This document shows, in pieces, positions 1 to 64,000 of a DNA stretch of 64,000 nt (position 1 is the first letter of the stretch; every line of letters begins with the position of its first letter). Origin of the DNA: an uncultured Algibacter sp. (GTDB taxonomy: Bacteria > Bacteroidota > Bacteroidia > Flavobacteriales > Flavobacteriaceae); contig CANMZT010000001.1 of NCBI GenBank assembly GCA_947502405.1, positions 310,001-374,000 on the forward strand. The letters are read 5' to 3'. Under the pieces are notes generated by a model. It was not told the DNA's origin. It saw only the letters and a list, made by a program, of their open reading frames with translations, and did no database searches. The translations under genes and the position numbers were made by a program.

Positions 1-574
1 TCCTTCAGAAGATTTTGAAATAACTTCTGAAAATTTGGCTCTACATCCTGAATTACTGAAATTCGATAAACTCTATCAGTCGGTAGAGCAATCCGAATTA
101 TTAAACCAAAAAGAAAGCAGTCCTATGATTGGTTTCGGATTAGATTATATCAATGTTGATAAACGTCCTAACATGGATTTTAGTGACAATGGAAAAGATA
201 TAATCATGCCAATGGTATCCCTATCTATCCCTGTATTCAATAATAAGTACAAATCCCAAACCAAACAAAATGAGTTGCAACAGCAAGAGATTTTGGCACA
301 AAAACAAGAGCGCACAAATACTTTAGAAACACTATTAGATAAAGCAGTAAACGATAAGGTTTCAGCAAGAATAAGTTATGCAACCCAAACGAAGAACTTA
401 AAGCAAGCTAAAGATGCTGAAGAGATTCTTATTAAAAATTACGAAACAGGAACGATTGATTTTAATGATGTACTGGACATACAAGAATTGCAATTGAAGT
501 TTCAAATGAATCAAATTGAGTCTGTTAAAACCTACTATGTGCAAACCACAATTATTAATTATTTAATTCAGTAA
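1..574 (+). CDS. TolC/CusC-type outer-membrane factor, C-terminal part
   Basis: The frame is open to the left edge of the window, so this is the end of a longer gene. The visible 190 residues show the alternating coiled-coil pattern of the TolC family: a beta-strand stretch (VSLSIPVFNN) and then long helices rich in Gln, Glu and Lys. The stop is three bases before the multicopper oxidase start, so the two are co-transcribed. By position it is probably the outer-membrane channel of the CusB-like adaptor encoded at 9399-11177. The matching CusA pump is not in the window and may lie further left. Confidence 0.8.
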   Translation, partial: PSEDFEITSENLALHPELLKFDKLYQSVEQSELLNQKESSPMIGFGLDYINVDKRPNMDFSDNGKDIIMPMVSLSIPVFNNKYKSQTKQNELQQQEILAQKQERTNTLETLLDKAVNDKVSARISYATQTKNLKQAKDAEEILIKNYETGTIDFNDVLDIQELQLKFQMNQIESVKTYYVQTTIINYLIQ

Positions 575-577
575 ACA

Positions 578-2920
578 ATGAAAACAGTTAACATAATTAT
601 ATTCTTATTCTTAACGTCAACTGTATTTGCCCAAGTCGGGACAAATGGAAATGACAGAAAAGAAGAAGGAAGAAACATAAAAGAATATAACCTCACTATA
701 GAAGAAAATGAATTAACGCTCGCAGGAGTTACAGCCAATGGTATGACAATAAACGGGAGTGTGCCTGGTCCTACATTAGAATTTAATGAAGGCGACCTTG
801 CCATAATTAATGTTACCAATAAAATGGATGAAGAAACCTCTGTGCATTGGCACGGGTTAATACTTCCTAATTTTTATGATGGTGTACCATATTTAACCAC
901 GCCACCAATAAAACCAAATACAACATTTCAATATAGAATTCCTATTAACCAATCTGGTACGTATTGGTATCACTCACATACTATGTTACAAGAGCAGAAA
1001 GGAGTTTACGGTTCAATAGTTATTCAGCCTAAAGAGAAAACATTTGAATATGACACAGATTTAGTCGTAGTACTTTCTGATTGGACAAATGAAAAACCAA
1101 TGAACGTATTGCGTAACCTTAAAAGAGGAAACGAGTGGTATCAAGTTAAAAAAGGTACAGCAGTTCCATTAAGCAGAGTTATAAAAGAAGGTGCATTAGG
1201 TGCGCAATTTAAGTTTTGGCGCGATAGAATGGAAGGCGCAGATATTGCAGATATTTATTACCCTGCATTTCTTTCTAATGGTAAAAAACTTGCAGAATAT
1301 CCAAAGTTTAAACCTGGAGAAAAAGTAAGACTTCGGTTTATCAACGCCTCTGCCTCTACTTATTACTGGATAGATTTTGGAGCAGGTAATGCTACAGTCG
1401 TTTCAAGTGATGGTGTCGATGTCACACCAGTCAATAAAAGTAGGTTTCTCTTTGGTATAGCAGAAACCTATGATGTCATAGTTACGATACCAAACGGTAC
1501 ATTAGAGGTAACTGCAACCGCACAAGATGGGTCGGGCTACACATCAATTCGTTTGGGTACTGGAAAACTTTTTCCTGCAACTGTAATAGATAGACCAGAC
1601 AAAGTAGCAATGATGAAGCAAATGGCAAAAATGGATATGAAAATGGGAGCACCTGCAATGGCAGGTAATCAAAAGAAAAACACACCTAAAGCTTTAATGG
1701 AAAAGTATGGAATGAAGATGGATATGAAAGACGGCAACATGAAAATGGAGATGAACAATAAGATGTCGATGAAAGATGGTAAGATGAATGACCAAATGGA
1801 TATGAAGATGAATGATAAGTATAAGATGGAAATGAAAAAAGACTCAATGCCTATGAAACATGACATGTCTATGATGCAAAAAGATAGCACTTCGTTTGAT
1901 TATGATGCACGTAAAACATATTTCAACTATGACTTTTTAAAGGCAAAAGAAAATACTACTTATAAGGAAGATATACCCGTAACTGACATTTTACTCAATC
2001 TAACTGGTAATATGCAACGCTATGTCTGGAGTATAAATGGTGTGCCATTATCCGAAACCGATAAAATTAAAATTAAAAGTGGAGAGGTTACAAGAATAAC
2101 CTTAAATAACTTAACAATGATGCACCACCCAATGCATCTTCACGGTCACTATTTCAGGGTTATTAATGAAAACGGAGAACGCTCGCCATTAAAACATACA
2201 GTTAACGTGCCACCAATGCAAAAAGTAGTTATTGAATTTTATAACGAAGAATATGGCGATTGGTTTTTTCATTGTCACGTATTATATCATATGATGGGTG
2301 GTATGGCAAGGGTATTTAGTTATGACACACCGAGAGATCAAAGAATGGAAGCATATCCAGTTCAAAAACTCATCAATGAAACTGACCATTATTATTCTTG
2401 GGGAAGGGCTCGTGCAGGTTCAAATTTCACAGAATTAAACCTTATGTCCAGTAATATTAGAAATGAATTTAGTTTAAGAACCGAATTGGATTATAATAAA
2501 AATCTTGAAGCAGAAGTAAATTATAACCGATACTTAAATGATTGGGTACGTGTTTATGCAGGTATAAACACCGAAACATCAACACCAGATTCTTATGACA
2601 CGTTTAATACCGTAGGATTAGTTGGCGTTAAATATTTCACACCATATAGATTTAATGTAGATGTTAGCATGGACCATCAACTGCGTCCTAGAATTCGCTT
2701 AGATAGAGAGCTTCTACTTTTTCCAAGATTTTTTATAGAAGGCGAATATGAATATAGAGCTGACTTTGGTTGGGTCAATAATTTGGAGAATAATAATTCA
2801 TACGAAGGCGAAACCCAATGGTTGGTTGGAGCCTCTTATATTTTATCACGAAATTTTTCAATACAAGGAAACTATAACAACCGATATGGTTGGGGTGGCG
2901 GACTTTTGGTAAGATTTTAA
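578..2920 (+). CDS. Multicopper oxidase (CopA/PcoA type) fused to a CopB-like outer-membrane barrel
   Basis: A secreted cuprous oxidase is expected to convert Cu(I) to less toxic Cu(II) in the periplasm. A signal peptide (residues 1-19) precedes three cupredoxin domains. Copper ligands are visible: HWH at 90-92, HSH at 132-134, HPMHLHGH near 516-522 and the HCH cluster near 565. Residues of about 345-435 form a very Met/Asp/Lys-rich linker full of MxM motifs, typical of Cu(I) binding. Unusually, the protein continues for about 185 residues with a beta-barrel-like segment ending in Phe (GGGLLVRF), resembling CopB, which is normally a separate protein. The fusion would tether the oxidase to the outer membrane. 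The gene lies between an OMF gene and a DUF3347 gene. Confidence 0.9.
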   Translation: MKTVNIIIFLFLTSTVFAQVGTNGNDRKEEGRNIKEYNLTIEENELTLAGVTANGMTINGSVPGPTLEFNEGDLAIINVTNKMDEETSVHWHGLILPNFYDGVPYLTTPPIKPNTTFQYRIPINQSGTYWYHSHTMLQEQKGVYGSIVIQPKEKTFEYDTDLVVVLSDWTNEKPMNVLRNLKRGNEWYQVKKGTAVPLSRVIKEGALGAQFKFWRDRMEGADIADIYYPAFLSNGKKLAEYPKFKPGEKVRLRFINASASTYYWIDFGAGNATVVSSDGVDVTPVNKSRFLFGIAETYDVIVTIPNGTLEVTATAQDGSGYTSIRLGTGKLFPATVIDRPDKVAMMKQMAKMDMKMGAPAMAGNQKKNTPKALMEKYGMKMDMKDGNMKMEMNNKMSMKDGKMNDQMDMKMNDKYKMEMKKDSMPMKHDMSMMQKDSTSFDYDARKTYFNYDFLKAKENTTYKEDIPVTDILLNLTGNMQRYVWSINGVPLSETDKIKIKSGEVTRITLNNLTMMHHPMHLHGHYFRVINENGERSPLKHTVNVPPMQKVVIEFYNEEYGDWFFHCHVLYHMMGGMARVFSYDTPRDQRMEAYPVQKLINETDHYYSWGRARAGSNFTELNLMSSNIRNEFSLRTELDYNKNLEAEVNYNRYLNDWVRVYAGINTETSTPDSYDTFNTVGLVGVKYFTPYRFNVDVSMDHQLRPRIRLDRELLLFPRFFIEGEYEYRADFGWVNNLENNNSYEGETQWLVGASYILSRNFSIQGNYNNRYGWGGGLLVRF

Positions 2921-2944
2921 ACAATTAACATAAATAACAAAACA

Positions 2945-3553
2945 ATGAAAAACTTAAAAGTAACAACTGGAATTTTAGCAATGGCATTTTTAACATTAAC
3001 AGCAATGTCTTGCAAAGACGCAAAAAAAGAACATAACTACGATGAAGGTCATAATACAGAAATGAATCACGACAATAGCGATGGTCATCACGATAGTGAT
3101 AAAAAAGAAATGGCAATGAATAGCAATCAAGACGGGAATGCCGAAATGATACTTAAAGATTATTTTAATCTAAAAGATGCTTTAGTTTCTGATGATGAAG
3201 CAAAAGCAAAAGAGTTTGGCGCAGTAATGAAAAAAAGTTTAGAAATTTTAGCTATTTCTAAATATACAGAGGAGCAACAAACAGAATTAAAAGAGATTAT
3301 TGAAGATGCAGTAGAACACGCAGAACATATTTCAGAAAGTCCAATAGCACATCAACGCGAACATTTTAAAATTTTAAGTAAAGATGTAACAGATTTGGTC
3401 GTCATTACAGGAACAGCAAATACTTTATACGAGCAGTTTTGCCCAATGTACGATAAAGGTAGTGCTTGGTTAAGTAAAAGCGAAGAAGTGCGTAACCCGT
3501 ATTACGGAAGTAGAATGCTAAAATGTGGTAAAGTACAGAAAGAGATTAACTAA
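2945..3553 (+). CDS. DUF3347 lipoprotein with His-rich N-terminus
   Basis: The protein has 202 residues. A lipoprotein signal ends at Cys23 (TAMSCKD) and is followed by a His/Asp/Asn/Met-rich stretch (about 30-60) suited to metal binding. The rest matches the DUF3347 pattern: YFNLKDAL near the start, then QREHF, and the conserved ending FCPMY...AWLS...NPYYG...MLKCG. DUF3347 proteins in this phylum are found with copper and cation efflux genes; their biochemical role is not established. The same domain ends the CusB-like adaptor at 9399-11177. The stop is directly followed by the next start. Confidence 0.85.
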   Translation: MKNLKVTTGILAMAFLTLTAMSCKDAKKEHNYDEGHNTEMNHDNSDGHHDSDKKEMAMNSNQDGNAEMILKDYFNLKDALVSDDEAKAKEFGAVMKKSLEILAISKYTEEQQTELKEIIEDAVEHAEHISESPIAHQREHFKILSKDVTDLVVITGTANTLYEQFCPMYDKGSAWLSKSEEVRNPYYGSRMLKCGKVQKEIN

Positions 3554-4000
3554 ATGAAAATTGTAAAAAAAATAGTGTTGGTTTTATTAGTTGCTTTTGT
3601 GGGAATACAATTTATTCCCACAGAACGCAACCAAAGCGATATTGTTCCAGTAACCGATTTTATGTTAGTTAACAAAGTTCCAAATAACATAAAAAGCAAG
3701 TTACAAGTGTCTTGTTATGACTGCCATAGCAACAACACAAATTATCCTTGGTATAACAAAATACAACCCGTTGCTTGGTTTTTAGAAGATCATATCAAGC
3801 AAGGTAAGGCTGAACTTAATTTTAGTGCATGGGATTCTTTATCAAACCGAAGAAAATCAAGCAAAATTCGGTCAATAATTAAACAAATTGAAAGTAATGA
3901 AATGCCACTTTCCTCGTACACTAAAATTCATAGTGATGCAAAATTTTCTGAAAATGATAGAAATGAAATCATAGTTTGGATAGATAGCCTAATTAAATAG
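3554..4000 (+). CDS. Haem-binding-domain protein (single CxxCH)
   Basis: A short membrane-anchored periplasmic protein of 148 residues. An N-terminal hydrophobic helix (about 5-20) is followed by CYDCHSN, a CxxCH c-type haem attachment motif, and the downstream pattern NYPWYNKIQPVAWFLEDH typical of the Haem_bd family. The ATG directly abuts the stop of the DUF3347 gene, which indicates translational coupling. A role in electron transfer to or from the copper oxidase is possible but is an inference from position only. Confidence 0.8.
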   Translation: MKIVKKIVLVLLVAFVGIQFIPTERNQSDIVPVTDFMLVNKVPNNIKSKLQVSCYDCHSNNTNYPWYNKIQPVAWFLEDHIKQGKAELNFSAWDSLSNRRKSSKIRSIIKQIESNEMPLSSYTKIHSDAKFSENDRNEIIVWIDSLIK

Positions 4001-4011
4001 TATAAAATAAT

Positions 4012-4983
4012 ATGGATAGTTTAACACAAGCAGCATTAGGAGCAGCAATTGGCGAAGTAATTCTTGGTCGAAAAATAGGATACAAAGGCGCAGTAATTGG
4101 TGCTATTATCGCTACTATTCCAGATCTCGATGTTGTTTTGATTCCATTTTATTCATCACTAGAACGAATAAGTATTCATAGAGGTTTCAGTCATTCCATT
4201 TTGTTTAGTTTAATAGGCTCAATTTTAATAGCTTTTATATTAACAAAACTAAAGTGGACAAAGCAAATTTCTTATGTAAGACTTTTAATTTTTTGTTGGC
4301 TTGCTCTATTTACACATATGCTATTAGATGCATTTACAACCTATGGCACTCAGCTATTGTTGCCTTTTTCCAATTATCGAGTAAGCTTCGATAGTATTAA
4401 TATAGTTGACCCTTTTTACACTTTGCCTTTATTATTAGGTTTAATTTTAAGCCTTACATACTTCAGAAATAAAGACTCAAGAAGTTTATATAGTAAGATT
4501 GGAATAGCTATTAGCTCTTTGTATTTAATATTAACTTTAGGAATTAAATCTTATGTAAATCAAAAGTTTGATGAAGTACTAACTTCACAAGGAATTGAAT
4601 ATAATTCACTACTAACCGTTCCAGTTAAAATTGGGAGTATCAGTTGGTATGGCGTTGCTAAAACTAATAATAGTTTATTTATTGGTAGGTACAATAACCT
4701 TTCGCCAAATCTAATACTATTTACGGAGTTCCCAATTAACAATCATTTGTTGAATGATATTCCTACTGAAATATCCTCAACTTTAAAATGGTTTTCCAAG
4801 GATTTTTATACAGTTGCAGAAAGTAACGGAAAATTACGATTGTACAATATGCAATGCGATATGCAAGGCATTCGTACTTACGGAAATTACAAAGCACCAA
4901 CAGCTTTTTATTTTGAAATCACACCGCTTTCAAATGGAAAATATGATTTAACAACAGGAATGCACAAAAAAGCATCAAAATGA
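4012..4983 (+). CDS. YdjM/DUF457-type membrane-bound metal-dependent hydrolase
   Basis: A 323-residue polytopic membrane protein. The N-terminus MDSLTQAALGAAIGE, followed by DLD, HRGFSHS and HMLLDAFTTYG, matches the YdjM family, whose conserved His and Asp residues are proposed to bind a metal. Several membrane segments lie in the first 180 residues, followed by a soluble tail. The natural substrate of the family is not known to me. Its stop codon overlaps an ATG (4980-4982) that begins a remnant copy of the copA start, so this gene was probably once directly upstream of copA. Confidence 0.8.
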   Translation: MDSLTQAALGAAIGEVILGRKIGYKGAVIGAIIATIPDLDVVLIPFYSSLERISIHRGFSHSILFSLIGSILIAFILTKLKWTKQISYVRLLIFCWLALFTHMLLDAFTTYGTQLLLPFSNYRVSFDSINIVDPFYTLPLLLGLILSLTYFRNKDSRSLYSKIGIAISSLYLILTLGIKSYVNQKFDEVLTSQGIEYNSLLTVPVKIGSISWYGVAKTNNSLFIGRYNNLSPNLILFTEFPINNHLLNDIPTEISSTLKWFSKDFYTVAESNGKLRLYNMQCDMQGIRTYGNYKAPTAFYFEITPLSNGKYDLTTGMHKKASK

Positions 4984-5015
4984 AACATACTTATCACATA
5001 GCTTTCAGTAATTAA
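4980..5015 (+). pseudogene. Remnant of the copA 5' end (MKHTYHI copy)
   Basis: The ATGA overlap at the end of the YdjM-like gene opens an 11-codon frame, MKHTYHIAFSN then stop. Its first 21 bases match the first 21 bases of copA at 6410-6430 with one mismatch (ACT versus ACA, both Thr). After that the similarity ends, where copA continues with HGMTCNGC. The simplest reading is that the permease gene at 5032-6393 was inserted at the copA start, leaving a short duplicate upstream. It is too short to be functional as a protein, though it could affect ribosome re-initiation. Confidence 0.7.
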
Positions 5016-5031
5016 ATTAAAAAACTACTTT

Positions 5032-6393
5032 ATGAAAATATCAAAAATAAATAATCAAAAACTCTCATTATTAGGCTCAATATCATTAGGTACTGGTGTA
5101 ATGATTGGTGCAGGAATTTTTGTGCTAATGGGCCAAATTGCTGAATTAGTTGGCGATTTATTTCCTATTGCATTTATTGCAGGTGCTTTAGTAGTTGGCT
5201 TTAGTTCTTATTCTTATGTAAAGTTTTCAAATACGTACCCTTCTTCTGGTGGTGTTGCAAAATTCCTAACAAAAGCATATGGTCCTGGTACACTAGCAGG
5301 TTCTTATTCTTTACTAATGTACGTGTCAATGGTAGTTGCTGAAAGTTTAGTGGCTGGTACTTTTGGTGCTTATACCTTACGCCTTTTTCCAAAAGAATAT
5401 GCTGGATATGCTTCTGTATTAGGTGTGTTTCTTATAGTGCTGGCATATATTATAAACATATCTGGAAACAAAATTATTGAAGCAACAGCAACTTTAACAG
5501 CTATTATAAAAGTTATAGGTATCGCTTTATTAGCAATTTCAGGTTTGGTAATTTCAGGTTTGCCAACTATCACAGGAAACTTTATTACTACTAATAGTCA
5601 AACTTTACCAGATGGTTTTGGTTTTATAGCTGCATTAGCTTTGGCAATTCTAGCATATAAAGGGTTTACAACAATAACTAATCAAGGAGGAGATATAAAA
5701 AACCCTCATAAAAATGTAGGACGTTCCATTATTATTTCAATTGTTGTTTGCACAATTATCTATGTTATTTTGGCATTATCAGTTTCAGGAGCGTTAACTA
5801 TTGAAGAAATTATTATAGCTAAAGATTATGCTTTAGCTGCTGCAGCAAAGCCAGTATTTGGAGAATGGGGTTCTATATTGACTATTTTTCTTGCCATTAT
5901 AGCAACTGTTTCTGGTGTAATAGCCAGCGTATATTCTGCTTCAAGAATGTTAGGAATGTTAGGTAATATGAAACAAGTTCCTAATCTAAATCGCATCAAA
6001 AAACTTAAAAACCCTTCTTTGATTTTTACAGTTTCTTTGGCAATTCTCTTAACTATTTTGTTCGACTTAACTCGAATAGCTTCCATTGGTGCTATTTTTT
6101 ATTTAATAATGGATATAGCTATTCATTGGGGTCTTTTTAGACGTCTGAAAAAAGAAGTAAAATTCAATCCAATTATTCCAATTATTCCAATTATTGCCAT
6201 ACTAATGGATGTAATTATTTTGGGTGCATTTATTTATATGAAATATCTAAATGATCCTTTTGTACTTATAGTGTCAGCAATTGGAATTGTTCTCATTTTT
6301 CTTTCTCAATATATTTTTATGAAATCTCATACTGATGAAGATGGAAATATGCATATGGGAATGGATATGGATGAACATAAAATGATGAAATAA
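5032..6393 (+). CDS. APC-superfamily amino acid permease with Met/His-rich tail
   Basis: A 453-residue protein with about 12 hydrophobic segments. The N-terminal signature LGTGVMIGAGIFVLMG, and then PSSGGVAKFLTKAYGP, is typical of amino acid/polyamine/organocation transporters. The last 23 residues are hydrophilic and contain HMGMDMDEHKMMK, a Met/His-rich tail of the kind expected for copper binding and like those of its neighbours. The substrate cannot be told from sequence. It interrupts the YdjM-copA arrangement (remnant at 4980), suggesting later insertion into the copper operon. Confidence 0.85.
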   Translation: MKISKINNQKLSLLGSISLGTGVMIGAGIFVLMGQIAELVGDLFPIAFIAGALVVGFSSYSYVKFSNTYPSSGGVAKFLTKAYGPGTLAGSYSLLMYVSMVVAESLVAGTFGAYTLRLFPKEYAGYASVLGVFLIVLAYIINISGNKIIEATATLTAIIKVIGIALLAISGLVISGLPTITGNFITTNSQTLPDGFGFIAALALAILAYKGFTTITNQGGDIKNPHKNVGRSIIISIVVCTIIYVILALSVSGALTIEEIIIAKDYALAAAAKPVFGEWGSILTIFLAIIATVSGVIASVYSASRMLGMLGNMKQVPNLNRIKKLKNPSLIFTVSLAILLTILFDLTRIASIGAIFYLIMDIAIHWGLFRRLKKEVKFNPIIPIIPIIAILMDVIILGAFIYMKYLNDPFVLIVSAIGIVLIFLSQYIFMKSHTDEDGNMHMGMDMDEHKMMK

Positions 6394-6409
6394 TTTAAAA
6401 TATAAAAAA

Positions 6410-8908
6410 ATGAAACATACATATCACATACACGGAATGACTTGCAACGGTTGTCGCAGTCACGTAGAAGAAACACTTTCAAAAGTGGAAGGTGTTTCAA
6501 AGGCTTCTGTTGATTTAGAAAAAGCAGAAGCAACAATAGAAATGGAATCTCATATTCCAATAGAAAAGTTTCAAGAAGCTTTAGAAAATGATGGTAGAAA
6601 ATATAGTATTCATAAAGCAGGAGAGCATCATCATACCAAAGTAGAAAAGGAAAAACAACCAAAAGGAAAAGGCACAGGTACGTTTTATTGTCCTATGCAT
6701 TGCGAAGGCGAAAAAACTTATGACAAACCAGGCGATTGTCCTGTCTGCGGCATGGATTTAGTCGAAGAACAAAATCTATCCACAACTTCAGCAGAACAAT
6801 GGACGTGTCCTATGCATCCAGAAATAATAAAAGATGAAGCAGGTGCTTGTCCTAAATGCGGAATGGATTTAGTGCCAATGGAAGCAGATAGTTCAGCGGA
6901 AGAGAAGACCTATAAAAAATTATTAAAGAAGTTTAAGATTGCAGTAATATTCACATTGCCAATTTTCTTAATCGCAATGAGCGAAATGTTGACCAATAAT
7001 CCATTGTATGACATCATGGAACAAAAATATTGGAATTGGATTCAATTCGCATTATCAATTCCTGTCGTGTTTTATGCAACATGGATGTTCTTTGAACGTG
7101 CCTATAAAAGTATAAAAACCTGGAATCTTAATATGTTCACACTTATTGGAATAGGTGCTGGTGTAGCTTGGTTATTTAGTATTTTTGGTATGTTTTTTCC
7201 AGATATTTTTCCAAGTCAGTTCAAAACGGAATCTGGAGCAGTACACGTTTATTTTGAAGCAGCAACCGTCATTCTAACATTGGTGCTTTTAGGTCAACTT
7301 TTAGAAGCTCGTGCGCATAGTAAAACCAATTCAGCAGTAAAAGAATTATTAAAGTTAGCACCCAATAAAGCTATTAAAATAGTAGATGGCGAAGATGTTG
7401 AAGTAACCATCGATGCTATTGAATTAAATGATATTCTAAAAGTAAAACCAGGCGATAAGATTCCTGTGGATGGTTCGATAACAGAAGGAGATACAACCAT
7501 TGATGAGTCAATGATTACTGGAGAGCCAATTCCTGTTAATAAAACAGTAAATGATAAAGTAAGTAGCGGAACAATAAACGGCAACCAATCTTTTTTAATG
7601 AAAGCTGAAAAAGTGGGGAGTGATACGCTACTCTCTCAAATCATCCATATGGTTAACAATGCCAGTAGGAGTCGTGCGCCAATTCAAAATTTAGCCGATA
7701 AAGTATCAGGTTATTTCGTGCCTGTTGTGGTCATTATCTCTTTACTAACTTTTGCGGTTTGGGCAATTTGGGGACCAGAACCAGTTTATGTTTATGCCTT
7801 TGTAAATGCTATTGCTGTTTTAATAATAGCTTGTCCTTGTGCGTTGGGGTTAGCAACACCTATGTCTGTAATGGTTGGTGTTGGTAAAGGTGCTCAAAAT
7901 GGTGTATTAATTAAAAATGCTGAAGCACTTGAAAAAATGGATAAGGTTACGACACTAATTGTAGACAAAACAGGAACTATTACTGAAGGAAAACCAACCG
8001 TTGAAACAGTAGGTTCTTTTGATGCTGATTTTAGCGAAAGTGACATTCTGGAATATATTGTTTCGTTGAACAAAAACAGCGAACATCCATTGGCAGAAGC
8101 TACCGTTAAATATGGAAAAGAACAAAACGCTGAAATTTTAAAATCAGAAGCATTTAGTGCAGTTACAGGTAAAGGTGTAGAAGCTACCATTAATAATAAA
8201 AAGGTGGCATTAGGAAATCCTAAGATGATGGATTATGCTAAGGCTGAGATAACCTTGCAGATGGAAGAAGCAGCTAAAGTTTATCAGAAACAGGGAAAAA
8301 CAGTTTCTTATTTATCGATAGATAAAAAGGTTACTGGTTATGTAGTAATAGGCGATAAAATTAAGGAAACTAGCGCCAAAGCCATCAAGGAACTTCAAGA
8401 CAAGGGTATTGAAGTCATTATGTTAACAGGCGATAATCACGACACAGCACAAGCAGTAGCAACAGAACTAAATCTTACAGATTTTAAAGCAAGTATGTTG
8501 CCTGAGGACAAACTTAAAGAAGTAGAAAAACTACAAGAAAGAGGAAAGGTTGTTGCTATGGCAGGCGATGGTATTAATGACGCACCAGCACTTGCTAAAA
8601 GTGATGTAGGTGTCGCAATGGGTACAGGAACAGATGTAGCTATAGAAAGTGCTATGATAACCTTGGTAAAAGGCGATTTGCACGGTATTGTAAAAGCCAG
8701 AAATTTAAGCCATGCTGTAATGAAAAACATTAAACAGAATCTGTTTTTCGCACTTATCTATAATACATTAGGTGTGCCGATTGCAGCAGGTGTTTTGTTC
8801 CCATTCTTCGGGATTTTACTCTCGCCTATGATTGCAGCATTAGCAATGAGTTTTAGCTCTGTTTCAGTTATAGCTAACGCATTAAGATTAAGAACAATTA
8901 AAGTTTAA
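6410..8908 (+). CDS. copA: Copper-exporting P1B-type ATPase
   Basis: An inner-membrane pump exporting Cu(I) to the periplasm using ATP. Domain order: N-terminal HMA domain with GMTCNGC (Cys12, Cys15); two heavy-metal-binding (HMBD/YHS-like) zinc-ribbon-like motifs at about 90-118 and 130-157 (YCPMH...CPVCGMDL and WTCPMH...CPKCGMDL); membrane segments; TGEP actuator loop; the CPC transport motif at 475-477; the phosphorylated Asp519 in DKTGT; and GDGIND near the C-terminus. At 832 residues it is full length for HMBD-containing copper ATPases. It sits in a tight run with the permease upstream and the DUF305 protein downstream. Confidence 0.95.
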   Translation: MKHTYHIHGMTCNGCRSHVEETLSKVEGVSKASVDLEKAEATIEMESHIPIEKFQEALENDGRKYSIHKAGEHHHTKVEKEKQPKGKGTGTFYCPMHCEGEKTYDKPGDCPVCGMDLVEEQNLSTTSAEQWTCPMHPEIIKDEAGACPKCGMDLVPMEADSSAEEKTYKKLLKKFKIAVIFTLPIFLIAMSEMLTNNPLYDIMEQKYWNWIQFALSIPVVFYATWMFFERAYKSIKTWNLNMFTLIGIGAGVAWLFSIFGMFFPDIFPSQFKTESGAVHVYFEAATVILTLVLLGQLLEARAHSKTNSAVKELLKLAPNKAIKIVDGEDVEVTIDAIELNDILKVKPGDKIPVDGSITEGDTTIDESMITGEPIPVNKTVNDKVSSGTINGNQSFLMKAEKVGSDTLLSQIIHMVNNASRSRAPIQNLADKVSGYFVPVVVIISLLTFAVWAIWGPEPVYVYAFVNAIAVLIIACPCALGLATPMSVMVGVGKGAQNGVLIKNAEALEKMDKVTTLIVDKTGTITEGKPTVETVGSFDADFSESDILEYIVSLNKNSEHPLAEATVKYGKEQNAEILKSEAFSAVTGKGVEATINNKKVALGNPKMMDYAKAEITLQMEEAAKVYQKQGKTVSYLSIDKKVTGYVVIGDKIKETSAKAIKELQDKGIEVIMLTGDNHDTAQAVATELNLTDFKASMLPEDKLKEVEKLQERGKVVAMAGDGINDAPALAKSDVGVAMGTGTDVAIESAMITLVKGDLHGIVKARNLSHAVMKNIKQNLFFALIYNTLGVPIAAGVLFPFFGILLSPMIAALAMSFSSVSVIANALRLRTIKV

Positions 8909-8926
8909 CTATAAAATCAAATAATT

Positions 8927-9409
8927 ATGGAAAATTCAAATCAACACTCAAATAAAGGAAACTATAAAACATTTTTTTTAATGTTAGGGTTGTCATTTAT
9001 AGCAATGTATATAACCATGTACTTAAATACCTATGCCATAGACCATGTATATTTCAGCTTGACTCGCTTTTATATGGTTTGCTTAGGGATTTCAACGATG
9101 GCAGTTATTATGCTATTATTCATGCTGAAAATGTATAAAAACAAAAAGAAGAATATAGCAATACTTATAGGAAGCCTAGTGCTTTTTGTAAGTGCATTAG
9201 GATTAGTTAGAGCACAAGCACCAATTGTAGGAGATGTGCTTTGGTTAAAAGGGATGATTCCTCATCATTCTATTGCCATACTAACAAGTGAACGAGCAGA
9301 TATTCAAGACCCAGAAGTCAAAAAATTAGCAAATGCTATTATTGAAGCGCAACGTAAGGAAATAGAAGAAATGAAAGCAATGATAAAACGATTAGAAAAT
9401 GAAAAATAA
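8927..9409 (+). CDS. DUF305 membrane protein
   Basis: A 160-residue protein with three predicted membrane helices (about 15-35, 45-67 and 75-93) followed by a DUF305 domain. The MIPHHSIAI motif and the helical tail (ADIQDPEVKKLANAIIEAQRKEI) are the family hallmarks; the paired His and Met residues are thought to bind metal. DUF305 proteins are common beside copper ATPases and oxidases, but the function is not defined. Its 3' end overlaps the next gene by 11 bp. Confidence 0.88.
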   Translation: MENSNQHSNKGNYKTFFLMLGLSFIAMYITMYLNTYAIDHVYFSLTRFYMVCLGISTMAVIMLLFMLKMYKNKKKNIAILIGSLVLFVSALGLVRAQAPIVGDVLWLKGMIPHHSIAILTSERADIQDPEVKKLANAIIEAQRKEIEEMKAMIKRLENEK

Positions 9410-11177
9410 TAAATTAGTCATTTACATAGGAATATTAGCAGTAGGACTTTTGTTAGGATGGTTTCTTTTTGGTAATTCATCTGCTAAAGAAACTGAACAT
9501 AATCACGAAGCAACAACAGAAACCAACCAAATGTGGACGTGTTCTATGCATCCACAGGTTATGCAACCAGAACCAGGCGATTGCCCAATTTGTGGTATGG
9601 ATTTAATTCCTGCTGCAAGTGGAAGTGATGGTTTATTGGCAGACCAATTCAAGCTTTCAGAAAATGCTATGGCATTGGCAAACATTCAAACGTCAATTGT
9701 CAACAATGGTAAAACAGAAGATAATACCATTAAATTATCTGGAAAAATTGTTGAAAATGAAGAAGCTAATGCAGTCCAAGTTAGTTATTTTTCAGGAAGA
9801 ATAGAACGTCTAAATGTGAGCTTTACAGGCGAAGAAGTTAGAAAAGGGCAGTTATTGGCAACTATCTATTCGCCAGAATTATATGCAGCGCAACAAGAAC
9901 TCATCACAGCAGCTTCATTAAAGGAATCACAACCTGCATTATACAAAGCTGTGCGTAACAAATTAAAATTGTGGAAGCTCTCTGAAAATCAAATTAATCA
10001 AATTGAAACTTCTGGTAAGGTTAAAGTAAACTTTCCGGTATATGCAACGGTTTCAGGTACGGTTTCAGATAAATTAGTCGAACAAGGCGATTATATTAAA
10101 CAAGGTCAACCTTTACTCAAAATAGCTAATCTAAACACGGTTTGGGCAAATTTTGATGTGTATGAAAATCAAATCGATTTATTTAAAAAAGGACAAGAAA
10201 TTTCAGTCACTACCAATACTTATTCTAATAAAGAATTCAAAGCTAAAGTAGATTTTATAGATCCTGTTTTAGATACAAAAACAAGAACTGTGAAATTAAG
10301 AGCGGTACTCAATAATAAACAGGACGTTTTTAAGCCAGGAATGTTTGTTGAAGGAAAAGTTAAAGGAATGACTTCAAGTAACGAACACGTATTGACCATT
10401 CCATCTACAGCCGTTTTATGGACAGGAGAACGTTCAGTTGTCTATATAAAAACAGACCCTACTCAACCTGTTTTTGAAATGCGAATTATTACATTAGGTA
10501 ATCAAATTGGCGATAATTATGAGGTGTTAGAGGGTTTGAGTATTGACGATGAGATAGTAACAAATGGAACGTTTACTGTTGATGGAGCAGCGCAATTACA
10601 AGGTAAAAAATCAATGATGAATAAAAAAGGTGGTAAAGTTATGACTGGTCATGAAGGACATCTTGGAATGGAAAAGGATCCTTCAGCAAATAATGAGAAT
10701 CATTCTAATATGAATGAGAGGATAAAAGTGTCTAAGGACTTTCAGAATCAGATTAAAGTCGTTTTTAATGATTATATCAAATTAAAAGATGCTTTGCTTA
10801 AAGATGATTCTAAGAAAGTCATTATTAAATCAAAAAGACTATTGGGTAATTTATCTAAGGTTGATATGAAGCTATTAAAAGATAAAGAGGCTCATGGTCA
10901 TTGGATGTCATTAGAAAAAGAAATAAAAGCATCGGCAACATCAATTTCAAACACATCAAATATTGAATCACAACGAAATCATTTTAAGCACCTCTCATCA
11001 CATTTAATTAGTACGATTCAGACATTTGGTATCAATGAAAAAGTCTTTGTTGAGTTTTGCCCGATGGTAGACGATAACAACGGTGCATACTGGTTGAGCA
11101 GGGAAGAAAAAGTAATCAATCCATATTTTGGGGGCGCAATGCTAACCTGTGGAGAAGTAAAACAAGTAATCGAATAG
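9399..11177 (+). CDS. CusB-like periplasmic adaptor with HMBD and C-terminal DUF3347
   Basis: Membrane-fusion protein linking an RND pump to an outer-membrane channel. Order: membrane anchor (about 7-26); a heavy-metal-binding motif WTCSMH...CPICGMDLIP (about 46-71); barrel-sandwich and hairpin domains (about 110-400); and, after a linker with GHEGHLGM, a DUF3347 domain (about 450-592) ending FCPMVDD...YWLS...NPYFGGAMLTCGEV. The DUF3347 extension parallels the free lipoprotein at 2945-3553. At 592 residues it is longer than a plain CusB (about 400). Its CusA partner is not in the window; the OMF at the left edge is a plausible channel. Confidence 0.9.
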   Translation: MKNNKLVIYIGILAVGLLLGWFLFGNSSAKETEHNHEATTETNQMWTCSMHPQVMQPEPGDCPICGMDLIPAASGSDGLLADQFKLSENAMALANIQTSIVNNGKTEDNTIKLSGKIVENEEANAVQVSYFSGRIERLNVSFTGEEVRKGQLLATIYSPELYAAQQELITAASLKESQPALYKAVRNKLKLWKLSENQINQIETSGKVKVNFPVYATVSGTVSDKLVEQGDYIKQGQPLLKIANLNTVWANFDVYENQIDLFKKGQEISVTTNTYSNKEFKAKVDFIDPVLDTKTRTVKLRAVLNNKQDVFKPGMFVEGKVKGMTSSNEHVLTIPSTAVLWTGERSVVYIKTDPTQPVFEMRIITLGNQIGDNYEVLEGLSIDDEIVTNGTFTVDGAAQLQGKKSMMNKKGGKVMTGHEGHLGMEKDPSANNENHSNMNERIKVSKDFQNQIKVVFNDYIKLKDALLKDDSKKVIIKSKRLLGNLSKVDMKLLKDKEAHGHWMSLEKEIKASATSISNTSNIESQRNHFKHLSSHLISTIQTFGINEKVFVEFCPMVDDNNGAYWLSREEKVINPYFGGAMLTCGEVKQVIE

Positions 11178-11212
11178 TAAAAATCAAATAATAACAATTA
11201 AATTTTAAAACA

Positions 11213-11653
11213 ATGAAAAAAGTAATTTTAAGTTTAGCAGTAGTAATGGCTATAGGTTTAACAAGTTGTAAAGACGAAACCAAGCAAGAAACAACAGAAA
11301 CAAAAACGGAAGTATCTAAAGACATGGCTATGGCGGATATATCTTTTGGTGTTAGAGGTAATTGCGGAATGTGTAAAAAAACCATTGAAAAAGCTGTTAA
11401 CAAAGTTGAAGGTGTGGCAAATGCAACATGGGATGTCGATAAAAAGAAAATAGATGTGTCTTTTGATGATGCCAAAACAGATGAAATGGCAATTCATAAC
11501 GCAATTGCAGCATCAGGTTATGATACTGAAAAGGTTTCTGGAAATGAGGAAGCTTACAGTAATTTACCAGGATGTTGTAAATATGAACATGATATGGTAA
11601 TGAATCAATCAGGAGATAAAAATGAAGAGGATCATTCAGACCATGACCATTAA
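11213..11653 (+). CDS. HMA-domain lipoprotein (periplasmic metal chaperone-like)
   Basis: The protein has 146 residues. A lipoprotein signal ends at the Cys in LTSCKD, followed by a polar Thr/Glu/Lys linker and an HMA-like fold (about 42-105) in which the metal loop reads GNCGMCKKT (CxxC), and later KVEGV and DVDKKKIDVSF. The tail contains two more adjacent Cys residues (PGCCKYEHDM) and a His/Asp-rich end (EEDHSDHDH). It is probably a periplasmic, membrane-tethered metal binder that passes copper to the adaptor upstream. It is the last gene of the copper run and is followed by a strong terminator. Confidence 0.85.
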   Translation: MKKVILSLAVVMAIGLTSCKDETKQETTETKTEVSKDMAMADISFGVRGNCGMCKKTIEKAVNKVEGVANATWDVDKKKIDVSFDDAKTDEMAIHNAIAASGYDTEKVSGNEEAYSNLPGCCKYEHDMVMNQSGDKNEEDHSDHDH

Positions 11654-11660
11654 TAATAAT

Positions 11661-11695
11661 TATAGAAGAGCCTTGTTAATTAAGGCTCTTCTATA
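11661..11695 (+). terminator. Rho-independent-type terminator of the copper operon
   Basis: A perfect 14-bp inverted repeat, TATAGAAGAGCCTT and its complement, around a 7-base loop, eight bases after the HMA lipoprotein stop. It separates the copper run from the czc module. Confidence 0.85.
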
Positions 11696-11718
11696 ATAAA
11701 AGTTACATGCATACGTTA

Positions 11719-11755
11719 TTTGCAACACCATTGCATTAAATAATTTATATCTTTG
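11719..11755 (+). promoter_or_regulatory. Operator-like palindrome and -7 box for the czc operon
   Basis: TGCAA-CACCA-TTGCA (11721-11735) is a perfect 5-bp interrupted palindrome followed, 12 bases on, by TATCTTTG (11748-11755), a perfect Bacteroidetes -7 element (TAnnTTTG). A closely matching block with the shared core CCATTGCATT lies at 18135-18171, downstream of the Fur-family gene. The most economical reading is an operator for that Fur-family protein. The -7 box ends only five bases before the ATG at 11761, so the transcript may be nearly leaderless. Confidence 0.6.
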
Positions 11756-11760
11756 CTACG

Positions 11761-12072
11761 ATGAATTTTTTAGCCTTCATATTATCAATTTATATTTTCG
11801 CGCTTAATTTAGCACCTTGCGAAGATAATGCTACGCTTGATAATGAGGTTCAAACAGAAATTTCACAAGGAATGGACAATGACCATCAACATCAAGATTC
11901 AGATTTATGTTCGCCTTTTTGTATTTGTCAATGCTGCCATGTAAGTGCTGTGCATTTTGATATTCCAGATTTAAAATTAGACATATCTTTTATTTCCACA
12001 AAAGATGTTTTATACCTAAACGGTTCAGAAAAAGACTTCACAAATTCCGTTTTACAACCACCACAAGTATAA
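11761..12072 (+). CDS. Small exported Cys/His-rich protein, DUF6660-like
   Basis: A 103-residue protein with an N-terminal hydrophobic segment (FLAFILSIYIFALNLAPC), then an acidic/His linker (DNDHQHQDSD) and a Cys cluster, CSPFCICQCCHV. The pattern and the position just before a CzcA gene fit the DUF6660 family of Bacteroidetes metal-efflux loci; I recall the family but could not check it. It may bind metal in the periplasm. It is the first gene after the operator at 11719-11755. Confidence 0.65.
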   Translation: MNFLAFILSIYIFALNLAPCEDNATLDNEVQTEISQGMDNDHQHQDSDLCSPFCICQCCHVSAVHFDIPDLKLDISFISTKDVLYLNGSEKDFTNSVLQPPQV

Positions 12073-12075
12073 TGA

Positions 12076-12095
12076 ATACCTGCAAACGCAGGTAT
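12076..12095 (+). other. Hairpin between the DUF6660-like gene and czcA
   Basis: ATACCTGC-AAAC-GCAGGTAT, a perfect 8-bp stem with a 4-base loop, lies three bases after the stop of the small gene. There is no long T tract, so it may act as an mRNA-processing or partial attenuation site within the operon rather than as a full terminator. Confidence 0.5.
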
Positions 12096-12170
12096 ATTAT
12101 AAATCTATGCTACCATCGATACCAGTTGGTAACTATTCTTTATTTATAAATTCATTATAACTATAATTCT

Positions 12171-15100
12171 ATGATTAATAAAATCATTGATTTTTCAATC
12201 AATAACAAATTCATCATTGGTTTGCTAACACTTACCATTGTTGGAGCAGGTATTTGGAGTATGACCCAAGTACCAATCGATGCTGTTCCAGATATTACCA
12301 ACAACCAAGTACAAGTCATTACACAAGCACCAAATTTAGGAACAGAGGATATTGAGCAAATTATTACTTATCCAGTAGAGGTGGCAATGAGTAATCTGCC
12401 TAATGTTCAAGAAATTCGTTCAATTTCTCGTTTTGGCTTATCAGTTGTTACCATAGTTTTTGACGATGATATGGGAACATATCTGCCGCGTCAATTAGTC
12501 GCTGAAAAACTCAACGACATTAAAGGACAAATTCCCGAGGGATTCGGAGAACCTTCAATGGGGCCTATTTCATCTGGTCTTGGAGAAATATATCAATACA
12601 CACTTAAAGTCAAAGCAGAATATAAGGACAAATATTCGGTTACTGATTTGCGCACCATGCAAGATTGGATAGTACAACGTCAAATGGCAATGGTTGAGGG
12701 TGTTGTTGAAGTTAATGCTATTGGTGGAAAAATTAAGCAATATGAAGTCGCTGTCGACCCAAATGAGTTGCGAGCAATCGGATTAACAATTACCGATGTC
12801 TTTGAAGCGTTGGAAAACAACAATCAAAATACAGGTGGTGCATATATCGAAAAGAACCATCAAGCCAATTTTATTCGTGGCGAAGGCTTAGTGCGTAGTT
12901 TGGATGATATTAAAAAAATTACAGTAAAAAATATAAATAATATTCCTATAACTATTGGAGACATTGCCAAAGTGCAATTTGGCTCTGCTATACGTTACGG
13001 CGCATTAACACAAGATGGCGAAGGCGAAGTTGTAGGTGGTTTGGTAATGATGCTTAAAGGGGCTAATTCAAACGATGTTATCGAGAATGTAAAAGAGCGC
13101 ATGGCTCAAATAGAAAAGTCATTACCCGAAGGTGTAATTATTGAACCTTTATTAGACCGAAGTAAATTAATAGCAGAAACTACATCAACTGTAGCAACAA
13201 ACCTTATTGAAGGCGCATTAATTGTAATATTTGTACTCATTTTTTTATTAGGAAACTGGCGAGGTGGTTTAATAGTAGCATCCACTATCCCATTATCGTT
13301 GTTGTTTGCCTTTATATTGATGAATGTATTTGATGTGTGGGCAAACCTAATGAGCTTGGGTGCGATTGATTTTGGAATCATTGTAGATGGAGCAGTAATA
13401 ATAGTTGAAAGTACTGTATTTCTCATTACATCCCGAGTACTTAAAAAGAAGAGCCTTACAGCAAAAGAAAGAGATAAGGTAGCTTCAAATGCTTCAAAAA
13501 AAATGATGAATGCTGCGTTTTTCGGTCAGCTTATTATCCTTATTGTTTTTCTTCCAATTCTGGCTTTACAAGGTATTGAAGGGAAAATGTTTAAACCAAT
13601 GGCATTGACATTCATTTTCGCAATGATTGGCGCCATGGTGCTTTGTTTGACCTATGTGCCAATGATGTCTGCCTTGATTTTAAGAGCACCAAAAAACGAC
13701 AAAAAATCATATGGCGATAAATTTGTGCATTGGGTAGAACGTAAATATCAACCGTTGTTAGAAAAAGCCTTAAAGAAAGGTAAACTAATAATTGGTGTTT
13801 CTGTTGTTTTATTTGGTATTGCAGTCTTTATGTTTACGAGAATGGGAGGCGAATTTATACCACAACTTGATGAAGGAGATATTGCGTTTCACGCCATTTT
13901 AAAACCAGGTAGTTCCCTTAAAGAAACTATTGAAACGACTACAAAAATTGAACAAATTGTAAAGGCAAAGTTTCCAGAAGTTGAAAAAATTGTAAGTCGA
14001 ATTGGTGTTGCTGAAATTCCAACAGACCCAATGCCAATGGATTTGGCTGATGTTTTTGTAATTCTGAAGCCAAAAAGCGAATGGACAACAGCCATTACAA
14101 AAGATGAATTGATAGAGAAGATGAAAGAAGCGGTTGAAATCGTTCCAGGTGTTAACTATGAATTTACACAACCTATCGAAATGCGCTTCAACGAATTACT
14201 AGAAGGTGTTAGAGAGGACATTGCCATAAAACTTTATGGAGAAGATATAAATGTACTGTCTCAAAAAGCAGAAGAAATATCTCAAATTATTGCAGGTACA
14301 GAAGGTATTGGAGATATGAAGGCCGAAGCCACAACAGGCTTACCACAAATGACCATTACCTACAATAGAAATAAATTAGCACAATACGGACTGCAAATAA
14401 ATACTTTAAATCAAATCGTTCAATCGGCTTTTGCAGGTGGAACAGCAGGAATTATTTTTGAAGGCGAAAAGCGATTCGATTTAGTGGTAAGGTTAAATTC
14501 TCAAAACAGAAAGGATATTTCAGATGTTCAAAATTTATATATTAATTTACCGTCTGGTACTCAAATTCCACTTCGTGAAGTTGCAGATATAAGCTACAAA
14601 GCAGGCCCAATGCAAATAAGCAGGGATAATACAAACAGAAGGACCTATGTTGGTATTAATGTAAGAGGGCGTGATGTAAAATCTTTAGTAACCGAGATTA
14701 AATCAAAGTTAGACGCTAAACTTGAATTACCAACTGGCTATTTTATTAGGTATGGTGGTGCATTTGAAAACTTAGAACGTGCAAGTAACAGATTACAAAC
14801 TGTAGTTCCAATTGCGTTATTGCTCATTTTTGTACTTATTTATTTTGCTTTGAAATCGTTGCCACAAACTTTAATGATTTATATCGCAATTCCTATGGCA
14901 ACCATTGGTGGTGTAGTAGCATTGTGGTTAAGGGATATGCCCTTTAGTATTTCGGCAGGTGTAGGTTTTATTGTTTTGTTTGGCGTCGCTGTTCTTAACG
15001 GTCTGGTAATGATAAGCGGACTGAATGAGTTGAAAGAAGAAGGTGTTACCAATCTTAAAGATAGAATTATAGAAGGTACAAAACGAAGAATTAGGCCAAT

Positions 15101-16505
15101 TATGCTGACGGCTTTTACAGATGTTTTAGGGTTTTTACCTATGGCAATTTCAGCATCAGCTGGTGCAGAAGTACAAAGACCTTTAGCGACGGTTGTAATT
15201 GGTGGTTTACTAACCTCAACATTATTAACATTGTTCGTGTTGCCGATATTATATCATTGGGTAGAAAGCAAATCATTCAAGTTTAGAGCAAATAAAAAAG
15301 TAATTATCGTTACTGTAATGGTAGCTTTTATGTTTTTGTTGCCAATAACAGGAAACGCCCAAGAAGTTAATGATACGTTACCAATTATTTCAATGAATGA
15401 AGCGGTTAAATTATCAAAAGAAAATTTTCCGCTTTTAAAACAAAAGCAATTAGAAATTAGCAAACAAGAACAGTTAAAAAGTACAGCTTACGATTTTGGT
15501 ACATCTCAAATTTTTACTGGAGGCGAGGAAATTAATAACGGAAATGGTATTTATACGACTATTGGAATTGGTCAAAGTAACATTGATGTGTTCGGTATTT
15601 CTGCAAAAAAGCGATTGCAAGAACAACGCATTCAATTAGCTCAAAAGGCGTTTCAGCTTTCAGAATTAGATTTAGAATTGGAAGTGAAAAAGGCGTGGGC
15701 AAATGCCTTGCAGAGTAAAAGGAATTATAAATTATACAAAGAATTAGATTCTATATATACCAATTTTGAAAAAGCAGTAGCATTAAATTATGAAGTTGAA
15801 GCTATTTCCAAGTTAGAATATTCAGCAGCTAAAAATCAAGCCTTACAGATTCAAAATAAATTTATGCAATCAAAAAGTGAATACAATATTGCATTACAAC
15901 AGTTAAACCTATGGCTGGTTTCTGATACGTTCTATACGGTTCCAAATGATTTTGAAATAACCAATGAAATTGATGTTGATACTTTTAGCATAGAAGAACA
16001 TCCCTTATATGGTCTAGCACAATTACAAGTGTCAGAAGCAGAAGCAACATATAAAGCTGCCAAAGCAGATAACTTACCCAAGTTAAATCTTCAAGGTGGT
16101 TTACAAAATGTAAATGGAAATTCAGGTTTTTATACGTATCAAGCAGGTGTTTCTATTCCTTTTTTGTCTGGTACAAATAAAGCAAAAGTTGAAACTGCAA
16201 AAATAGATAAGGAAATTGCCGAAACGAACATTCAGTTTAAAAAACAAGAAGTACAATCCAAGTTTCTACAATCAAAAGAGAATTATCAAAAATGGAAGAC
16301 CTCTTGGCTTTTCTATAAAAATGAGGTTTTACCACTTGTAAAAGAACAAAAAGTGGGTGCTTTATTTGCCTATAGAGAAGGCGAGGTAGATTATACAGGA
16401 TTTACACAACTCATAAAAGAAGCTATCCAATCTGAATTACAAGCTCAAGAAGCATTAATAAATTATTTAGAAAGTACATTTCAACTACAATATTTTAATA
16501 AATAA
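12171..16505 (+). CDS. czcA: CzcA/CusA-family RND metal pump fused to an outer-membrane factor
   Basis: The first ~1045 residues are a heavy-metal RND proton antiporter. The TM4 motif DFGIIVDGAVIIVES carries Asp400, Asp406 and Glu413, the pattern of CzcA-type pumps for Zn, Co and Cd rather than of monovalent Cu/Ag pumps. An extra hydrophobic segment follows (about 1045-1065, VIIVTVMVAFMFLLPI) and then a TolC-like domain (about 1070-1444) with the usual repeated helical pattern (AVKLSKENFPLLKQKQLE; later FLQSKENYQKW). The single chain thus combines inner-membrane pump and outer-membrane channel. Fused proteins of this length occur in Bacteroidetes. The adaptor gene starts five bases after the stop. 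Confidence 0.93.
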   Translation: MINKIIDFSINNKFIIGLLTLTIVGAGIWSMTQVPIDAVPDITNNQVQVITQAPNLGTEDIEQIITYPVEVAMSNLPNVQEIRSISRFGLSVVTIVFDDDMGTYLPRQLVAEKLNDIKGQIPEGFGEPSMGPISSGLGEIYQYTLKVKAEYKDKYSVTDLRTMQDWIVQRQMAMVEGVVEVNAIGGKIKQYEVAVDPNELRAIGLTITDVFEALENNNQNTGGAYIEKNHQANFIRGEGLVRSLDDIKKITVKNINNIPITIGDIAKVQFGSAIRYGALTQDGEGEVVGGLVMMLKGANSNDVIENVKERMAQIEKSLPEGVIIEPLLDRSKLIAETTSTVATNLIEGALIVIFVLIFLLGNWRGGLIVASTIPLSLLFAFILMNVFDVWANLMSLGAIDFGIIVDGAVIIVESTVFLITSRVLKKKSLTAKERDKVASNASKKMMNAAFFGQLIILIVFLPILALQGIEGKMFKPMALTFIFAMIGAMVLCLTYVPMMSALILRAPKNDKKSYGDKFVHWVERKYQPLLEKALKKGKLIIGVSVVLFGIAVFMFTRMGGEFIPQLDEGDIAFHAILKPGSSLKETIETTTKIEQIVKAKFPEVEKIVSRIGVAEIPTDPMPMDLADVFVILKPKSEWTTAITKDELIEKMKEAVEIVPGVNYEFTQPIEMRFNELLEGVREDIAIKLYGEDINVLSQKAEEISQIIAGTEGIGDMKAEATTGLPQMTITYNRNKLAQYGLQINTLNQIVQSAFAGGTAGIIFEGEKRFDLVVRLNSQNRKDISDVQNLYINLPSGTQIPLREVADISYKAGPMQISRDNTNRRTYVGINVRGRDVKSLVTEIKSKLDAKLELPTGYFIRYGGAFENLERASNRLQTVVPIALLLIFVLIYFALKSLPQTLMIYIAIPMATIGGVVALWLRDMPFSISAGVGFIVLFGVAVLNGLVMISGLNELKEEGVTNLKDRIIEGTKRRIRPIMLTAFTDVLGFLPMAISASAGAEVQRPLATVVIGGLLTSTLLTLFVLPILYHWVESKSFKFRANKKVIIVTVMVAFMFLLPITGNAQEVNDTLPIISMNEAVKLSKENFPLLKQKQLEISKQEQLKSTAYDFGTSQIFTGGEEINNGNGIYTTIGIGQSNIDVFGISAKKRLQEQRIQLAQKAFQLSELDLELEVKKAWANALQSKRNYKLYKELDSIYTNFEKAVALNYEVEAISKLEYSAAKNQALQIQNKFMQSKSEYNIALQQLNLWLVSDTFYTVPNDFEITNEIDVDTFSIEEHPLYGLAQLQVSEAEATYKAAKADNLPKLNLQGGLQNVNGNSGFYTYQAGVSIPFLSGTNKAKVETAKIDKEIAETNIQFKKQEVQSKFLQSKENYQKWKTSWLFYKNEVLPLVKEQKVGALFAYREGEVDYTGFTQLIKEAIQSELQAQEALINYLESTFQLQYFNK

Positions 16506-16509
16506 GAAA

Positions 16510-17715
16510 ATGAAAAACACACGATATATAATCTTAACATTACTTGCAGTTTCACTTTTAGTTGTTGCATGTGGAAATAAAGAAAGTCATAAAGAAGGCG
16601 ATGGTCATGAACACAATGAAGATGCAAAGCCAGAAGCTGAAGAAGCCCATAGTGATGAAGAAGAAGTGATGCTTTCACAGCAACAGTTTGACGCCTTAAA
16701 AATGAAAACTGACACCTTGGTATTGCGCAATATGAGCGGTTATGTAGAAGCGAATGGCACATTGGAAGTGCCACCACAAAACGAAGCTGCAATAACTTCT
16801 GTAGTTGGTGCTAATGTGGTATCTATAAAAGTTATTGAAGGCGATAAAGTTAAAAAAGGTCAAGTGGTTGCATATCTATCACATCCTAATATTATAAAAA
16901 TGCAGACTGATTATTTGAATGCTTTTAGCAACAGTAATTTTTTAAAGAAGAACTACGAGCGTCAACAAAAATTAAATGATGCAGGAGTTGGCTCTGGTGC
17001 AAATTTTCAAAAAGCCGAAGCAGAATATGATGCCTCTAAAGCGATGGTAAACGGATTGGAAGCCCAATTGAGACTATTAAACATAAACACGTCATCAATA
17101 CGAAATGGAACAATTGCTCAAAGTATATCATTAATAAGCCCAATAGAAGGCTTTGTCCAAAAAGTTGAAGTTAAAACAGGACAATATGTTGAGCCACAAA
17201 CCGAACTTTTTGAAATTGTAAACACGCATCACGTTCACGCAGATTTAATGGTGTTCGAAAAAGACGTTTATAAAGTAAAGAAAGGTCAAAAAGTGATTTT
17301 CAATTTACAGTCCAATACAGAAGAAGATCTTACAGCTGAAATCTATTCGGTAAGTAAGACTTTTGAAGATAATCCTAAAGCACTTCACGTACACGCTGAA
17401 ATTGAAAACAAAAAAGGGAATCTAATTCCAGGGATGTATATAAGAGGTAAAATTCAAGTTGAGAATACAGAAACTAAGGCATTACCAGAAAGTGCTATTA
17501 TAAAAGAGGGCGATAGGTTTTATGTTTTTTCAGTAGAAAGAGAAAATGAAGATTGGAGTTTTAAACCTATTGAAGTGCTTTTAGGGGCAAAAGATGGCGA
17601 TTGGATTGCTGTTCAATTTACTGAAGAGCAAGATAAAACCATGAAATTTGCTTATAATAATGCATATTATTTAATTGCTGAAATGAAAAAGGGCGAAGCA
17701 GAACACGAACATTAA
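16510..17715 (+). CDS. czcB: CzcB-type periplasmic adaptor lipoprotein
   Basis: A 401-residue membrane-fusion protein. The lipoprotein signal ends at Cys21 (LLVVACGN), then comes a His/Glu/Asp-rich stretch (HKEGDGHEHNEDAKPEAEE) likely to bind divalent metals. The lipoyl-like half-motifs (VISIKVIEGDKVKKGQVVAYLSHP and SLISPIEGFVQKVEVKTGQYV in outline) flank a helical hairpin. The protein ends in GEAEHEH. It is the natural partner of the fused CzcA pump upstream and is followed two bases later by the regulator. Confidence 0.9.
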   Translation: MKNTRYIILTLLAVSLLVVACGNKESHKEGDGHEHNEDAKPEAEEAHSDEEEVMLSQQQFDALKMKTDTLVLRNMSGYVEANGTLEVPPQNEAAITSVVGANVVSIKVIEGDKVKKGQVVAYLSHPNIIKMQTDYLNAFSNSNFLKKNYERQQKLNDAGVGSGANFQKAEAEYDASKAMVNGLEAQLRLLNINTSSIRNGTIAQSISLISPIEGFVQKVEVKTGQYVEPQTELFEIVNTHHVHADLMVFEKDVYKVKKGQKVIFNLQSNTEEDLTAEIYSVSKTFEDNPKALHVHAEIENKKGNLIPGMYIRGKIQVENTETKALPESAIIKEGDRFYVFSVERENEDWSFKPIEVLLGAKDGDWIAVQFTEEQDKTMKFAYNNAYYLIAEMKKGEAEHEH

Positions 17716-17717
17716 TT

Positions 17718-18131
17718 ATGGAAACAATAGAACAAGTATTAGAGTCGAGAAGCATTCGTGTTACAGCAATGCGTATGTTAATTTATAAGTTTCTTGCAGA
17801 AAAAGAGGTAGCTGTTACTTTAAGTGACATAGAAAATGCGTTTGTAAAAGCAGATAGAACTACATTATACAGAACTATAAAAACTTTTGAGGAAAAAGCG
17901 ATTGTGCATCAAATAGATGATGGTACTGGGATTACAAAATATGCGTTATGTGAACAAGGTTGTAATTGCGATATAAAAACTGATTTGCATTTACACTTTC
18001 ATTGTAATAATTGTAATGAAACCATTTGCTTAACAGACCATAAAATACCTCAAATAAAAGTACCTGATGGTTTTGTTTCAGAAAATGTAAACTTGGTTGT
18101 AAAAGGTATATGTGATAAGTGTAGTGGATAA
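17718..18131 (+). CDS. Fur-family metal-responsive repressor
   Basis: A 137-residue regulator with the Fur fold: an N-terminal winged helix (SIRVTAMRMLIYKFLAE; DRTTLYRTIKTFEEK), then a dimerisation domain with Cys/His metal ligands (CEQGCNCD, HLHFHCNNC, CDKC). CxxC pairs near the end indicate a structural zinc site. It closes the czc operon and probably represses it. A matching palindrome precedes both this operon (11721-11735) and the next one (18136-18150), suggesting that both are its targets. The sensed metal (Zn, Cd, Co or another) cannot be told. Confidence 0.88.
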   Translation: METIEQVLESRSIRVTAMRMLIYKFLAEKEVAVTLSDIENAFVKADRTTLYRTIKTFEEKAIVHQIDDGTGITKYALCEQGCNCDIKTDLHLHFHCNNCNETICLTDHKIPQIKVPDGFVSENVNLVVKGICDKCSG

Positions 18132-18134
18132 TAA

Positions 18135-18171
18135 TTGCACTTCCATTGCATTGGTTTTTATAGCATTTTTG
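18135..18171 (+). promoter_or_regulatory. Second operator-like palindrome and -7 box
   Basis: TTGCAC-TTCC-ATTGCA (18135-18150) matches the block at 11720-11735 (shared TGCA and CCATTGCATT, same 15-base core spacing). A -7-like CATTTTTG lies at 18164-18171, one mismatch from TAnnTTTG and at nearly the same distance (13 versus 12 bases). It would drive the gene block starting at 18198 under the same Fur-family control. Confidence 0.55.
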
Positions 18172-18197
18172 TATCACCATAATTAATATAGGAATCA

Positions 18198-18782
18198 ATG
18201 CTTTTATTCATTTTCTTTATAATTTACTTTCTATTTGTATTTGTAATCAGGTCAATTTTATTAAAAAATAAAACAGGCATTAATCCATTGACCTTTAATA
18301 AAACTGATGATGCTCACGGTTTTAATGGAAAGGTATTTACCGTAATAACTTTTATGGAATTAGTTGTTGTTGGAATCTACGCTTTTAAGATTGAATGGTA
18401 TAAATATTTACTTCCTTTTTGGTATATAGAAAATGAAATTTTATCCATAATTGGTTGGGGATTTTTAATTATTTCTCTAATCATAGTTTGGATTGCTCAA
18501 TCACATATGGCTAATTCGTGGAGAATTGGAATTGATGAAAAGAATAAGACGAAACTTGTAACTAAAGGATTATTTTCATTTTCCCGTAACCCAATCTTTC
18601 TCGGAATTATGATTGCGAATATGGGATTGTTTTTGGTCATTCCAAATGCTTTTACACTATTGATAATTTCATTATCAACTATAAGTATAAATACGCAAAT
18701 TAGATTAGAAGAAGCATTTTTAGAACGAGAGTTTGGTAATGATTATTTAGCGTATGTAAATAAAGTAAGGCGTTGGATATAA
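18198..18782 (+). CDS. Isoprenylcysteine carboxyl methyltransferase (ICMT)-like membrane protein
   Basis: A 194-residue integral membrane protein with about five helices. The C-terminal region with SWRIGIDE, TKLVTKGLFSFSRNPIFLGI and RLEEAFLEREFG...YLAYVNKVRRWI is the ICMT/PEMT pattern, where SAM binds. Bacterial ICMT-like proteins are often found in metal-resistance islands, but the methyl acceptor is unknown. It is the first gene of the second Fur-linked operon. Confidence 0.82.
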   Translation: MLLFIFFIIYFLFVFVIRSILLKNKTGINPLTFNKTDDAHGFNGKVFTVITFMELVVVGIYAFKIEWYKYLLPFWYIENEILSIIGWGFLIISLIIVWIAQSHMANSWRIGIDEKNKTKLVTKGLFSFSRNPIFLGIMIANMGLFLVIPNAFTLLIISLSTISINTQIRLEEAFLEREFGNDYLAYVNKVRRWI

Positions 18783-18804
18783 ATATTAAATAATTAAAGT
18801 AATT

Positions 18805-19398
18805 ATGAAAAACAAATTAGTCATCACTAGTTTACTAACGGCAATTACGGCTTCATTGTGTTGTATCACACCTGTTTTGGCTTTAATTGCAGGAACAAGT
18901 GGTGTAGCTTCAACTTTTTCTTGGATAGAACCATTTAGACCTTATTTAATAGGACTTACAATATTAGTACTTGTCTTTGCTTGGTATCAAAAACTGAAAC
19001 CAGAAAAAGAAATCGATTGTGAATGTGAAACAGATGAAAAACCAAAATTTATTCAATCAAAAACCTTTCTAGGGATTATTACAGTATTCGCAATTATAAT
19101 GTTGGCGTTTCCATATTACTCAAGTATTTTTTATCCAAACACAGAAAAGCAAGTCATAGTAGTTGATAAATCAAACATCAAAATAACAGAATATAAAATA
19201 GATGGAATGACCTGTGCGAGTTGCGAAGAACACGTAAATCATGAAGTAAATAAACTCAACGGAATTATTAACTCAAATACTTCATACAAAAAGGGTAATG
19301 CAATTATTGAATTTGACAAAACTAAAACCAATAAGAGGGAAATTGAGAAAGCAATAATTTCAACTGGTTACAAAATAACTGACAAAATAGAAAACTAA
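18805..19398 (+). CDS. MerT-MerP fusion-type metal uptake protein
   Basis: The protein has 197 residues. Residues 1-120 resemble MerT: three hydrophobic segments, with the vicinal Cys pair in ASLCCITP in the first, followed by a loop with further Cys residues (DCECETDE). Residues of about 130-197 form a MerP/HMA domain with GMTCASCEEH. MerT/MerP move Hg(II) into the cell, but no MerA or MerR is seen here, so mercury specificity is doubtful; it may handle another soft metal for the ATPase downstream. The stop overlaps the next ATG (TAATG). Confidence 0.82.
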   Translation: MKNKLVITSLLTAITASLCCITPVLALIAGTSGVASTFSWIEPFRPYLIGLTILVLVFAWYQKLKPEKEIDCECETDEKPKFIQSKTFLGIITVFAIIMLAFPYYSSIFYPNTEKQVIVVDKSNIKITEYKIDGMTCASCEEHVNHEVNKLNGIINSNTSYKKGNAIIEFDKTKTNKREIEKAIISTGYKITDKIEN

Positions 19399-19604
19399 TG
19401 AAAATTATATTAAAATCAGTAATCACTTGCCCAAACTGTGGTCATAAAAAAGAAGAAGATATGCCAACAAATGCTTGTCAATTCTTCTATGAATGTGATA
19501 ATTGCAAAACGGTAATGAAACCAAAAGAAGGAGATTGTTGTGTGTATTGCTCTTATGGTACAGTTCCTTGTCCACCAATTCAACAAAACAAAAGTTGTTG
19601 CTAA
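19398..19604 (+). CDS. GDCCVxC-domain small Cys-rich protein
   Basis: A 68-residue protein with two Cys motifs, CPNCGHKKEE and CDNC, then the signature GDCCVYCSYGTVPCPPIQ and a terminal SCC. This arrangement is that of the small GDCCVxC proteins encoded next to MerTP genes. It probably binds soft metal ions in the cytoplasm; the mechanism is unknown. It is translationally coupled to the MerTP gene (one-base overlap) and lies just before the ATPase. Confidence 0.8.
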   Translation: MKIILKSVITCPNCGHKKEEDMPTNACQFFYECDNCKTVMKPKEGDCCVYCSYGTVPCPPIQQNKSCC

Positions 19605-19615
19605 AACAAAACTTG

Positions 19616-21577
19616 ATGAAAAAAAAGAAAGTTAATCTAAGAGATTTAAAGCCAGGTTCTGATGGACAACATAGTAACGATGATGGTCATAACCATAGCA
19701 GTCCTAAAAAAGTTTCAAATATTGAAACCTATTTACCAGCTATTTTCAGTTTCGTAATGTTGATAGTTGGAATTACTGTTGATTATTTTGAAGTATTTCC
19801 ACATTTTTCTGGTTGGATTCGTATTCTTTGGTATGTTATAGCTTATATTCCAGTTGGATTTCCTGTTATAAAGGAAGGCTGGAAAAGCATTAAAAGTGGC
19901 GATTTTTTTACCGAGTTCCTTTTAATGTCTATTGCTACCATAGGAGCATTCATTATTGGCGAATATCCCGAAGGTGTGGCAGTAATGCTTTTTTATGCGG
20001 TTGGAGAATTATTTCAGAGTGCAGCAGTCAATCGAGCAAAAAGTAATATTAAAGCATTGCTCGATGTACGCCCTAATGAAGCTTTAGTTTATCGGAATAA
20101 TGATTACATTTCTGTAAGTCCAGAGACGGTTGAAATTGGAGAAAAAGTTCAAGTACGCGTGGGAGAAAAAGTTCCCTTGGATGGTATTCTACTTTCCGAA
20201 AAAGGTTCATTTAACACAGCGGCTTTGACTGGCGAAAGCAAACCTGATACGATTGCAAAAGACGAAAAAGTATTTGCAGGGAGTATTAATATGGATGGTG
20301 TTATAGAAATCGAAACCACAAAAGAGTTTAAGGATAGTTCCATTGCTCGAATTCTCGATATGGTACAGAATGCCACAGCGCGAAAATCAAAAACAGAATT
20401 ATTCATCAGACAATTTGCTCGAATTTACACACCCATTGTTGTTTTCTTGGCTATAGGTGTTACTTTCATTCCTTACCTTTTTGTAGATGATTATGTGTTT
20501 AGAGATTGGTTGTATCGTGCCTTAATATTTTTGGTTATATCCTGTCCTTGTGCTCTGGTTATATCCATTCCATTGGGTTATTTCGGTGGTTTGGGAGCAG
20601 CTTCAAAAAATGGAATTTTGTTCAAAGGAGCTTCGTTTTTAGATGCAATGACCAAAATTAACACGTTGGTAATGGATAAAACTGGAACTGTTACCAAAGG
20701 CGTTTTTAAAATCAAAGAAGTAAAGGCTATTGGTTGGGAAGAATCTGATTTTATGAAGTACTTAATGGCTATAGAAGAACAATCCACACATCCTATCGCA
20801 AAGGCCATAATGGAGTATAAGGAAGACGGAGAAGATTTTGAAGCTAAAGACGTTTCTGAAATCGCAGGTAAAGGTTTAAAAGGGATTGTAAATGGTAAAA
20901 CAATTTTAGTTGGAAACAAAGCCTTAATGCTTGCCAATAATATAGATGTTCCAACTGAAACTGATTCTATTGTAGAATCCATAGTATTAGTAGCAATAGA
21001 TAATAAGTTCGCTGGTTATGTTGTGATAGCAGACGAATTAAAAGAGGATGCAAAAGAAACAATTACAACATTGCACAAAGTAGGTATTAAAAACATTATG
21101 ATGCTCTCTGGCGATAAAGATTCCATCACTCAACAAGTAGCAAGAGAATTAGGAATTGAAAATGCCAAAGGAGGTTTGCTACCAGAAGATAAATTAAATG
21201 AAGTTGAAATTTTAAAACAGAACCCTAATAATAAGATTGCTTTTATTGGAGATGGGATTAATGACGCACCAGTTTTAGCAGCAAGCGATGTAGGAATCGC
21301 AATGGGCGGATTAGGTAGTGATGTAGCGATTGAAACAGCAGATGTTATTATTCAAACTGACCAACCTTCAAAAGTAGTCAGAGCAATTAAAATAGGTCGT
21401 TCCACCCGAAAAATAGTTTGGCAAAACATTGGTTTAGCATTTGGAGTAAAAGTAATAGTTCTGATTTTGGGCGCAGGTGGTTTGGCGACAATGTGGGAAG
21501 CGGTATTTGCTGATGTAGGTGTAGCTTTATTAGCCATTTTGAATGCTGTGAGGTTGCAGAAGATGCAATGGAAATAA
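19616..21577 (+). CDS. P1B-type cation ATPase (Zn/Cd/Co/Pb type) with His-rich N-terminus
   Basis: A 653-residue heavy-metal pump. The start at 19616 (MKKKKVNLRD) is preferred; the frame is open up to 19502, but that would overlap the GDCCVxC gene. The N-terminus lacks an HMA domain and instead has GQHSNDDGHNHSS. Motifs: CPC at 310-312, Asp354 in DKTGTVTKG, HPIAKAI (the HP motif) and GDGINDAPVLA. The CPC motif with the C-terminal pattern GAGGLATMWEAVFADVGV points to the Zn/Cd class. The MerP domain and the GDCCVxC protein upstream may supply the missing metal-binding function in trans. Confidence 0.9.
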   Translation: MKKKKVNLRDLKPGSDGQHSNDDGHNHSSPKKVSNIETYLPAIFSFVMLIVGITVDYFEVFPHFSGWIRILWYVIAYIPVGFPVIKEGWKSIKSGDFFTEFLLMSIATIGAFIIGEYPEGVAVMLFYAVGELFQSAAVNRAKSNIKALLDVRPNEALVYRNNDYISVSPETVEIGEKVQVRVGEKVPLDGILLSEKGSFNTAALTGESKPDTIAKDEKVFAGSINMDGVIEIETTKEFKDSSIARILDMVQNATARKSKTELFIRQFARIYTPIVVFLAIGVTFIPYLFVDDYVFRDWLYRALIFLVISCPCALVISIPLGYFGGLGAASKNGILFKGASFLDAMTKINTLVMDKTGTVTKGVFKIKEVKAIGWEESDFMKYLMAIEEQSTHPIAKAIMEYKEDGEDFEAKDVSEIAGKGLKGIVNGKTILVGNKALMLANNIDVPTETDSIVESIVLVAIDNKFAGYVVIADELKEDAKETITTLHKVGIKNIMMLSGDKDSITQQVARELGIENAKGGLLPEDKLNEVEILKQNPNNKIAFIGDGINDAPVLAASDVGIAMGGLGSDVAIETADVIIQTDQPSKVVRAIKIGRSTRKIVWQNIGLAFGVKVIVLILGAGGLATMWEAVFADVGVALLAILNAVRLQKMQWK

Positions 21578-21617
21578 TAAAATTAATAAATAGAATATAA
21601 TTTTATATATTTAATTC

Positions 21618-21641
21618 TAACCCCTGCTTTTGCAGGGGTTA
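21618..21641. terminator. Bidirectional terminator-like hairpin
   Basis: A perfect 10-bp stem TAACCCCTGC with loop TTTT lies 40 bases after the ATPase stop. The flanks are A/T-rich on both sides without a long T run. It would end the ATPase operon and could also end a leftward transcript from the promoter at 21884-21915. Confidence 0.7.
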
Positions 21642-21877
21642 TTTAGTTTGAATAATACTGAAATAAGCTCACTCAGCACATTTCCTTTAATTCCGTTGCT
21701 CTACATTACAGGAAAAGAGCTTCACTAACAGAAGTCTTGGATACAATTCCAAAGTTTTAGATTTCCACTTCGCTTAATCCTGACTAATCCCAAAACTTTG
21801 GGAGTAGGAACGCTATATTCCCAATATAAAACTTTGAAATAACGTCCGCTTAATAGGGAGAGATATCTATATCAATA
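21642..21877 (-). ncRNA. Candidate noncoding RNA, element I copy A
   Basis: No plausible ORF is present. The stretch 21674-21855 resembles 25962-26132 over its whole length (shared blocks such as CACATTTCCTT, AAAAGAGCTTCA, GTCTTGGA, GGAAC, AGTCCGC/CGTCCGC). At the same relative place each copy has a hairpin with an 8-base loop but a different stem: here CTA-a-TCCC/GGGA-g-TAG (21784-21807). That is the compensatory change expected of a structured RNA. A minus-strand promoter (21884-21915) would start transcription near 21877 and read towards the hairpin at 21618-21641, giving an RNA of roughly 240-260 bases. Family unknown. Confidence 0.45.
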
Positions 21878-22020
21878 TTGGTACAAAGATAAACTCGCAA
21901 AATATTCTCATCAAAAGACTACGGCATAAAGCCAACGCTTCGCCAACAACTCATTTATTCCGTTTCCTTTTGAGCAGAAATTTTGTCTTCCGTTTGGGTT
22001 CTGCAAAAATATTGTTTAAT
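21871..22020. repeat. Repeated leader element II, copy A (before parB)
   Basis: About 150 bases closely matching 23925-24074, with long identical blocks (CATCAAAAGACTACGGCATA, TTTATTCCGTTTCCTTTTGA, ATATTGTTTAATC). It contains a minus-strand promoter: TTTG (complement of 21912-21915), a 20-base spacer and TATCTTTG (complement of 21884-21891). Near its parB end an inverted repeat GCAGAA (21974-21979)/TTCTGC (21999-22004) could form a stem. It is probably both the leader of parB and the promoter of the leftward RNA. Confidence 0.65.
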
Positions 22021-22036
22021 CTAAAATTTAAGTATT

Positions 22037-23833
22037 ATGACAACAACAGCAAGTACTACAAGTAAAAACGGAAAGGCAAAAACCACCGTTAAAAATGAGG
22101 TCAAAAAGAAATTGACACAAAGCGCCATTGGACTTCAAGTTCAAGAGCTAAGTATTGGAAGGATTATCCCAGACCCAATGCAACCAAGAAAATCCTTTAA
22201 CGAGGAAGCACTTAAGCAACTATCTGAAAGCATCGAAGAACACGGTGTCCTACAACCAATTACAGTACGAAAATCTGGAAAAGATTACATCATTGTAATG
22301 GGAGAACGTAGGTATCGTGCAAGCAAATTAGCGAAAAAGAAAACAATTCCGAGTATCGTAAGGGAATATGATAATAATGATGTTTTGGAAATTCAAATTA
22401 TTGAAAATCTGCAAAGACAAGATGTTGAACCTACCGAAGAAGCCGAAGCGGTAGTATTCCTAAGCGAAAAATATTCGCCAAGGGAGATTTCAAAACGGTT
22501 GGGGAGAACAGAAAACTTTGTAAGGCAACGTTTAAAATTAGCAGGTCTAATTGAAGGTTTTAAAACATTTGTTCGTAATGGCGAAATGACTATTTCATTA
22601 GGAGTAGGTGTTGCGCTTTTCGAGCCAGAGGAACAGCAAATGATGCTGGAAACAATGGGAGAGAGTTTTAACACACATCAAATTAATCAGATGATTAAGA
22701 ACCAGACCTACGATTTGGAAAAAGCACCTTTTGATGTAATCGATGAAAAATTGATTACCAAAGTTGGTGCCTGTACAACATGTCCGTTCAACGCAATAAA
22801 TCAAGGTAATTTGTTTGGCGATGGCAAAATGGTATGTACAAAATCAGCCTGTTATGAAATGAAGAAAAGCAAGTCGTTTTTGAATTTGATTGAGAAATCG
22901 AAGAAAGAGAATGTGCTTTTGATTCCTGAAATTCGCAAGTATTGGGCTGATGACGACAACAATCAGCTTATTATATCGCAATTGGAACAAAACGGATTGA
23001 AAGTTTACCTTCTGGATGATGTTGAAATAATCGAAGAGCCAATTGAGCCTACAATAGAAGCAATTAAGACAGAATACCAACATTACGACTATTCTGAAGA
23101 GGAGCTAAAAACTGAACTAGAAGAAGCGATTGAGAATTACAAGGAAGAGTTGGAAACATATAATTACGCAAAGGAAAATGGATTTGTAGATGGTGTTATG
23201 TTTCATCCAAAAACGTACCTAAATAAAGTAATTTTTGTGAAGATAAAAGAAGATTCAAAAACGGAAAATTCTACATATTCTGAGCCGATAGCCAATAGAA
23301 AAATGGCCGATTGTACACCAGAAGAACAAATCGTGAAAATCAACGAAAGGGAAATCCGTAAAAGACACATTGAGCATAACAAGCAGTTTGAGGATATGGT
23401 TCAGATGATTCGTCAAACCGATTATATTGAAAAGAAGAAAGCGCTTTCGGTAGATGAGATGGTGGCTTTCTCATTAACCTTATTTGAAAATAATGTGGAC
23501 TATGTAGGTCGACAAAAACACTTTTCAAAATTATTAGGCAACACATCCAAGATGACTGATGTGGAAACTGTCGAGAATTTCAAAAAGAATTTCAAAAAGG
23601 AAACCTTTTATAAGTTGATTCGGTACATTCTTACCAAGCAAGTACATTTTGGCGAAAGCAATCATGTTAATAACCTGACAAACATTTCATTCTACAATGC
23701 GATGCAAGGGTATTATAAAACCAAAATTGCCAATATTGAAAAGGAATATGTAGAAGAGAGAAACAAGCGTGAAACACGTTTGAAAGAGCGAATAGGAAAT
23801 CTTGAAAAGAAAATTCAGGAATTAAACGATTAG
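22037..23833 (+). CDS. parB: ParB/RepB/Spo0J-family partition protein
   Basis: A 598-residue DNA-binding protein. Residues of about 35-125 form the ParB N-terminal domain (IIPDPMQPRKSFNEEALKQL, then GERRYRASKLA); an HTH follows (YSPREISKRLGRTENFVRQRLKL). Downstream are a Cys motif (ACTTCPFN...CTKSACYEMKK) seen in ParB-like proteins of Bacteroidetes elements, and a long acidic/helical region ending in a coiled coil. No ParA is in the window. It may help maintain the excised circular form or regulate transcription. It is preceded by element II copy A and followed by a terminator. Confidence 0.88.
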   Translation: MTTTASTTSKNGKAKTTVKNEVKKKLTQSAIGLQVQELSIGRIIPDPMQPRKSFNEEALKQLSESIEEHGVLQPITVRKSGKDYIIVMGERRYRASKLAKKKTIPSIVREYDNNDVLEIQIIENLQRQDVEPTEEAEAVVFLSEKYSPREISKRLGRTENFVRQRLKLAGLIEGFKTFVRNGEMTISLGVGVALFEPEEQQMMLETMGESFNTHQINQMIKNQTYDLEKAPFDVIDEKLITKVGACTTCPFNAINQGNLFGDGKMVCTKSACYEMKKSKSFLNLIEKSKKENVLLIPEIRKYWADDDNNQLIISQLEQNGLKVYLLDDVEIIEEPIEPTIEAIKTEYQHYDYSEEELKTELEEAIENYKEELETYNYAKENGFVDGVMFHPKTYLNKVIFVKIKEDSKTENSTYSEPIANRKMADCTPEEQIVKINEREIRKRHIEHNKQFEDMVQMIRQTDYIEKKKALSVDEMVAFSLTLFENNVDYVGRQKHFSKLLGNTSKMTDVETVENFKKNFKKETFYKLIRYILTKQVHFGESNHVNNLTNISFYNAMQGYYKTKIANIEKEYVEERNKRETRLKERIGNLEKKIQELND

Positions 23834-23850
23834 CTTTTGTTGTTGGAAGT

Positions 23851-23886
23851 AAGGGTCAGCATTCGTGCTGGCTCTTATTTTTTTTA
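23851..23886 (+). terminator. Terminator after parB
   Basis: An 11-bp stem (AAGGGTCAGCA paired with TGCTGGCTCTT, two G-T wobbles) capped by a TTCG tetraloop and followed by a run of T (ATTTTTTTTTA). A textbook intrinsic terminator 18 bases after the parB stop. Confidence 0.9.
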
Positions 23887-23924
23887 TATAGTATTCATGA
23901 AAATGGGTAAGTAGAAAGTATTCA

Positions 23925-24074
23925 ATCAATATCAGCGCAAAGGTAAACTCGTAAAATACACCCATCAAAAGACTACGGCATAAAGCCTACCCATCATCCA
24001 ACGCTTATTTATTCCGTTTCCTTTTGAGCTGTGATTTTAGCTTCCGTTTAGGTACTGCTCAAATATTGTTTAAT
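23925..24074. repeat. Repeated leader element II, copy B
   Basis: Second copy of the 150-base element at 21871-22020, here before the 53-codon gene at 24092. The minus-strand promoter is kept exactly in form: TTTG (complement of 23966-23969), 20-base spacer and TACCTTTG (complement of 23938-23945), with N positions changed but consensus bases kept. The terminal stem is also kept with different bases: TTTGAGC pairs with GCTCAAA. A leftward transcript from here would soon meet the parB terminator region. Confidence 0.65.
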
Positions 24075-24091
24075 CAAAAAATCTTAGAATT

Positions 24092-24253
24092 ATGAAACAA
24101 GTATCCGAAAAACCCGACACGACATTACAAGAAGCAGAAGAACATTATCAATTAAGTAGTGAAAAGTACGATGTAGATAGTGGAGAAAGTCATTTAGCGT
24201 ATTACAGAGATAAGCATCCTTCAAATTATCAAGTATTATTAGATAGTGTTTAA
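24092..24253 (+). CDS. Small acidic protein of unknown function (53 aa)
   Basis: An open frame starting MKQVSEKPDTTLQEAEEHYQ and ending QVLLDSV. It is strongly charged, has no Cys and no membrane segment, and looks helical. Support for being real: it starts 17 bases after element II copy B exactly as parB starts 16 bases after copy A, and it ends 16 bases before the next gene. The function is not recognised. Confidence 0.6.
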   Translation: MKQVSEKPDTTLQEAEEHYQLSSEKYDVDSGESHLAYYRDKHPSNYQVLLDSV

Positions 24254-24269
24254 TTTAAAATCTCACATC

Positions 24270-24815
24270 ATGGAAAATTTAAAAGTAGTTCAGTTCGATT
24301 TCGGTTTTGAACGTAAGCCGATATCAGCAAAAGATAAAGTTGTAAAACCAACTAAAAAGGATAAGAGTGATTTCGTTTTCGATTTTATGGATTGTCTTGC
24401 AAGTCCAATCATAGTTTTTAAATCTGCATGGCAAGATACTATACCAAAAGATATACTTGGTAGAATCAAATTATCACGAATCATTTGCTCAATGACAGGA
24501 GATAAAATGGCATCACTTACAGAGACTTTAGCCTATATGATGCCAAGAACTTATGAAGCACCCATGCAGACAGAATGGGCAAACATTTATACATGGCTAG
24601 GACTTCAATATGCAATGCAGACCAAAAGTAAAGACCAATTAGAAGCTATGATTGAAATAGCACCAAAAGAACTGTCTGATTATGAAAAAGGACTCTTAAA
24701 AAACCTGAGACTATGGATTTATGATAAACGAAGAAAAGCTCTAAAAGGTATTTTGAAAAAGAATAAAGTTTCAAAAGAAGATGGTATTTTAGATATTCAA
24801 GAGAAGCTGTTTTAA
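24270..24815 (+). CDS. Conserved-looking element protein of unknown function (181 aa)
   Basis: The ATG at 24270 is chosen (MENLKVVQFDFGFERKPIS); the frame runs up to a GTG at 24246, which would overlap the small gene. The protein is soluble and mixed alpha, with a Lys-rich stretch near residues 20-35 and a central part rich in aromatic residues (YMMPRTYEAPMQTEWANIYTWLGLQY). I see no known motif. The place between parB and ssb suggests an element-maintenance role, but nothing in the sequence shows this. Confidence 0.7.
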   Translation: MENLKVVQFDFGFERKPISAKDKVVKPTKKDKSDFVFDFMDCLASPIIVFKSAWQDTIPKDILGRIKLSRIICSMTGDKMASLTETLAYMMPRTYEAPMQTEWANIYTWLGLQYAMQTKSKDQLEAMIEIAPKELSDYEKGLLKNLRLWIYDKRRKALKGILKKNKVSKEDGILDIQEKLF

Positions 24816-24900
24816 TAATAAACATTTTCAATAAAAGTCATTTTATCTCTGCTTTTTTTACGTTATAACATTATATTTATAATTCATAGAACAGTTCGAA

Positions 24901-25785
24901 ATGTTGACATATCATGGACTTATAGAATTAAGGGACAAACTCGCAAATAACGAGATTGGGCTAGAACTTGCAAAAGAAAAATGTTGGAGTGACTTCAAAG
25001 AAGGACAACGGTCTTGGCATACAAAAGATTGGAAGGATAGAAGGTCAAAATTCATTAAAGAAAAATGCGAAATATGTAGTAGTAAAGAAACATTAACGAT
25101 ACAGCATCTTTCCCACCCAAAAAAATATTCAGAATTTAAAAGAGAAATAATAAGAACTTATGCGAAGGATTACATAAACACTAATCCAAACATTGATAAA
25201 TCTGAATTTACTGCTCATATTCTAAAAAAATATGAATATGTCCCAATTCCTTTGTGCCCAAATTGTATGTGTAAAAATCCCAGCGAAAGGGTAAGGAAAA
25301 TTCCAAAATATCGTTGTGCGGATTGTAAGCACGAATTTGAAGAAGCGATTTATAGGTCGGAAATCGAACTTATTTCTATTTTTTATCAGGATGAGGATGC
25401 ATATGAAGTTCGAGATAAGTGTTTTATTTCAAAAGATAAATGGAGAAACAAACACAACCTATCAAATATTCGGTATTGGTTGCAAAGAGAATTAGCAAAA
25501 AATAAAGATTCTGAAACGATTGAAAAAAAGGCTTTTTTACTTTATTTAAGCGACAACATTAAGTATCTGTCCTTTGAAGATACAATAACGGCTTGCAAAA
25601 AATGTGCATCTAGTTTTGACTTACACAAAATGGAATTATGCCCCAAATGTAAAAAACATTATAAAGGCATTCAATATCCAACTTGTATACAATGTTTGCC
25701 AGAAGAAAAACGAAAAGCTGCGATGGAAAAAATTGAATTTGGTAAAGAATGGCAGGATATGCATAAAAGACTTGGAATAGACTAA
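24901..25785 (+). CDS. Zinc-ribbon protein with HNH-like CxxC...QHLSHP region, function unknown
   Basis: A 294-residue cytoplasmic protein. At about 57-75, CEICSSKETLTIQHLSHP looks like the start of a treble-clef/HNH-like fold, though a full HNH triad is not evident. A second metal site follows (CPNCMC...YRCADCKHEF, about 119-147). The C-terminal 60 residues carry a third and fourth (CKKC...CPKCKKHYKG...CIQC). Such stacked zinc ribbons suggest nucleic-acid binding. It is monocistronic, with an 85-base AT-rich gap upstream and a long noncoding region downstream. Confidence 0.7.
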   Translation: MLTYHGLIELRDKLANNEIGLELAKEKCWSDFKEGQRSWHTKDWKDRRSKFIKEKCEICSSKETLTIQHLSHPKKYSEFKREIIRTYAKDYINTNPNIDKSEFTAHILKKYEYVPIPLCPNCMCKNPSERVRKIPKYRCADCKHEFEEAIYRSEIELISIFYQDEDAYEVRDKCFISKDKWRNKHNLSNIRYWLQRELAKNKDSETIEKKAFLLYLSDNIKYLSFEDTITACKKCASSFDLHKMELCPKCKKHYKGIQYPTCIQCLPEEKRKAAMEKIEFGKEWQDMHKRLGID

Positions 25786-25961
25786 TATTGGAAGTAATAA
25801 AACGAGCAGCTAAGTCGTATAAAATTAATTGCTAGTACAAACCTACTTACGAAATTCCTCGCAAATTTTTTATTCGGTTTTTTGATTTGCTAAACCATCC
25901 AACTAATTATACAAACAAGCTGTTTGAAATAACCAGTAGAAATCAATTTTTATATCCCATT
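25786..25961. other. Noncoding AT-rich stretch before element I copy C
   Basis: No ORF with a credible start. The only structure noted is a short hairpin CAAACA-AGC-TGTTTG at 25912-25926. Confidence 0.5.
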
Positions 25962-26132
25962 CAACACATTTCCTTCCATTCCGTAAAAACTGCATTCCAG
26001 AAAAAGAGCTTCATTAACAAAGGTCTTGGACATAATCCACACTTTTGACTTTTCATTCCGTTAACCCTTTCCGATTCTCTGGAAAGGAACACTTCATTAC
26101 AAGTAAAAAGCGCGAATCAAGTCCGCCAAATA
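25962..26132 (-). ncRNA. Candidate noncoding RNA, element I copy C
   Basis: Full-length relative of 21674-21855 with no ORF. The conserved hairpin here is CCTTTCC-GATTCTCT-GGAAAGG (26066-26087), again with an 8-base loop but wholly different stem bases from copy A. A weak minus-strand promoter may lie to the right (ATTCTTTG complementary to 26183-26190 with TTGG 19 bases upstream), in the same relative place as the strong promoter of copy A. The orientation is inferred from copy A. Confidence 0.4.
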
Positions 26133-26249
26133 AGTAAAAATGTATTTGCATTTTGTTCCACTTCCTATGATTTTGTATTTCACAAAGAATTTAGAATCAC
26201 TTCCGTAATCCAACACCGTCATACCTTTTTTTGACAGCAAAATAACAAC

Positions 26250-26319
26250 ATTCAGCTTTGAACGACAGCATAATCAGGCTCGTGCCTCGCACTTTTTATA
26301 TGTCTAAACAAAGCTGAAT
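26250..26319. repeat. Long-loop inverted repeat with nested hairpin
   Basis: ATTCAGCTTTG (26250-26260) and CAAAGCTGAAT (26309-26319) are perfect 11-bp inverted repeats around 48 bases. The loop contains AGGC-TCGT-GCCT. It could be a structured RNA or a replication or transfer site; nothing decides between these. Confidence 0.45.
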
Positions 26320-26364
26320 ATCGAAAGCACTAAGCAACAAAAAGAAGGTAACAGCGTCGGCTCT

Positions 26365-26499
26365 ATGGGAAGTAAATCTAAAATGAATCTTATGAAATCT
26401 TACAAAATCAATAAAAAGGAAGCGGAACAAAAGTTAAAAAAACAAAAAAAGGAAAACGCTCTGGATATAATAAGTAAATCAATAACAAAGCCTTTCTGA
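26365..26499 (+). CDS. Possible small basic protein (44 aa)
   Basis: An open frame MGSKSKMNLMKSYKINKKEAE... ending ITKPF, very Lys-rich. It ends 42 bases before ssb. No ribosome-binding or homology evidence; it may be chance in an A-rich stretch. Confidence 0.25.
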   Translation: MGSKSKMNLMKSYKINKKEAEQKLKKQKKENALDIISKSITKPF

Positions 26500-26541
26500 A
26501 TGGTTCAGATAGGTCAATATTAATCTTTAAATTTTTTAATT

Positions 26542-26895
26542 ATGAGTACTCTAAGAAACAAAGTACAGTTAATTGGCAACGTGGGAAACGAGCCAGAAAT
26601 CACAAACCTTGAAAGTGGAAAGAAAGTTGCGAAATTTTCAATCGCTACAAATGAATCTTATAAGGATTCTAAAGGCGAAAAAGTGACAAACACCCAATGG
26701 CACAATATTGTAGCATGGGGAAAGATTGCCGAAATCGTAGAGAAATATGTTGGCAAAGGAAAAGAAGTAGCACTTGAAGGCAAATTAACCTCACGCTCTT
26801 ATGAAACTAAAGAGGGAGAAAAAAGATACGTTACCGAAGTGGTCGTAGATGAAATTCTTCTTTTAGGAATTAAAGGCGATAACGCTACGGAATAA
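26542..26895 (+). CDS. ssb: Single-stranded DNA-binding protein
   Basis: A 117-residue OB-fold protein. The N-terminal MSTLRNKVQLIGNVGNEPEI, KVAKFSIATNESYKD, WHNIVAWGKIAEIVEKYVGKG and EGKLTSRSYETKEGEKRYVTEVV pattern is classic for SSB. It is short and lacks the acidic DDDIPF tail of chromosomal SSBs, as is common for element-encoded copies. It probably coats single-stranded DNA during transfer or element replication. It is followed by a terminator. Confidence 0.95.
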   Translation: MSTLRNKVQLIGNVGNEPEITNLESGKKVAKFSIATNESYKDSKGEKVTNTQWHNIVAWGKIAEIVEKYVGKGKEVALEGKLTSRSYETKEGEKRYVTEVVVDEILLLGIKGDNATE

Positions 26896-26904
26896 TTGAA
26901 AATT

Positions 26905-26942
26905 AAAAGAGAGCGTTCCTGTGGAAAGATGCGCTCTCTTTT
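26905..26942 (+). terminator. Terminator after ssb
   Basis: An 11-bp perfect stem AAAAGAGAGCG / CGCTCTCTTTT with a 16-base loop lies ten bases after the ssb stop, and the descending arm ends in T residues. Confidence 0.85.
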
Positions 26943-26972
26943 TCATTATTAATCTTATTAAATAGAATTACA

Positions 26973-27353
26973 ATGAATGATAAAGTTAACAAAATAAAAG
27001 CCGATTTGCAACATTTTTGTGGTACAGAAATGTTCTTTAAAATTCCATTAATTGGAACTCGTTTTACAGATGGATTAAAATATTTAGCCAACGAAGCGGA
27101 ATGCTTTTGGTTGATTACAGATGCATCCGTAATTGCAAAAAGTTTATCGAACAGAAGTGAATTTATTACCATCGATTTTAAACGACTTTCTGAAAAGGAA
27201 CAGTTTGAAAAGCAATGTGAAGCCATCATTAATTATAGTGATGGAAATGATAAAATTTTTGAAACGCACCGATATAATGTAACCGATTTTCCTTTGGATG
27301 AATTGCGATTATTTTTTGTAGATAATACGCTGATGCTTCCAAGTGAATATTAA
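26973..27353 (+). CDS. DUF6876-like element protein
   Basis: A 126-residue cytoplasmic protein. LQHFCGTEMFFKIPL, RFTDGLKYLANEAECFWLITDA and the ending LRLFFVDNTLMLPSEY are the pattern I associate with DUF6876 proteins of Bacteroidetes mobile elements. The function is unknown. It forms a short operon with the 65-residue protein downstream (11-base gap), bounded by the ssb terminator and the one at 27591. Confidence 0.7.
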   Translation: MNDKVNKIKADLQHFCGTEMFFKIPLIGTRFTDGLKYLANEAECFWLITDASVIAKSLSNRSEFITIDFKRLSEKEQFEKQCEAIINYSDGNDKIFETHRYNVTDFPLDELRLFFVDNTLMLPSEY

Positions 27354-27364
27354 ATTTTTGAGAT

Positions 27365-27562
27365 ATGATTTATATTAAATTTCAAGATTTGAGTTCGGAA
27401 AAGCAAGAGGAACTTTTACAAGTTTCAAGAGAACACGTTACATATCTTTATGGAGATTCCATTAAAAAGTATGTTGACGAAACTGGCGCAGATTATGATA
27501 GCCTGATAGACGAAGAAATGATTAAAAATTTATACACTTACAGTTATGTTTTTAACATTTAA
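27365..27562 (+). CDS. Small acidic protein of unknown function (65 aa)
   Basis: MIYIKFQDLSSEKQEELLQVSRE... followed by an acidic middle (DETGADYDSLIDEEMIKN). Its small size, high charge, lack of Cys and position after the DUF6876-like gene suggest an antirestriction- or regulator-like accessory protein, but no family is recognised. A strong terminator follows. Confidence 0.65.
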   Translation: MIYIKFQDLSSEKQEELLQVSREHVTYLYGDSIKKYVDETGADYDSLIDEEMIKNLYTYSYVFNI

Positions 27563-27590
27563 AAGATTTATAATTGAATTATTAACCCAG

Positions 27591-27618
27591 GACCTCTAAT
27601 TATTTAGAGGTCTTTTTT
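27591..27618 (+). terminator. Terminator of the DUF6876 operon
   Basis: A 9-bp stem GACCTCTAA / TTAGAGGTC with loop TTAT, directly followed by six T residues. Confidence 0.9.
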
Positions 27619-27763
27619 GTCATGTTATTTTATATTCTGCAACAAAAAGAGCCATTCCTTAAAGATACTTTTAAACTTCAAGAATAACACTCTTAAAAAA
27701 TCGAATTACAATTAGCAATCGTTAAAAAGCCATTACATTTTTGGATGAAATGGTATTTTTTTT

Positions 27764-27961
27764 GTCCAGCGAGCTGGACGAAAAGGAATAGCAAGAGGGT
27801 AACACGCTAGCGCGATGTTATATATATTGATTTGATATTCAATTCATTGAATATCAGTTGTTTATTTGGTTTTTGAACACTTATTTGAATGGCTCTGTTC
27901 CAAAAAGTTTATTGAAAACCATGCGAAAAACACCGAAAACATTGAAAAAGTTTATTGAAAA
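27764..27961 (+). other. Candidate origin of transfer (oriT)
   Basis: Just upstream of the mobilisation genes lie three inverted repeats in under 100 bases: GTCCAGC-GA-GCTGGAC (27764-27779), TAACA...TGTTA around the palindrome CGCTAGCG (27800-27820), and GATATTCAA-TTCA-TTGAATATC (27834-27855). Two 17-base direct repeats (AAAAAGTTTATTGAAAA at 27902-27918 and 27945-27961) follow, the second touching the bfmA start. This mix, plus location, fits an oriT with relaxosome-binding repeats. The nick site cannot be placed. Confidence 0.6.
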
Positions 27962-28357
27962 ATGAAAGTTAAGGACAAATATGAATACGACTATTTAGCA
28001 ATCAATTTAAAGCGCCATGTAGTAAAGCGTTTTCGTAAACTATCAAAAAAATTTGCTAAACCACAATCGGAAACTTTGGATGCCATGGTCGATTTTTTTG
28101 AATGGCACGGGTTCTCGCCATTTGATAAAAAAGAACCAAGTCTTTTGATTGAACTATTAAAGAATCGTAAACGTACTGAAGCAGTAATTGCCATTATAAA
28201 AGACATTGAAAAGAACCATGATAAACCGACAACTGCAATGTTGCAATCTTTATTTATGGAGTTTGAACCAAAGAAAGAAAAATTGATTTTAGAGAAAGAG
28301 GTCAAAGAGAAGGAAGTACTATTTGTAGAAAAAAATGATTCAAATAATCAATTATAA
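27962..28357 (+). CDS. BfmA/BtgA-family mobilisation protein
   Basis: A 131-residue basic protein likely to bind oriT and recruit the relaxase. LKRHVVKRFRKLSKKFAKPQSETLDAMVDFFEWHGFSP is the ribbon-helix-helix-like part typical of BfmA/BtgA. The C-terminal half is a charged helix. It is followed four bases later by the relaxase start and preceded directly by the direct repeats of the candidate oriT. Confidence 0.85.
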   Translation: MKVKDKYEYDYLAINLKRHVVKRFRKLSKKFAKPQSETLDAMVDFFEWHGFSPFDKKEPSLLIELLKNRKRTEAVIAIIKDIEKNHDKPTTAMLQSLFMEFEPKKEKLILEKEVKEKEVLFVEKNDSNNQL

Positions 28358-28361
28358 TATT

Positions 28362-29390
28362 ATGTATATTACAATTACAGCTCAAAAATTAGGAGGAGAT
28401 TATTCACAAAGTTCTGCGAATTTTGCTGAGTATCTGGAGAAGGAAAATCAAGGTTTGGAGCAAGAAGATGTGGAACATTTTTTTAATCAATATGGAGATG
28501 AAATTGACGCCAAAGAAGTGGTAAAAGAAATCGATGGCAATACTGCAAAACTCAAAAAGAAAGAACCTAAATTTTATTCAATTACAGTTAGTCCTAGTAA
28601 ATATGAATTGAGAGAATTACAGAATAATTCTGAAGATTTAAAGAAATATACCAGAGCCATAATGAACGATTATGCAACGTCCTTCAATCGAGAAATTAAT
28701 GGTAAACCGATAACCGTTGACGACATAAAATATTTTGCGAAAATTGAGCATCAAAGAACATTCAAAGGCACAGATAAACAGGTAAAAGAAAACCAACCTT
28801 TTGCCACTAAAATACTTCAACTAAAAACCGACATTCGGAAAATTGAACAAGGTCAATTAGAAGGCAATATCAAAAAAATGAAATCTCAAATAATTAAACT
28901 CGAAGTGGAAGCACCACACCAACAAAATGGAAAACGGATTGTTCAAGGGATGAAAAAATCAGGCAATCAAAGTCATATTCATATTATCGTAAGCCGAAAA
29001 GACGCATCAAATTCTGTGAGTTTATCGCCAGGATCTAAACACAAAGCTTCAGAAGTTGAGATGCATGGTAAAATTGTAAAACGTGGATTCGACAGAGATG
29101 CATTTTTTACAAAAGCAGAAAGCACGTTTGATAAAACCTTTGGCTATAAACGCAACTATGCAGAATCCTATAAATCGAAGAAAGATTTTATTAAAAATCC
29201 AAAGCTGTACTTCACAACATTATTAGGATTGCCAGCAAGTGAAAAAGCTATAGCATTTAAAATGCTTGCAAAATCTGGAGTACCTATTGCGAGTATTCCA
29301 ACTAATCAAGTGCAGTTAGCACTTAAAACCATAAGATATTTAAAACGTGGTATAGACGTGGCAATTAAATCAGGTTCAATAGGTATATAA
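28362..29390 (+). CDS. Relaxase/mobilisation protein (MobB, DUF5712-like)
   Basis: Expected to nick oriT and lead the strand to the recipient. The start at 28362 (MYITITAQKLGGDYSQ) is chosen; the frame runs up to 28335 but would overlap bfmA. The region SHIHIIVSRKDASN carries the His-x-His metal site expected of relaxases, and a Tyr-containing N-terminal segment (FAEYLEKE) follows the first strand. At 342 residues it matches the Bacteroides BtgB/BfmB type. The stop abuts the coupling protein gene. Confidence 0.85.
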   Translation: MYITITAQKLGGDYSQSSANFAEYLEKENQGLEQEDVEHFFNQYGDEIDAKEVVKEIDGNTAKLKKKEPKFYSITVSPSKYELRELQNNSEDLKKYTRAIMNDYATSFNREINGKPITVDDIKYFAKIEHQRTFKGTDKQVKENQPFATKILQLKTDIRKIEQGQLEGNIKKMKSQIIKLEVEAPHQQNGKRIVQGMKKSGNQSHIHIIVSRKDASNSVSLSPGSKHKASEVEMHGKIVKRGFDRDAFFTKAESTFDKTFGYKRNYAESYKSKKDFIKNPKLYFTTLLGLPASEKAIAFKMLAKSGVPIASIPTNQVQLALKTIRYLKRGIDVAIKSGSIGI

Positions 29391-29391
29391 A

Positions 29392-30987
29392 ATGGAAATA
29401 CAAGGAATCACATTTACGATTGGATTATTATTTGGAATGAGCTTGGTGTTTTCAAGTCTTTTCAGAATGACCAGATATGCCTTTTTTATAAATCTAATTT
29501 TGACTGTAATTTGCTTAGGACTACTTTTTAAATTAAGTCCTTATTTAATGCATTGGGTTATCCAGCTTCTATATGTTGGTTGTCCGCTTTTACTGATTAA
29601 TACAGTTTTATATGTATTTCTTCACAAGGAAAATGAAATTATGGATTCCAATGATAAGCACCAAGTTCATTTTAAAGTAAAGCGTGGAAATTTCAAAATA
29701 AACAACATCAAACGAGGCGCTTCAATTATTGGCTCTGCAGGAAGTGGAAAGACAGAAAGCGTTGTTTTTAATTTTCTTCAGCATTTTAGCAAGCATAAAT
29801 TTTCTGGTGTGATTCACGATTACAAGAATTTCGAAATTACAGAAATGGCATTTCCTTTATTTGAAAAAAACGAGATTGATTTTAAAGTGATTTCATTCGA
29901 TAATATTCATGATAGAGTAAATCCAATAGCACCAAGATATATGACCAATGAAGAAAGCGTAAATGAGGTCGCAAGAGTACTTATAGAAAATTTATTAGAA
30001 CAAAGAGAGTCCGGAAGTATAGGAACAACAAAATTTTTCAATGATGCAGCAGAAGGCTTAATTGGTGGATTGATTTGGAAGTTAAGAACCTCGCATCCGC
30101 AATATTGTACATTACCACACTTAATAGCTGTTTACCAATATCTCAATACTTCAAGTCTAATTGCATTTTTGAGTAAGAATACAACATCGAGAGCGATGGC
30201 AGATGCTTTTATTAGTGGTAAGGATTCGGACAGACAAACAGCTGGTGTAAAAAGCACCTTGGCCAATGCGCTTAAAAAAATTAGTACGCAACGTATTTTC
30301 ATGACCTTATCCGCAGACGATGTTCCGCTAGATATTAATAGCCAGGAGAAACCTTTGGCGATTTCAGTAGTCAATAATCCGAAATACGAAACAGCCTATT
30401 CGCCAATTATAGCTACTATTATTCACACCATTACGAAACAAATGAGTGTGCGAAATTCAAATGCTTCGTTTTTGTTAATGGAAGAAGCACCAACGATTAG
30501 ACTATTGAATATGCATAGAATTCCAGCCACATTGCGTAGTTATGATATTGCGACGATTTACGTGATGCAAGACAAAATTCAAAACGATATGATGTATGGA
30601 GATAAGGCGAGTAAAGCGATTTTAAGTAATTTATCGTATCAATTCTTCGGAAAAGTAAACGATCCAGACACAGCGAAATATTACGAACGCTTTTTTGAAA
30701 TTGTAAAAAAAGAAACCACAAGCGTAAACAGAGGGCACAATCTTAATTTTGATACACGAATTACAACAGGAGAGCGTGAGGTCGCTAAAATTAGAGCTGA
30801 TGTATTTTTTAGACTAAAAGAAGGCGAATTTATTACGTTCGCTGATGGAAAGGACAGGAAAGTACAATTCAAATTACCTAAAATAGAAAAGCGATTACCA
30901 ACAAAACAACAAGACTATTCTGAAGCCGACTTACAAGCTAATTTTGATAGGGTTTATGAAGAAGCTAAATCTATATTCAAAAATTAA
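29392..30987 (+). CDS. Type IV coupling protein (VirD4/TraG-like)
   Basis: A 531-residue inner-membrane ATPase that delivers the relaxase-DNA complex to the secretion channel. Two or three N-terminal membrane helices (about 5-85) precede the Walker A motif GSAGSGKTES (about 119-128). Downstream are the TraM-recognition-like features (LLMEEAPTIRL; QDKIQNDMMYG). In Bacteroidetes it is often called MobC. It is the last gene of the mobilisation operon before the restriction-modification cargo. Confidence 0.9.
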   Translation: MEIQGITFTIGLLFGMSLVFSSLFRMTRYAFFINLILTVICLGLLFKLSPYLMHWVIQLLYVGCPLLLINTVLYVFLHKENEIMDSNDKHQVHFKVKRGNFKINNIKRGASIIGSAGSGKTESVVFNFLQHFSKHKFSGVIHDYKNFEITEMAFPLFEKNEIDFKVISFDNIHDRVNPIAPRYMTNEESVNEVARVLIENLLEQRESGSIGTTKFFNDAAEGLIGGLIWKLRTSHPQYCTLPHLIAVYQYLNTSSLIAFLSKNTTSRAMADAFISGKDSDRQTAGVKSTLANALKKISTQRIFMTLSADDVPLDINSQEKPLAISVVNNPKYETAYSPIIATIIHTITKQMSVRNSNASFLLMEEAPTIRLLNMHRIPATLRSYDIATIYVMQDKIQNDMMYGDKASKAILSNLSYQFFGKVNDPDTAKYYERFFEIVKKETTSVNRGHNLNFDTRITTGEREVAKIRADVFFRLKEGEFITFADGKDRKVQFKLPKIEKRLPTKQQDYSEADLQANFDRVYEEAKSIFKN

Positions 30988-31044
30988 TATCAGTATCTTT
31001 ATAGCGTAATTTGTTAGACATTAATTAAGATCATTTCAATTTTC

Positions 31045-32433
31045 ATGACCAAAACCAATCGTATAGAATACAAACAAGAACTTACCGAAGGATTAGAAAA
31101 AGAAGTCATTGCTTTTTTGAACTATCGTGAAGGTGGAATTATTTATATAGGTATAGATAAAATAGGTAAAACCTATGGTTTGGCAGATTCTGATGGCGAC
31201 CAATTAAAGATAAAGGATCGGTTGAAGAACAATATTAAACCATCGGCATTAGGATTATTTGATATTGTTAGTGAAGAACGAGAGGGCAAGAATATCATAA
31301 AGATCATAGTGGCAAGTGGATCAGAAAAACCATATCATATAAGAAAATATGGTATGAGTGAAAAGGGTTGCTTTATCCGTATTGGAACTGCTGCAGAACC
31401 CATGCCTCAAAAAATGATTGATACGCTGTTTTCTAAACGTACTAGAAATTCAATCAGTAAAATTAAAGCAGTTACCCAAGACTTAACGTTTAGCCAACTG
31501 AAAATCTATTATGAAGAATCTGGTTATAAATTAGGTAATGCGTTTGCTGAAAATTTAGAATTACTTACAGAAGATGGTGCATATAATTATGCAGCTTATC
31601 TATTAGCTGACAAGAATAACACGTCCATTAAAGTGGCTAAATATTCTGGAAAAACCCGAACAGATTTAATAGAAAGTAATGAATTTGGTAACGAGTGTTT
31701 GGCTAAGGCGACCAAACAAGTGATAGACAAGATTGCGGTAGAAAATAGAACAAATACGAAAATCACTTCAAAAGAACGAAAACAAAACCATCTTTGGAAT
31801 CCTATTGCGCTTCGTGAAGCTATCATCAATGCTTTTGTACATAATGATTATACCAATGAAGTACCACCCAAGTTTGAAATTTTCGCAGATAGAATTGAGA
31901 TTACATCTGCTGGAGGTCTGCCTGAAGGATTGAGCAAGCAAGAATTTTTTGAAGGGTTTTCTGTTCCGAGAAATAAAGAGCTCATGCGAATTTTTAAGGA
32001 TTTGGAATTAGTGGAACAATTAGGTTCTGGTATTCCACGTATTTTAGATCATTATGGTAAAGAGAGTTTTAGTTTTTCTGAAAATTTCCTAAGAATGACT
32101 TTTGTTACTAAAGAAACTACTGCTGAAGTTGATGCTAAAGTAGATAAAGAAGAAGGTGGTCAAATAGGTGGTCAAGAAGGTGGTCAAATAGGTGGTCAAA
32201 TAGATGAAGAAATAAATAACAAAATAGATGCTGTAGAAGAATTAACTCTTAGACAAAAAGAAATTCTTAAAATGATAGCATCTGATAATAGAATAAGTCG
32301 TTCTGGTATTGCGGAAGTTCTACATATTAACGAATCTGCCATTCAAAAACACCTTAATAATCTCAAAGAAAAAGGCTATTTAGAGCGTATTGGTGGAACT
32401 AGAGGTTATTGGGAAATAAATTTAGCGAAATAG
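31045..32433 (+). CDS. AlbA_2/ATPase-like regulator with C-terminal winged helix
   Basis: A 462-residue protein. The N-terminal RIEYKQELTEGLEKEVIAFLNYREGGIIYIGID is the AlbA_2 (Schlafen-like) domain; a central HATPase_c_4-like part follows (LREAIINAFVHNDYTNEVPPKFEIFADRIEITSAGGLP). After a Gly/Gln hinge encoded by four 12-bp repeats (32155-32202), a winged helix ends the protein (LTLRQKEILKMIASDNRISRSGIAEVL). Such proteins are usually called transcriptional regulators, and AlbA_2 proteins also occur in defence loci. It directly precedes the type III restriction-modification genes and may regulate them. Confidence 0.82.
   Translation: MTKTNRIEYKQELTEGLEKEVIAFLNYREGGIIYIGIDKIGKTYGLADSDGDQLKIKDRLKNNIKPSALGLFDIVSEEREGKNIIKIIVASGSEKPYHIRKYGMSEKGCFIRIGTAAEPMPQKMIDTLFSKRTRNSISKIKAVTQDLTFSQLKIYYEESGYKLGNAFAENLELLTEDGAYNYAAYLLADKNNTSIKVAKYSGKTRTDLIESNEFGNECLAKATKQVIDKIAVENRTNTKITSKERKQNHLWNPIALREAIINAFVHNDYTNEVPPKFEIFADRIEITSAGGLPEGLSKQEFFEGFSVPRNKELMRIFKDLELVEQLGSGIPRILDHYGKESFSFSENFLRMTFVTKETTAEVDAKVDKEEGGQIGGQEGGQIGGQIDEEINNKIDAVEELTLRQKEILKMIASDNRISRSGIAEVLHINESAIQKHLNNLKEKGYLERIGGTRGYWEINLAK
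32155..32202 (+). repeat. Four tandem 12-bp repeats inside the AlbA_2 gene
   Basis: GGTGGTCAAATA repeated four times (the second copy has GAA for the last ATA), encoding GGQI/GGQE. The unit is a multiple of three, so slippage would change hinge length without shifting the frame. Confidence 0.9.
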
Positions 32434-32551
32434 AAAGAGCTTAAGTAAAACAACTTTTGATTGACACAGCAACATTATTACAATTATCCTCAATCATCTT
32501 TTTGCAACGTGAAATTATAACAATATCTTTAGCACTTATTTTTACCACTAA

Positions 32552-34531
32552 ATGATAGAATTAAGCCAAAGAGAAAAAGACTATTTAATAGAAAAATTAC
32601 AAAAAGGCGAGCAATTGCCTGATGACTTCAAGTATAAGCTATTTCCTACCACTCAAAAGGAATACGAGCTCGTTTATGCTGGTAAAATGCGTAAGGAAGA
32701 TATTCTTGCAGATGAAGATGGTGTAACTGCTGCACCTTTACAAATTGAAAGAACTTATAATGGCGACCGTGAATCTTATCCTGACGGCTGGAAAAATATG
32801 ATTGTATTTGGCGACAACCTTCAATTTCTCAAAACCATTTACAAAAATGAAGACCCACTCATAAAAGATAAGGTTAAGGGAAAGGTAAAATTAATTTACA
32901 TAGATCCACCATTTGCTACCGCCTCTGATTTTAGTGGTTCTGAGGGTCAAAAGGCATATTCTGATAAAACTAAAGATGCTGAATTTGTTGAATTTTTGCG
33001 TAAAAGGCTTATAGTAGCGAGAGAAATTCTTGCAACAGATGGTAGCATTATGGTTCATCTTGATTATAAGAAAGTACATTATATCAAGGTATTAATGGAT
33101 GAAGTCTTTGGAGAAAGGAATTTGCGTAATGAGATAATTTGGCAACGAACAACAAATACAGGAAGTAGTAAAGCCAGAGCGAGAAAATTTAGTGCGGATA
33201 CTGATACAATTCTTTATTACTCAAAATCCTCAGAATTTCAATTCAATAAATTATTCCGTGAGTATTCAGAAAAATATTTAAAACGATTTAAGTATAAAGA
33301 TAAAAGAGGGTACTACCGCTGGTCAGCACTTAAGACGTATTCACAGGAAAAATATGAATATCTCAAAAAAGAGGATATGCTCAGATGGAGCGACGGTTCT
33401 AAGTATCCAGAACTGAAACAATATTTAAAAAAGTCTAAAGGTGTTCCGATGAATAACTTATGGGCAGATATTAATCACGTAAACCCTATGGCAAAAGAAA
33501 GGGTTGGTTATCCAACTCAAAAGCCCGAAAGACTTATTCAAAGGATAATTGAAGCAACAACTTTTGAGGGCGATTTGGTTTTAGATTTCTTTGCAGGAAG
33601 TGCTACTACATCGGCGGTTGCTGAAAAATTAAATCGTAAATGGATAAGTTGTGATATTGGTAAGTTTAGCTTCTATACAGCTCAAAAACGGATTTTGACT
33701 TTGGAAACTACAAATTCTTTAGTTGAGGAAAATGAAAGTCATAAGGGGAAGGCTAAAGCTTTTATAACTGTAAATACAGGTTTTTATGATATCGAAAAAC
33801 TCTTTTCACTACAACATAAAGAATATCAAGATTTCGTATTAAATCTTTTTGAGGTAAGCCCAAAATCTAAGAAGATTGCGGGAATAGAATTCCAAGGCGA
33901 GCGTAAGGATGGATATGACGTTTTGATATGGAAATATTGGGAGCATAAAGACGCAGCAGTTGATGAAGATTATTTGGAAATTCTTCACAAAAATATTGGT
34001 AAAAAAATTGGCGACCGTATCTATATTATTGCGCCAGCGAATTCTGTACAATTTATTGATGATTATTATGAGATAGGAAATGTACGTTACTATTTTCTAA
34101 AAGTACCTTATCAAATCATACAAGAATTGCATAAGGAGAAATTCAAGAAATTCAGGCAACCTAAAAGTTCGAGCAATGTCAATTCACTTGAAAATGCAGT
34201 TGGTTTTCATTTCATTAGACAACCGGAAGTCAAGTCTTCGTTTGATAATGGTGTCATTACAATAGAGGCTTTCAAAGCCTACTACCCTGATGAAGATACC
34301 TTGGAGGATATTCCTGGTCTGGAAGCCTTGGCAATGGTGGTAGTAGATAAAGACTACAACGGCAAAGAGTTTTTAATGTCCGATGTATTTTTTGCTGCTG
34401 ATATTGTTGACGAGGATAGTCAAGCTAAGGTTTCCATAGAAGATTGTGGCTCTAAAGTAAGTGCAGTATATATCGATATTTATGGCAATGAATTCCGCGA
34501 GGTATTTACCAATAAAAATACCAAGGGATGA
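32552..34531 (+). CDS. mod: Type III restriction-modification methyltransferase subunit
   Basis: A 659-residue beta-class amino-methyltransferase. The catalytic motif DPPF (118-121, a variant of DPPY) precedes the variable target-recognition region, and the SAM motif DFFAGSATT (from 345) comes afterwards, the order expected of the beta class. KPERLIQRIIEATTFEGDLVLDFF is typical of type III Mod. It defines the DNA target for itself and for Res. Its stop overlaps the res start (ATGA), so the two are translationally coupled. Confidence 0.92.
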   Translation: MIELSQREKDYLIEKLQKGEQLPDDFKYKLFPTTQKEYELVYAGKMRKEDILADEDGVTAAPLQIERTYNGDRESYPDGWKNMIVFGDNLQFLKTIYKNEDPLIKDKVKGKVKLIYIDPPFATASDFSGSEGQKAYSDKTKDAEFVEFLRKRLIVAREILATDGSIMVHLDYKKVHYIKVLMDEVFGERNLRNEIIWQRTTNTGSSKARARKFSADTDTILYYSKSSEFQFNKLFREYSEKYLKRFKYKDKRGYYRWSALKTYSQEKYEYLKKEDMLRWSDGSKYPELKQYLKKSKGVPMNNLWADINHVNPMAKERVGYPTQKPERLIQRIIEATTFEGDLVLDFFAGSATTSAVAEKLNRKWISCDIGKFSFYTAQKRILTLETTNSLVEENESHKGKAKAFITVNTGFYDIEKLFSLQHKEYQDFVLNLFEVSPKSKKIAGIEFQGERKDGYDVLIWKYWEHKDAAVDEDYLEILHKNIGKKIGDRIYIIAPANSVQFIDDYYEIGNVRYYFLKVPYQIIQELHKEKFKKFRQPKSSSNVNSLENAVGFHFIRQPEVKSSFDNGVITIEAFKAYYPDEDTLEDIPGLEALAMVVVDKDYNGKEFLMSDVFFAADIVDEDSQAKVSIEDCGSKVSAVYIDIYGNEFREVFTNKNTKG

Positions 34532-37113
34532 TTCAGGAAAAAAAGAGATACGATACAAAAGATTTAATTTTAAAAGTAAATCAATTTTATAACCAAAGCG
34601 AACTACCACTTCCGTATTGGGATAGGTTTTTGGATGCCCTTTGTGGAACAAGGGAGTATCAAAAGGAAGCCATAAAAAGTTCAGTAATTTACTTGGCATC
34701 CAAAGAGTATACCAACATTCAAGACTTAGTTTCTAAAAATCACTACCAAAATCCTCAATTACGAGAAAGATATCCCGAGCTTGAGGATTACCACCGTAAG
34801 CTACAATTGCCTTCAAAGTTATCTGCAACAATAGACCTTGCTACAGGAACGGGGAAAAGTTATGTTATGTATGGCATAGCGCAAATTTTATTGGGATTAG
34901 GCTTGGTTAAAAGAGTACTTATTTTGTGTCCATCAACGACAATTGAAAAAGAACTGCATAAGAAGTTTTTAGCATTAGTTTCTGACCCAATTCTAAAAGA
35001 AACAATTCCGCCATCCGCAATAATTAAAAACCCGAGTATTGTTGATGGAAGTGTTACCGTGGACGAAGGTGCCATTTGTATTGAAAATGTCCACGCTGTT
35101 TATGAACGAACAGGTTCATCAATTGAAGATAGTTTTGGTTTCAAAAGAGGTTTTGACACGGTAGTTTTGAATGATGAAACCCATCACATTTATAATAAGA
35201 TTTCTGGTAATACTACAGAGGCTAGAGGGTTAAAAATATGGAAGAAGTTTTTATTGGACGATGGTTATAATTTTAAATATATGCTTGGTTTTACAGGTAC
35301 AGCATATATAGGAAATGATTACTTCAATGACGTTATTTACAGATACTCTTTACGAGAAGCTGTTGATGAAAAATTTGTTAAGAAGATTAATTATGTTTCA
35401 GAGGATGATAGTATAAACGAAGACCAAAGATTCCAGAAAATATATCAGAACCATAGCAATAATAAAGTCACTTACAAAAATGTAAAACCCTTAACAATTC
35501 TGGTAACAAACAATATTACCAATGCCAAAAGACTCGAAACGAGATTGGTTGAGTTTTTAATGCTGGAAGAAGGTTTAGAAGAACAAGAAGTTCGGGATAA
35601 GCTGGTTATGACGGTAACTTCAGATAAGGTACATAAGCATAATGTTATTCGTTTGGAGGAAGTTGATATGCAGGATTCAACTGTAGAATGGATTGTATCA
35701 GTTTCAATGCTTACTGAGGGATGGGATGTTAAGAATGTATTCCAAATAGTCCCTATGGAAGAGAGAGCTTTTAATTCAAAATTATTGATTTCTCAGGTTT
35801 TGGGTAGAGGTCTAAGAGTACCGCCTGAATATATAAATAATGCAGAAGTTACAATATTTAATCATTCATCTTGGGGCTCAAAAATTAAAGGATTGGTAGA
35901 TGAAGTACTGGAGTTAGAAATGCGATTGGAGAGTTCTAACTTAATTGATGGAGATAGAAGTAAATTTCATTTTGAACTCTACAATATAGATTACAACAAA
36001 ATTGAAAAAGCAGTAGAAAATAATAGTAAAGAGAAAGAGTTTAATTATAAAGGCATTATAACTTTAGAATCTTCAGTAGACCAAGTAAGTCAGGAAACAA
36101 CATATACCAACCTTGCAAGTGATTATAAGAGTGTAGAGTACAAGATTAAAAACAGAATGACACCAATTAAGGAAATCGTTGATAAAATCTATCACGAGTT
36201 TCAGACGAGAGAATGGGAAGGTGTTACACTCAATTTACAAGAAGGTCAGTACACAAAAAACAAACTTCCGCCCAAAGAAGAGATTACAAAGTTGATAAGG
36301 CGTTCAATGGATAAGGTTGGTCTCGAAGGGTATGAATTGAATGAAAAGAATAAACGAAATATTTTTTCTTCATTTAACACGCTTCTAAGACGAAAAAATA
36401 AATCACTTGAGTTAGTTAGAATAGCTCAAAAGCCATTTGTTATCTCAACCAAAGAGAGAATAAAGGAAACATTATCAGTAGGTAATTTAAGGCATAATTC
36501 TACAGTTATGTATTCTAATAACTATAATGAGGAAGTTAAAGATACGGATGTTTTAAACTTTTTACAAGATGTAATCGATGATGAGTCATTACCTCGAACA
36601 GCCATAAAACAGGCAAATAGTTATGATTTTAAAACGCCAGTTGATTTAGCTTTTCTTAACGCTACACCTGAAAGGAAATTTGCTGAAAAACTAGTTAAAA
36701 ATGAAAATGCTAATGCATTAGATTCTTGGCTAAAATCTACTAATCAAAGTTTTTATACAATTGAATATTCACTATCAAGTAAATCTGGTAATCATACAAA
36801 GCAAGGCAAATTTAATCCTGACTTTTTTATTAAAACCTCTGATAAGGAGATGGAATATATTACTGTTGTCGAAATTAAAGACGACCAAGATTATTCAGAC
36901 TTAAATAAGGCAAAATTTAAATGGGCAACTATTCATTTTCAGGAACTAAATAAGCAACTGGAAGAAAATAAAATCCAGCAACGATATAATTTTCATTTTT
37001 TAAGCCCTGAGAATTATGATGATTTTTTTGAATATTTGAGAAATGGTAAGCTTGTTCAAGGCTTATTTACAAGTAACTTAGATAAAGAATTGGATAACAA
37101 CAACTCGAACTAA
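34528..37113 (+). CDS. res: Type III restriction enzyme Res subunit (helicase-nuclease)
   Basis: An 861-residue ATP-dependent restriction subunit. Walker A ATGTGKS (105-111), DETHH box (216-220), helicase region LTEGWDVKNVFQIVP and QVLGRGLRVP, and a C-terminal PD-(D/E)xK nuclease (PD at 764-765, ExK at 782-784) are all present, so it looks intact. The N-terminal part contacts Mod. Together with mod it would cut foreign DNA lacking methylation. It converges with the minus-strand tra block with only 22 bases between. Confidence 0.92.
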   Translation: MIQEKKRYDTKDLILKVNQFYNQSELPLPYWDRFLDALCGTREYQKEAIKSSVIYLASKEYTNIQDLVSKNHYQNPQLRERYPELEDYHRKLQLPSKLSATIDLATGTGKSYVMYGIAQILLGLGLVKRVLILCPSTTIEKELHKKFLALVSDPILKETIPPSAIIKNPSIVDGSVTVDEGAICIENVHAVYERTGSSIEDSFGFKRGFDTVVLNDETHHIYNKISGNTTEARGLKIWKKFLLDDGYNFKYMLGFTGTAYIGNDYFNDVIYRYSLREAVDEKFVKKINYVSEDDSINEDQRFQKIYQNHSNNKVTYKNVKPLTILVTNNITNAKRLETRLVEFLMLEEGLEEQEVRDKLVMTVTSDKVHKHNVIRLEEVDMQDSTVEWIVSVSMLTEGWDVKNVFQIVPMEERAFNSKLLISQVLGRGLRVPPEYINNAEVTIFNHSSWGSKIKGLVDEVLELEMRLESSNLIDGDRSKFHFELYNIDYNKIEKAVENNSKEKEFNYKGIITLESSVDQVSQETTYTNLASDYKSVEYKIKNRMTPIKEIVDKIYHEFQTREWEGVTLNLQEGQYTKNKLPPKEEITKLIRRSMDKVGLEGYELNEKNKRNIFSSFNTLLRRKNKSLELVRIAQKPFVISTKERIKETLSVGNLRHNSTVMYSNNYNEEVKDTDVLNFLQDVIDDESLPRTAIKQANSYDFKTPVDLAFLNATPERKFAEKLVKNENANALDSWLKSTNQSFYTIEYSLSSKSGNHTKQGKFNPDFFIKTSDKEMEYITVVEIKDDQDYSDLNKAKFKWATIHFQELNKQLEENKIQQRYNFHFLSPENYDDFFEYLRNGKLVQGLFTSNLDKELDNNNSN

Positions 37114-37135
37114 ATTAGAAGGTACATTATAGATG

Positions 37136-37498
37136 TTAAAATGGACCGCGTTCCCGTGGCTTCTTGCTAGCTACTTTCCATTGACCGTTCTCTTTAATCA
37201 GTTTAAAAACACCAGGACTTTTATCATAGGATGAATTGTATTTAACCCAAGCCAAATCGCCTTCTAATGCTTCGTCCAAGATTTCTACATTGGTATCTTT
37301 ATCTTCATCTGGTATCATATCTTGAATCATAATTAAGCCAGTATAGCCGTCAGAAGTGGTGTGTTTTTTAAGTGTGGAATTGTCCTTTTTATAGAAACTT
37401 TCCACAACTATTTTAGCTGTTTCGGTATGAGTCAAATTTTGTTTTTCTGCACAAGAGAAAATTAGTAATGCGAGAACGGAAGTGATTAATGTTTTCAT
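37136..37498 (-). CDS. DUF4878-like small lipoprotein
   Basis: A 120-residue protein with lipobox LLIFSCAEK, then an NTF2/SnoaL-like fold (ETAKIVVESFYKKDNSTLKKH...GDLAWVKYNSSYDKSPGVFKLIKENGQWKVA in outline). The final strands WVKY...KENGQWKV are the DUF4878 pattern. It is the last gene of the transfer operon, 7 bases after traN; a role as a periplasmic accessory or exclusion lipoprotein is possible but unproven. Confidence 0.72.
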   Translation of the reverse strand: MKTLITSVLALLIFSCAEKQNLTHTETAKIVVESFYKKDNSTLKKHTTSDGYTGLIMIQDMIPDEDKDTNVEILDEALEGDLAWVKYNSSYDKSPGVFKLIKENGQWKVASKKPRERGPF

Positions 37499-37505
37499 AA
37501 TATTA

Positions 37506-38336
37506 TTAATTTGGGTTATTGATATATTTATGTGATACTTTCATTTCTATATTTCGTTCGCCATCTTTCTCGTTTAATTCTAAAATTACTCTTCTGTCAT
37601 TAGATAATGAAAATTTGGGCATAACATATATAAGTCTTACCGTTTCATTTACCACGATTTTCGAAGGCAGATGATGTTTAAAAATAGGCTCTACGTACAA
37701 ACGTTGTAAAGATTTCTTTTTTCCTTTTTGTCGAGTCTCGATAGAAAGGTTCAAGAAATTCAAATCATAATCCAAAGTAGAATTATTCCTAATTTGAATA
37801 ACGAAGTAGAGCTCTTCTTTATCAAAAACAATATTTTCAAGCCTCATTATAACACCATTATTTCGTCTTGTGTGTCTTCCAAGATATTGTCTTCTATCAA
37901 GAAGATAAGAGCAGAATTTTTGATAATAATACGTATCATTATCAATACTTTTTTCAGAAGTTTCAGTCTGAATAGAGTCTGCCGATTTTGGCTTTTCATT
38001 CCCAATACTGTTAGATAATGGGACAAAATAATTGAGTTTTGAAAGCTGCGCTTTATACCTTACAATATACGAAAAAATTGAGCCATTTCTATTGATTACC
38101 AGCAGATTACTTTCTTTTCCTGGTTGGGCTTGCAGTAAGCCGAAATATTGCTCTTTTTCACGATTGTAAGTGAATACAAAATTTTCTGAGCCAGTAATGC
38201 CTTGTCGTATAGGCTCTGGAAAAAAGAGTGCGACATTTTTGCTGTCGTTTGCATAAATAGTATCAAGGATTTCTGTTGTTTGTGCTTCCACTAAAGTGGC
38301 AAACAATACGGATAATATAAATAGTATCGGTCTCAT
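37506..38336 (-). CDS. traN: Conjugative transposon protein TraN (DUF4138)
   Basis: A 276-residue periplasmic protein with a signal peptide (cleaved near VEAQ). The N-terminal beta-rich part IYANDSKNVALFFPEPIRQGITGSENFVFTYN and the later IVRYKAQLSKLNYFV are the pattern of TraN/DUF4138, the VirB9-like component of the Bacteroidetes conjugation channel. It overlaps traM by four bases. Confidence 0.88.
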   Translation of the reverse strand: MRPILFILSVLFATLVEAQTTEILDTIYANDSKNVALFFPEPIRQGITGSENFVFTYNREKEQYFGLLQAQPGKESNLLVINRNGSIFSYIVRYKAQLSKLNYFVPLSNSIGNEKPKSADSIQTETSEKSIDNDTYYYQKFCSYLLDRRQYLGRHTRRNNGVIMRLENIVFDKEELYFVIQIRNNSTLDYDLNFLNLSIETRQKGKKKSLQRLYVEPIFKHHLPSKIVVNETVRLIYVMPKFSLSNDRRVILELNEKDGERNIEMKVSHKYINNPN

Positions 38337-39262
38337 AATTTAGGTTTTAAAATAAGTTTATAATTGTTCAGTACAGTAACCTTTACGTTTCGGTTACTAC
38401 GTCTTAATACTTTTGTAATGCCACCAACTTGCGGAACAGTTGGTATATTGATATCGCCTATTACGTCGTCCAAAACCTCGCTTGTAGCTTCAGCTCTAAA
38501 GTTGTTTTCTACATAAATGCCTTCACTACCATCCTGTAAATCGAAAGCTTTAAGCTTTGTTGGATGATGCTTAATGTTTTCTATCTCAATTAATGCACGA
38601 TTAGGTTGAAAACTGATAAAGCCAAAAACAGGCGTATTCTTTTTCATTAGTTTGCCATTTATTGTTGCAGCTTTTGTAAGTCGCATTCTTAATCTGGTAT
38701 TCGCCTTTACAACTTGGTCGCCATCAACAACCACATAAATGGTAGCATCTGTGTTACCGATAATTGCAAGCTCATTGGGTTTGGGTGCAGCAGCAAAAAA
38801 CAATTGATGTTCTAGGCCCAATTCTTTGGCTTTGATTTTAAGTTCTCTTAGTATTTCTGAAGAATCAATTTCTACAGGTTGCTTCTTCTCAATTTTCTTT
38901 TGACCGAAGTTTGCATATCTCTCTTCAGAATATTGAATCTTACCAGCATCGTAAATACTATCGACAATGCGTTTCTTTTCACGTTCTGGTAGATCAGGAT
39001 CGTAATAACCCATAGAATCGATTAATTTTTCATCATATATACTAGGTGCATTATTTTCACGCACTTCTTTTAAATCATTAATAGCATCCAATTTAGAATC
39101 GTACTCTTTTTGGTTTTCTTCCAAATCTGGTATTAAGGTTTGTTCAAGGTTGTCATTTTCATTGTCATCATCGCCCATTACCATCACGGAATAGGAAATC
39201 AGGAATATGAAAACAATAGCCAATACTGCTATAAATACTATCTTATTCTTTTCTATTTTCAT
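38333..39262 (-). CDS. traM: Conjugative transposon protein TraM (VirB10-like)
   Basis: A 309-residue protein with one N-terminal membrane helix (about 8-28) and then an acidic coiled region. The C-terminal beta domain includes IYVVVDGDQVVKANTRLRMRL and GYIV-like repeats ending QVGGITKVLRRSNRNVKVTVLNNYKLIL, typical of TraM. It spans the periplasm and joins inner and outer membrane parts of the channel. It overlaps traK by 20 bases. Confidence 0.88.
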   Translation of the reverse strand: MKIEKNKIVFIAVLAIVFIFLISYSVMVMGDDDNENDNLEQTLIPDLEENQKEYDSKLDAINDLKEVRENNAPSIYDEKLIDSMGYYDPDLPEREKKRIVDSIYDAGKIQYSEERYANFGQKKIEKKQPVEIDSSEILRELKIKAKELGLEHQLFFAAAPKPNELAIIGNTDATIYVVVDGDQVVKANTRLRMRLTKAATINGKLMKKNTPVFGFISFQPNRALIEIENIKHHPTKLKAFDLQDGSEGIYVENNFRAEATSEVLDDVIGDINIPTVPQVGGITKVLRRSNRNVKVTVLNNYKLILKPKL

Positions 39263-39866
39263 CGTTCATTTTTTTTAAAGTGTTTTCGAAGTAATTTGTA
39301 ATTAAAAGTCCATGTGGATTGTTGGGGAAGTTTCGGTCAACCATAATTAGGTTTCCGGTGGAAACTAATTCATAAGTATCTATTATAGAACCTCTATTGA
39401 TTTCAAAAATGGTCGTTGTAGTAAAACCATACGAGCCATTATTTTCTGTTATCTGAGAATCGATACTCAGTACTTTTTGCACTAAGGAATATTGCAATAA
39501 TCGATTATAGACGCCATCAGCTTTTTTCTGGCGATATAGATTGTCGACTGAACTATTACCAAGCCAAAGCGCTTTTTTCAGATTCTTTTCATAGTTACTT
39601 GCATCAATGTTGTAGAAGTAATTGTGAAACAATTCTAAATGTGCTAAAGCTTCAACTTTAAAATTTTCTTTTTGATTTACGAGCTTCAGCGGAATGATAC
39701 TGCCATCTGTATTAATGGCAAATGCGCTATTCATCGCATTTTTGTTTGTGGTAAATGCTATCCAAACTGAAAAACTACTGGATAGCAAAGCACAAACCAC
39801 TACTGCTAAAACGATAAATCGATTCAGTTTTAGAACGTTGTATATGTTTTTGTAAGGTGTTTTCAT
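39243..39866 (-). CDS. traK: Conjugative transposon protein TraK (VirB8-like)
   Basis: A 207-residue inner-membrane protein with one N-terminal helix (FIVLAVVVCALLSSSFSVWIAF) and a periplasmic domain with LHLELFHNYFYNID-like aromatic-rich and SLVQKVLSIDSQIT segments, the TraK pattern. It is expected to be part of the inner-membrane complex. The start lies 11 bases after the traJ stop. Confidence 0.88.
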   Translation of the reverse strand: MKTPYKNIYNVLKLNRFIVLAVVVCALLSSSFSVWIAFTTNKNAMNSAFAINTDGSIIPLKLVNQKENFKVEALAHLELFHNYFYNIDASNYEKNLKKALWLGNSSVDNLYRQKKADGVYNRLLQYSLVQKVLSIDSQITENNGSYGFTTTTIFEINRGSIIDTYELVSTGNLIMVDRNFPNNPHGLLITNYFENTLKKMNDENRKE

Positions 39867-39877
39867 TGTGAGTTGAA

Positions 39878-40720
39878 TTAGCTTGTAAACAATCTGAGCG
39901 TAAAAGATGTAGCGCGTTTGTATAACTTAAATTTCAGGAATACGATAAAGCCTACCGATCCTAATTGTACAACAGGCGCAAAGAATCCTTGGCCAAAATC
40001 GGAACCAAATAAGTTGGTCCAGAAATTGGTGTTTATTTCAGTATAGATAGCGTTGACAAATACATTGACTAAAAAGAACGCAGGAACTAACATATAGACA
40101 GCTGCATAAAGTTTGAAAAATGAATAAGCAAGTGAACGGAATTTTTCAAATACAGCTAGACTTATAATCAATGGAAAAAATGCCTGCATAATGCCTAAAA
40201 GAAAGAAGCGTTCTGCTAAAAAAAGCGGGTAGATAAACAAGTCTAGAATCCATAAAAATAGACTCACTATGAAAGCAAGTATTTTAAATCCGTATAGGGG
40301 TGTTATCAAAGCTTCGTAAAGTAATGCCATAGCAGCTTGCGCTGCTTCGATAAAATTCACATCTTCTTCAATAGGAATATCCTGCATCTGTAAAGGCAAC
40401 AAAGCAGGTGCAGTACCTCGATATTGTCCTTCAACTGCCACGAGAATACCATCAAAGAAACCTAAAATCTGAGTTGAAAAAATAACCAAGAGTACCACAG
40501 CAAAATTCTTTGCGAGTTCACCAGGACTCAATCCCCAAGAATAACCATCTTTATCCGCAATACCTTCATTATATTTCTTTAGGATATTGACTAGAAAAAA
40601 CAACACAGCAAGCGTTTTCATTCCGGCGATGGTATATTGCGAGAAACTACTGTTCTGTATAGTTTGAAATACCGCATCGATATATTCTAGCCCAATTCCT
40701 AAGATGATGGTTGCAGTCAT
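39878..40720 (-). CDS. traJ: Conjugative transposon protein TraJ (VirB6/TrbL-like)
   Basis: A 280-residue polytopic inner-membrane protein with about six to seven membrane segments. The segments IQNSSFSQYTIAGMKTLAVLFFLVNILKKY and the central SLFLWILDLFIYPLFLAERFFLLGIMQAFFPL are typical of TraJ. It would form the inner-membrane channel. The start is only two bases from the traI-like stop. Confidence 0.87.
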   Translation of the reverse strand: MTATIILGIGLEYIDAVFQTIQNSSFSQYTIAGMKTLAVLFFLVNILKKYNEGIADKDGYSWGLSPGELAKNFAVVLLVIFSTQILGFFDGILVAVEGQYRGTAPALLPLQMQDIPIEEDVNFIEAAQAAMALLYEALITPLYGFKILAFIVSLFLWILDLFIYPLFLAERFFLLGIMQAFFPLIISLAVFEKFRSLAYSFFKLYAAVYMLVPAFFLVNVFVNAIYTEINTNFWTNLFGSDFGQGFFAPVVQLGSVGFIVFLKFKLYKRATSFTLRLFTS

Positions 40721-40722
40721 TT

Positions 40723-41304
40723 CTAATAATTTGTTTCGCGATTATTAACTTTATCCTGCATTTTTCTGAAGGATATAATATCCTTGTAACGCTTGGTTTT
40801 TGTCTTAATATTGGAAACCATTTCTCTGGATTCTAATTCTTTTTCTTTTAGGATTTCTGCACGTTCGGCATCACTCATTTTTAGATTATCGCTGGATAAG
40901 ATTTCACTCATAAATTCAACGGTGTCCAATGAGTTTTGGACTATGGTATCGAATGATTCTACAACCTTAGTAACTTCATCTGGTTTTATATAAGGCGAGT
41001 TCAAAATGTCTTGTAAATCATTTTGCATAACCTGAATAAGACGTTGATTGTTTTGTGCAATTTCCTCAACTGCTCTTAGTTGTTGTACGACACTAGATAC
41101 TTTTTCTATAGCTTCTTTTGCATCCTTTAGGAACTTTACAGACTTAATCATTTGAGCCGTCTGTTTACCTGATTCTACAAGTTGTTTTACCAAACTGATA
41201 AAATTGGTGTTGTCATAAGTTGGCATTCCTTGGCTTGTTGCCTTTGATGGTATTAATAGCATTAATGCTACTGCCATTACTAAAATTCTAATTTTGTTTT
41301 TCAT
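40723..41304 (-). CDS. traI: Periplasmic coiled-coil transfer protein (TraI/DUF4141-like, VirB5-like)
   Basis: A 193-residue protein with a signal peptide (MKNKIRILVMAVALMLLIPS, cleaved near ATSQG). The mature part is almost all alpha-helical and charged: SLVKQLVESGKQTAQMIKSVKFLKDAKEAIEKVSSVV. This matches the TraI (DUF4141) position and pattern of CTnDOT-like elements, possibly the pilus-tip-like VirB5 role. It lies between traG and traJ as in that family. Confidence 0.75.
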   Translation of the reverse strand: MKNKIRILVMAVALMLLIPSKATSQGMPTYDNTNFISLVKQLVESGKQTAQMIKSVKFLKDAKEAIEKVSSVVQQLRAVEEIAQNNQRLIQVMQNDLQDILNSPYIKPDEVTKVVESFDTIVQNSLDTVEFMSEILSSDNLKMSDAERAEILKEKELESREMVSNIKTKTKRYKDIISFRKMQDKVNNRETNY

Positions 41305-41308
41305 AATA

Positions 41309-43711
41309 TTACGTTTTAGATGTGAATTGAATTATTGCTTTTTGCATGTCATGATGCTCTTCATAGAACTTCATTATATCTTCGTTTTCTTGTCCATCGG
41401 TTAAATAGGCTGCGTACACTTCTTTAGGCACTTCAAGCCTAAAAATGTTGCTTTCCTTTCCGATTTTGATAAACATTTCGGTATACTTCCGTGAACCAGA
41501 AAGATTGTTTTTAATGGATTTTAATTGGTTTAAGTCGTGGCTAGATAGATTGAGTCTTTTAACCAGTTCTTCATAGCCTTTTTCATTATTGAGACTGTAA
41601 ATGACTTGGGTATTCTCTAGAATGCTGGCAGATGTTGAATTATTCGGAAGTTGATTAATGGATTGCAGTATAATTCCAATAGCGCCATTTTGTTTACGAA
41701 TAGCTTGATAATAGAATTCTACACTTTCCAGTACATTTTCAAACTTCAGTTGTTTAGCAAACTCATCGAAAAGAATGATGCCCTTTTCTGCTCTGTTTTT
41801 CCAAATAGTTCGTTGGATGGCAGACTTAATGAGCTTCAACATTACGGACAAAATTTCCTTATTGTCTTTTACTTCATCCAGTTCAAAAACAATCAATCGT
41901 TTGTCTTCTATTTTATAGGTTTGGTCTTCGCTGACCTCAAATAGAAAACTATATAGACCATCGCCAACATACTCAGACATCACATGTAAGAAACTCGTAA
42001 CATTAAAGTAGTCAGGATGGATTTTTAAGGTGCTCAGAAGATCTTCCTGATTCCTTTCTATAAAATTGTAATAGCCTTCCAATGAATGATTTTCTGAAGT
42101 GCTATTGTAATAGTGACGCAGAATCTTTTTAACGGAAACTGATTGCGCTTTAGTTACTTTCAAATCTGAAGCAAACAATTCAAAAAGAAATACCGATAAA
42201 TCTTCAAGTCGTTCTGGTGTCAGATCCTTAACATCGCTAATGTAAAATGGATTGATGCCTAAGTTCTTACCGCTTTCGTATCGTAATACGGTATATTTTT
42301 CAGGATAGAGTTTGGCAAATTTGGTGTAAGAACCACCCAAATCAATAATAACTAAGCGAACACCACTTTCAAAATATTGGCGTAAAATGTTATTCGCCAA
42401 AAACGATTTGCCTTCGCCTGTTGGTGCGAAAATGGCAAAGTTTCTAGCTTTGATGCGTTTCTTTTTTTCATCCCAAACATCTTTTAATACTGGAATGTTA
42501 TGTTCTCTATCATTAAAGATGATGCCTGTTTTATCTGATTTGTAGTTGGTATTATTAATGAATAAACAAAGCGCGTGCTTTAAGTCAGTTACATATAAAT
42601 CATTGTTCGAGAAATTGGAAGAAAAACAGCAGTAACTATTCAGGATATAATTTTTGCGTTCTTCGCCTCGTGGGTAGTAAGGAATGATATCCAATTCCTT
42701 GAATTCTGTTTTAATTTTAGAAGTTATTTTGTCTAGCTCTCTAACATCTTTCGACCAATACACAATATTGAAATGACCACGGATAATGCGTGAATTATCA
42801 TCTGCATTGATTTGATCCAAAATGTGCTGAATTTTACCAAGTACCACTTTGTTCTGTGAACCAAAATTGGAACTTTTGTTGAGTTCCTCTATTTTCTTAT
42901 CCAGCAGCTTGCGCCACTTTTGTTTGTCATCCAAATAAATAATCTGGTTAACAATATGGTTTTCATTAAGCGTAAGGCCTAGTCCATCAATAAACCCTTG
43001 ATGAAACACAAAATCGTCTGAAGTGAATTTCTCATTGGTTTTGCTACTTTGTACATTTTCGCCAAAGCATAATTCGCTGTTGATGGCAAGCGCATCAAAA
43101 TGGTTTTCGCCAACATTGACGCTTTTCTTTTCTAGTAAAATATCGGTATCAAATCCTTCATTGAAACCATTGAAATAACTACTAGTTAATTGCTGAATAT
43201 CTTCTGCGTTTAACGGAAGAAATTCTATTTTTCTACTGTTATTTATAAAGGAAACCGAATCATTTACAGAGTTAGCAAAGCTCTTAATGTTATCATCTAA
43301 TTCTTGTACAATTCCCTTTGAAATTTTTCTGAAGGGATTGACGTATTTCGGATTGTTAAGTGCTTTGTTCTTAGTTAAAATGAAGAACAAATAACATTTA
43401 TGTTCTATGTTTCCACGACCTTTAAAATGCTCGTGTGTGGCTTTTTCTAAAAAGGTGGTGTTTGGAAGTTGTTCTGAAGAATAAGATTTTTTAAGGTAGA
43501 TGTCTTGTTTGTGAACTACAGTACCAATAGGTAATGATTTCAAAGCTTGAAACCATGCACCATGCATATCCTCAAAATCCTTTTCGGACAAGGAATAGAT
43601 TTCTGGAAGATTCCCTTCATAGCATAAGACCACATTGCCATTGTTGGCAAATACGATATGGTCTTGAATATCTACAATGGGTTGATATGCTGAAATATTA
43701 ATCTTCTTCAT
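41309..43711 (-). CDS. traG: Conjugation ATPase TraG (VirB4-like)
   Basis: An 800-residue ATPase that powers assembly of the channel. The Walker A motif reads APTGEGKSFLAN (about 428-439), then VIIDLGGSYTKFAKL, and a Walker B region KGIILFDEFAKQLKF. The N-terminal 300 residues carry the VirB4 CagE-like domain. The length agrees with TraG of Bacteroides conjugative transposons. It overlaps traF by 14 bases. Confidence 0.93.
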   Translation of the reverse strand: MKKINISAYQPIVDIQDHIVFANNGNVVLCYEGNLPEIYSLSEKDFEDMHGAWFQALKSLPIGTVVHKQDIYLKKSYSSEQLPNTTFLEKATHEHFKGRGNIEHKCYLFFILTKNKALNNPKYVNPFRKISKGIVQELDDNIKSFANSVNDSVSFINNSRKIEFLPLNAEDIQQLTSSYFNGFNEGFDTDILLEKKSVNVGENHFDALAINSELCFGENVQSSKTNEKFTSDDFVFHQGFIDGLGLTLNENHIVNQIIYLDDKQKWRKLLDKKIEELNKSSNFGSQNKVVLGKIQHILDQINADDNSRIIRGHFNIVYWSKDVRELDKITSKIKTEFKELDIIPYYPRGEERKNYILNSYCCFSSNFSNNDLYVTDLKHALCLFINNTNYKSDKTGIIFNDREHNIPVLKDVWDEKKKRIKARNFAIFAPTGEGKSFLANNILRQYFESGVRLVIIDLGGSYTKFAKLYPEKYTVLRYESGKNLGINPFYISDVKDLTPERLEDLSVFLFELFASDLKVTKAQSVSVKKILRHYYNSTSENHSLEGYYNFIERNQEDLLSTLKIHPDYFNVTSFLHVMSEYVGDGLYSFLFEVSEDQTYKIEDKRLIVFELDEVKDNKEILSVMLKLIKSAIQRTIWKNRAEKGIILFDEFAKQLKFENVLESVEFYYQAIRKQNGAIGIILQSINQLPNNSTSASILENTQVIYSLNNEKGYEELVKRLNLSSHDLNQLKSIKNNLSGSRKYTEMFIKIGKESNIFRLEVPKEVYAAYLTDGQENEDIMKFYEEHHDMQKAIIQFTSKT

Positions 43712-43982
43712 AATCGAAGCCGGAATTTCTTTTGTTACTAATAATTCGTGGAAAAGCTTTTGCCATCTGAAAAAGTTGTGGATTATTGGTTATGCGTGTC
43801 AAGGCAACATATAAAGCTGCATTGAAAATCAGAATGCTAATTATCATCACAAAGCTGAAAGAGAAAATGATGATTAATAATGATGCAAGAATTGAAACCA
43901 TCATTAAGGCAAACAGGGAAATAGGCAATCCAAAAATGACTGCCCGTTTCCTAATGTTTTTATATACTTCGTATTTCTTCAT
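43698..43982 (-). CDS. traF: Conjugative transposon protein TraF (DUF4133, VirB3-like)
   Basis: A 94-residue protein with two adjacent membrane helices (about 16-60). The start KKYEVYKNIRKRAVIFGLPISLFALMM and the ending RITNNPQLFQMAKAFPRIISNKR match DUF4133. It is expected to sit in the inner membrane beside the TraG ATPase. Confidence 0.88.
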   Translation of the reverse strand: MKKYEVYKNIRKRAVIFGLPISLFALMMVSILASLLIIIFSFSFVMIISILIFNAALYVALTRITNNPQLFQMAKAFPRIISNKRNSGFDYEED

Positions 43983-44016
43983 ACAGCTGCTCTAATAAAG
44001 CCCTCGATGAGGCTCA

Positions 44017-44304
44017 TTATACTACGATAGTTATTAAGTAAGTGAAGATGCCTACCACAGCCCCAGCAATTAGAACAAATACTAAAACACGAGTAATACC
44101 TTTTTTAAGGTCTGCGTTCTCGCCAAAGAAATGACCAGCATTAAATAGGAATCCAACAAGAAAGATAACACCTAGAATGATTGGGAAAATGGTTCTAATG
44201 GTATCTGAAACATCGTTTACAGAATCTTCAATACCACCAATTTGTGCAAAGCTTGACGCTGATGTCATCAAGAATGTGAATAAGATAAAAATTGATTTTT
44301 TCAT
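44017..44304 (-). CDS. traE: Conjugative transposon protein TraE (DUF4134, VirB2/pilin-like)
   Basis: A 95-residue protein with a signal peptide (FILFTFLMTSASSFAQ) and two membrane helices separated by a short polar loop (NAGHFFGENADLKKG), which is the pilin-like layout of DUF4134. First gene of the leftward tra operon. A small hairpin GCCT-TTCG-AGGC lies just upstream at 44319-44330 in the leader. Confidence 0.88.
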   Translation of the reverse strand: MKKSIFILFTFLMTSASSFAQIGGIEDSVNDVSDTIRTIFPIILGVIFLVGFLFNAGHFFGENADLKKGITRVLVFVLIAGAVVGIFTYLITIVV

Positions 44305-44479
44305 AATTATTTAGTTTAGCCTTTCGAGGCAGTTTCTAATTTTATTTTGTGAAATCTATTACGAAATGAAGATGAAGGAAGAAAATCTCTAAATTTTAAC
44401 GCTAATTGGTGTTAAACTTTTGAAGATTATTAAGGAAGTGATTGATTTCTTGAATATTGTGTAATCTAAAACGATTATT

Positions 44480-45133
44480 ATGAAAACATTAAATCAAATT
44501 ACATTACTGTTATTCTCTCTAGTTTTTCTAAATCTTTCTTATACACAGAATGGTAAAGATCAACCCAAGAAATCAATTGTAGTAATAGATCCTGGACATG
44601 GCGGAAAAGATGCTGGTGCAACAACCAGAACTGGTATAAAGGAAAAAGATATTGCTTTGGGTATTGCTTCTAAAATAGTGGTACTAAATAACAAGCTAGT
44701 TGAAAATCCTTTAATGTTATTTCTCACTAGATATACAGACACATTAATATCTCTAGGCGATAGAACACAACTAGCCAAAAAACTAAAAGCTGATATATTT
44801 ATTTCGATACATTGCAATCAAGCTATAAACAGAACAGCATCAGGAACAGAGGTTTTCATTCACCCTAAAAGTGAAGTACAAGCGTCAGCATCTGCCTATT
44901 TAGGATTTACCATACAAAAAGGATTGGCAGATATACTTGGTGTTAAAAACAGAGGTATAAAATTTGGTAATTTTCAGGTGTTGCGAGATAATAACGATAG
45001 TAGCGCAACTGTTCTTTTAGAACTAGGTTTCTTATCTCAAACCGATGAGGCAATATATCTATCTAAAGAAGAGTCTCAAAATGCTGTTGCTTTGGTTATA
45101 CTTCAATCTATTATTAAATTTTTGGGGTTATGA
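44480..45133 (+). CDS. N-acetylmuramoyl-L-alanine amidase (AmiC type)
   Basis: A 217-residue zinc amidase with a signal peptide. Family motifs: VVIDPGHGGKDAGA (first zinc His), KEKDIALGIASKI (zinc Glu), FISIHCNQA (second zinc His) and VLLELGFLSQTDEA (catalytic Glu). It cleaves the peptide from muramic acid in peptidoglycan. Placed head-to-head with the tra operon, it probably opens the cell wall for channel assembly, as lytic enzymes do in other secretion systems. Confidence 0.92.
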   Translation: MKTLNQITLLLFSLVFLNLSYTQNGKDQPKKSIVVIDPGHGGKDAGATTRTGIKEKDIALGIASKIVVLNNKLVENPLMLFLTRYTDTLISLGDRTQLAKKLKADIFISIHCNQAINRTASGTEVFIHPKSEVQASASAYLGFTIQKGLADILGVKNRGIKFGNFQVLRDNNDSSATVLLELGFLSQTDEAIYLSKEESQNAVALVILQSIIKFLGL

Positions 45134-45219
45134 ATGAGTTTATGTATGCTGTTGTAAGGAGCTTAAAAGAAATTCTATTAGTATTATTTAATGTTTTATT
45201 CCGAAAAATAAAATTTTAA
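45130..45219 (+). CDS. Possible 29-aa amphipathic membrane peptide
   Basis: MNEFMYAVVRSLKEILLVLFNV then LFRKIKF; the ATG overlaps the amidase stop (ATGA), which could couple translation. It has one hydrophobic helix with basic ends. No homology could be checked, so it may be chance. Confidence 0.3.
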   Translation: MNEFMYAVVRSLKEILLVLFNVLFRKIKF

Positions 45220-45317
45220 TTAAATATTGACATTTTGTCAGAATTAGATGAAATATGTCGTTTTGATAATGTTGGTCAGCTTATTGATGTAAATGTTAAA
45301 GAAATTATAATATTTAT

Positions 45318-46304
45318 ATGCAAGATCAACCAAGACTCAAAATATTGTCCATAGATGGAGGAGGAATCAAAGGTGTTTTTCCTGCTAAATTTTTAGCCTT
45401 GCTTGAAGAAGAAATAGGAGAAGGACAAATACACAAGCACTTTGATATTATAACTGGTACTTCAACAGGAGGTATAATAGCTTTAGCTCTTTCATTAGGC
45501 ATTCCAGCAAAAAAAATTCTTGAACTTTATAAAGACAATGCACACACTATTTTTGGAAAAAAGAGATGTAATATTTTTAGACGAGCATTTTATAGTAATA
45601 AACCGTTGGAAGCCCTTTTAAAAGATATATTCAAGGAATATCATAACAAAGACGAACATCCCAGAATAGATGATGCAAAAACAAAACTGCTAATTCCTAT
45701 TTATAGCTTAACTGATGGTTCAACGCAAGTTCTTAAAACACCACATGCATCAGATTTAATTTTAGATAAGCATATACCTATGTATATGGCGGCAATGGCA
45801 ACATCTGCAGCACCTACTTTTTTTAATCCTTATTCAAATAATTTTAAAAAAATTGATTCTACAACGGTTGAGAGTTTTACCAATAAAGTAGATGGCGGTG
45901 TTTATGCTAATAATCCAAGCATGATTGCACTTATAGAAGCACAAACTAGATTAGAAAGAGAGCTTTCCGAAATAGATTTACTTTCATTAGGAACAGGGCA
46001 AAAAATATTTTCCAATGCCAAGAAGAAAAAAAGATGGCAAGTTTTTTATTGGATTTGGAAAAAAAGAATTATCGAATTGTTTATGCAAAGTCAGTCACAA
46101 ATAGTTCATAATTCTATTTCTGTATTGAATAATTTTAATAACGATTTTAATTATCATAGAATTGATTTGGAGTTTGATGAAAACTTTAAAGTTGCCATGG
46201 ATGAAAAAAACGCAAATAAATTGGAGGCTTTAGCAGAGCGAGCAACCAGAGAATATCAAAAAAATTGTAAAGATGTATTGGATACCTATTTTGGCAATAG
46301 GTAG
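45318..46304 (+). CDS. capV: Patatin-like phospholipase, CapV-type CBASS effector
   Basis: A 328-residue lipase. Oxyanion-hole motif DGGGIKG (13-19), nucleophile elbow GTSTG with Ser49 and catalytic Asp192 in DGGVYANNP are all intact. CapV proteins are activated by cyclic dinucleotides (3',3'-cGAMP in characterised systems) and degrade the cell's own membrane, aborting phage infection. It is the first gene of a four-gene + strand block with a CD-NTase, an E2-like protein and an AbiV-like protein. Confidence 0.9.
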   Translation: MQDQPRLKILSIDGGGIKGVFPAKFLALLEEEIGEGQIHKHFDIITGTSTGGIIALALSLGIPAKKILELYKDNAHTIFGKKRCNIFRRAFYSNKPLEALLKDIFKEYHNKDEHPRIDDAKTKLLIPIYSLTDGSTQVLKTPHASDLILDKHIPMYMAAMATSAAPTFFNPYSNNFKKIDSTTVESFTNKVDGGVYANNPSMIALIEAQTRLERELSEIDLLSLGTGQKIFSNAKKKKRWQVFYWIWKKRIIELFMQSQSQIVHNSISVLNNFNNDFNYHRIDLEFDENFKVAMDEKNANKLEALAERATREYQKNCKDVLDTYFGNR

Positions 46305-46359
46305 TTACCTATTACTCAAAAACACTAATGAAAAGAAACCTAGAAAAAAAACTTATAAT

Positions 46360-47370
46360 ATGGCAAACTGTAATAAACTTTTTAAAGACTACAATGGTAA
46401 TTTAACAATCAAGTCGGCAAAAAAAGACCGTCTGAAGGAGTCAAAAAGAGTATTAAGAGATAGAATTAGAAAGTATTTCAAAGATAATCATCCAGAGTAT
46501 GTGCCTGAGTTTTATATTCAAGGTAGTTACAAAATGAAAACTACTATTGTAACGAAAGATGATGATTGTGATTTAGATGATGGTGTCTATTTTAAAAGAG
46601 AAGTAGGAGTAACTGGTACAACACTTCAAAAATGGGTTAAAGAAGCAGTAATTGATGCTACTTCCGCCGACCCTCAACATAGAAAAAGATGTGTTAGGGT
46701 TATTTATGCAGCAGATTATCATATTGATTTTCCAGTTTACTATTTTCAAGAAGATTGGGAGCATCCTCGTTTAGCAGTTAAAGATGAGGAATTACAAGAG
46801 AGTGATCCAAAAGAGGTTATTGATTGGTTCGCTAGTGCTAAAGATGGGAATGGTCAATTAGTGAGAGTAGTAAAGTTTTTAAAGGGTTGGGGAGATTTCA
46901 AAAGAAATAAAATGCCAAGTGGCCTAGCTATGTGCATATTGGCTGAAAAAAATATTAAATATAACGATAGAGATGACATTTCGATAAAAGAGACATTAGA
47001 AGCTATTAAGACGACATTAAACGATAGTTTTGAATGTATTGTTCCAGGAACACCATATGATGATTTATTTTCAGAGTACGATGATTCCAGAAAAAATAAT
47101 TTTCTTTCAAATCTTGACGACTTTATCGAAGATGCTACAAAAGCAGTTGAAGATGAGCCTAATCAGTTAAAATCAAGTAAACTATGGAGGAAACACTTTG
47201 GAGATAAGTTTCCATTAGGAGCAGATGAAGATGTTGACGCTAAAGAAAAAGCATTACTAGCTCAATCAGCAAGTATTCTATCAGGTACTGCGCATACAAA
47301 AAGAGATGGGTCAATAAGTGATTCAGGAAGTGTGAAAAATAAACCGCATACTAATTATGGCGGGAAGTAA
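46360..47370 (+). CDS. DncV-like CD-NTase (CBASS cyclic dinucleotide synthase)
   Basis: A 336-residue nucleotidyltransferase. The start at 46360 (MANCNKLFKDYNGN) is preferred over 46273, which would overlap the patatin gene and add a hydrophobic leader foreign to the family. Catalytic features: GS at 55-56, DLD (Asp71, Asp73) in DCDLDDGVYF, and a third Asp (123) in YHIDFPVYYF. The DLDDG pattern is that of DncV, so 3',3'-cGAMP is a reasonable guess for the product. The last residues overlap the E2 gene; the C-terminal tail (NYGGK) could be a target for E2-mediated conjugation. Confidence 0.92.
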   Translation: MANCNKLFKDYNGNLTIKSAKKDRLKESKRVLRDRIRKYFKDNHPEYVPEFYIQGSYKMKTTIVTKDDDCDLDDGVYFKREVGVTGTTLQKWVKEAVIDATSADPQHRKRCVRVIYAADYHIDFPVYYFQEDWEHPRLAVKDEELQESDPKEVIDWFASAKDGNGQLVRVVKFLKGWGDFKRNKMPSGLAMCILAEKNIKYNDRDDISIKETLEAIKTTLNDSFECIVPGTPYDDLFSEYDDSRKNNFLSNLDDFIEDATKAVEDEPNQLKSSKLWRKHFGDKFPLGADEDVDAKEKALLAQSASILSGTAHTKRDGSISDSGSVKNKPHTNYGGK

Positions 47371-47827
47371 ATTTCATAAAAATAGAACCCAAAAATCATC
47401 AAGAGCAGATTTAATTAAAAGAGCTATTTTAATCCGTGAAAAAAAATTACTCAAGATGTATTTTGATTTTTTGGATTGCAGTATTATTAAAGGTGTACTT
47501 ATTGTAAAAGGTATTTGTAAGCCAACAGACCAATCACCAGAATACCAGTATACTTTAACTTACAATGCTTTGACACCACCAAAGATTTTAGTTGATTCAC
47601 CACAAATTGAGTACAACGACGAAATACATATGTTTCCATCAGATAATTCACTTTGTCTATATCATGCTAAGTCAGATGATTTAGTTTGGGATTCACGAAA
47701 TCATAATCTCTATGATACTATTATCCCTTGGACTCAAGAATGGTTCGTTTATTATGAACTGTACAATATAACTGGTAAATGGGAACATCCGCATATAGAT
47801 CATAGGCTAAACAAATTAGTAGAATAA
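47357..47827 (+). CDS. Stand-alone prokaryotic E2-like CBASS protein (type II short)
   Basis: A 156-residue protein with the E2-type active site: HMFPSDNSLCLYH, with predicted catalytic Cys100, then a later helix PWTQEWFVYYELYNITGKWEHP. In type II CBASS an E1-E2 fusion (Cap2) normally conjugates the CD-NTase; here no E1 or JAB protease gene is seen, which fits the short E2-only type. It probably links to the CD-NTase C-terminus to prime it. It overlaps the CD-NTase gene by 14 bases, so they are translated together. Confidence 0.85.
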   Translation: MAGSKFHKNRTQKSSRADLIKRAILIREKKLLKMYFDFLDCSIIKGVLIVKGICKPTDQSPEYQYTLTYNALTPPKILVDSPQIEYNDEIHMFPSDNSLCLYHAKSDDLVWDSRNHNLYDTIIPWTQEWFVYYELYNITGKWEHPHIDHRLNKLVE

Positions 47828-47855
47828 TTGCTGTAAAAATTAAAGTATTAATACA

Positions 47856-48587
47856 ATGCAAGAAGTGACTTTTATTAATTTATCTAAAGCGAAATCTAAA
47901 GATTTAAACATTAACATCTTTGAAAATGCAAAACGTTTAAAATCTGATTCTTCAGTATTAGTTGATGTAAACAAATCATATAGTAGCGCAAGTTCTTTAC
48001 TTATTTTGAGTTCCGAAGAAGTCATAAAAGCAATATTGGTATTATTGCATAGTCATGGGTACAGAGTGTATTTACTTAAAGATGCTAAAGGGTTTTTTAA
48101 AAATCATGAAATAAGGCATTCACTTCAAATGCTTATTGAAACTGGAATGTCTCTATTTGATACAATTGATAACTGGGAAAACAGAAAATTAAAAAAGCAA
48201 ATTTCTAACACGAAAAAGAAATGGCTTAATAATACATTACAATTTTTATCTGATGCAGCATTTGTATTGTCAAATGTTAGTACTGCAATTAATAGGATTG
48301 AGGGCATCAAAAAGTTCAACGACTTAAAAAATGCAGGTTTTTATGTAGATTATAGAAATGAAATTTTAATTCCACAAAAAACTGTCAATAAGGAGGATTA
48401 TAATTCGATTTTAGATACATCAAACCGACTGATTATATTTTATAAACAATTGAGAATTTTGTTTCATCCTTCAATCAGAAAGCATTTGTCAAATGATAAG
48501 ATTGAAGAAATAAAAAATGGGCTACATACCTTCATAAATGAAGCTTTAAAAGACTTTTCTTTTAAGGAGATAAATAAAATTAAGTAG
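47856..48587 (+). CDS. AbiV-like (HEPN-type) abortive infection protein
   Basis: A 243-residue helical protein. The segments SYSSASSLLILSSEEVIKAILVLLHSHGY and FFKNHEIRHSLQML fit the AbiV pattern, in which a helical domain and a following H(x)nH-like motif resemble HEPN proteins. AbiV of Lactococcus blocks phage protein synthesis. It lies 28 bases after the E2 gene, suggesting a second effector or accessory in the same CBASS block. It converges with the EEP gene with one base between the stops. The family assignment is moderately sure. Confidence 0.68.
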   Translation: MQEVTFINLSKAKSKDLNINIFENAKRLKSDSSVLVDVNKSYSSASSLLILSSEEVIKAILVLLHSHGYRVYLLKDAKGFFKNHEIRHSLQMLIETGMSLFDTIDNWENRKLKKQISNTKKKWLNNTLQFLSDAAFVLSNVSTAINRIEGIKKFNDLKNAGFYVDYRNEILIPQKTVNKEDYNSILDTSNRLIIFYKQLRILFHPSIRKHLSNDKIEEIKNGLHTFINEALKDFSFKEINKIK

Positions 48588-48588
48588 T

Positions 48589-49707
48589 TTAAATATCAAT
48601 ATTCCCCCAAACCAAAGGATGCTCACTAGCAGCAACATTTCTATTGGAAACAGATTTATAGATAGACCATTGCGGATGTTTTTCTGGCCACATCGCTTTG
48701 CGATTTAAGCCACTATCTTTCATTTTATTGAATAGAGCAGGCGAGAAGAGCATATAGTCTTTCTGCTTAATATTTACGCCCATTCTGTAAGCACCTAATC
48801 TGAAATAAGTACCATCATTTCCTTTGTCAATATCCACTTCAAAAGACAGGTGTTTCGTGATGTCTTTCAGGTCTGTATCTTGTATTAAAGGAGATAGAGA
48901 ATTACAATAAGATGGCGCGTTAAATGTACCTGCGATGATGATATTATTTTTGCCTTCAGCAATCAACTTTTTGTAAACTTCAGCAATCTTATAAACTTGT
49001 TTTTTTCTAATTTTATCAGACTGTTTTCTGTCTTTTGTAGGCTTTCTTAAATAAGCATTTAGTAACCAAATAGTTTCTTTTGATGGTGTGCTAATTTCAT
49101 ATTCAATCAAATTTTTGCCATCATCATTAGTTGCTGAATTGATATTATGAGTTCTAACAGCATCTAGATTATAGCCTTGTCGCAATGCTATTCCCATTTC
49201 TAAACTATTCATATCATTGCCTTGAATCACAAAAGAGTGGTTAAAAGGCTTGCAATCAAACTCTGGTAAAATGAGCTGGTTAAAGTCCTCAAACGATGCT
49301 CTGTCCTCAATTTCTTGTAGCAGTAAAATATCTGGATTTACATTGGCGATAACCTGAGCTTTATGTTGTGTGGACTTTGGATGAATAGGAACGGTTTGTA
49401 GTTTTATCCATCCATTCCAATCTGTGAGATTACCAGCTTTATTGTCAATGGAATGGCTTAAACCTTTCATAAACAGAAAACCTGCTTTTCGTCTCAAAAC
49501 AGCATAAGGACGAGGACTTGATTTTTCAAAACCAATTAAAAATGATAATTCTCTAATCCGATCTTGCTGGTTCAATGATTTAGAGGGTTCAAGCATGAGT
49601 TCGTCAAGCTCAATTGTCCAATTGGCAGTTAGATTTTTGGTTAGTTTTTCTAGAAGACTTCTGTCTCTATGGAATAAGTTCTGGACATTAAAAGTTGCTA
49701 TTTTCAT
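48589..49707 (-). CDS. Endonuclease/exonuclease/phosphatase (EEP)-fold protein with altered active site
   Basis: A 372-residue EEP-fold protein: the N-terminal KIATFNVQNLF, LLLQEIEDRASF (metal Glu kept) and a C-terminal SEHPLVWG are recognisable. Three usual catalytic residues differ: the GDFN motif reads GTFN (IIIAGTFNAPS), the SDH motif reads SEH, and the NxH position reads NAYLRKP. It may therefore be catalytically weak or have another role. Element proteins of this fold are common beside DnaC-like genes in Bacteroidetes. It is first downstream of the replication pair on the minus strand. Confidence 0.8.
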   Translation of the reverse strand: MKIATFNVQNLFHRDRSLLEKLTKNLTANWTIELDELMLEPSKSLNQQDRIRELSFLIGFEKSSPRPYAVLRRKAGFLFMKGLSHSIDNKAGNLTDWNGWIKLQTVPIHPKSTQHKAQVIANVNPDILLLQEIEDRASFEDFNQLILPEFDCKPFNHSFVIQGNDMNSLEMGIALRQGYNLDAVRTHNINSATNDDGKNLIEYEISTPSKETIWLLNAYLRKPTKDRKQSDKIRKKQVYKIAEVYKKLIAEGKNNIIIAGTFNAPSYCNSLSPLIQDTDLKDITKHLSFEVDIDKGNDGTYFRLGAYRMGVNIKQKDYMLFSPALFNKMKDSGLNRKAMWPEKHPQWSIYKSVSNRNVAASEHPLVWGNIDI

Positions 49708-49720
49708 AATTTCTAAATTT

Positions 49721-50377
49721 TTACTTTCGTTTATCGTTAGTATCTTGATCGAATGCTACGAGATTGAATAATTCTCGCATCCTACTTCGGACTCTATTGC
49801 CATATAAATCTTCCAATTCTTCAGCATTTAGGTTTGTAGTAGCGTGTGTTTTTATGTGATGGTTTATAAAAAGTTCGTGACGTGAGAGAAGAATTTCGCC
49901 CATGACATTACAGTCCTTTCCGTAGTGTCTTCCAATAGGTTCAACGCCTAAATCATCAAAACAGAAAAACTGTCTACAACCATAATCTTCAATGGTTTTG
50001 TAGCCAATATGATTAAAGCCAAATACGATATTTCTGGAAGGAATTAGGATGTATGGTTTTTGTAATGGGACAATGTTTTTTAGCAAAATCATTAAGCTTG
50101 TTTTGCCACAGCCAACAGGACCAGAAAGTAAAATACCTTTATTTGGATCAATCTCATTTTTCTCGCAATTTTCTTTGTCTTTTATGAAATAATGGCAGAG
50201 TTTTAAAATGATTGGATGGTCTTCTTCGTAGATTTTAAAACCGTTTCCAAAACGCATTTTTCCTTTAACATCGAGGTAGATTAAGATTTTTTCAAAATCG
50301 TACATCACTTCTTTGCCATCAAATGTGCCAATATCATACGTTTTGTGTTCTTCAACTATTTTACAAGGGTTGACCAT
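49721..50377 (-). CDS. DnaC/IstB-like AAA+ ATPase
   Basis: A 218-residue ATPase. Walker A GPVGCGKTS (about 89-97), Walker B CFDDLG, and the end segment HATTNLNAEELEDLYGNRVRSRMRELFN (sensor and Arg finger) are the DnaC/IstB pattern. It may load the host helicase onto the element's origin. Its start overlaps the replication HTH gene by 17 bases, a classic initiator plus loader pair. Confidence 0.85.
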   Translation of the reverse strand: MVNPCKIVEEHKTYDIGTFDGKEVMYDFEKILIYLDVKGKMRFGNGFKIYEEDHPIILKLCHYFIKDKENCEKNEIDPNKGILLSGPVGCGKTSLMILLKNIVPLQKPYILIPSRNIVFGFNHIGYKTIEDYGCRQFFCFDDLGVEPIGRHYGKDCNVMGEILLSRHELFINHHIKTHATTNLNAEELEDLYGNRVRSRMRELFNLVAFDQDTNDKRK

Positions 50378-51008
50378 AATCTTTGTTTTTATTGGTTCTC
50401 AGGTTGTCCTTTTTTTGAGGAACTGCATCTGCAGTTTCAAATTCATTGGCTTTTAGCATCCAATTACTCGCTGTAGCATGCCAATCTTCAATTTTTATTT
50501 TACCACCAATTTTCCAACCGATGCCTTGGTAATGGTTGTAGAATTTCTTGGCTTCATTATCTGGCCATTTTTTCTTTTTAAAAAAATTAATGACTTCAAA
50601 TTCATTTTTTGGTAGCTTAGTTTTATTTATGTTTTCTATTTGTTTATTAATGTTTGTATTACGTATCAATGCTTGTTCACTACTTGTTTCAAACTCATTC
50701 ACAACTTGTTCAGAGGTTGTACCGAAATTGAACAACTTGATTTTACTGCCTTTATATGGATTGTGTGAAGGGAAATATTTTAGATAATTCCATGAATCCA
50801 TCTGTTTTAAACAGCGATGATAAGTTGCTGTCGAACCAATTTTTGAAAGTTCCATAACTTCTTGTCTGTCTATGTAAAATTCTTCTCGAAATCGGTTTAA
50901 ATTCCAAAACTGAAACAAAGCCATATATAAGCTTACATGAGTTGTATTTAACCTTTTGTCTGCATAGACTTTTTGAAATACAGCATTGAGATGTTTTATA
51001 TAATTCAT
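50361..51008 (-). CDS. Replication-initiation-like winged-helix protein
   Basis: A 215-residue protein. The N-terminal HVSLYMALFQFWNLNRFREEFYIDRQEVMELSKIGSTATYHRCLKQM has the pattern of a DnaD/replication-initiator winged helix. The C-terminal part WPDNEAKKFYNHYQGIGWKIGGKIKIEDWHATASNWM resembles the DnaD-like domain of Bacteroidetes element proteins. Together with the DnaC-like gene it could prime replication of the excised circle. The middle is a Ser/Asn/Lys-rich linker. Confidence 0.75.
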   Translation of the reverse strand: MNYIKHLNAVFQKVYADKRLNTTHVSLYMALFQFWNLNRFREEFYIDRQEVMELSKIGSTATYHRCLKQMDSWNYLKYFPSHNPYKGSKIKLFNFGTTSEQVVNEFETSSEQALIRNTNINKQIENINKTKLPKNEFEVINFFKKKKWPDNEAKKFYNHYQGIGWKIGGKIKIEDWHATASNWMLKANEFETADAVPQKKDNLRTNKNKDYGQPL

Positions 51009-51014
51009 ACATCC

Positions 51015-51296
51015 TTAATCGATTTTGTGGTGTACTCGGTTATTGTCCATGACTTTCTGAATTTCTTCGGAATCATAAAAAATGATACCACCTACCTTTG
51101 TATAAGGAAGTGTTCCTTTAATTCGAAGATTCTGTAAAGTGCCAGGACTAATTTGAAGTAAGTCCATAAGTTCTGAGGATTTTAGATATTTCTTCAGTTT
51201 ACCTTGCGCTTGTTTACTTAAAAGTTTTTTGATATCGTCGAGCAGTTCAAGTTTGAAATCTCTAAGATCATCTGTAGTAATAATTGTTGCTGGCAT
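51015..51296 (-). CDS. xis: Excisionase-like helix-turn-helix protein
   Basis: A 93-residue protein with a MerR/Xis-type HTH: KYLKSSELMDLLQISPGTLQNLRIKGTLPYTKVGGIIFYDSEEIQKV. The last part is the wing. Such proteins assist excision of Bacteroidetes conjugative elements and often control transfer genes. It lies seven bases from the replication gene start and forms one operon with it. Confidence 0.82.
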   Translation of the reverse strand: MPATIITTDDLRDFKLELLDDIKKLLSKQAQGKLKKYLKSSELMDLLQISPGTLQNLRIKGTLPYTKVGGIIFYDSEEIQKVMDNNRVHHKID

Positions 51297-51577
51297 AGTA
51301 GAACTATTTTTAGAAAAGGACTACCATTTTGCTTTTAACTAAAATGATAGCCCTTGACCTGATTTGACTTTCGTTCTACAAATTTGAATAGTATTGATGG
51401 ATTTTAATCACAAGTAAGACCAGAGTACGGTCAAATTTTAACATTTTTAAATTTGATGCTATTTGTTGGGTTTTGATGTTGTTATAAGTGAATTGCTGAT
51501 TGGGAAAAGGCGATAATTGGAATAAAAACATGAAAGCAGGAGGTCAACCGCATGTGGTTATAAAAATGAAGATTTTT

Positions 51578-52405
51578 TTATTCTTCAGCGCTATCCATTT
51601 GAAGAAGTAAACCATTGGATAAATCATCCAAAAATTTAGTTCTGCTTATTTTCCGAGATTTGATTTCAGAGAATATTTTATAGAAATCCCCAATATCAAA
51701 ATGTAATACTTTTTGTAAAGCTGTTGCAATTTCTTTAATATCTACATTACCATTATTAATTACACGATTAAAATAAAGTGCATAGATTAATTCTGTTAAT
51801 GCAGATTTTGAAGATGTCCATTTTAGATTTGTATTAACAACTTCATTAGTAGATTTTCTGTTCTTTATTTTATCAAGCCTAAATTTTAAATAATTTATAA
51901 AAAGCTTATAAGCTCTAATCTTACCTAAGAGCATATCACGAGGTGTACTGAAATCTGGATCTTGGAAATAAAACTTAGATGATGTGATTGAAAAATTATC
52001 TAAATGCCCTCTGGTGTAATATTGTTTATCAAAATGGTAGAGTTTCGCCTCTACATACTGATTGAAATCAATATTGTATAAATAAAACCGATTGAGCTTT
52101 CGAAGTTTTTTTCTCAATGCTTTTTCTTGGTCTTGAACATTTGATCTTGGAAACTGAAGTTCAAAAGACCGTATTTCGGTATAATAGATAAGTTGAATTA
52201 AAGAGGTTTGTTTTTGATGTTTGAAGAATTCTACTTCCTTTGGAATTGAGACAAAATCAGTTTTAATAATAGCTTTTCTAAAATCATTTAATGTATTGCG
52301 TGATAGGATGATGATTTGTCTAGACGTGTCAAGAATGGATGAAGAACTTTGTTCAATTTTTTCAAGTTCATTAGTGTAAATAGTATTGCGTAAGGTAAAA
52401 TCCAT
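51578..52405 (-). CDS. rteC: RteC-family regulator
   Basis: A 275-residue protein; the ATG at 52405 is used. SIPKEVEFFKHQKQTSLIQLIYYTEIRSFELQFP, RKLNRFYLYNIDFNQYVEAKLYHFDKQYYTRG and the C-terminal LTELIYALYFNRVINNGNVDIKEIATALQKVL match RteC, which activates excision in CTnDOT. The partner two-component genes rteA and rteB are absent from the window. It is monocistronic, with gaps of 281 bp to xis and 192 bp upstream. Confidence 0.87.
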   Translation of the reverse strand: MDFTLRNTIYTNELEKIEQSSSSILDTSRQIIILSRNTLNDFRKAIIKTDFVSIPKEVEFFKHQKQTSLIQLIYYTEIRSFELQFPRSNVQDQEKALRKKLRKLNRFYLYNIDFNQYVEAKLYHFDKQYYTRGHLDNFSITSSKFYFQDPDFSTPRDMLLGKIRAYKLFINYLKFRLDKIKNRKSTNEVVNTNLKWTSSKSALTELIYALYFNRVINNGNVDIKEIATALQKVLHFDIGDFYKIFSEIKSRKISRTKFLDDLSNGLLLQMDSAEE

Positions 52406-52597
52406 CACAAAAGTTTAGTTATACACGCGGCACCCAATAGATAATCTATTGATTTTTAATAGTATTTGGTAGATTTTAGGTTAGTTTAATAAAGATGGTT
52501 AGAAATTCATGAATGAAGGACAATAAACTGTGTAAATTTTGCGTATTTGCTATGTGAATTTTATTCACAATTCATAAATACTATTCAAATTAGTTTA

Positions 52598-53512
52598 TTA
52601 ATTCACTTTATCAATAAGTTCTTGTCTGCTCGAACAGTTTGATTTGTTAAAGATATTAGAAGCGTGCTTTCTAACTGTACCATAGGATATAAACATGTTT
52701 TCAGCTATTTTTTTATAACTGTAGCCTTCTATTATCTGAAGTACAATTTCATTTTCTCTATTTGTAAGACCGTATAGGTCTGCAATATCTTGATCTAATT
52801 TATAAGTGTTCTTTAATCGATATAAATAACTATTTACTTCCATTATGGTCACAAAAAAGAAGGAGGATGTCATTATGGAATGCGTAATTGGTTGAAAATC
52901 GCCAAAATAAGTTAATGCTGGAAGCATAACTAAAGAAAATATTGAACTTAAACCTAAATTCGTTTGAATTATAAAATAGCTGTCTCTTTTGGTTTTCTTT
53001 TTAATCACTTGAAAGAAATACACAATAAAAACTATGGAAAGTATAGTAGGGAAAATTAGAAATAGACTTCTAGCGAAATCTAGAGAGCCTGTATAGTAGT
53101 ATGGAATAATAAAAAGTAACGCAAAACAAAGGGAAAGAATGATAATCAAGTTCTTTATTTTGAAAAATGTATTCGGTGTTTTAATATTAAATTCTTTATA
53201 CAAATACCAAACTAGATAGATGCACATTAATATTGAAATAGTATAAGTTATTACATATTGAATAATTTTAGGACCAGGAAAGTTGTCATCTGGTAATAAG
53301 CCATTCAAAATATTGTACAGTAGAAAAATAATAGCTAAAATTAGATAGCGATACTTGGATTGAACGTTTTGACGCTTACCTAATCCAATATTAAAAAGTT
53401 GAAAAATAATGATGATGCCAATAACTATGCACAAGAAAAGTACTACCCAATGCATAGAAGAAGCGTAGGTGTATTCTGGGACAAATCGATATTTTTGAAT
53501 TAAGTAAAACAT
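52598..53512 (-). CDS. Membrane-bound LuxR-type transcription regulator
   Basis: Multi-pass membrane protein (about seven helices, residues 20-210 of this start) with a C-terminal LuxR HTH: LTNRENEIVLQIIEGYSYKKIAENMFISYGTVRKHASNIFNKS. The DNA-binding domain is thus held at the membrane. The start at 53512 (MFYLIQKYRFVPE) is preferred: the frame is open to 53587, but a promoter-like box at 53559-53566 would place the transcript start between the two. It is divergent from the D-cysteine desulfhydrase-like gene and may control it. Confidence 0.75.
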   Translation of the reverse strand: MFYLIQKYRFVPEYTYASSMHWVVLFLCIVIGIIIIFQLFNIGLGKRQNVQSKYRYLILAIIFLLYNILNGLLPDDNFPGPKIIQYVITYTISILMCIYLVWYLYKEFNIKTPNTFFKIKNLIIILSLCFALLFIIPYYYTGSLDFARSLFLIFPTILSIVFIVYFFQVIKKKTKRDSYFIIQTNLGLSSIFSLVMLPALTYFGDFQPITHSIMTSSFFFVTIMEVNSYLYRLKNTYKLDQDIADLYGLTNRENEIVLQIIEGYSYKKIAENMFISYGTVRKHASNIFNKSNCSSRQELIDKVN

Positions 53513-53546
53513 ATAACCACATGTACAACAATAGTTTAACTTAAAA

Positions 53547-53588
53547 TTTCGAGAGTAATAAATATAACTTATCTTAGTGTGAATCAAA
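53547..53588. promoter_or_regulatory. Overlapping divergent promoters
   Basis: Rightward: TTTC (53547-53550), 19 bases, TATCTTAG (53570-53577, one mismatch). Leftward: TTTG (complement of 53585-53588), 18 bases, TATATTTA (complement of 53559-53566, one mismatch). The overlap implies that the two genes compete for or share control. Confidence 0.45.
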
Positions 53589-53604
53589 AATTATAAAGCG
53601 TAAA

Positions 53605-54585
53605 ATGCTGAATAACAAGTATAAACTAGGTTTTTTCCCTACGCCCTTGGAGAAAATGGATAACTTATCTCAAGTCTATCCAAACTATAATTTGTATATC
53701 AAAAGAGATGATAACTCAGGTTTAGCATCTGGCGGAAATAAGGTAAGAAAGCTTCAGTTTTTTATTTATGACGCTTCAAGTAAAGATTGTGATACAATTA
53801 TTACTGCTGGAGCGCAACAATCTAATCATTGCCGACAAACGGCAGCAGCTTGCGCTAAAGCTGGATTAGAATGCCATTTGTTGTTAGGAGGTAACGAACC
53901 CAAAAATTACAATGGTAATTTGTTACTTTCCCATTTATTAGGGGCTAAAATTCATTTTACTGGAGATAATAGAAAGGGAGAGGATATAATCAAATTAAAA
54001 CAAGATTTAGAAGCGCAGAAAAAGAATGTTTATGAAATCCCTTATGGTGGTTCGAACTTGCTAGGTGCTTATGGCTTTGTAGATGCTGTTAAAGAATTAA
54101 AGAGTCAGCTTTCAGAAAAGAACTTAAAAATCGATTATATTTTCTTTGCATCAAGCTCTGGTGGAACACAAGCAGGACTTAAACTTGGTGTAGATTTATT
54201 CGATCTTGATATAAAACTAATGCCAATTAGTATAGATAAAATTGGTTTAGGAGATAAAACATTAGACGATGTTGTTTTAGAAATACTTCATCAAGGTCAA
54301 AAAGAATTGAGTATTCAAAAAACGTACTCAATTAAAGATGCAACACTTATTAGAGATTATGATAAACCTGGTTATGGAGTAATTACTAAAAACGAAAAGA
54401 TGGCCATAAAGCAATTGGCTCAAAGTGAAGGTATATTGTTAGACCCTGTTTATTCTGGTAGAGCGTTTTACGGAATGATAGACCATCTTCAAAATAACAA
54501 AATTGAAAAAAACTCTAATGTGCTCTTTTGGCATACAGGTGGTTTGCCGGCAAATTTTTATTATTCCGAAGAGCTTTTGAAATAA
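53605..54585 (+). CDS. D-cysteine desulfhydrase / ACC deaminase-family PLP enzyme
   Basis: A 326-residue fold-type II PLP enzyme. The PLP lysine lies in SGGNKVRKLQF; TAGAQQSNHCRQTAAACAKAGL, GSNLLGAYGF, SSGGTQAGL (phosphate loop) and LDPVYSGRAF, then FWHTGG, follow. The LDPVY[ST]G and HTGG blocks resemble E. coli DcyD more than plant-type ACC deaminase. Likely reactions: D-cysteine to pyruvate, sulphide and ammonia, or a related D-amino acid. It lies as cargo between the LuxR gene and the integrase, and its stop is one base from the convergent integrase stop. Confidence 0.85.
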   Translation: MLNNKYKLGFFPTPLEKMDNLSQVYPNYNLYIKRDDNSGLASGGNKVRKLQFFIYDASSKDCDTIITAGAQQSNHCRQTAAACAKAGLECHLLLGGNEPKNYNGNLLLSHLLGAKIHFTGDNRKGEDIIKLKQDLEAQKKNVYEIPYGGSNLLGAYGFVDAVKELKSQLSEKNLKIDYIFFASSSGGTQAGLKLGVDLFDLDIKLMPISIDKIGLGDKTLDDVVLEILHQGQKELSIQKTYSIKDATLIRDYDKPGYGVITKNEKMAIKQLAQSEGILLDPVYSGRAFYGMIDHLQNNKIEKNSNVLFWHTGGLPANFYYSEELLK

Positions 54586-54586
54586 C

Positions 54587-55918
54587 TTAAAAGTTGATTA
54601 CTTCTTCTAAGGCATCATCAGCTTCTTCATGGATAAAGTTAGCTTGATAGATTAAAGTCGTTTTTAAATCGCTATGTCTGTATAGTTTTTGAAGCATTCT
54701 AGGATGAATCTTATTACCAGCGATATTTCCAAAACTATGTCGAGCAATATGGTTAGAAAGGTTTTTGTCTATTTCACAGATGCCACCAATTCGCTTTAAA
54801 TATTTATTAAGCAGTTTAGTCGCGTTTCTAGTTTTTCTAAACACATCTTCAGTATCAGATTCATTTACATCTTTTAGAAATGGGAAGATAAATCCATTGT
54901 TATTTTCTTTCTCTTTTTTATAATATTCTAATATAGCCTCTGCCTTTTCGGACACTTTAAGACTTAGTGGTTTTTCATTCTTATTCATTACGTAGAACAA
55001 ACGTCCATCTTTAAAATCTGACCATTTTAATTTTATTGCATCCGAAATACGTATTCCTGCAAAGTAAAAAGCAAATAGCCACACGTTTTGAGTGTGCCAT
55101 ATTGAGGTGTCAGGTTCTAATTCTAAAAGTTCAATCTGCTCTACCTCGTTTACAATGAGACCTATCTTATGACTAGAGCCAATACGAATTTTTTCTTTTT
55201 CACCACCGAAAGGATAAAATTTGGAATCTACTATACCATTTTTAATAGCCTTATTAAAAAGAGTACGGATAAATATGAGTTGATTAGTTATGGTACGTGT
55301 TTTTTGTTCAAGATAGACCGCACAAAAATCTTTATACCTATCCAAAAAAGATTCATTTATATCTTGAAACTTTAGGGACTTATTCTTTTTAAAGTGTTCA
55401 ACAGAATCCATAAAATTATGCTCACCTTTTCTTCCTTTACTAACTCGTGTCTTTCTACGTTCTTTAATTCCGTTAATAACTACATTTTTTTCTTGTGAGT
55501 TATTATGGTTTAAAAATTCTTCTAAGTTGTATAAAATTGATAATTCAGATTTTGCAACTGAAAATACATCACGTTCATATTTGCTTTTAATTCTATCTGA
55601 GGCAACATTGAAAAATGATTTAGAACCACCAGCACCTTTTAATTTTAACTTGACCTGCTTTGGTGTGATTTTGTCTTTAGAATCATAGTAAACGTCATTT
55701 GCTTCAGTAAGCTTTTTTAAAAGATAGTTATTAAGTTTCTTAGCGTTTGGGTGTGTTTTTTTTACTCTTCCTGCATTTTTATCCCAATCTTTTTCTAGCA
55801 CATACTGTCCAAGCCATTTATAATTTGTCTTATAATTTTCACTAATACGAATTGCAAGTGGGATAGTTTTATCTTTGCGAATCATATTTTTCCGAAGTAC
55901 TATTTTAATAATCGCCAT
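54587..55918 (-). CDS. int: Tyrosine recombinase (ICE integrase)
   Basis: A 443-residue integrase; the ATG at 55918 is used, since the upstream codon at 55924 is GTG. Order: arm-binding N-terminal domain (MIRKDKTIPLAIRISENYKTNYKWLGQYV), core-binding domain (FKKNKSLKFQDINESFLDRYKDFCAVYL) and a catalytic domain with Arg in FAGIRISDAIKLKW, HxxR in NHIARHSFGN, His in YRHSDLKTT and the nucleophile Tyr in LIYQANF. It integrates the element into the tRNA gene whose 3' end lies 170 bases away. It is a standard length for Bacteroidetes ICE integrases. Confidence 0.93.
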   Translation of the reverse strand: MAIIKIVLRKNMIRKDKTIPLAIRISENYKTNYKWLGQYVLEKDWDKNAGRVKKTHPNAKKLNNYLLKKLTEANDVYYDSKDKITPKQVKLKLKGAGGSKSFFNVASDRIKSKYERDVFSVAKSELSILYNLEEFLNHNNSQEKNVVINGIKERRKTRVSKGRKGEHNFMDSVEHFKKNKSLKFQDINESFLDRYKDFCAVYLEQKTRTITNQLIFIRTLFNKAIKNGIVDSKFYPFGGEKEKIRIGSSHKIGLIVNEVEQIELLELEPDTSIWHTQNVWLFAFYFAGIRISDAIKLKWSDFKDGRLFYVMNKNEKPLSLKVSEKAEAILEYYKKEKENNNGFIFPFLKDVNESDTEDVFRKTRNATKLLNKYLKRIGGICEIDKNLSNHIARHSFGNIAGNKIHPRMLQKLYRHSDLKTTLIYQANFIHEEADDALEEVINF

Positions 55919-55937
55919 AATCACTTAACTTAGAATA

Positions 55938-55945
55938 TAAAGATA
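55938..55945 (-). promoter_or_regulatory. -7 box of the integrase promoter
   Basis: The complement reads TATCTTTA, one mismatch from TAnnTTTG, and would start the transcript about 13 bases before the integrase ATG. The -33 region falls in the tandem repeats at 55964-55985. Confidence 0.45.
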
Positions 55946-55963
55946 ATCAATTTTAAAATAGTT

Positions 55964-55985
55964 AGTACAGAATAAGTACAGAATA
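55964..55985. repeat. Tandem 11-bp repeats by the integrase promoter
   Basis: AGTACAGAATA occurs twice without a gap. It lies between the integrase and the tRNA fragment, over the place expected for the integrase -33 box. Likely roles are integrase arm-type sites or an excisionase/integrase operator. Confidence 0.6.
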
Positions 55986-56089
55986 ATTTGATTTTAATTG
56001 TGTTTAAATGCTATCGTTAAAAATGTAAAGTATTGAATAACATAGGCTTTACTAGAGAATGAGGTGTTTAGTGCCTTACTACCTTTAAG

Positions 56090-56134
56090 CTCATAACCCG
56101 AAGGTCACTGGTTCGAGTCCAGTTCCCGCTACTA
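56090..56134 (+). other. Attachment site: 3' half of a Met (CAT) tRNA gene
   Basis: The sequence starts at the anticodon loop CTCATAA, then CCC (anticodon stem, 3' side), GAAGGTC, T-arm ACTGG-TTCGAGT-CCAGT and acceptor TCCCGCT-A-CTA. The bases before it (TTTAAG) cannot pair with CCC, so the 5' half is missing. The three C residues fit the three G-C pairs of an initiator tRNA. This is the right-hand direct repeat of a tRNA-targeting ICE; the intact gene should lie at the other end. Confidence 0.85.
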
Positions 56135-56138
56135 AATG

Positions 56139-56176
56139 AGACTCATTTGCTTTTTGCATTTGAGTCTTTTCTTTTT
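56139..56176 (+). terminator. Native tRNA terminator
   Basis: AGACTCA (56139-56145) pairs with TGAGTCT (56161-56167), with a 3-bp inner stem (TGC/GCA), followed by TTTCTTTTTT. Directly after the tRNA 3' end, it supports the view that the right flank is the original chromosome. Confidence 0.75.
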
Positions 56177-56842
56177 TATTATAGTTTGTTTTGAAAATGC
56201 ATGTGTTAACTCTAATAATGATTTCGATTTAATGGTTCGACATTCCATTATTTTTTTTTAAAAATTGAAAACCTTAAGAAACAGAATATTTTGGAATATT
56301 CTTTTATAGTTGTAATCTAAAAGAGTTATAGAATTTACTGAGTTTTTTAGTAATTTTCAAAAAGTATGTCATCACTTTTTTTATGATTAATGTTTTTTAA
56401 GGCAATTTCAATAAAATTTGTTATTACAACTTTAACCACGTTTCTCAAAATCTCATTATAAATTTAACTGTAGCATATCTAAACTCTATATTATCATTTT
56501 GGTTTTGAAGTTTATTAATTTGGGCTTAAGTAGTTTTTTTTATTTCCACTTTGTGATACTTCTTCCTATTAAGAATCCTTTTTTTACTGATATAAATGGC
56601 GCATAGTGTTAAATAGATATGCGAATGCTAGAATTGTTTTATATTTTGAACCGAGAGTGATAATTGTAACTTTAATAAAGTAGTAAGTTTGAATATTAAT
56701 TAAGGTTCATAAAAAACATATAATCAGTACCCAAAATATTATTAATTGAGTTTTTAATGTTTTAGCTATTATAGGTTTTGTAAGTGTTTGACGCTTATTC
56801 TTAATCAACAAGTATAAAAGAGTAATTAAAATAAATTAATAG
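56177..56842. other. Noncoding region between the ICE end and the GH5 gene
   Basis: About 670 AT-rich bases with no credible ORF. A perfect hairpin AGAATATT-TTGG-AATATTCT (56283-56302) followed by TTTT is the only structure seen. A promoter for the GH cluster is expected near the right end but no exact consensus was found. Confidence 0.5.
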
Positions 56843-57964
56843 ATGCGGACAAAAAGTAAAACAAAAATTTTTGTAGTAGTTGCTGCAACACTAATATTTA
56901 CCACGTTAATTATGTCTATTTCATGTTCAAAAGGAGATAAAAAAGAAACTTTTGAAGTAGTAAAGGGTACCAATGTAGCGCATTGGTTATCTCAAAGTGA
57001 TAGAAGAGGCATTGAGAGAGCATCCTTTTTTACTGAAGAAGATGTAAAGCGAATAGCTAATATGGGCTTTGATCATATCCGATTGCCTATTGATGAAGAG
57101 CAAATGTGGGATAAAAACGGAAATAGGTATGATGATGCATTTAGTTTAATGGAAAATTGTGTTGAATGGTGTCAAGAAAATAACCTTAGAGTTATTGTTG
57201 ACTTACATATCTTAAGATCGCATCATTTTAATGCCAAAGAGAAGCCTTTGTGGACAGATGTAGCTGAGCAAAATAAGTTTTTTGATTTATGGAGAGATTT
57301 ATCAAAGACCTTGAGTAAATTCCCAAATAGTTTAGTGGCATACGAGCTTATGAACGAAGCTGTAGCAGATAATCATGAATCTTGGAATAATTTAATTGTA
57401 AAAGCTGTCGTAGCCATTCGGGAATTAGAAAGTGAACGCACCATAGTAATAGGCTCCAATAGGTGGCAAGCAGTTGATACATTTGATGCATTGAAAGTAC
57501 CTGAAAATGATAAAAACATTCTATTAAGTTTTCATTTTTACGAGCCTTTTTTGTTAAGTCATTATGGAGCCAAATGGTTGAGTTTGCGAAATTACAAAGG
57601 ACCTGTAAACTACCCTGGAACAATTTTAACTAAAAATGAGTTTGAAACCCTTCCTGACGACATGAAAGTAGAAGTTGAGAAATGGGTAGATATGAAATAC
57701 GATAAAGAGGTGTTGCTTGAGATGTTGCAAAAGCCTATGCGTAAGGCTAAAGAGTTAGGTTTGCCATTATATTGCGGGGAATTTGGCATTATATCACATG
57801 CGCCTGAAAAAGGAAGTCTTATTTGGTATCAAGATATGATTCAGCTTTTTAATGAAAACGGTATTGGATATGCAAATTGGAATTATAAAAGCGATAATTT
57901 TGGATTGATATCTTCGGATGGCAAAGAAAATAAAAACCTCATAAAAATAGTTTCTAATGAATAA
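56843..57964 (+). CDS. Glycoside hydrolase family 5 lipoprotein (endoglucanase-like)
   Basis: A 373-residue TIM-barrel hydrolase with lipobox MSISCSK (Cys28). GFDHIRLPIDEEQMW, VIVDLHIL, the acid/base Glu172 in LMNEA and the nucleophile Glu313 in YCGEFGI are the GH5 pattern. The HHF and FHFYEPF segments line the active site. It is expected at the cell surface or in the periplasm, acting on beta-glucan or a related substrate. It opens a four-gene cluster with GH3 and gluconate genes; no SusCD pair is in view. Confidence 0.9.
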   Translation: MRTKSKTKIFVVVAATLIFTTLIMSISCSKGDKKETFEVVKGTNVAHWLSQSDRRGIERASFFTEEDVKRIANMGFDHIRLPIDEEQMWDKNGNRYDDAFSLMENCVEWCQENNLRVIVDLHILRSHHFNAKEKPLWTDVAEQNKFFDLWRDLSKTLSKFPNSLVAYELMNEAVADNHESWNNLIVKAVVAIRELESERTIVIGSNRWQAVDTFDALKVPENDKNILLSFHFYEPFLLSHYGAKWLSLRNYKGPVNYPGTILTKNEFETLPDDMKVEVEKWVDMKYDKEVLLEMLQKPMRKAKELGLPLYCGEFGIISHAPEKGSLIWYQDMIQLFNENGIGYANWNYKSDNFGLISSDGKENKNLIKIVSNE

Positions 57965-58000
57965 GTTAAATCATTTTTTTAACCCTCAATCATCCATTAA

Positions 58001-60244
58001 ATGAAATTTTATTTAGTAATTATCGCCTTTGTTTTAATGAGTTGTTCTCAAACTAAAGATGCTAACATAAAGCATGATGTAGAGGAAAAATATATTGATA
58101 GTATATTGGCTCAAATGTCAATAGATGATAAAATAGGGCAAACCAATCTTAGAGGAACTTCAAGTAGGGCTAAAACATTATCTGAAGCGTTAAAAGAAGA
58201 TGTGAGACAGGGAAAGGTAGGCGCATTACTAAATGTAATGAACGTTGAATTTGTAGACGAGCTTCAAAAAATAGCAGTAGAAGAAAGTCCTCATAAAATT
58301 CCTTTAATTTTTGGAAGAGATGTTATACACGGTTTTAAAACCATATTTCCTATACCGCTGGGTTTAGCGGCTTCTTGGGACGAGAATGTAGCTAGATCAT
58401 CTTCTAGAGTTGCAGCAATAGAATCGAGTTCTGTTGGAATTCGGTGGACGTTTGCGCCTATGCTAGACATTGCTAGAGATAGTCGATGGGGTAGAATAGC
58501 AGAGTCACCCGGAGAAGATCCTTATTTAGCTTCTGTTTTAGGAAAAGCCTATGTAGAGGGGTTTCAAGGAGATTCCTTAAATAACCCAACGAGTATAGCA
58601 GCATGTGCTAAACATTTTATTGGCTATGGTGCTGCTATAGGGGGAAGGGATTATAATACAACCTTAATTCCAGAACCATTATTACGTAATGTGTATTTAC
58701 CGCCTTTCGAGGCTGCCTTAGATGTTGGAGCCGCTACGGTAATGACGGCGTTTAATGAAGTAAATGGTATTCCTGCAACAGGAAATCAATTTCTATTAAA
58801 AGATATTTTAAGAGACGAATTAAAATTTGATGGATTTGTAGTGAGCGATTGGGATTCTACAATAGAAATGATTGCACATGGTTATGCTAGAGATGAAAAA
58901 CATGCAGGCGAATTAGCTGCAAACGCAGGAATGGATATGGAAATGACCAGTACAGCATATCAAAATAATCTAAAAGAACTTATAGCAGAGGGAAAAGTTA
59001 CAGAACAACAGTTAGATGAGTTCGTAAAAAATATATTAAGAATAAAAATAAGGCTGGGTTTATTCGATGAGCCTTATCGAGATAAAACTAATGAAGCTAA
59101 CTTTTATTCAAAAGCGCACTTAGATCTAGCAAAAGAAGCAGCAATAAAAAGTACTGTTTTACTAAAGAATAAGGATGTATTACCATTATCCAAAAATACA
59201 AAAGTGGCTTTAATAGGACCATTGGCAGATGCGCCTTTAGATCAAATGGGGACTTGGACTTTCGATGGCGATAAAACACATACCGTAACGCCATTAGATG
59301 CTTTCAAAAGCGCAAATATCAATCATGTTTATAAACCCGGATTAACGCATAGTCGCGATTTATCTAAAACACAATTTAAAAAAGCACTCACTACTGCAAA
59401 ACAGTGTGATGTTGTGGTGTTTGTAGCCGGAGAAGAAGCGATTCTTTCTGGAGAGGCGCATAGTAGAGCGCATATAAATTTACCAGGAGCACAAGAAGTA
59501 TTAATAAAAGAATTATCTAAAACAGGAAAACCTATTGTTTTAGTAATCATGGCAGGAAGACCCATTACCATTACTAATATAATTAATGATGTTGATGCCG
59601 TTTTGATGACCTGGCATCCTGGAACAATGGGAGGGGAAGCTTTGCAAGAGATTGTTTTTGGATTAAGAGAACCAGAAGGAAGATTACCTATATCCTGGCC
59701 CAAAACAGCAGGACAGTTACCATACTTTTACAATCATAAGAATACAGGGCGACCTGCAAATAAAGAAGACTATGTGGCCATGTATGATATTCCTGTTGGT
59801 GCATGGCAAAGTTCTTTAGGAAACGATTCTCATTATCTTGATATTGGTTACAAACCACATTTTCCATTTGGTTATGGCTTAAGTTATACAGAATTTAGAT
59901 ATGATGCTATTAAAATTTCTAAGGATACCATTAACTTTAATGAAGATATAATTATTAATGCAACGCTATCTAATATTGGTAAAAGAGACGGCAAAGAAAT
60001 TGTACAGTTGTATACTCAAGATGTGGTTGGGAGTATTACAAGACCTGTAAAAGAATTAAAAGGTTTTCAACATGTGAGTTTAAAAGCAGGGGAAACAAAA
60101 GAAGTAACATTTAAAATCTCTTCAGAGCAATTAAAATTTTCTAACCATAAAGCAGTCTATGCTGCCGAGGAAGGTCACTTTAATGTTTGGGTTGGGCCTA
60201 ATTCCTCTTCAGGATTGAAAGACGCATTTTATTTAAAAAAATAG
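58001..60244 (+). CDS. bglX: GH3 beta-glucosidase (BglX-like) lipoprotein
   Basis: A 747-residue protein with lipobox VLMSCSQ. The N-terminal barrel has KIGQTNLRG, GRDVIHGFKTIFPIPLGLAASWD, RDSRWGRIAESPGEDPYL, KHFIGYGAA and the nucleophile Asp283 in VVSDWDS. A second alpha/beta domain (VALIGPLADAPLDQMGTW) and a C-terminal fibronectin-III-like domain (FPFGYGLSYTEF) follow, giving the full BglX layout. It releases terminal glucose (or gluconate-linked sugar) from beta-glucosides. The stop is four bases before the kinase-dehydrogenase gene. Confidence 0.93.
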   Translation: MKFYLVIIAFVLMSCSQTKDANIKHDVEEKYIDSILAQMSIDDKIGQTNLRGTSSRAKTLSEALKEDVRQGKVGALLNVMNVEFVDELQKIAVEESPHKIPLIFGRDVIHGFKTIFPIPLGLAASWDENVARSSSRVAAIESSSVGIRWTFAPMLDIARDSRWGRIAESPGEDPYLASVLGKAYVEGFQGDSLNNPTSIAACAKHFIGYGAAIGGRDYNTTLIPEPLLRNVYLPPFEAALDVGAATVMTAFNEVNGIPATGNQFLLKDILRDELKFDGFVVSDWDSTIEMIAHGYARDEKHAGELAANAGMDMEMTSTAYQNNLKELIAEGKVTEQQLDEFVKNILRIKIRLGLFDEPYRDKTNEANFYSKAHLDLAKEAAIKSTVLLKNKDVLPLSKNTKVALIGPLADAPLDQMGTWTFDGDKTHTVTPLDAFKSANINHVYKPGLTHSRDLSKTQFKKALTTAKQCDVVVFVAGEEAILSGEAHSRAHINLPGAQEVLIKELSKTGKPIVLVIMAGRPITITNIINDVDAVLMTWHPGTMGGEALQEIVFGLREPEGRLPISWPKTAGQLPYFYNHKNTGRPANKEDYVAMYDIPVGAWQSSLGNDSHYLDIGYKPHFPFGYGLSYTEFRYDAIKISKDTINFNEDIIINATLSNIGKRDGKEIVQLYTQDVVGSITRPVKELKGFQHVSLKAGETKEVTFKISSEQLKFSNHKAVYAAEEGHFNVWVGPNSSSGLKDAFYLKK

Positions 60245-60248
60245 CCAT

Positions 60249-62126
60249 ATGATTGTTATAATTATGGGAGTAAGCGGGTGTGGCAAAACTACAATAGGTA
60301 GTCAACTATCTCAAAAAATAAGCGTCCCTTTTTATGATGCTGATGATTTTCACCCAAAATCTAACATTGATAAAATGGCTGGAGGAATTGCTTTAAATGA
60401 TGATGATAGATTGCCATGGTTGGAGCTATTAGCCGATACTATTTTAGATTGGTCTTCTAAAACGGGAGCAGTATTAGCATGTTCAGCGCTTAAAGAAAAG
60501 TACAGGGCTATTCTGTCTTCCAAATACAATAATATAGTCTGGGTGTATTTGTCTGGGCCAAAAGAATTAATTAGGCAAAGAATTGAAGCCAGAAGCGGGC
60601 ATTTTATGAATTCCGATTTATTAAACGCGCAATTTCATGATTTAGAAGTTCCAAATTATGGCATTCATATAGATATTTCAGGGGCGCCAGAAAACATTAC
60701 AAATACAATTGTTTTAAAACTAAAAGATATAAATACCTCATTTTTTGGTGTTATTGGTTTAGGAGTAATGGGGAGTAGTTTAGCGCTAAACATTGCAGAA
60801 AAAGGCTATGCTTTGTCTGTTTATAATAGAACAAGTCCAGGAGAAGAACACATGTTTTCTGATTTTATGGAAAGCGTAAATGCAGATATGAATGTTAAGG
60901 GGTTCGATGAGCTCGAAGCATTTGTTGCGTCATTGCAAAGGCCAAGAAAAATTCTTGTCATGATAAAAGCAGGACCAGCTATTGATAATATTATTGAGGC
61001 ATTAATACCACTTTTATCAGAAGGCGATGTTATGATTGATGGCGGCAATTCCCACTACTTAGATACCAATAAAAGAAGCAAATATTTAAAAACTAAAAAG
61101 GTATATTTTGTTGGTTGTGGTGTGTCTGGAGGAGAAGAAGGAGCAAGAAAAGGCCCGTCTATAATGCCAGGGGGTAGTAAAGATAGTTACGCTATCATAG
61201 CACCAGTTTTAGAAGCAATTGCAGCAAAAGATCAAAACGGTAAACCCTGTAGCACTTATATTGGTAAAGCTGGTGCAGGACATTTTGTTAAAATGGTACA
61301 TAATGGTATTGAATATGCCGAAATGCAATTATTGGCTGAGGTTTATGCTATACTATCGCTAACAAAAACCAATGCCGAAATTGCTGAGTTATTACAAACA
61401 TGGAATACTACAGATGTGTCGAGCTACTTACTTGAAATTACCTTAAATATTCTTCAAAAAAAAGAAGGTGATACCTACATACTAGATACCATATTAGATA
61501 AGGCAGGGAATAAAGGCACAGGTTCTTGGTCAACTAAGGCAGCATTTGATTTAGGGTCTGTAAATACCATGATGGCCTCAGCGGTTTTTGCACGTTACAT
61601 ATCATCTTTTAAGTCGAAACGTGAGCAATTATCTAAGTCTATAAAAAAGTCTTCAAATAAAGCAGAATCAATTGATTTAACGGTTTTAGAGAAAGCATAC
61701 CGATTTGCTAGAATTATGAACCATTTTCAAGGTTTTGAATTGATGAAATTAGCATCAAAAGAATTTGAGTGGGCGTTAAATCTATCTGAAATTGCAAGAA
61801 TATGGACTAATGGCTGCATTATTAGATCAAAATTTATTGAAAGATCCGTAGATATTTTCAAAAACCATGAAAGCTATTTAGATGATAAAAGTATTCTGGA
61901 GATTTTAATATCGAGCGAAGAAAATATTAAAGAAAGTATTACCTATGGTTTATCTAACCGAATAGCTTTTGATACATTTTGGTCGGCTTATAACCATTGG
62001 ATTGCACTAACCACTAAAAACTTACCTGCAAATTTAATACAAGCCCAACGCGATTATTTTGGAGCGCATACTTATGAGCGGGTGGATGCACCAGAAGGAC
62101 AATTTTTTCATGCAAATTGGTATTAA
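60249..62126 (+). CDS. Gluconokinase fused to 6-phosphogluconate dehydrogenase
   Basis: A 625-residue two-domain enzyme. Residues 1-160 are a GntK-type gluconokinase: P-loop GVSGCGKT (7-14), DADDFHPKSNIDKMAGGIALNDDDRLPWL and CSALKEKYR. From about 163, 6-phosphogluconate dehydrogenase follows: Rossmann GLGVMGSSLALNIA, then NRT (NADP preference), MIDGGNSHY, CGVSGGEEGARKGPSIMPGG and catalytic Lys in HFVKMVHNGIEY. One chain would convert gluconate to 6-phosphogluconate and then to ribulose 5-phosphate plus CO2. No frameshift is seen. The gluconate permease follows two bases later. Confidence 0.93.
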   Translation: MIVIIMGVSGCGKTTIGSQLSQKISVPFYDADDFHPKSNIDKMAGGIALNDDDRLPWLELLADTILDWSSKTGAVLACSALKEKYRAILSSKYNNIVWVYLSGPKELIRQRIEARSGHFMNSDLLNAQFHDLEVPNYGIHIDISGAPENITNTIVLKLKDINTSFFGVIGLGVMGSSLALNIAEKGYALSVYNRTSPGEEHMFSDFMESVNADMNVKGFDELEAFVASLQRPRKILVMIKAGPAIDNIIEALIPLLSEGDVMIDGGNSHYLDTNKRSKYLKTKKVYFVGCGVSGGEEGARKGPSIMPGGSKDSYAIIAPVLEAIAAKDQNGKPCSTYIGKAGAGHFVKMVHNGIEYAEMQLLAEVYAILSLTKTNAEIAELLQTWNTTDVSSYLLEITLNILQKKEGDTYILDTILDKAGNKGTGSWSTKAAFDLGSVNTMMASAVFARYISSFKSKREQLSKSIKKSSNKAESIDLTVLEKAYRFARIMNHFQGFELMKLASKEFEWALNLSEIARIWTNGCIIRSKFIERSVDIFKNHESYLDDKSILEILISSEENIKESITYGLSNRIAFDTFWSAYNHWIALTTKNLPANLIQAQRDYFGAHTYERVDAPEGQFFHANWY

Positions 62127-62128
62127 TT

Positions 62129-63475
62129 ATGGTAGACTTTTCTCTTTTAACCTCTGTATTAGTAGGCGTTGCATTATTACTAGTCCTTATTTTACGATTT
62201 AAAATACAAGCGTTTGTCGCACTACTTATAGCGAGTATAGTTGTTGGTATATTGGCAGGTATACCTCCCTTAACCATTGTTAAAACCATACAGGAAGGTA
62301 TGGGTAATACCTTGGGTTTTGTGGCTGTTGTGGTTGGTTTAGGAGCTATTTTTGGTGCTATTTTAGAGCATTCTGGAGGCGCAGAATCATTAGCAACTTA
62401 TTTGTTAGGAAAGTTTGGAGAAAAACAATCGTCTTGGGCATTAATGCTAACAGGTTTTATTGTGGCAATCCCTGTATTTTTTGATGTGGCCTTTATCATT
62501 TTAGTGCCAATGCTATATGCCTTACAAAGAAAAACAGGCAAATCATTGTTGCTCTATGGTATCCCGTTATTAGCAGGTTTAGCAATAACACATGCATTTA
62601 TTCCCCCAACACCTGGGCCAGTTGCAGTAGCAGATATTTTAAAAGCAGATTTAGGGTGGGTAATTCTTTTTGGATTTATAGCAGGAATTCCTACTGCGGT
62701 AGTATGTGGTCCTGTTTTTGGGAAATATATAGCAAAGAAAATACAGGTAGAAGCGCCACCATTAGGTGAAGCTGTAGAAACAGAAAAAAATACACCATCA
62801 GTAAGTACTATAATTACTATTATAACAATACCAATTGTTTTAATTGTTCTAAATACAGTAATCCGAAGTCCGCTTTTTGAAAGTTATAACCTCCCAGAAA
62901 TTATGTTACAATGGTTAGGTATGTTAGGTCATCCATTTTCAGCTTTAATAATAGCAAATCTTATTGCATGGTATGCGTTGGGAGTAAGAAGAGGATTTAC
63001 TAAACAACAGCTTTTAGATATTAGTACAAAATCTATGGGGCCTGCTGGTATTATTATTTTATTAACAGGAGCTGGTGGCGTTTTTAAGCAAATGTTGGTC
63101 AATACTGGAACAGGAGAAATGTTGGCTAACTATTTTGCCGATAAGGGGGTGAGTATTTTATTATTTGCGTTTTTGGCAGCAGCTTTAGTTCGTATATTAC
63201 AAGGTTCTTCTACAGTTGCTATGATTACAGCCGCAGGACTTACCGCACCGCTTTTAACAGCAGTATCTATTTCAGAGCCTCAAAAAGCGTTACTGGTTGT
63301 TGCTATAGCATCAGGCGCAAGTATCCTTTCACATGTTAATGATAGTGGGTTTTGGTTAGTTGGTAAATATCTTGGATTATCAGAACAACAGACTTTTAAG
63401 AGTTGGACAGTTATGACTTCACTGCTAGCATTAATTGGTTTTGCAAGTGTTCTTGCCTTATCGATACTGTTTTAG
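62129..63475 (+). CDS. gntP: Gluconate permease (GntP family)
   Basis: A 448-residue membrane protein with 12 or more helices; the start at 62129 (MVDFSLLTSVL) is used because the upstream codon at 62117 is TTG and overlaps the enzyme gene. AITHAFIPPTPGPVAVADIL, GSSTVAMITAAGL and HVNDSGFWLVGKYLGLS are typical GntP motifs. It imports gluconate with protons for the fused enzyme encoded just upstream. Confidence 0.93.
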   Translation: MVDFSLLTSVLVGVALLLVLILRFKIQAFVALLIASIVVGILAGIPPLTIVKTIQEGMGNTLGFVAVVVGLGAIFGAILEHSGGAESLATYLLGKFGEKQSSWALMLTGFIVAIPVFFDVAFIILVPMLYALQRKTGKSLLLYGIPLLAGLAITHAFIPPTPGPVAVADILKADLGWVILFGFIAGIPTAVVCGPVFGKYIAKKIQVEAPPLGEAVETEKNTPSVSTIITIITIPIVLIVLNTVIRSPLFESYNLPEIMLQWLGMLGHPFSALIIANLIAWYALGVRRGFTKQQLLDISTKSMGPAGIIILLTGAGGVFKQMLVNTGTGEMLANYFADKGVSILLFAFLAAALVRILQGSSTVAMITAAGLTAPLLTAVSISEPQKALLVVAIASGASILSHVNDSGFWLVGKYLGLSEQQTFKSWTVMTSLLALIGFASVLALSILF

Positions 63476-64000
63476 AGTTCTTAAATAAGGTGATTTTTAT
63501 GTCATCTTTTTTATTTAATTATGGTGTTAAATCTCTAAAATTAAAGTCAAGTTATAATCAGTCTCTAAAAGATTTGAAGTGGTTAATTTATTTTTGAAAT
63601 TACTTAAAACTATTTTGTCCAATTGTTCAATCAATATTTCAATATGTTTGGGTTTATTTGAATGAGATTAATTTTTACTAACTAACTAGAATTAATAAAT
63701 TTTCTTTTTTGAATCATTCTTTTTAATAAATTATTTAGCATGTTTTTTGCTATCTGTTTAGGAACTTATTTAGAACAATTTCTAATTGTTTAATCTTTTA
63801 AAAGTTTAGACAGTAAATTCTTCAAAAATATGCAATCCAATACATTACGAACTCTTCATTGTGTTTTTATGGTAGTTTGACGAAATTATTTTGTGTTAGT
63901 TGTAAATAAATAGATTTTTAATTTTTCTCCCAAACTACCATATTTTGTCTTAAACTTTTATGTATAGATTATTAATTTATCAAAAGTTTTAATATGCTAA
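63476..64000. other. Noncoding AT-rich region at the right edge
   Basis: About 525 bases of very AT-rich sequence after gntP. No ORF with a credible start, no clear terminator and no tRNA were seen. The next gene is outside the window. Confidence 0.5.

Follow-up and report, generated by a model that had tools for sequence, protein, structure and literature searches.

What kind of element is repeated beside parB and ssb in this ICE, and as which molecule does it fold? In the 64,000-nucleotide window, the whole stretch of Algibacter DNA that was analysed, a preliminary description had paired two noncoding blocks, 21674-21855 and 25962-26132, as copies of a candidate structured RNA. The blocks are indeed alike (65 nt at 75% and 27 nt at 85% identity), and a blastn search of the genome with copy A of the element, here called EL (element I), returned copy B at E 2.8e-12. 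Neither block overlaps any listed ORF of at least 80 aa, and both carry the hairpins with 8-base loops that had been ascribed to them (sequence inspected by eye). Each of these forms the apex of a longer EL rod. The element is about 180 nt long, and copy A is built of two arms, a long rod GGAC..GUCC with 3x3 internal loops and a second arm, AGCuCuUUUCC..GGGAAuGuGCU. Repeated words resembling CATTCC were seen by eye in the EL repeats. Where EL occurs in tandem the linker is near-constant at about 32 nt; integron-like cassette arrays are therefore not supported. EL was present in 114 of 397 sampled genomes of the family. Rfam gave 0 matches in the window and 6 at E<=3 across 15 loci, none of them on an element; with nothing at the Rfam gathering score a known RNA family was rejected for EL, in keeping with the earlier view that no named family fits. 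The features of the locus are collected in Table 1.

Table 1. Elements, boxes and genes of the locus, in window coordinates.
Feature	Position	Strand	Evidence
EL copy A (element I)	21666..21853	-	cmsearch model R1, 142.3 bits; covariation
T3a, promoter-like hairpin before parB	21871..22021	-	model R2, 175.1 bits; DNA fold z -2.29 minus, -2.25 plus
T3a -7 box TATCTTTG in 3' arm	21884..21891	-	one shared column, unpaired in consensus
T3a TTTG (-33 element), 20 nt from -7 box	21912..21915	-	TTTG at N20 in 40/45 T3 copies
parB-like gene, start codon 15 nt past T3a end	22037..23833	+	Pfam ParB_N 1.8e-30
T3b, promoter-like hairpin before 53-aa gene	23925..24075	-	model R2, 178.6 bits; DNA fold z -2.36 minus, -1.34 plus
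T3b -7 box TACCTTTG	23938..23945	-	box-column survey of T3 copies
53-aa gene, start codon 16 nt past T3b end	24092..24253	+	no Pfam match
EL copy B, upstream of ssb	25954..26130	-	cmsearch model R1, 187.7 bits; RNA fold z -3.71 (minus)
T1 rod between EL copy B and ssb	26151..26432	-	consensus structure of 34 intervals
T1 box TATTTTGC (TAnnTTGY), unpaired stretch of 3' arm	26237..26244	-	27/34 T1 copies at one column
44-aa small ORF	26365..26499	+	starts ~20-29 nt after T1-implied start site; no Pfam match
ssb	26542..26895	+	Pfam SSB 6.8e-35
oriT-like block	27764..27819		conserved in alignment of 64 non-redundant loci
BfmA/BtgA-family mobilization protein (MobA)	27962..28357	+	NCBIfam NF041200 3.1e-24
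MobB-family relaxase (DUF5712)	28335..29390	+	NCBIfam NF041495 6e-124; Pfam PF18976

Twenty-one EL copies were extracted. Leaving out the near duplicates L005 and L031 and the divergent L013:1469, L018, L019 and L027 gave an alignment of 15 (A1), and leaving out L028 as well gave one of 14 (A3). When these 14 copies were aligned with MAFFT, compensatory change was found in 17 of 48 pairs and 88.4% of cells were paired, against 35-53% in slid controls. In a larger alignment fitted to the model (A5; 128 matches from 81 sources, 122 distinct rows), 39 of the 48 pairs showed compensatory change and 92.6% of 5746 pair cells were paired, against 34-57% in slid controls. Our own phylogeny-aware simulation, run as a two-set test, retained 9 of the 48 annotated pairs at E<=0.05 versus none of 15177 others; with an all-pairs cut-off only 3 of the 48 were left. 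Among the 48 top-scoring column pairs, 9 were annotated pairs, or 14 if a shift of one column is allowed. The covariation that the preliminary description had proposed to check is thus borne out. The structural strand is the minus strand, with 716 G.T cells versus 71 A.C cells, and a plus-strand EL alignment yielded 0 consensus pairs. Single-copy RNA folds gave a weaker signal than the alignment (z -0.69 minus and -1.52 plus for copy A; -3.71 and -1.68 for copy B). The claim of a structured element of the ICE held: EL has a secondary structure that is conserved, covaries and is specific to the minus strand.

The minus-directed promoter that had been noticed beside copy A is present (TTTG-N20-TATCTTTG, 21915-21884), and it belongs to a neighbouring repeat, 21871-22026/23925-24080, which is itself a structured element, T3. 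Among 32 non-redundant rows (A6) of a 45-copy alignment, from which rows more than 95% alike had been left out, pairing reached 95.2%; tree-aware covariation was modest (3 of 43 pairs; slid controls 0-1). In 38 of the 45 copies the -7 box sits at one column, within an unpaired stretch of the consensus; two further box columns occur in 12 and 6 copies, 7 copies have neither box type and 5 lack TTTG. The complete arrangement in the 3' arm, TTTG-N20-(TAnnTTTG or TAnnTTGY), was found in 37/45 copies on the minus strand and 0/45 on the plus strand, compared with 38 of 9000 shuffles. Both box types match motifs published for flavobacteria (sigmaA and SM5; PMC9723704). T3 is nearly palindromic, its antisense scoring 35-38 bits with its own model, and its consensus energy is -53.9 on the minus versus -48.1 on the plus strand. 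The 5' arm lies outside any minus transcript from the T3 boxes, yet it pairs with the 3' arm. Genes of several families, encoding ParB, DUF932, RadC and others, stand behind T3. In 47 of 60 places the start codon follows the end of T3 by 13-17 nt, as read with a rule (first ATG with at least 50 codons) whose choice was a spurious ORF in at least L251. These places were hand-picked from 83 R2 matches, leaving out duplicates, antisense matches, one cut-off match, L252, L255, L257 and L256:4107, and adding L256:6810.

Related modules precede ssb. We sorted 70 intervals into 34 T1, 32 T2 and 4 at ParB, T2 being defined by one word and T1 comprising the remaining ssb intervals shorter than 500 nt; of 66 aligned units, 32 have T2 ahead of ssb. 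T1, the type present here, has its box in the unpaired stretch of the 3' arm, with no TTTG at the proper distance (by eye) and an additional -7 box column, inside ssb, in 14/34 copies. As with T3, the 5' arm of T1 pairs with the 3' arm yet lies outside any minus transcript from the box. Relatives of the 44-aa ORF were present in 16 of the 16 T1 units listed (of 34). Tree-aware covariation was again modest (3 of 125 T1 pairs plus 2 unannotated pairs; slid controls 0-1). T2 has no conserved box, the best column, inside ssb, holding one in 5/32. Boxes of the host type, as a hairpin of the Frpo kind would rebuild them, are seen in 37/45 T3 copies and by half in T1 (-7 box in 27/34, no TTTG), with none conserved in T2 and none seen in EL. 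Consensus energies are -172.6 on the minus versus -122.0 on the plus strand for T1 and -238.9 versus -183.8 for T2. The DNA fold of T1 together with EL copy B (25945-26440) had z -6.41 on the minus and -5.26 on the plus strand; values for T3a and T3b are in Table 1. In all four classes, EL, T1, T2 and T3, wobble pairs are biased 8 to 17:1 in favour of G.T over A.C. We used this bias for strand assignment only; RNA would show it too. As proof of RNA it was dropped, because T1, T2 and T3 are likewise biased and transcripts from the boxes would not include the T1 and T3 5' arms.

EL and T3 keep, with one exception, to a single strand and a single side of the relaxase gene. Among 80 loci fetched by the relaxase protein alone, 76 contained EL, and the remaining 4 have less than 2.3 kb of that flank. 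Of 109 EL matches, 108 lay on the opposite strand and upstream of the relaxase gene (the exception had E 0.0094), the nearest copy being 2.0-3.7 kb away. T3 in relaxase-centred loci was on the minus strand and upstream, that is, on the ssb/parB side, in 75 of 75 places from 40 of 81 sources, with less sequence on that side (703831 bases) than on the other (789964). Across the 397 genomes EL and relaxase co-occurred in 92, EL stood alone in 22 and relaxase in 18 (Fisher 8.9e-50); 22 of 114 EL genomes were without PF18976, and 18 of 110 PF18976 genomes were without EL.

On the minus strand the oriT-like block reads TAGCGTG/TTACCC, with a predicted nick between 27803 and 27802. Its core, AGCGTGTTA (AGCGTG/TTA), lies within 1200 nt of the relaxase start on the minus strand in 75 of 80 loci and on the plus strand in none; most loci lack the T that precedes AGCGTG here, TAGCGTGTTACCC occurring in 21/80. 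The core resembles the MOBV nick site, 5'-TAGTGTG/TTA (PMC5090054), and we predict the minus-strand nick by this analogy; MobB itself has no PDB relative by sequence. With the nick-like site on it, the minus strand most likely serves as T-strand, the one transferred, and on the same basis the ssb/parB side of the relaxase is probably the leading region.

We propose, with a probability of roughly 0.6, that the leading-region elements adopt their folds in single-stranded DNA. T3, and perhaps T1, would be single-strand promoters of the Frpo kind, and EL their conserved partner. The locus would be the leading region of a MobB-type ICE, whose minus T-strand would carry sequences that fold in the cell as single-stranded DNA. 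T3, before parB and the 53-aa gene, would work in the manner of Frpo/ssi promoters on enterobacterial plasmids; T1, before the small ORF and ssb, may do likewise, with less support than T3. In the double-stranded state the boxes of both point away from the gene. Once the T-strand is folded, the box-bearing 3' arm would pair with the 5' arm and leave the -7 box in an unpaired stretch. RNA polymerase, running out of the hairpin base into the 5' flank, would then have 20-29 nt to copy before the start codon, so that parB and ssb could be expressed before second-strand synthesis. EL would be a separate, covarying T-strand structure with a role in single-strand processing, for example in second-strand initiation or in keeping SSB off. 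At slightly less than even odds, we put forward a wider reading: that Bacteroidota ICEs have their own, independently evolved T-strand entry programme of covarying single-stranded DNA classes T1, T2, T3 and EL. T3 would in that case be a single-strand promoter whose spacing to parB, DUF932, radC and further genes hardly varies, and EL a structured single-stranded DNA element of a new kind, in which selection acts on the DNA fold and not on an RNA.

Could the ICE instead express EL on the minus strand as a noncoding RNA with a trans-acting role in transfer or establishment, copy A starting at the T3 box and copy B at the T1 box? SGI1 encodes an sRNA near its oriT, sgm-sRNA, which is noncoding, structured, conserved across the element family and required for mobilization, as backed by deletion and Northern analysis (PMC9299015). 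EL is comparably placed, being noncoding, structured, close to the oriT-like block and conserved across its element family. Its RNA-like wobble bias (716 versus 71), the compensatory change in 39/48 pairs, the recurring 3x3 internal loops and the consensus promoter preceding copy A all fit an RNA. Unlike sgm-sRNA, however, EL has no general promoter and terminator. A full promoter, TTTG-N18-22-(TAnnTTTG or TAnnTTGY) at most 150 nt on the 5' side, accompanies just 8 of 95 distinct non-tandem copies, 7 of the 8 being T3 units like copy A, and only 10 of the 75 T3 places have an EL within 150 nt. If -7 boxes standing by themselves are counted along with those of full promoters, 41/95 copies (27 of them T1) have one within that distance, which speaks for an RNA; yet among 31 T2-linked copies there are 0 full promoters and 1 -7 box. 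No promoter was found inside EL, and copies before other genes adjoin ordinary-looking promoters of those genes (by eye). Terminator-like hairpins follow 1 of 95 distinct terminal copies in EL's own direction and 10 in the opposite direction. The hairpin at 21619-21640, earlier taken as the terminator of a copy A transcript, suits the preceding gene instead, since its T-rich stretch follows on the plus strand. The discrete small RNA first suggested was rejected as a general reading of EL. An EL RNA would also fail to account for T-strand polarity and for the T1 and T3 5' arms. We consider it unlikely, and, given the nick-like site and the way EL is oriented to the relaxase, read it as folded transferred-strand DNA.

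Two further explanations dispense with a single-stranded minus strand. The structures directly precede ssb, parB and neighbouring genes, at the narrow T3 spacing of 13-17 nt in 47/60 places, and the plus strand folds too (z -2.25 for T3a, -5.26 for T1 with EL), as would suit cis-regulatory leader RNAs of these genes. A scan allowing one mismatch gave plus-strand promoter candidates at one column in 11/34 and 9/34 T1 and in 10/32 T2 units, about a third, whereas exact plus-strand boxes occurred in at most one sequence at any column of T1, T2 and T3. The 0-pair plus-strand EL alignment, the consensus energies of T1, T2 and T3 and the side of the wobble pairs led us to reject the plus strand as the structural one, and we regard leader RNAs as highly improbable. 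Double-stranded protein-binding or replication sites, whether parS-like, oriV-like or cruciform, would accord with the adjacent parB-like gene and ssb, with the CATTCC-like words (by eye) and with tandem copies on linkers of about 32 nt. We nevertheless hold them improbable, for covariation preserves pairing rather than sequence, and the tenfold difference between G.T and A.C is not expected of a double-stranded site.

The proposed single-strand promoters have a counterpart in Frpo/ssi of F, ColIb-P9 and related plasmids, which lie in the leading region before ssb and early genes in more than one copy and whose T-strand hairpin rebuilds the -35 and -10 boxes (PMC9849209, PMC11541004). T1 and T3 would share with these, as far as sequence can tell, a presumed leading region, a place before ssb or early genes, multiple copies and a hairpin with promoter boxes, these being complete in most T3 copies and only half present in T1. 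The boxes here, however, are of the Bacteroidota type (TTTG, TAnnTTTG/TAnnTTGY) rather than TTGACA/TATAAT, and EL is an additional conserved structure. No sequence homology to known Frpo/ssi appeared when 72,556 plasmids were searched by blastn: EL copy B had no match, and EL copy A with T3a had one partial match, an Aquimarina plasmid that aligned with 62 bases of T3. Plasmid and phage searches returned almost nothing. A published Frpo survey relied on BLAST to five known sequences and an E. coli consensus, and the word 'bacteroid' is absent from its main text (PMC11541004). A T-strand element of an ICE has a precedent in sso1 of ICEBs1, which aids second-strand synthesis and stable acquisition (PMC4595007); the elements proposed here are likened to it by description.

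The known single-strand promoters come from enterobacterial plasmids. If the elements described here work in that way with Bacteroidota promoter boxes, early expression from incoming single-stranded DNA would be a more general solution among conjugative elements, achieved via unrelated sequences, and a newcomer element may switch on genes before becoming double-stranded. The early genes of these ICEs and their order of expression would become predictable, and EL, present in 114 of 397 genomes, would offer a large covarying set for studying selection on the structure of single-stranded DNA.

The preliminary description had reported two alike noncoding blocks, each holding a hairpin of the same geometry but with a changed stem, and both a sequence check and a comparison of the blocks bore this out. 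Homologues of this element (EL) from relatives gave a minus-strand alignment with a two-armed fold, in which the first arm is a long rod closed by GGAC/GUCC and tipped by that hairpin and the second is AGCuCuUUUCC/GGGAAuGuGCU; 3x3 internal loops recur, and a plus-strand alignment yielded zero pairs. Across 14 copies, 88.4% of cells were paired, with compensatory change in 17 of 48 pairs, versus 35-53% paired in slid controls; in 122 distinct copies, an alignment fitted to the model, the values rose to 92.6% and 39 of 48 (slid controls 34-57%). The covariation proposed earlier as a check on a wider alignment was likewise found: in our own tree-based simulation, 9 of 48 pairs covaried at E<=0.05, against 0 of 15177 others and 0-1 in slid controls, and three survived a stricter all-pairs cut-off. 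The minus strand holds 716 G.T cells versus 71 A.C cells. Folds of single copies were less striking (on minus, copy A gave an RNA z of -0.69 and copy B one of -3.71). Alignments of EL and its companions are partly fitted to their models, and because copies are related, the counts do not represent independent events. As had been anticipated, EL matched no Rfam family, either in the window or in 15 fetched loci. The second arm's terminal loop carries additional palindromic inserts in different copies (L021:384-595, L025:198-415, L013:1971-2183).

The covariance model, with at most six candidates scored per genome in the family set, found EL in 114 of 397 family genomes; in the phylum it found EL in 10 of 395, eight within the family and two others. 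A match in another family of the same class (G592) reached E 6.6e-31, and one in G507 was weak (E 7.2e-6). In 80 fetched loci plus the window, 23 of 128 copies come within 60 nt after another copy (linker about 32 nt in tandem pairs), and the next gene 5' of EL is divergent in 120 of 128, being ssb in 91.

The window is an ICE, with genes for a TraG-type ATPase, TraM, RteC, a tyrosine integrase, a BfmA/BtgA-family MobA and a MobB-family relaxase; matches to a TraK-like protein and to a MobC-like coupling protein were both below their cut-offs, and MobB had zero PDB relatives by sequence. Its cargo includes metal-resistance genes left of parB, probable restriction-modification genes just after the coupling protein, and a probable CBASS pair beside an AbiV-type HEPN protein (Pfam) that had no PADLOC match.

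Positions of features in the window
Feature	Position	Strand
EL copy A	21666-21853	minus
EL copy B	25954-26130	minus
T3a, hairpin before parB	21871-22021	minus
T3a predicted start	near 22008-22014	
parB ATG	22037	
T3b, hairpin before 53-aa gene	23925-24075	minus
T1 predicted start	near 26336-26345	
44-aa ORF within T1 5' arm	26365-26499	
Conserved block upstream of mobA	27764-27819	
Multicopper oxidase, heavy-metal P-type ATPases, CusA/CusB-like efflux genes	578-21577	
AlbA_2/Schlafen-type protein, N6/N4 DNA methylase, type III-like restriction helicase (TnsA-like C-terminal match below cut-off)	31045-37113	
Patatin-like phospholipase adjoining DncV-like cyclase	45318-47370	
AbiV-type HEPN protein	47856-48587	

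EL keeps company with the relaxase family PF18976: of the 397 genomes, 92 have both, 22 EL only and 18 the relaxase only. We tested this independently of EL with 80 loci fetched through the relaxase protein alone, the best 80 of 204 relatives found. EL was present in 76, the other four offering under 2.3 kb of the required flank, and 108 of 109 matches lay upstream of the relaxase on the opposite strand, the sole exception scoring E 0.0094. The nearest copy is 2.0-3.7 kb from the relaxase start. The conserved block ahead of mobA contains AGCGTG/TTA on the minus strand in 75 of 80 loci; within 1200 nt of the relaxase, no locus has it on the plus strand. This site resembles the MOBV nicks 5'-TAGTGTG/TTA and 5'-TAGTGCG/TTA quoted in PMC5090054, although the leading T of MOBV is rare here (TAGCGTGTTACCC in 21 of 80 loci). 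If, by analogy, the nick sits at AGCGTG/TTA, the minus strand would be the T-strand, the strand transferred first.

A further module often lies between EL and the gene start. At ssb it is one of two rods of about 300 nt, T1 (34 of 70 intervals) or T2 (32 of 70), with consensus energies of -172.6 on minus versus -122.0 on plus and -238.9 versus -183.8, respectively. In T2 units such as L098 and L141, 11 of 163 pairs covary; no recognisable promoter box, and none conserved, was found in T2. At parB the module is the hairpin T3, a 156-nt repeat (45 aligned copies, -53.9 minus versus -48.1 plus). In 32 non-redundant copies, 95.2% of its cells were paired (slid controls 41-47%); both-side changes occupied 40 cells versus 13.2 in shuffles, while pairs with such changes were unexceptional (7 versus 5.2). 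Four copies swap the stem CAAAAG/CUUUUG for GGAAAG or GGGAAG with CUUUUCC. All 75 T3 places in the relaxase loci and window are on minus, on the ssb side, despite more bases covered on the other side; EL lies within 150 nt in 10 of them. T3 is nearly palindromic, antisense scoring 35-38 bits, and T3a plus-strand DNA folds about equally (z -2.25 versus -2.29 for minus). All three modules share the wobble bias of EL. On another contig of the window's genome (G000:C10:9361-11524; L245, L247), T3 matched twice, once strongly and once less so, with no EL alongside, possibly marking a second related element.

Flavobacterial promoter motifs include TAnnTTTG (sigmaA) and TAnnTTGY (SM5), as mapped in PMC9723704. 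In the T3 3' arm, 38 of 45 copies have one or other box (27 and 11, respectively) at a single column, in an unpaired stretch of the consensus, and TTTG lies exactly 20 nt upstream of that column in 40. The full motif was found in 37 of 45 T3 copies on minus and none on plus, compared with 38 of 9000 dinucleotide shuffles. Of 34 T1 copies, 27 carry TAnnTTGY (in the window, TATTTTGC) where the 3' arm leaves 7 nt unpaired, with no TTTG (-33 element) at the right distance. Exact plus-strand boxes were not conserved in T1, T2 or T3, with at most one sequence per column; a one-mismatch scan gave candidates sharing a plus-strand column in 11 and in 9 of 34 T1, and in 10 of 32 T2.

Among 395 phylum genomes, 19 matched the T3 model. 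Eleven of them lie outside the family and scored weakly (E 1.4e-6 to 9.6e-4); given the near palindrome, weak matches are alone no proof of strand. We examined ten loci, nine from these 11 genomes and a tenth from a weak match within the family, several with other stem sequences. A RadC-like gene follows T3 in five (L249, L250, L251, L253, L256). By eye, the exact box is in place in L249 (TAATTTGT), L251 (TACCTTTG) and L253 (TAGATTTG), and before a DUF6934 gene in L248 (TAACTTTG); it is absent there in L250 (TAAATTGG) and L256 (GAACTTTG).

Do these structures act as RNA or as single-stranded DNA? A small RNA requires a start and an end. The discrete small RNA with its own promoter and terminator predicted for EL did not hold up as a general reading: in the 150 nt 5' of EL, 8 of 95 distinct copies have a full promoter, seven of these being T3 units, and 41 have a -7 box; one of 95 terminal copies has an own-direction terminator. 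EL may still be an RNA, and mobilization can depend on an RNA that an element itself encodes near its oriT (PMC9299015). In T1 and T3 the 5' arms fall outside minus transcripts from their boxes and yet pair with the 3' arms, and the modules have the wobble bias too. The polarity to the relaxase is what T-strand DNA would be expected to show.

In F and related plasmids, the Frpo elements are hairpins of the T-strand whose -10/-35 boxes switch on ssb and further genes of the leading region in recipients (PMC9849209, PMC11541004), and ICEBs1 has a single-strand origin (PMC4595007). Our partial coverage of the literature returned no report of single-strand promoters in Bacteroidota. The plasmid search gave no sequence homology for EL B and one partial Aquimarina match for EL A with T3a; we therefore propose that T3 works like Frpo and do not identify it as one.

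T3 is followed by genes for ParB, the 53-aa family, DUF932, a 135-aa family and others. Among 60 hand-chosen places (58 with an ORF), the next ATG lies 13-17 nt from the T3 end in 47. A related small ORF (KSK..KSYK..KKEA-like) is present in all 16 of the T1 units that were listed, and some of the T1 rod may therefore be coding as well. With a nick at AGCGTG/TTA, the minus strand would enter first, bringing ssb, EL B, T3b, parB, T3a and EL A within the first ~6.1 kb, and plus-strand genes would be read off the T-strand as template. In double-stranded DNA the T3 and T1 boxes are directed away from the gene. Once the T-strand is folded, the 3' arm would serve as the non-template and the 5' arm as the template strand, so that transcription would run out through the hairpin base and on into the gene: from T3a with a predicted leader of 23-29 nt to parB, and from T1 ahead of the 44-aa ORF and then ssb.
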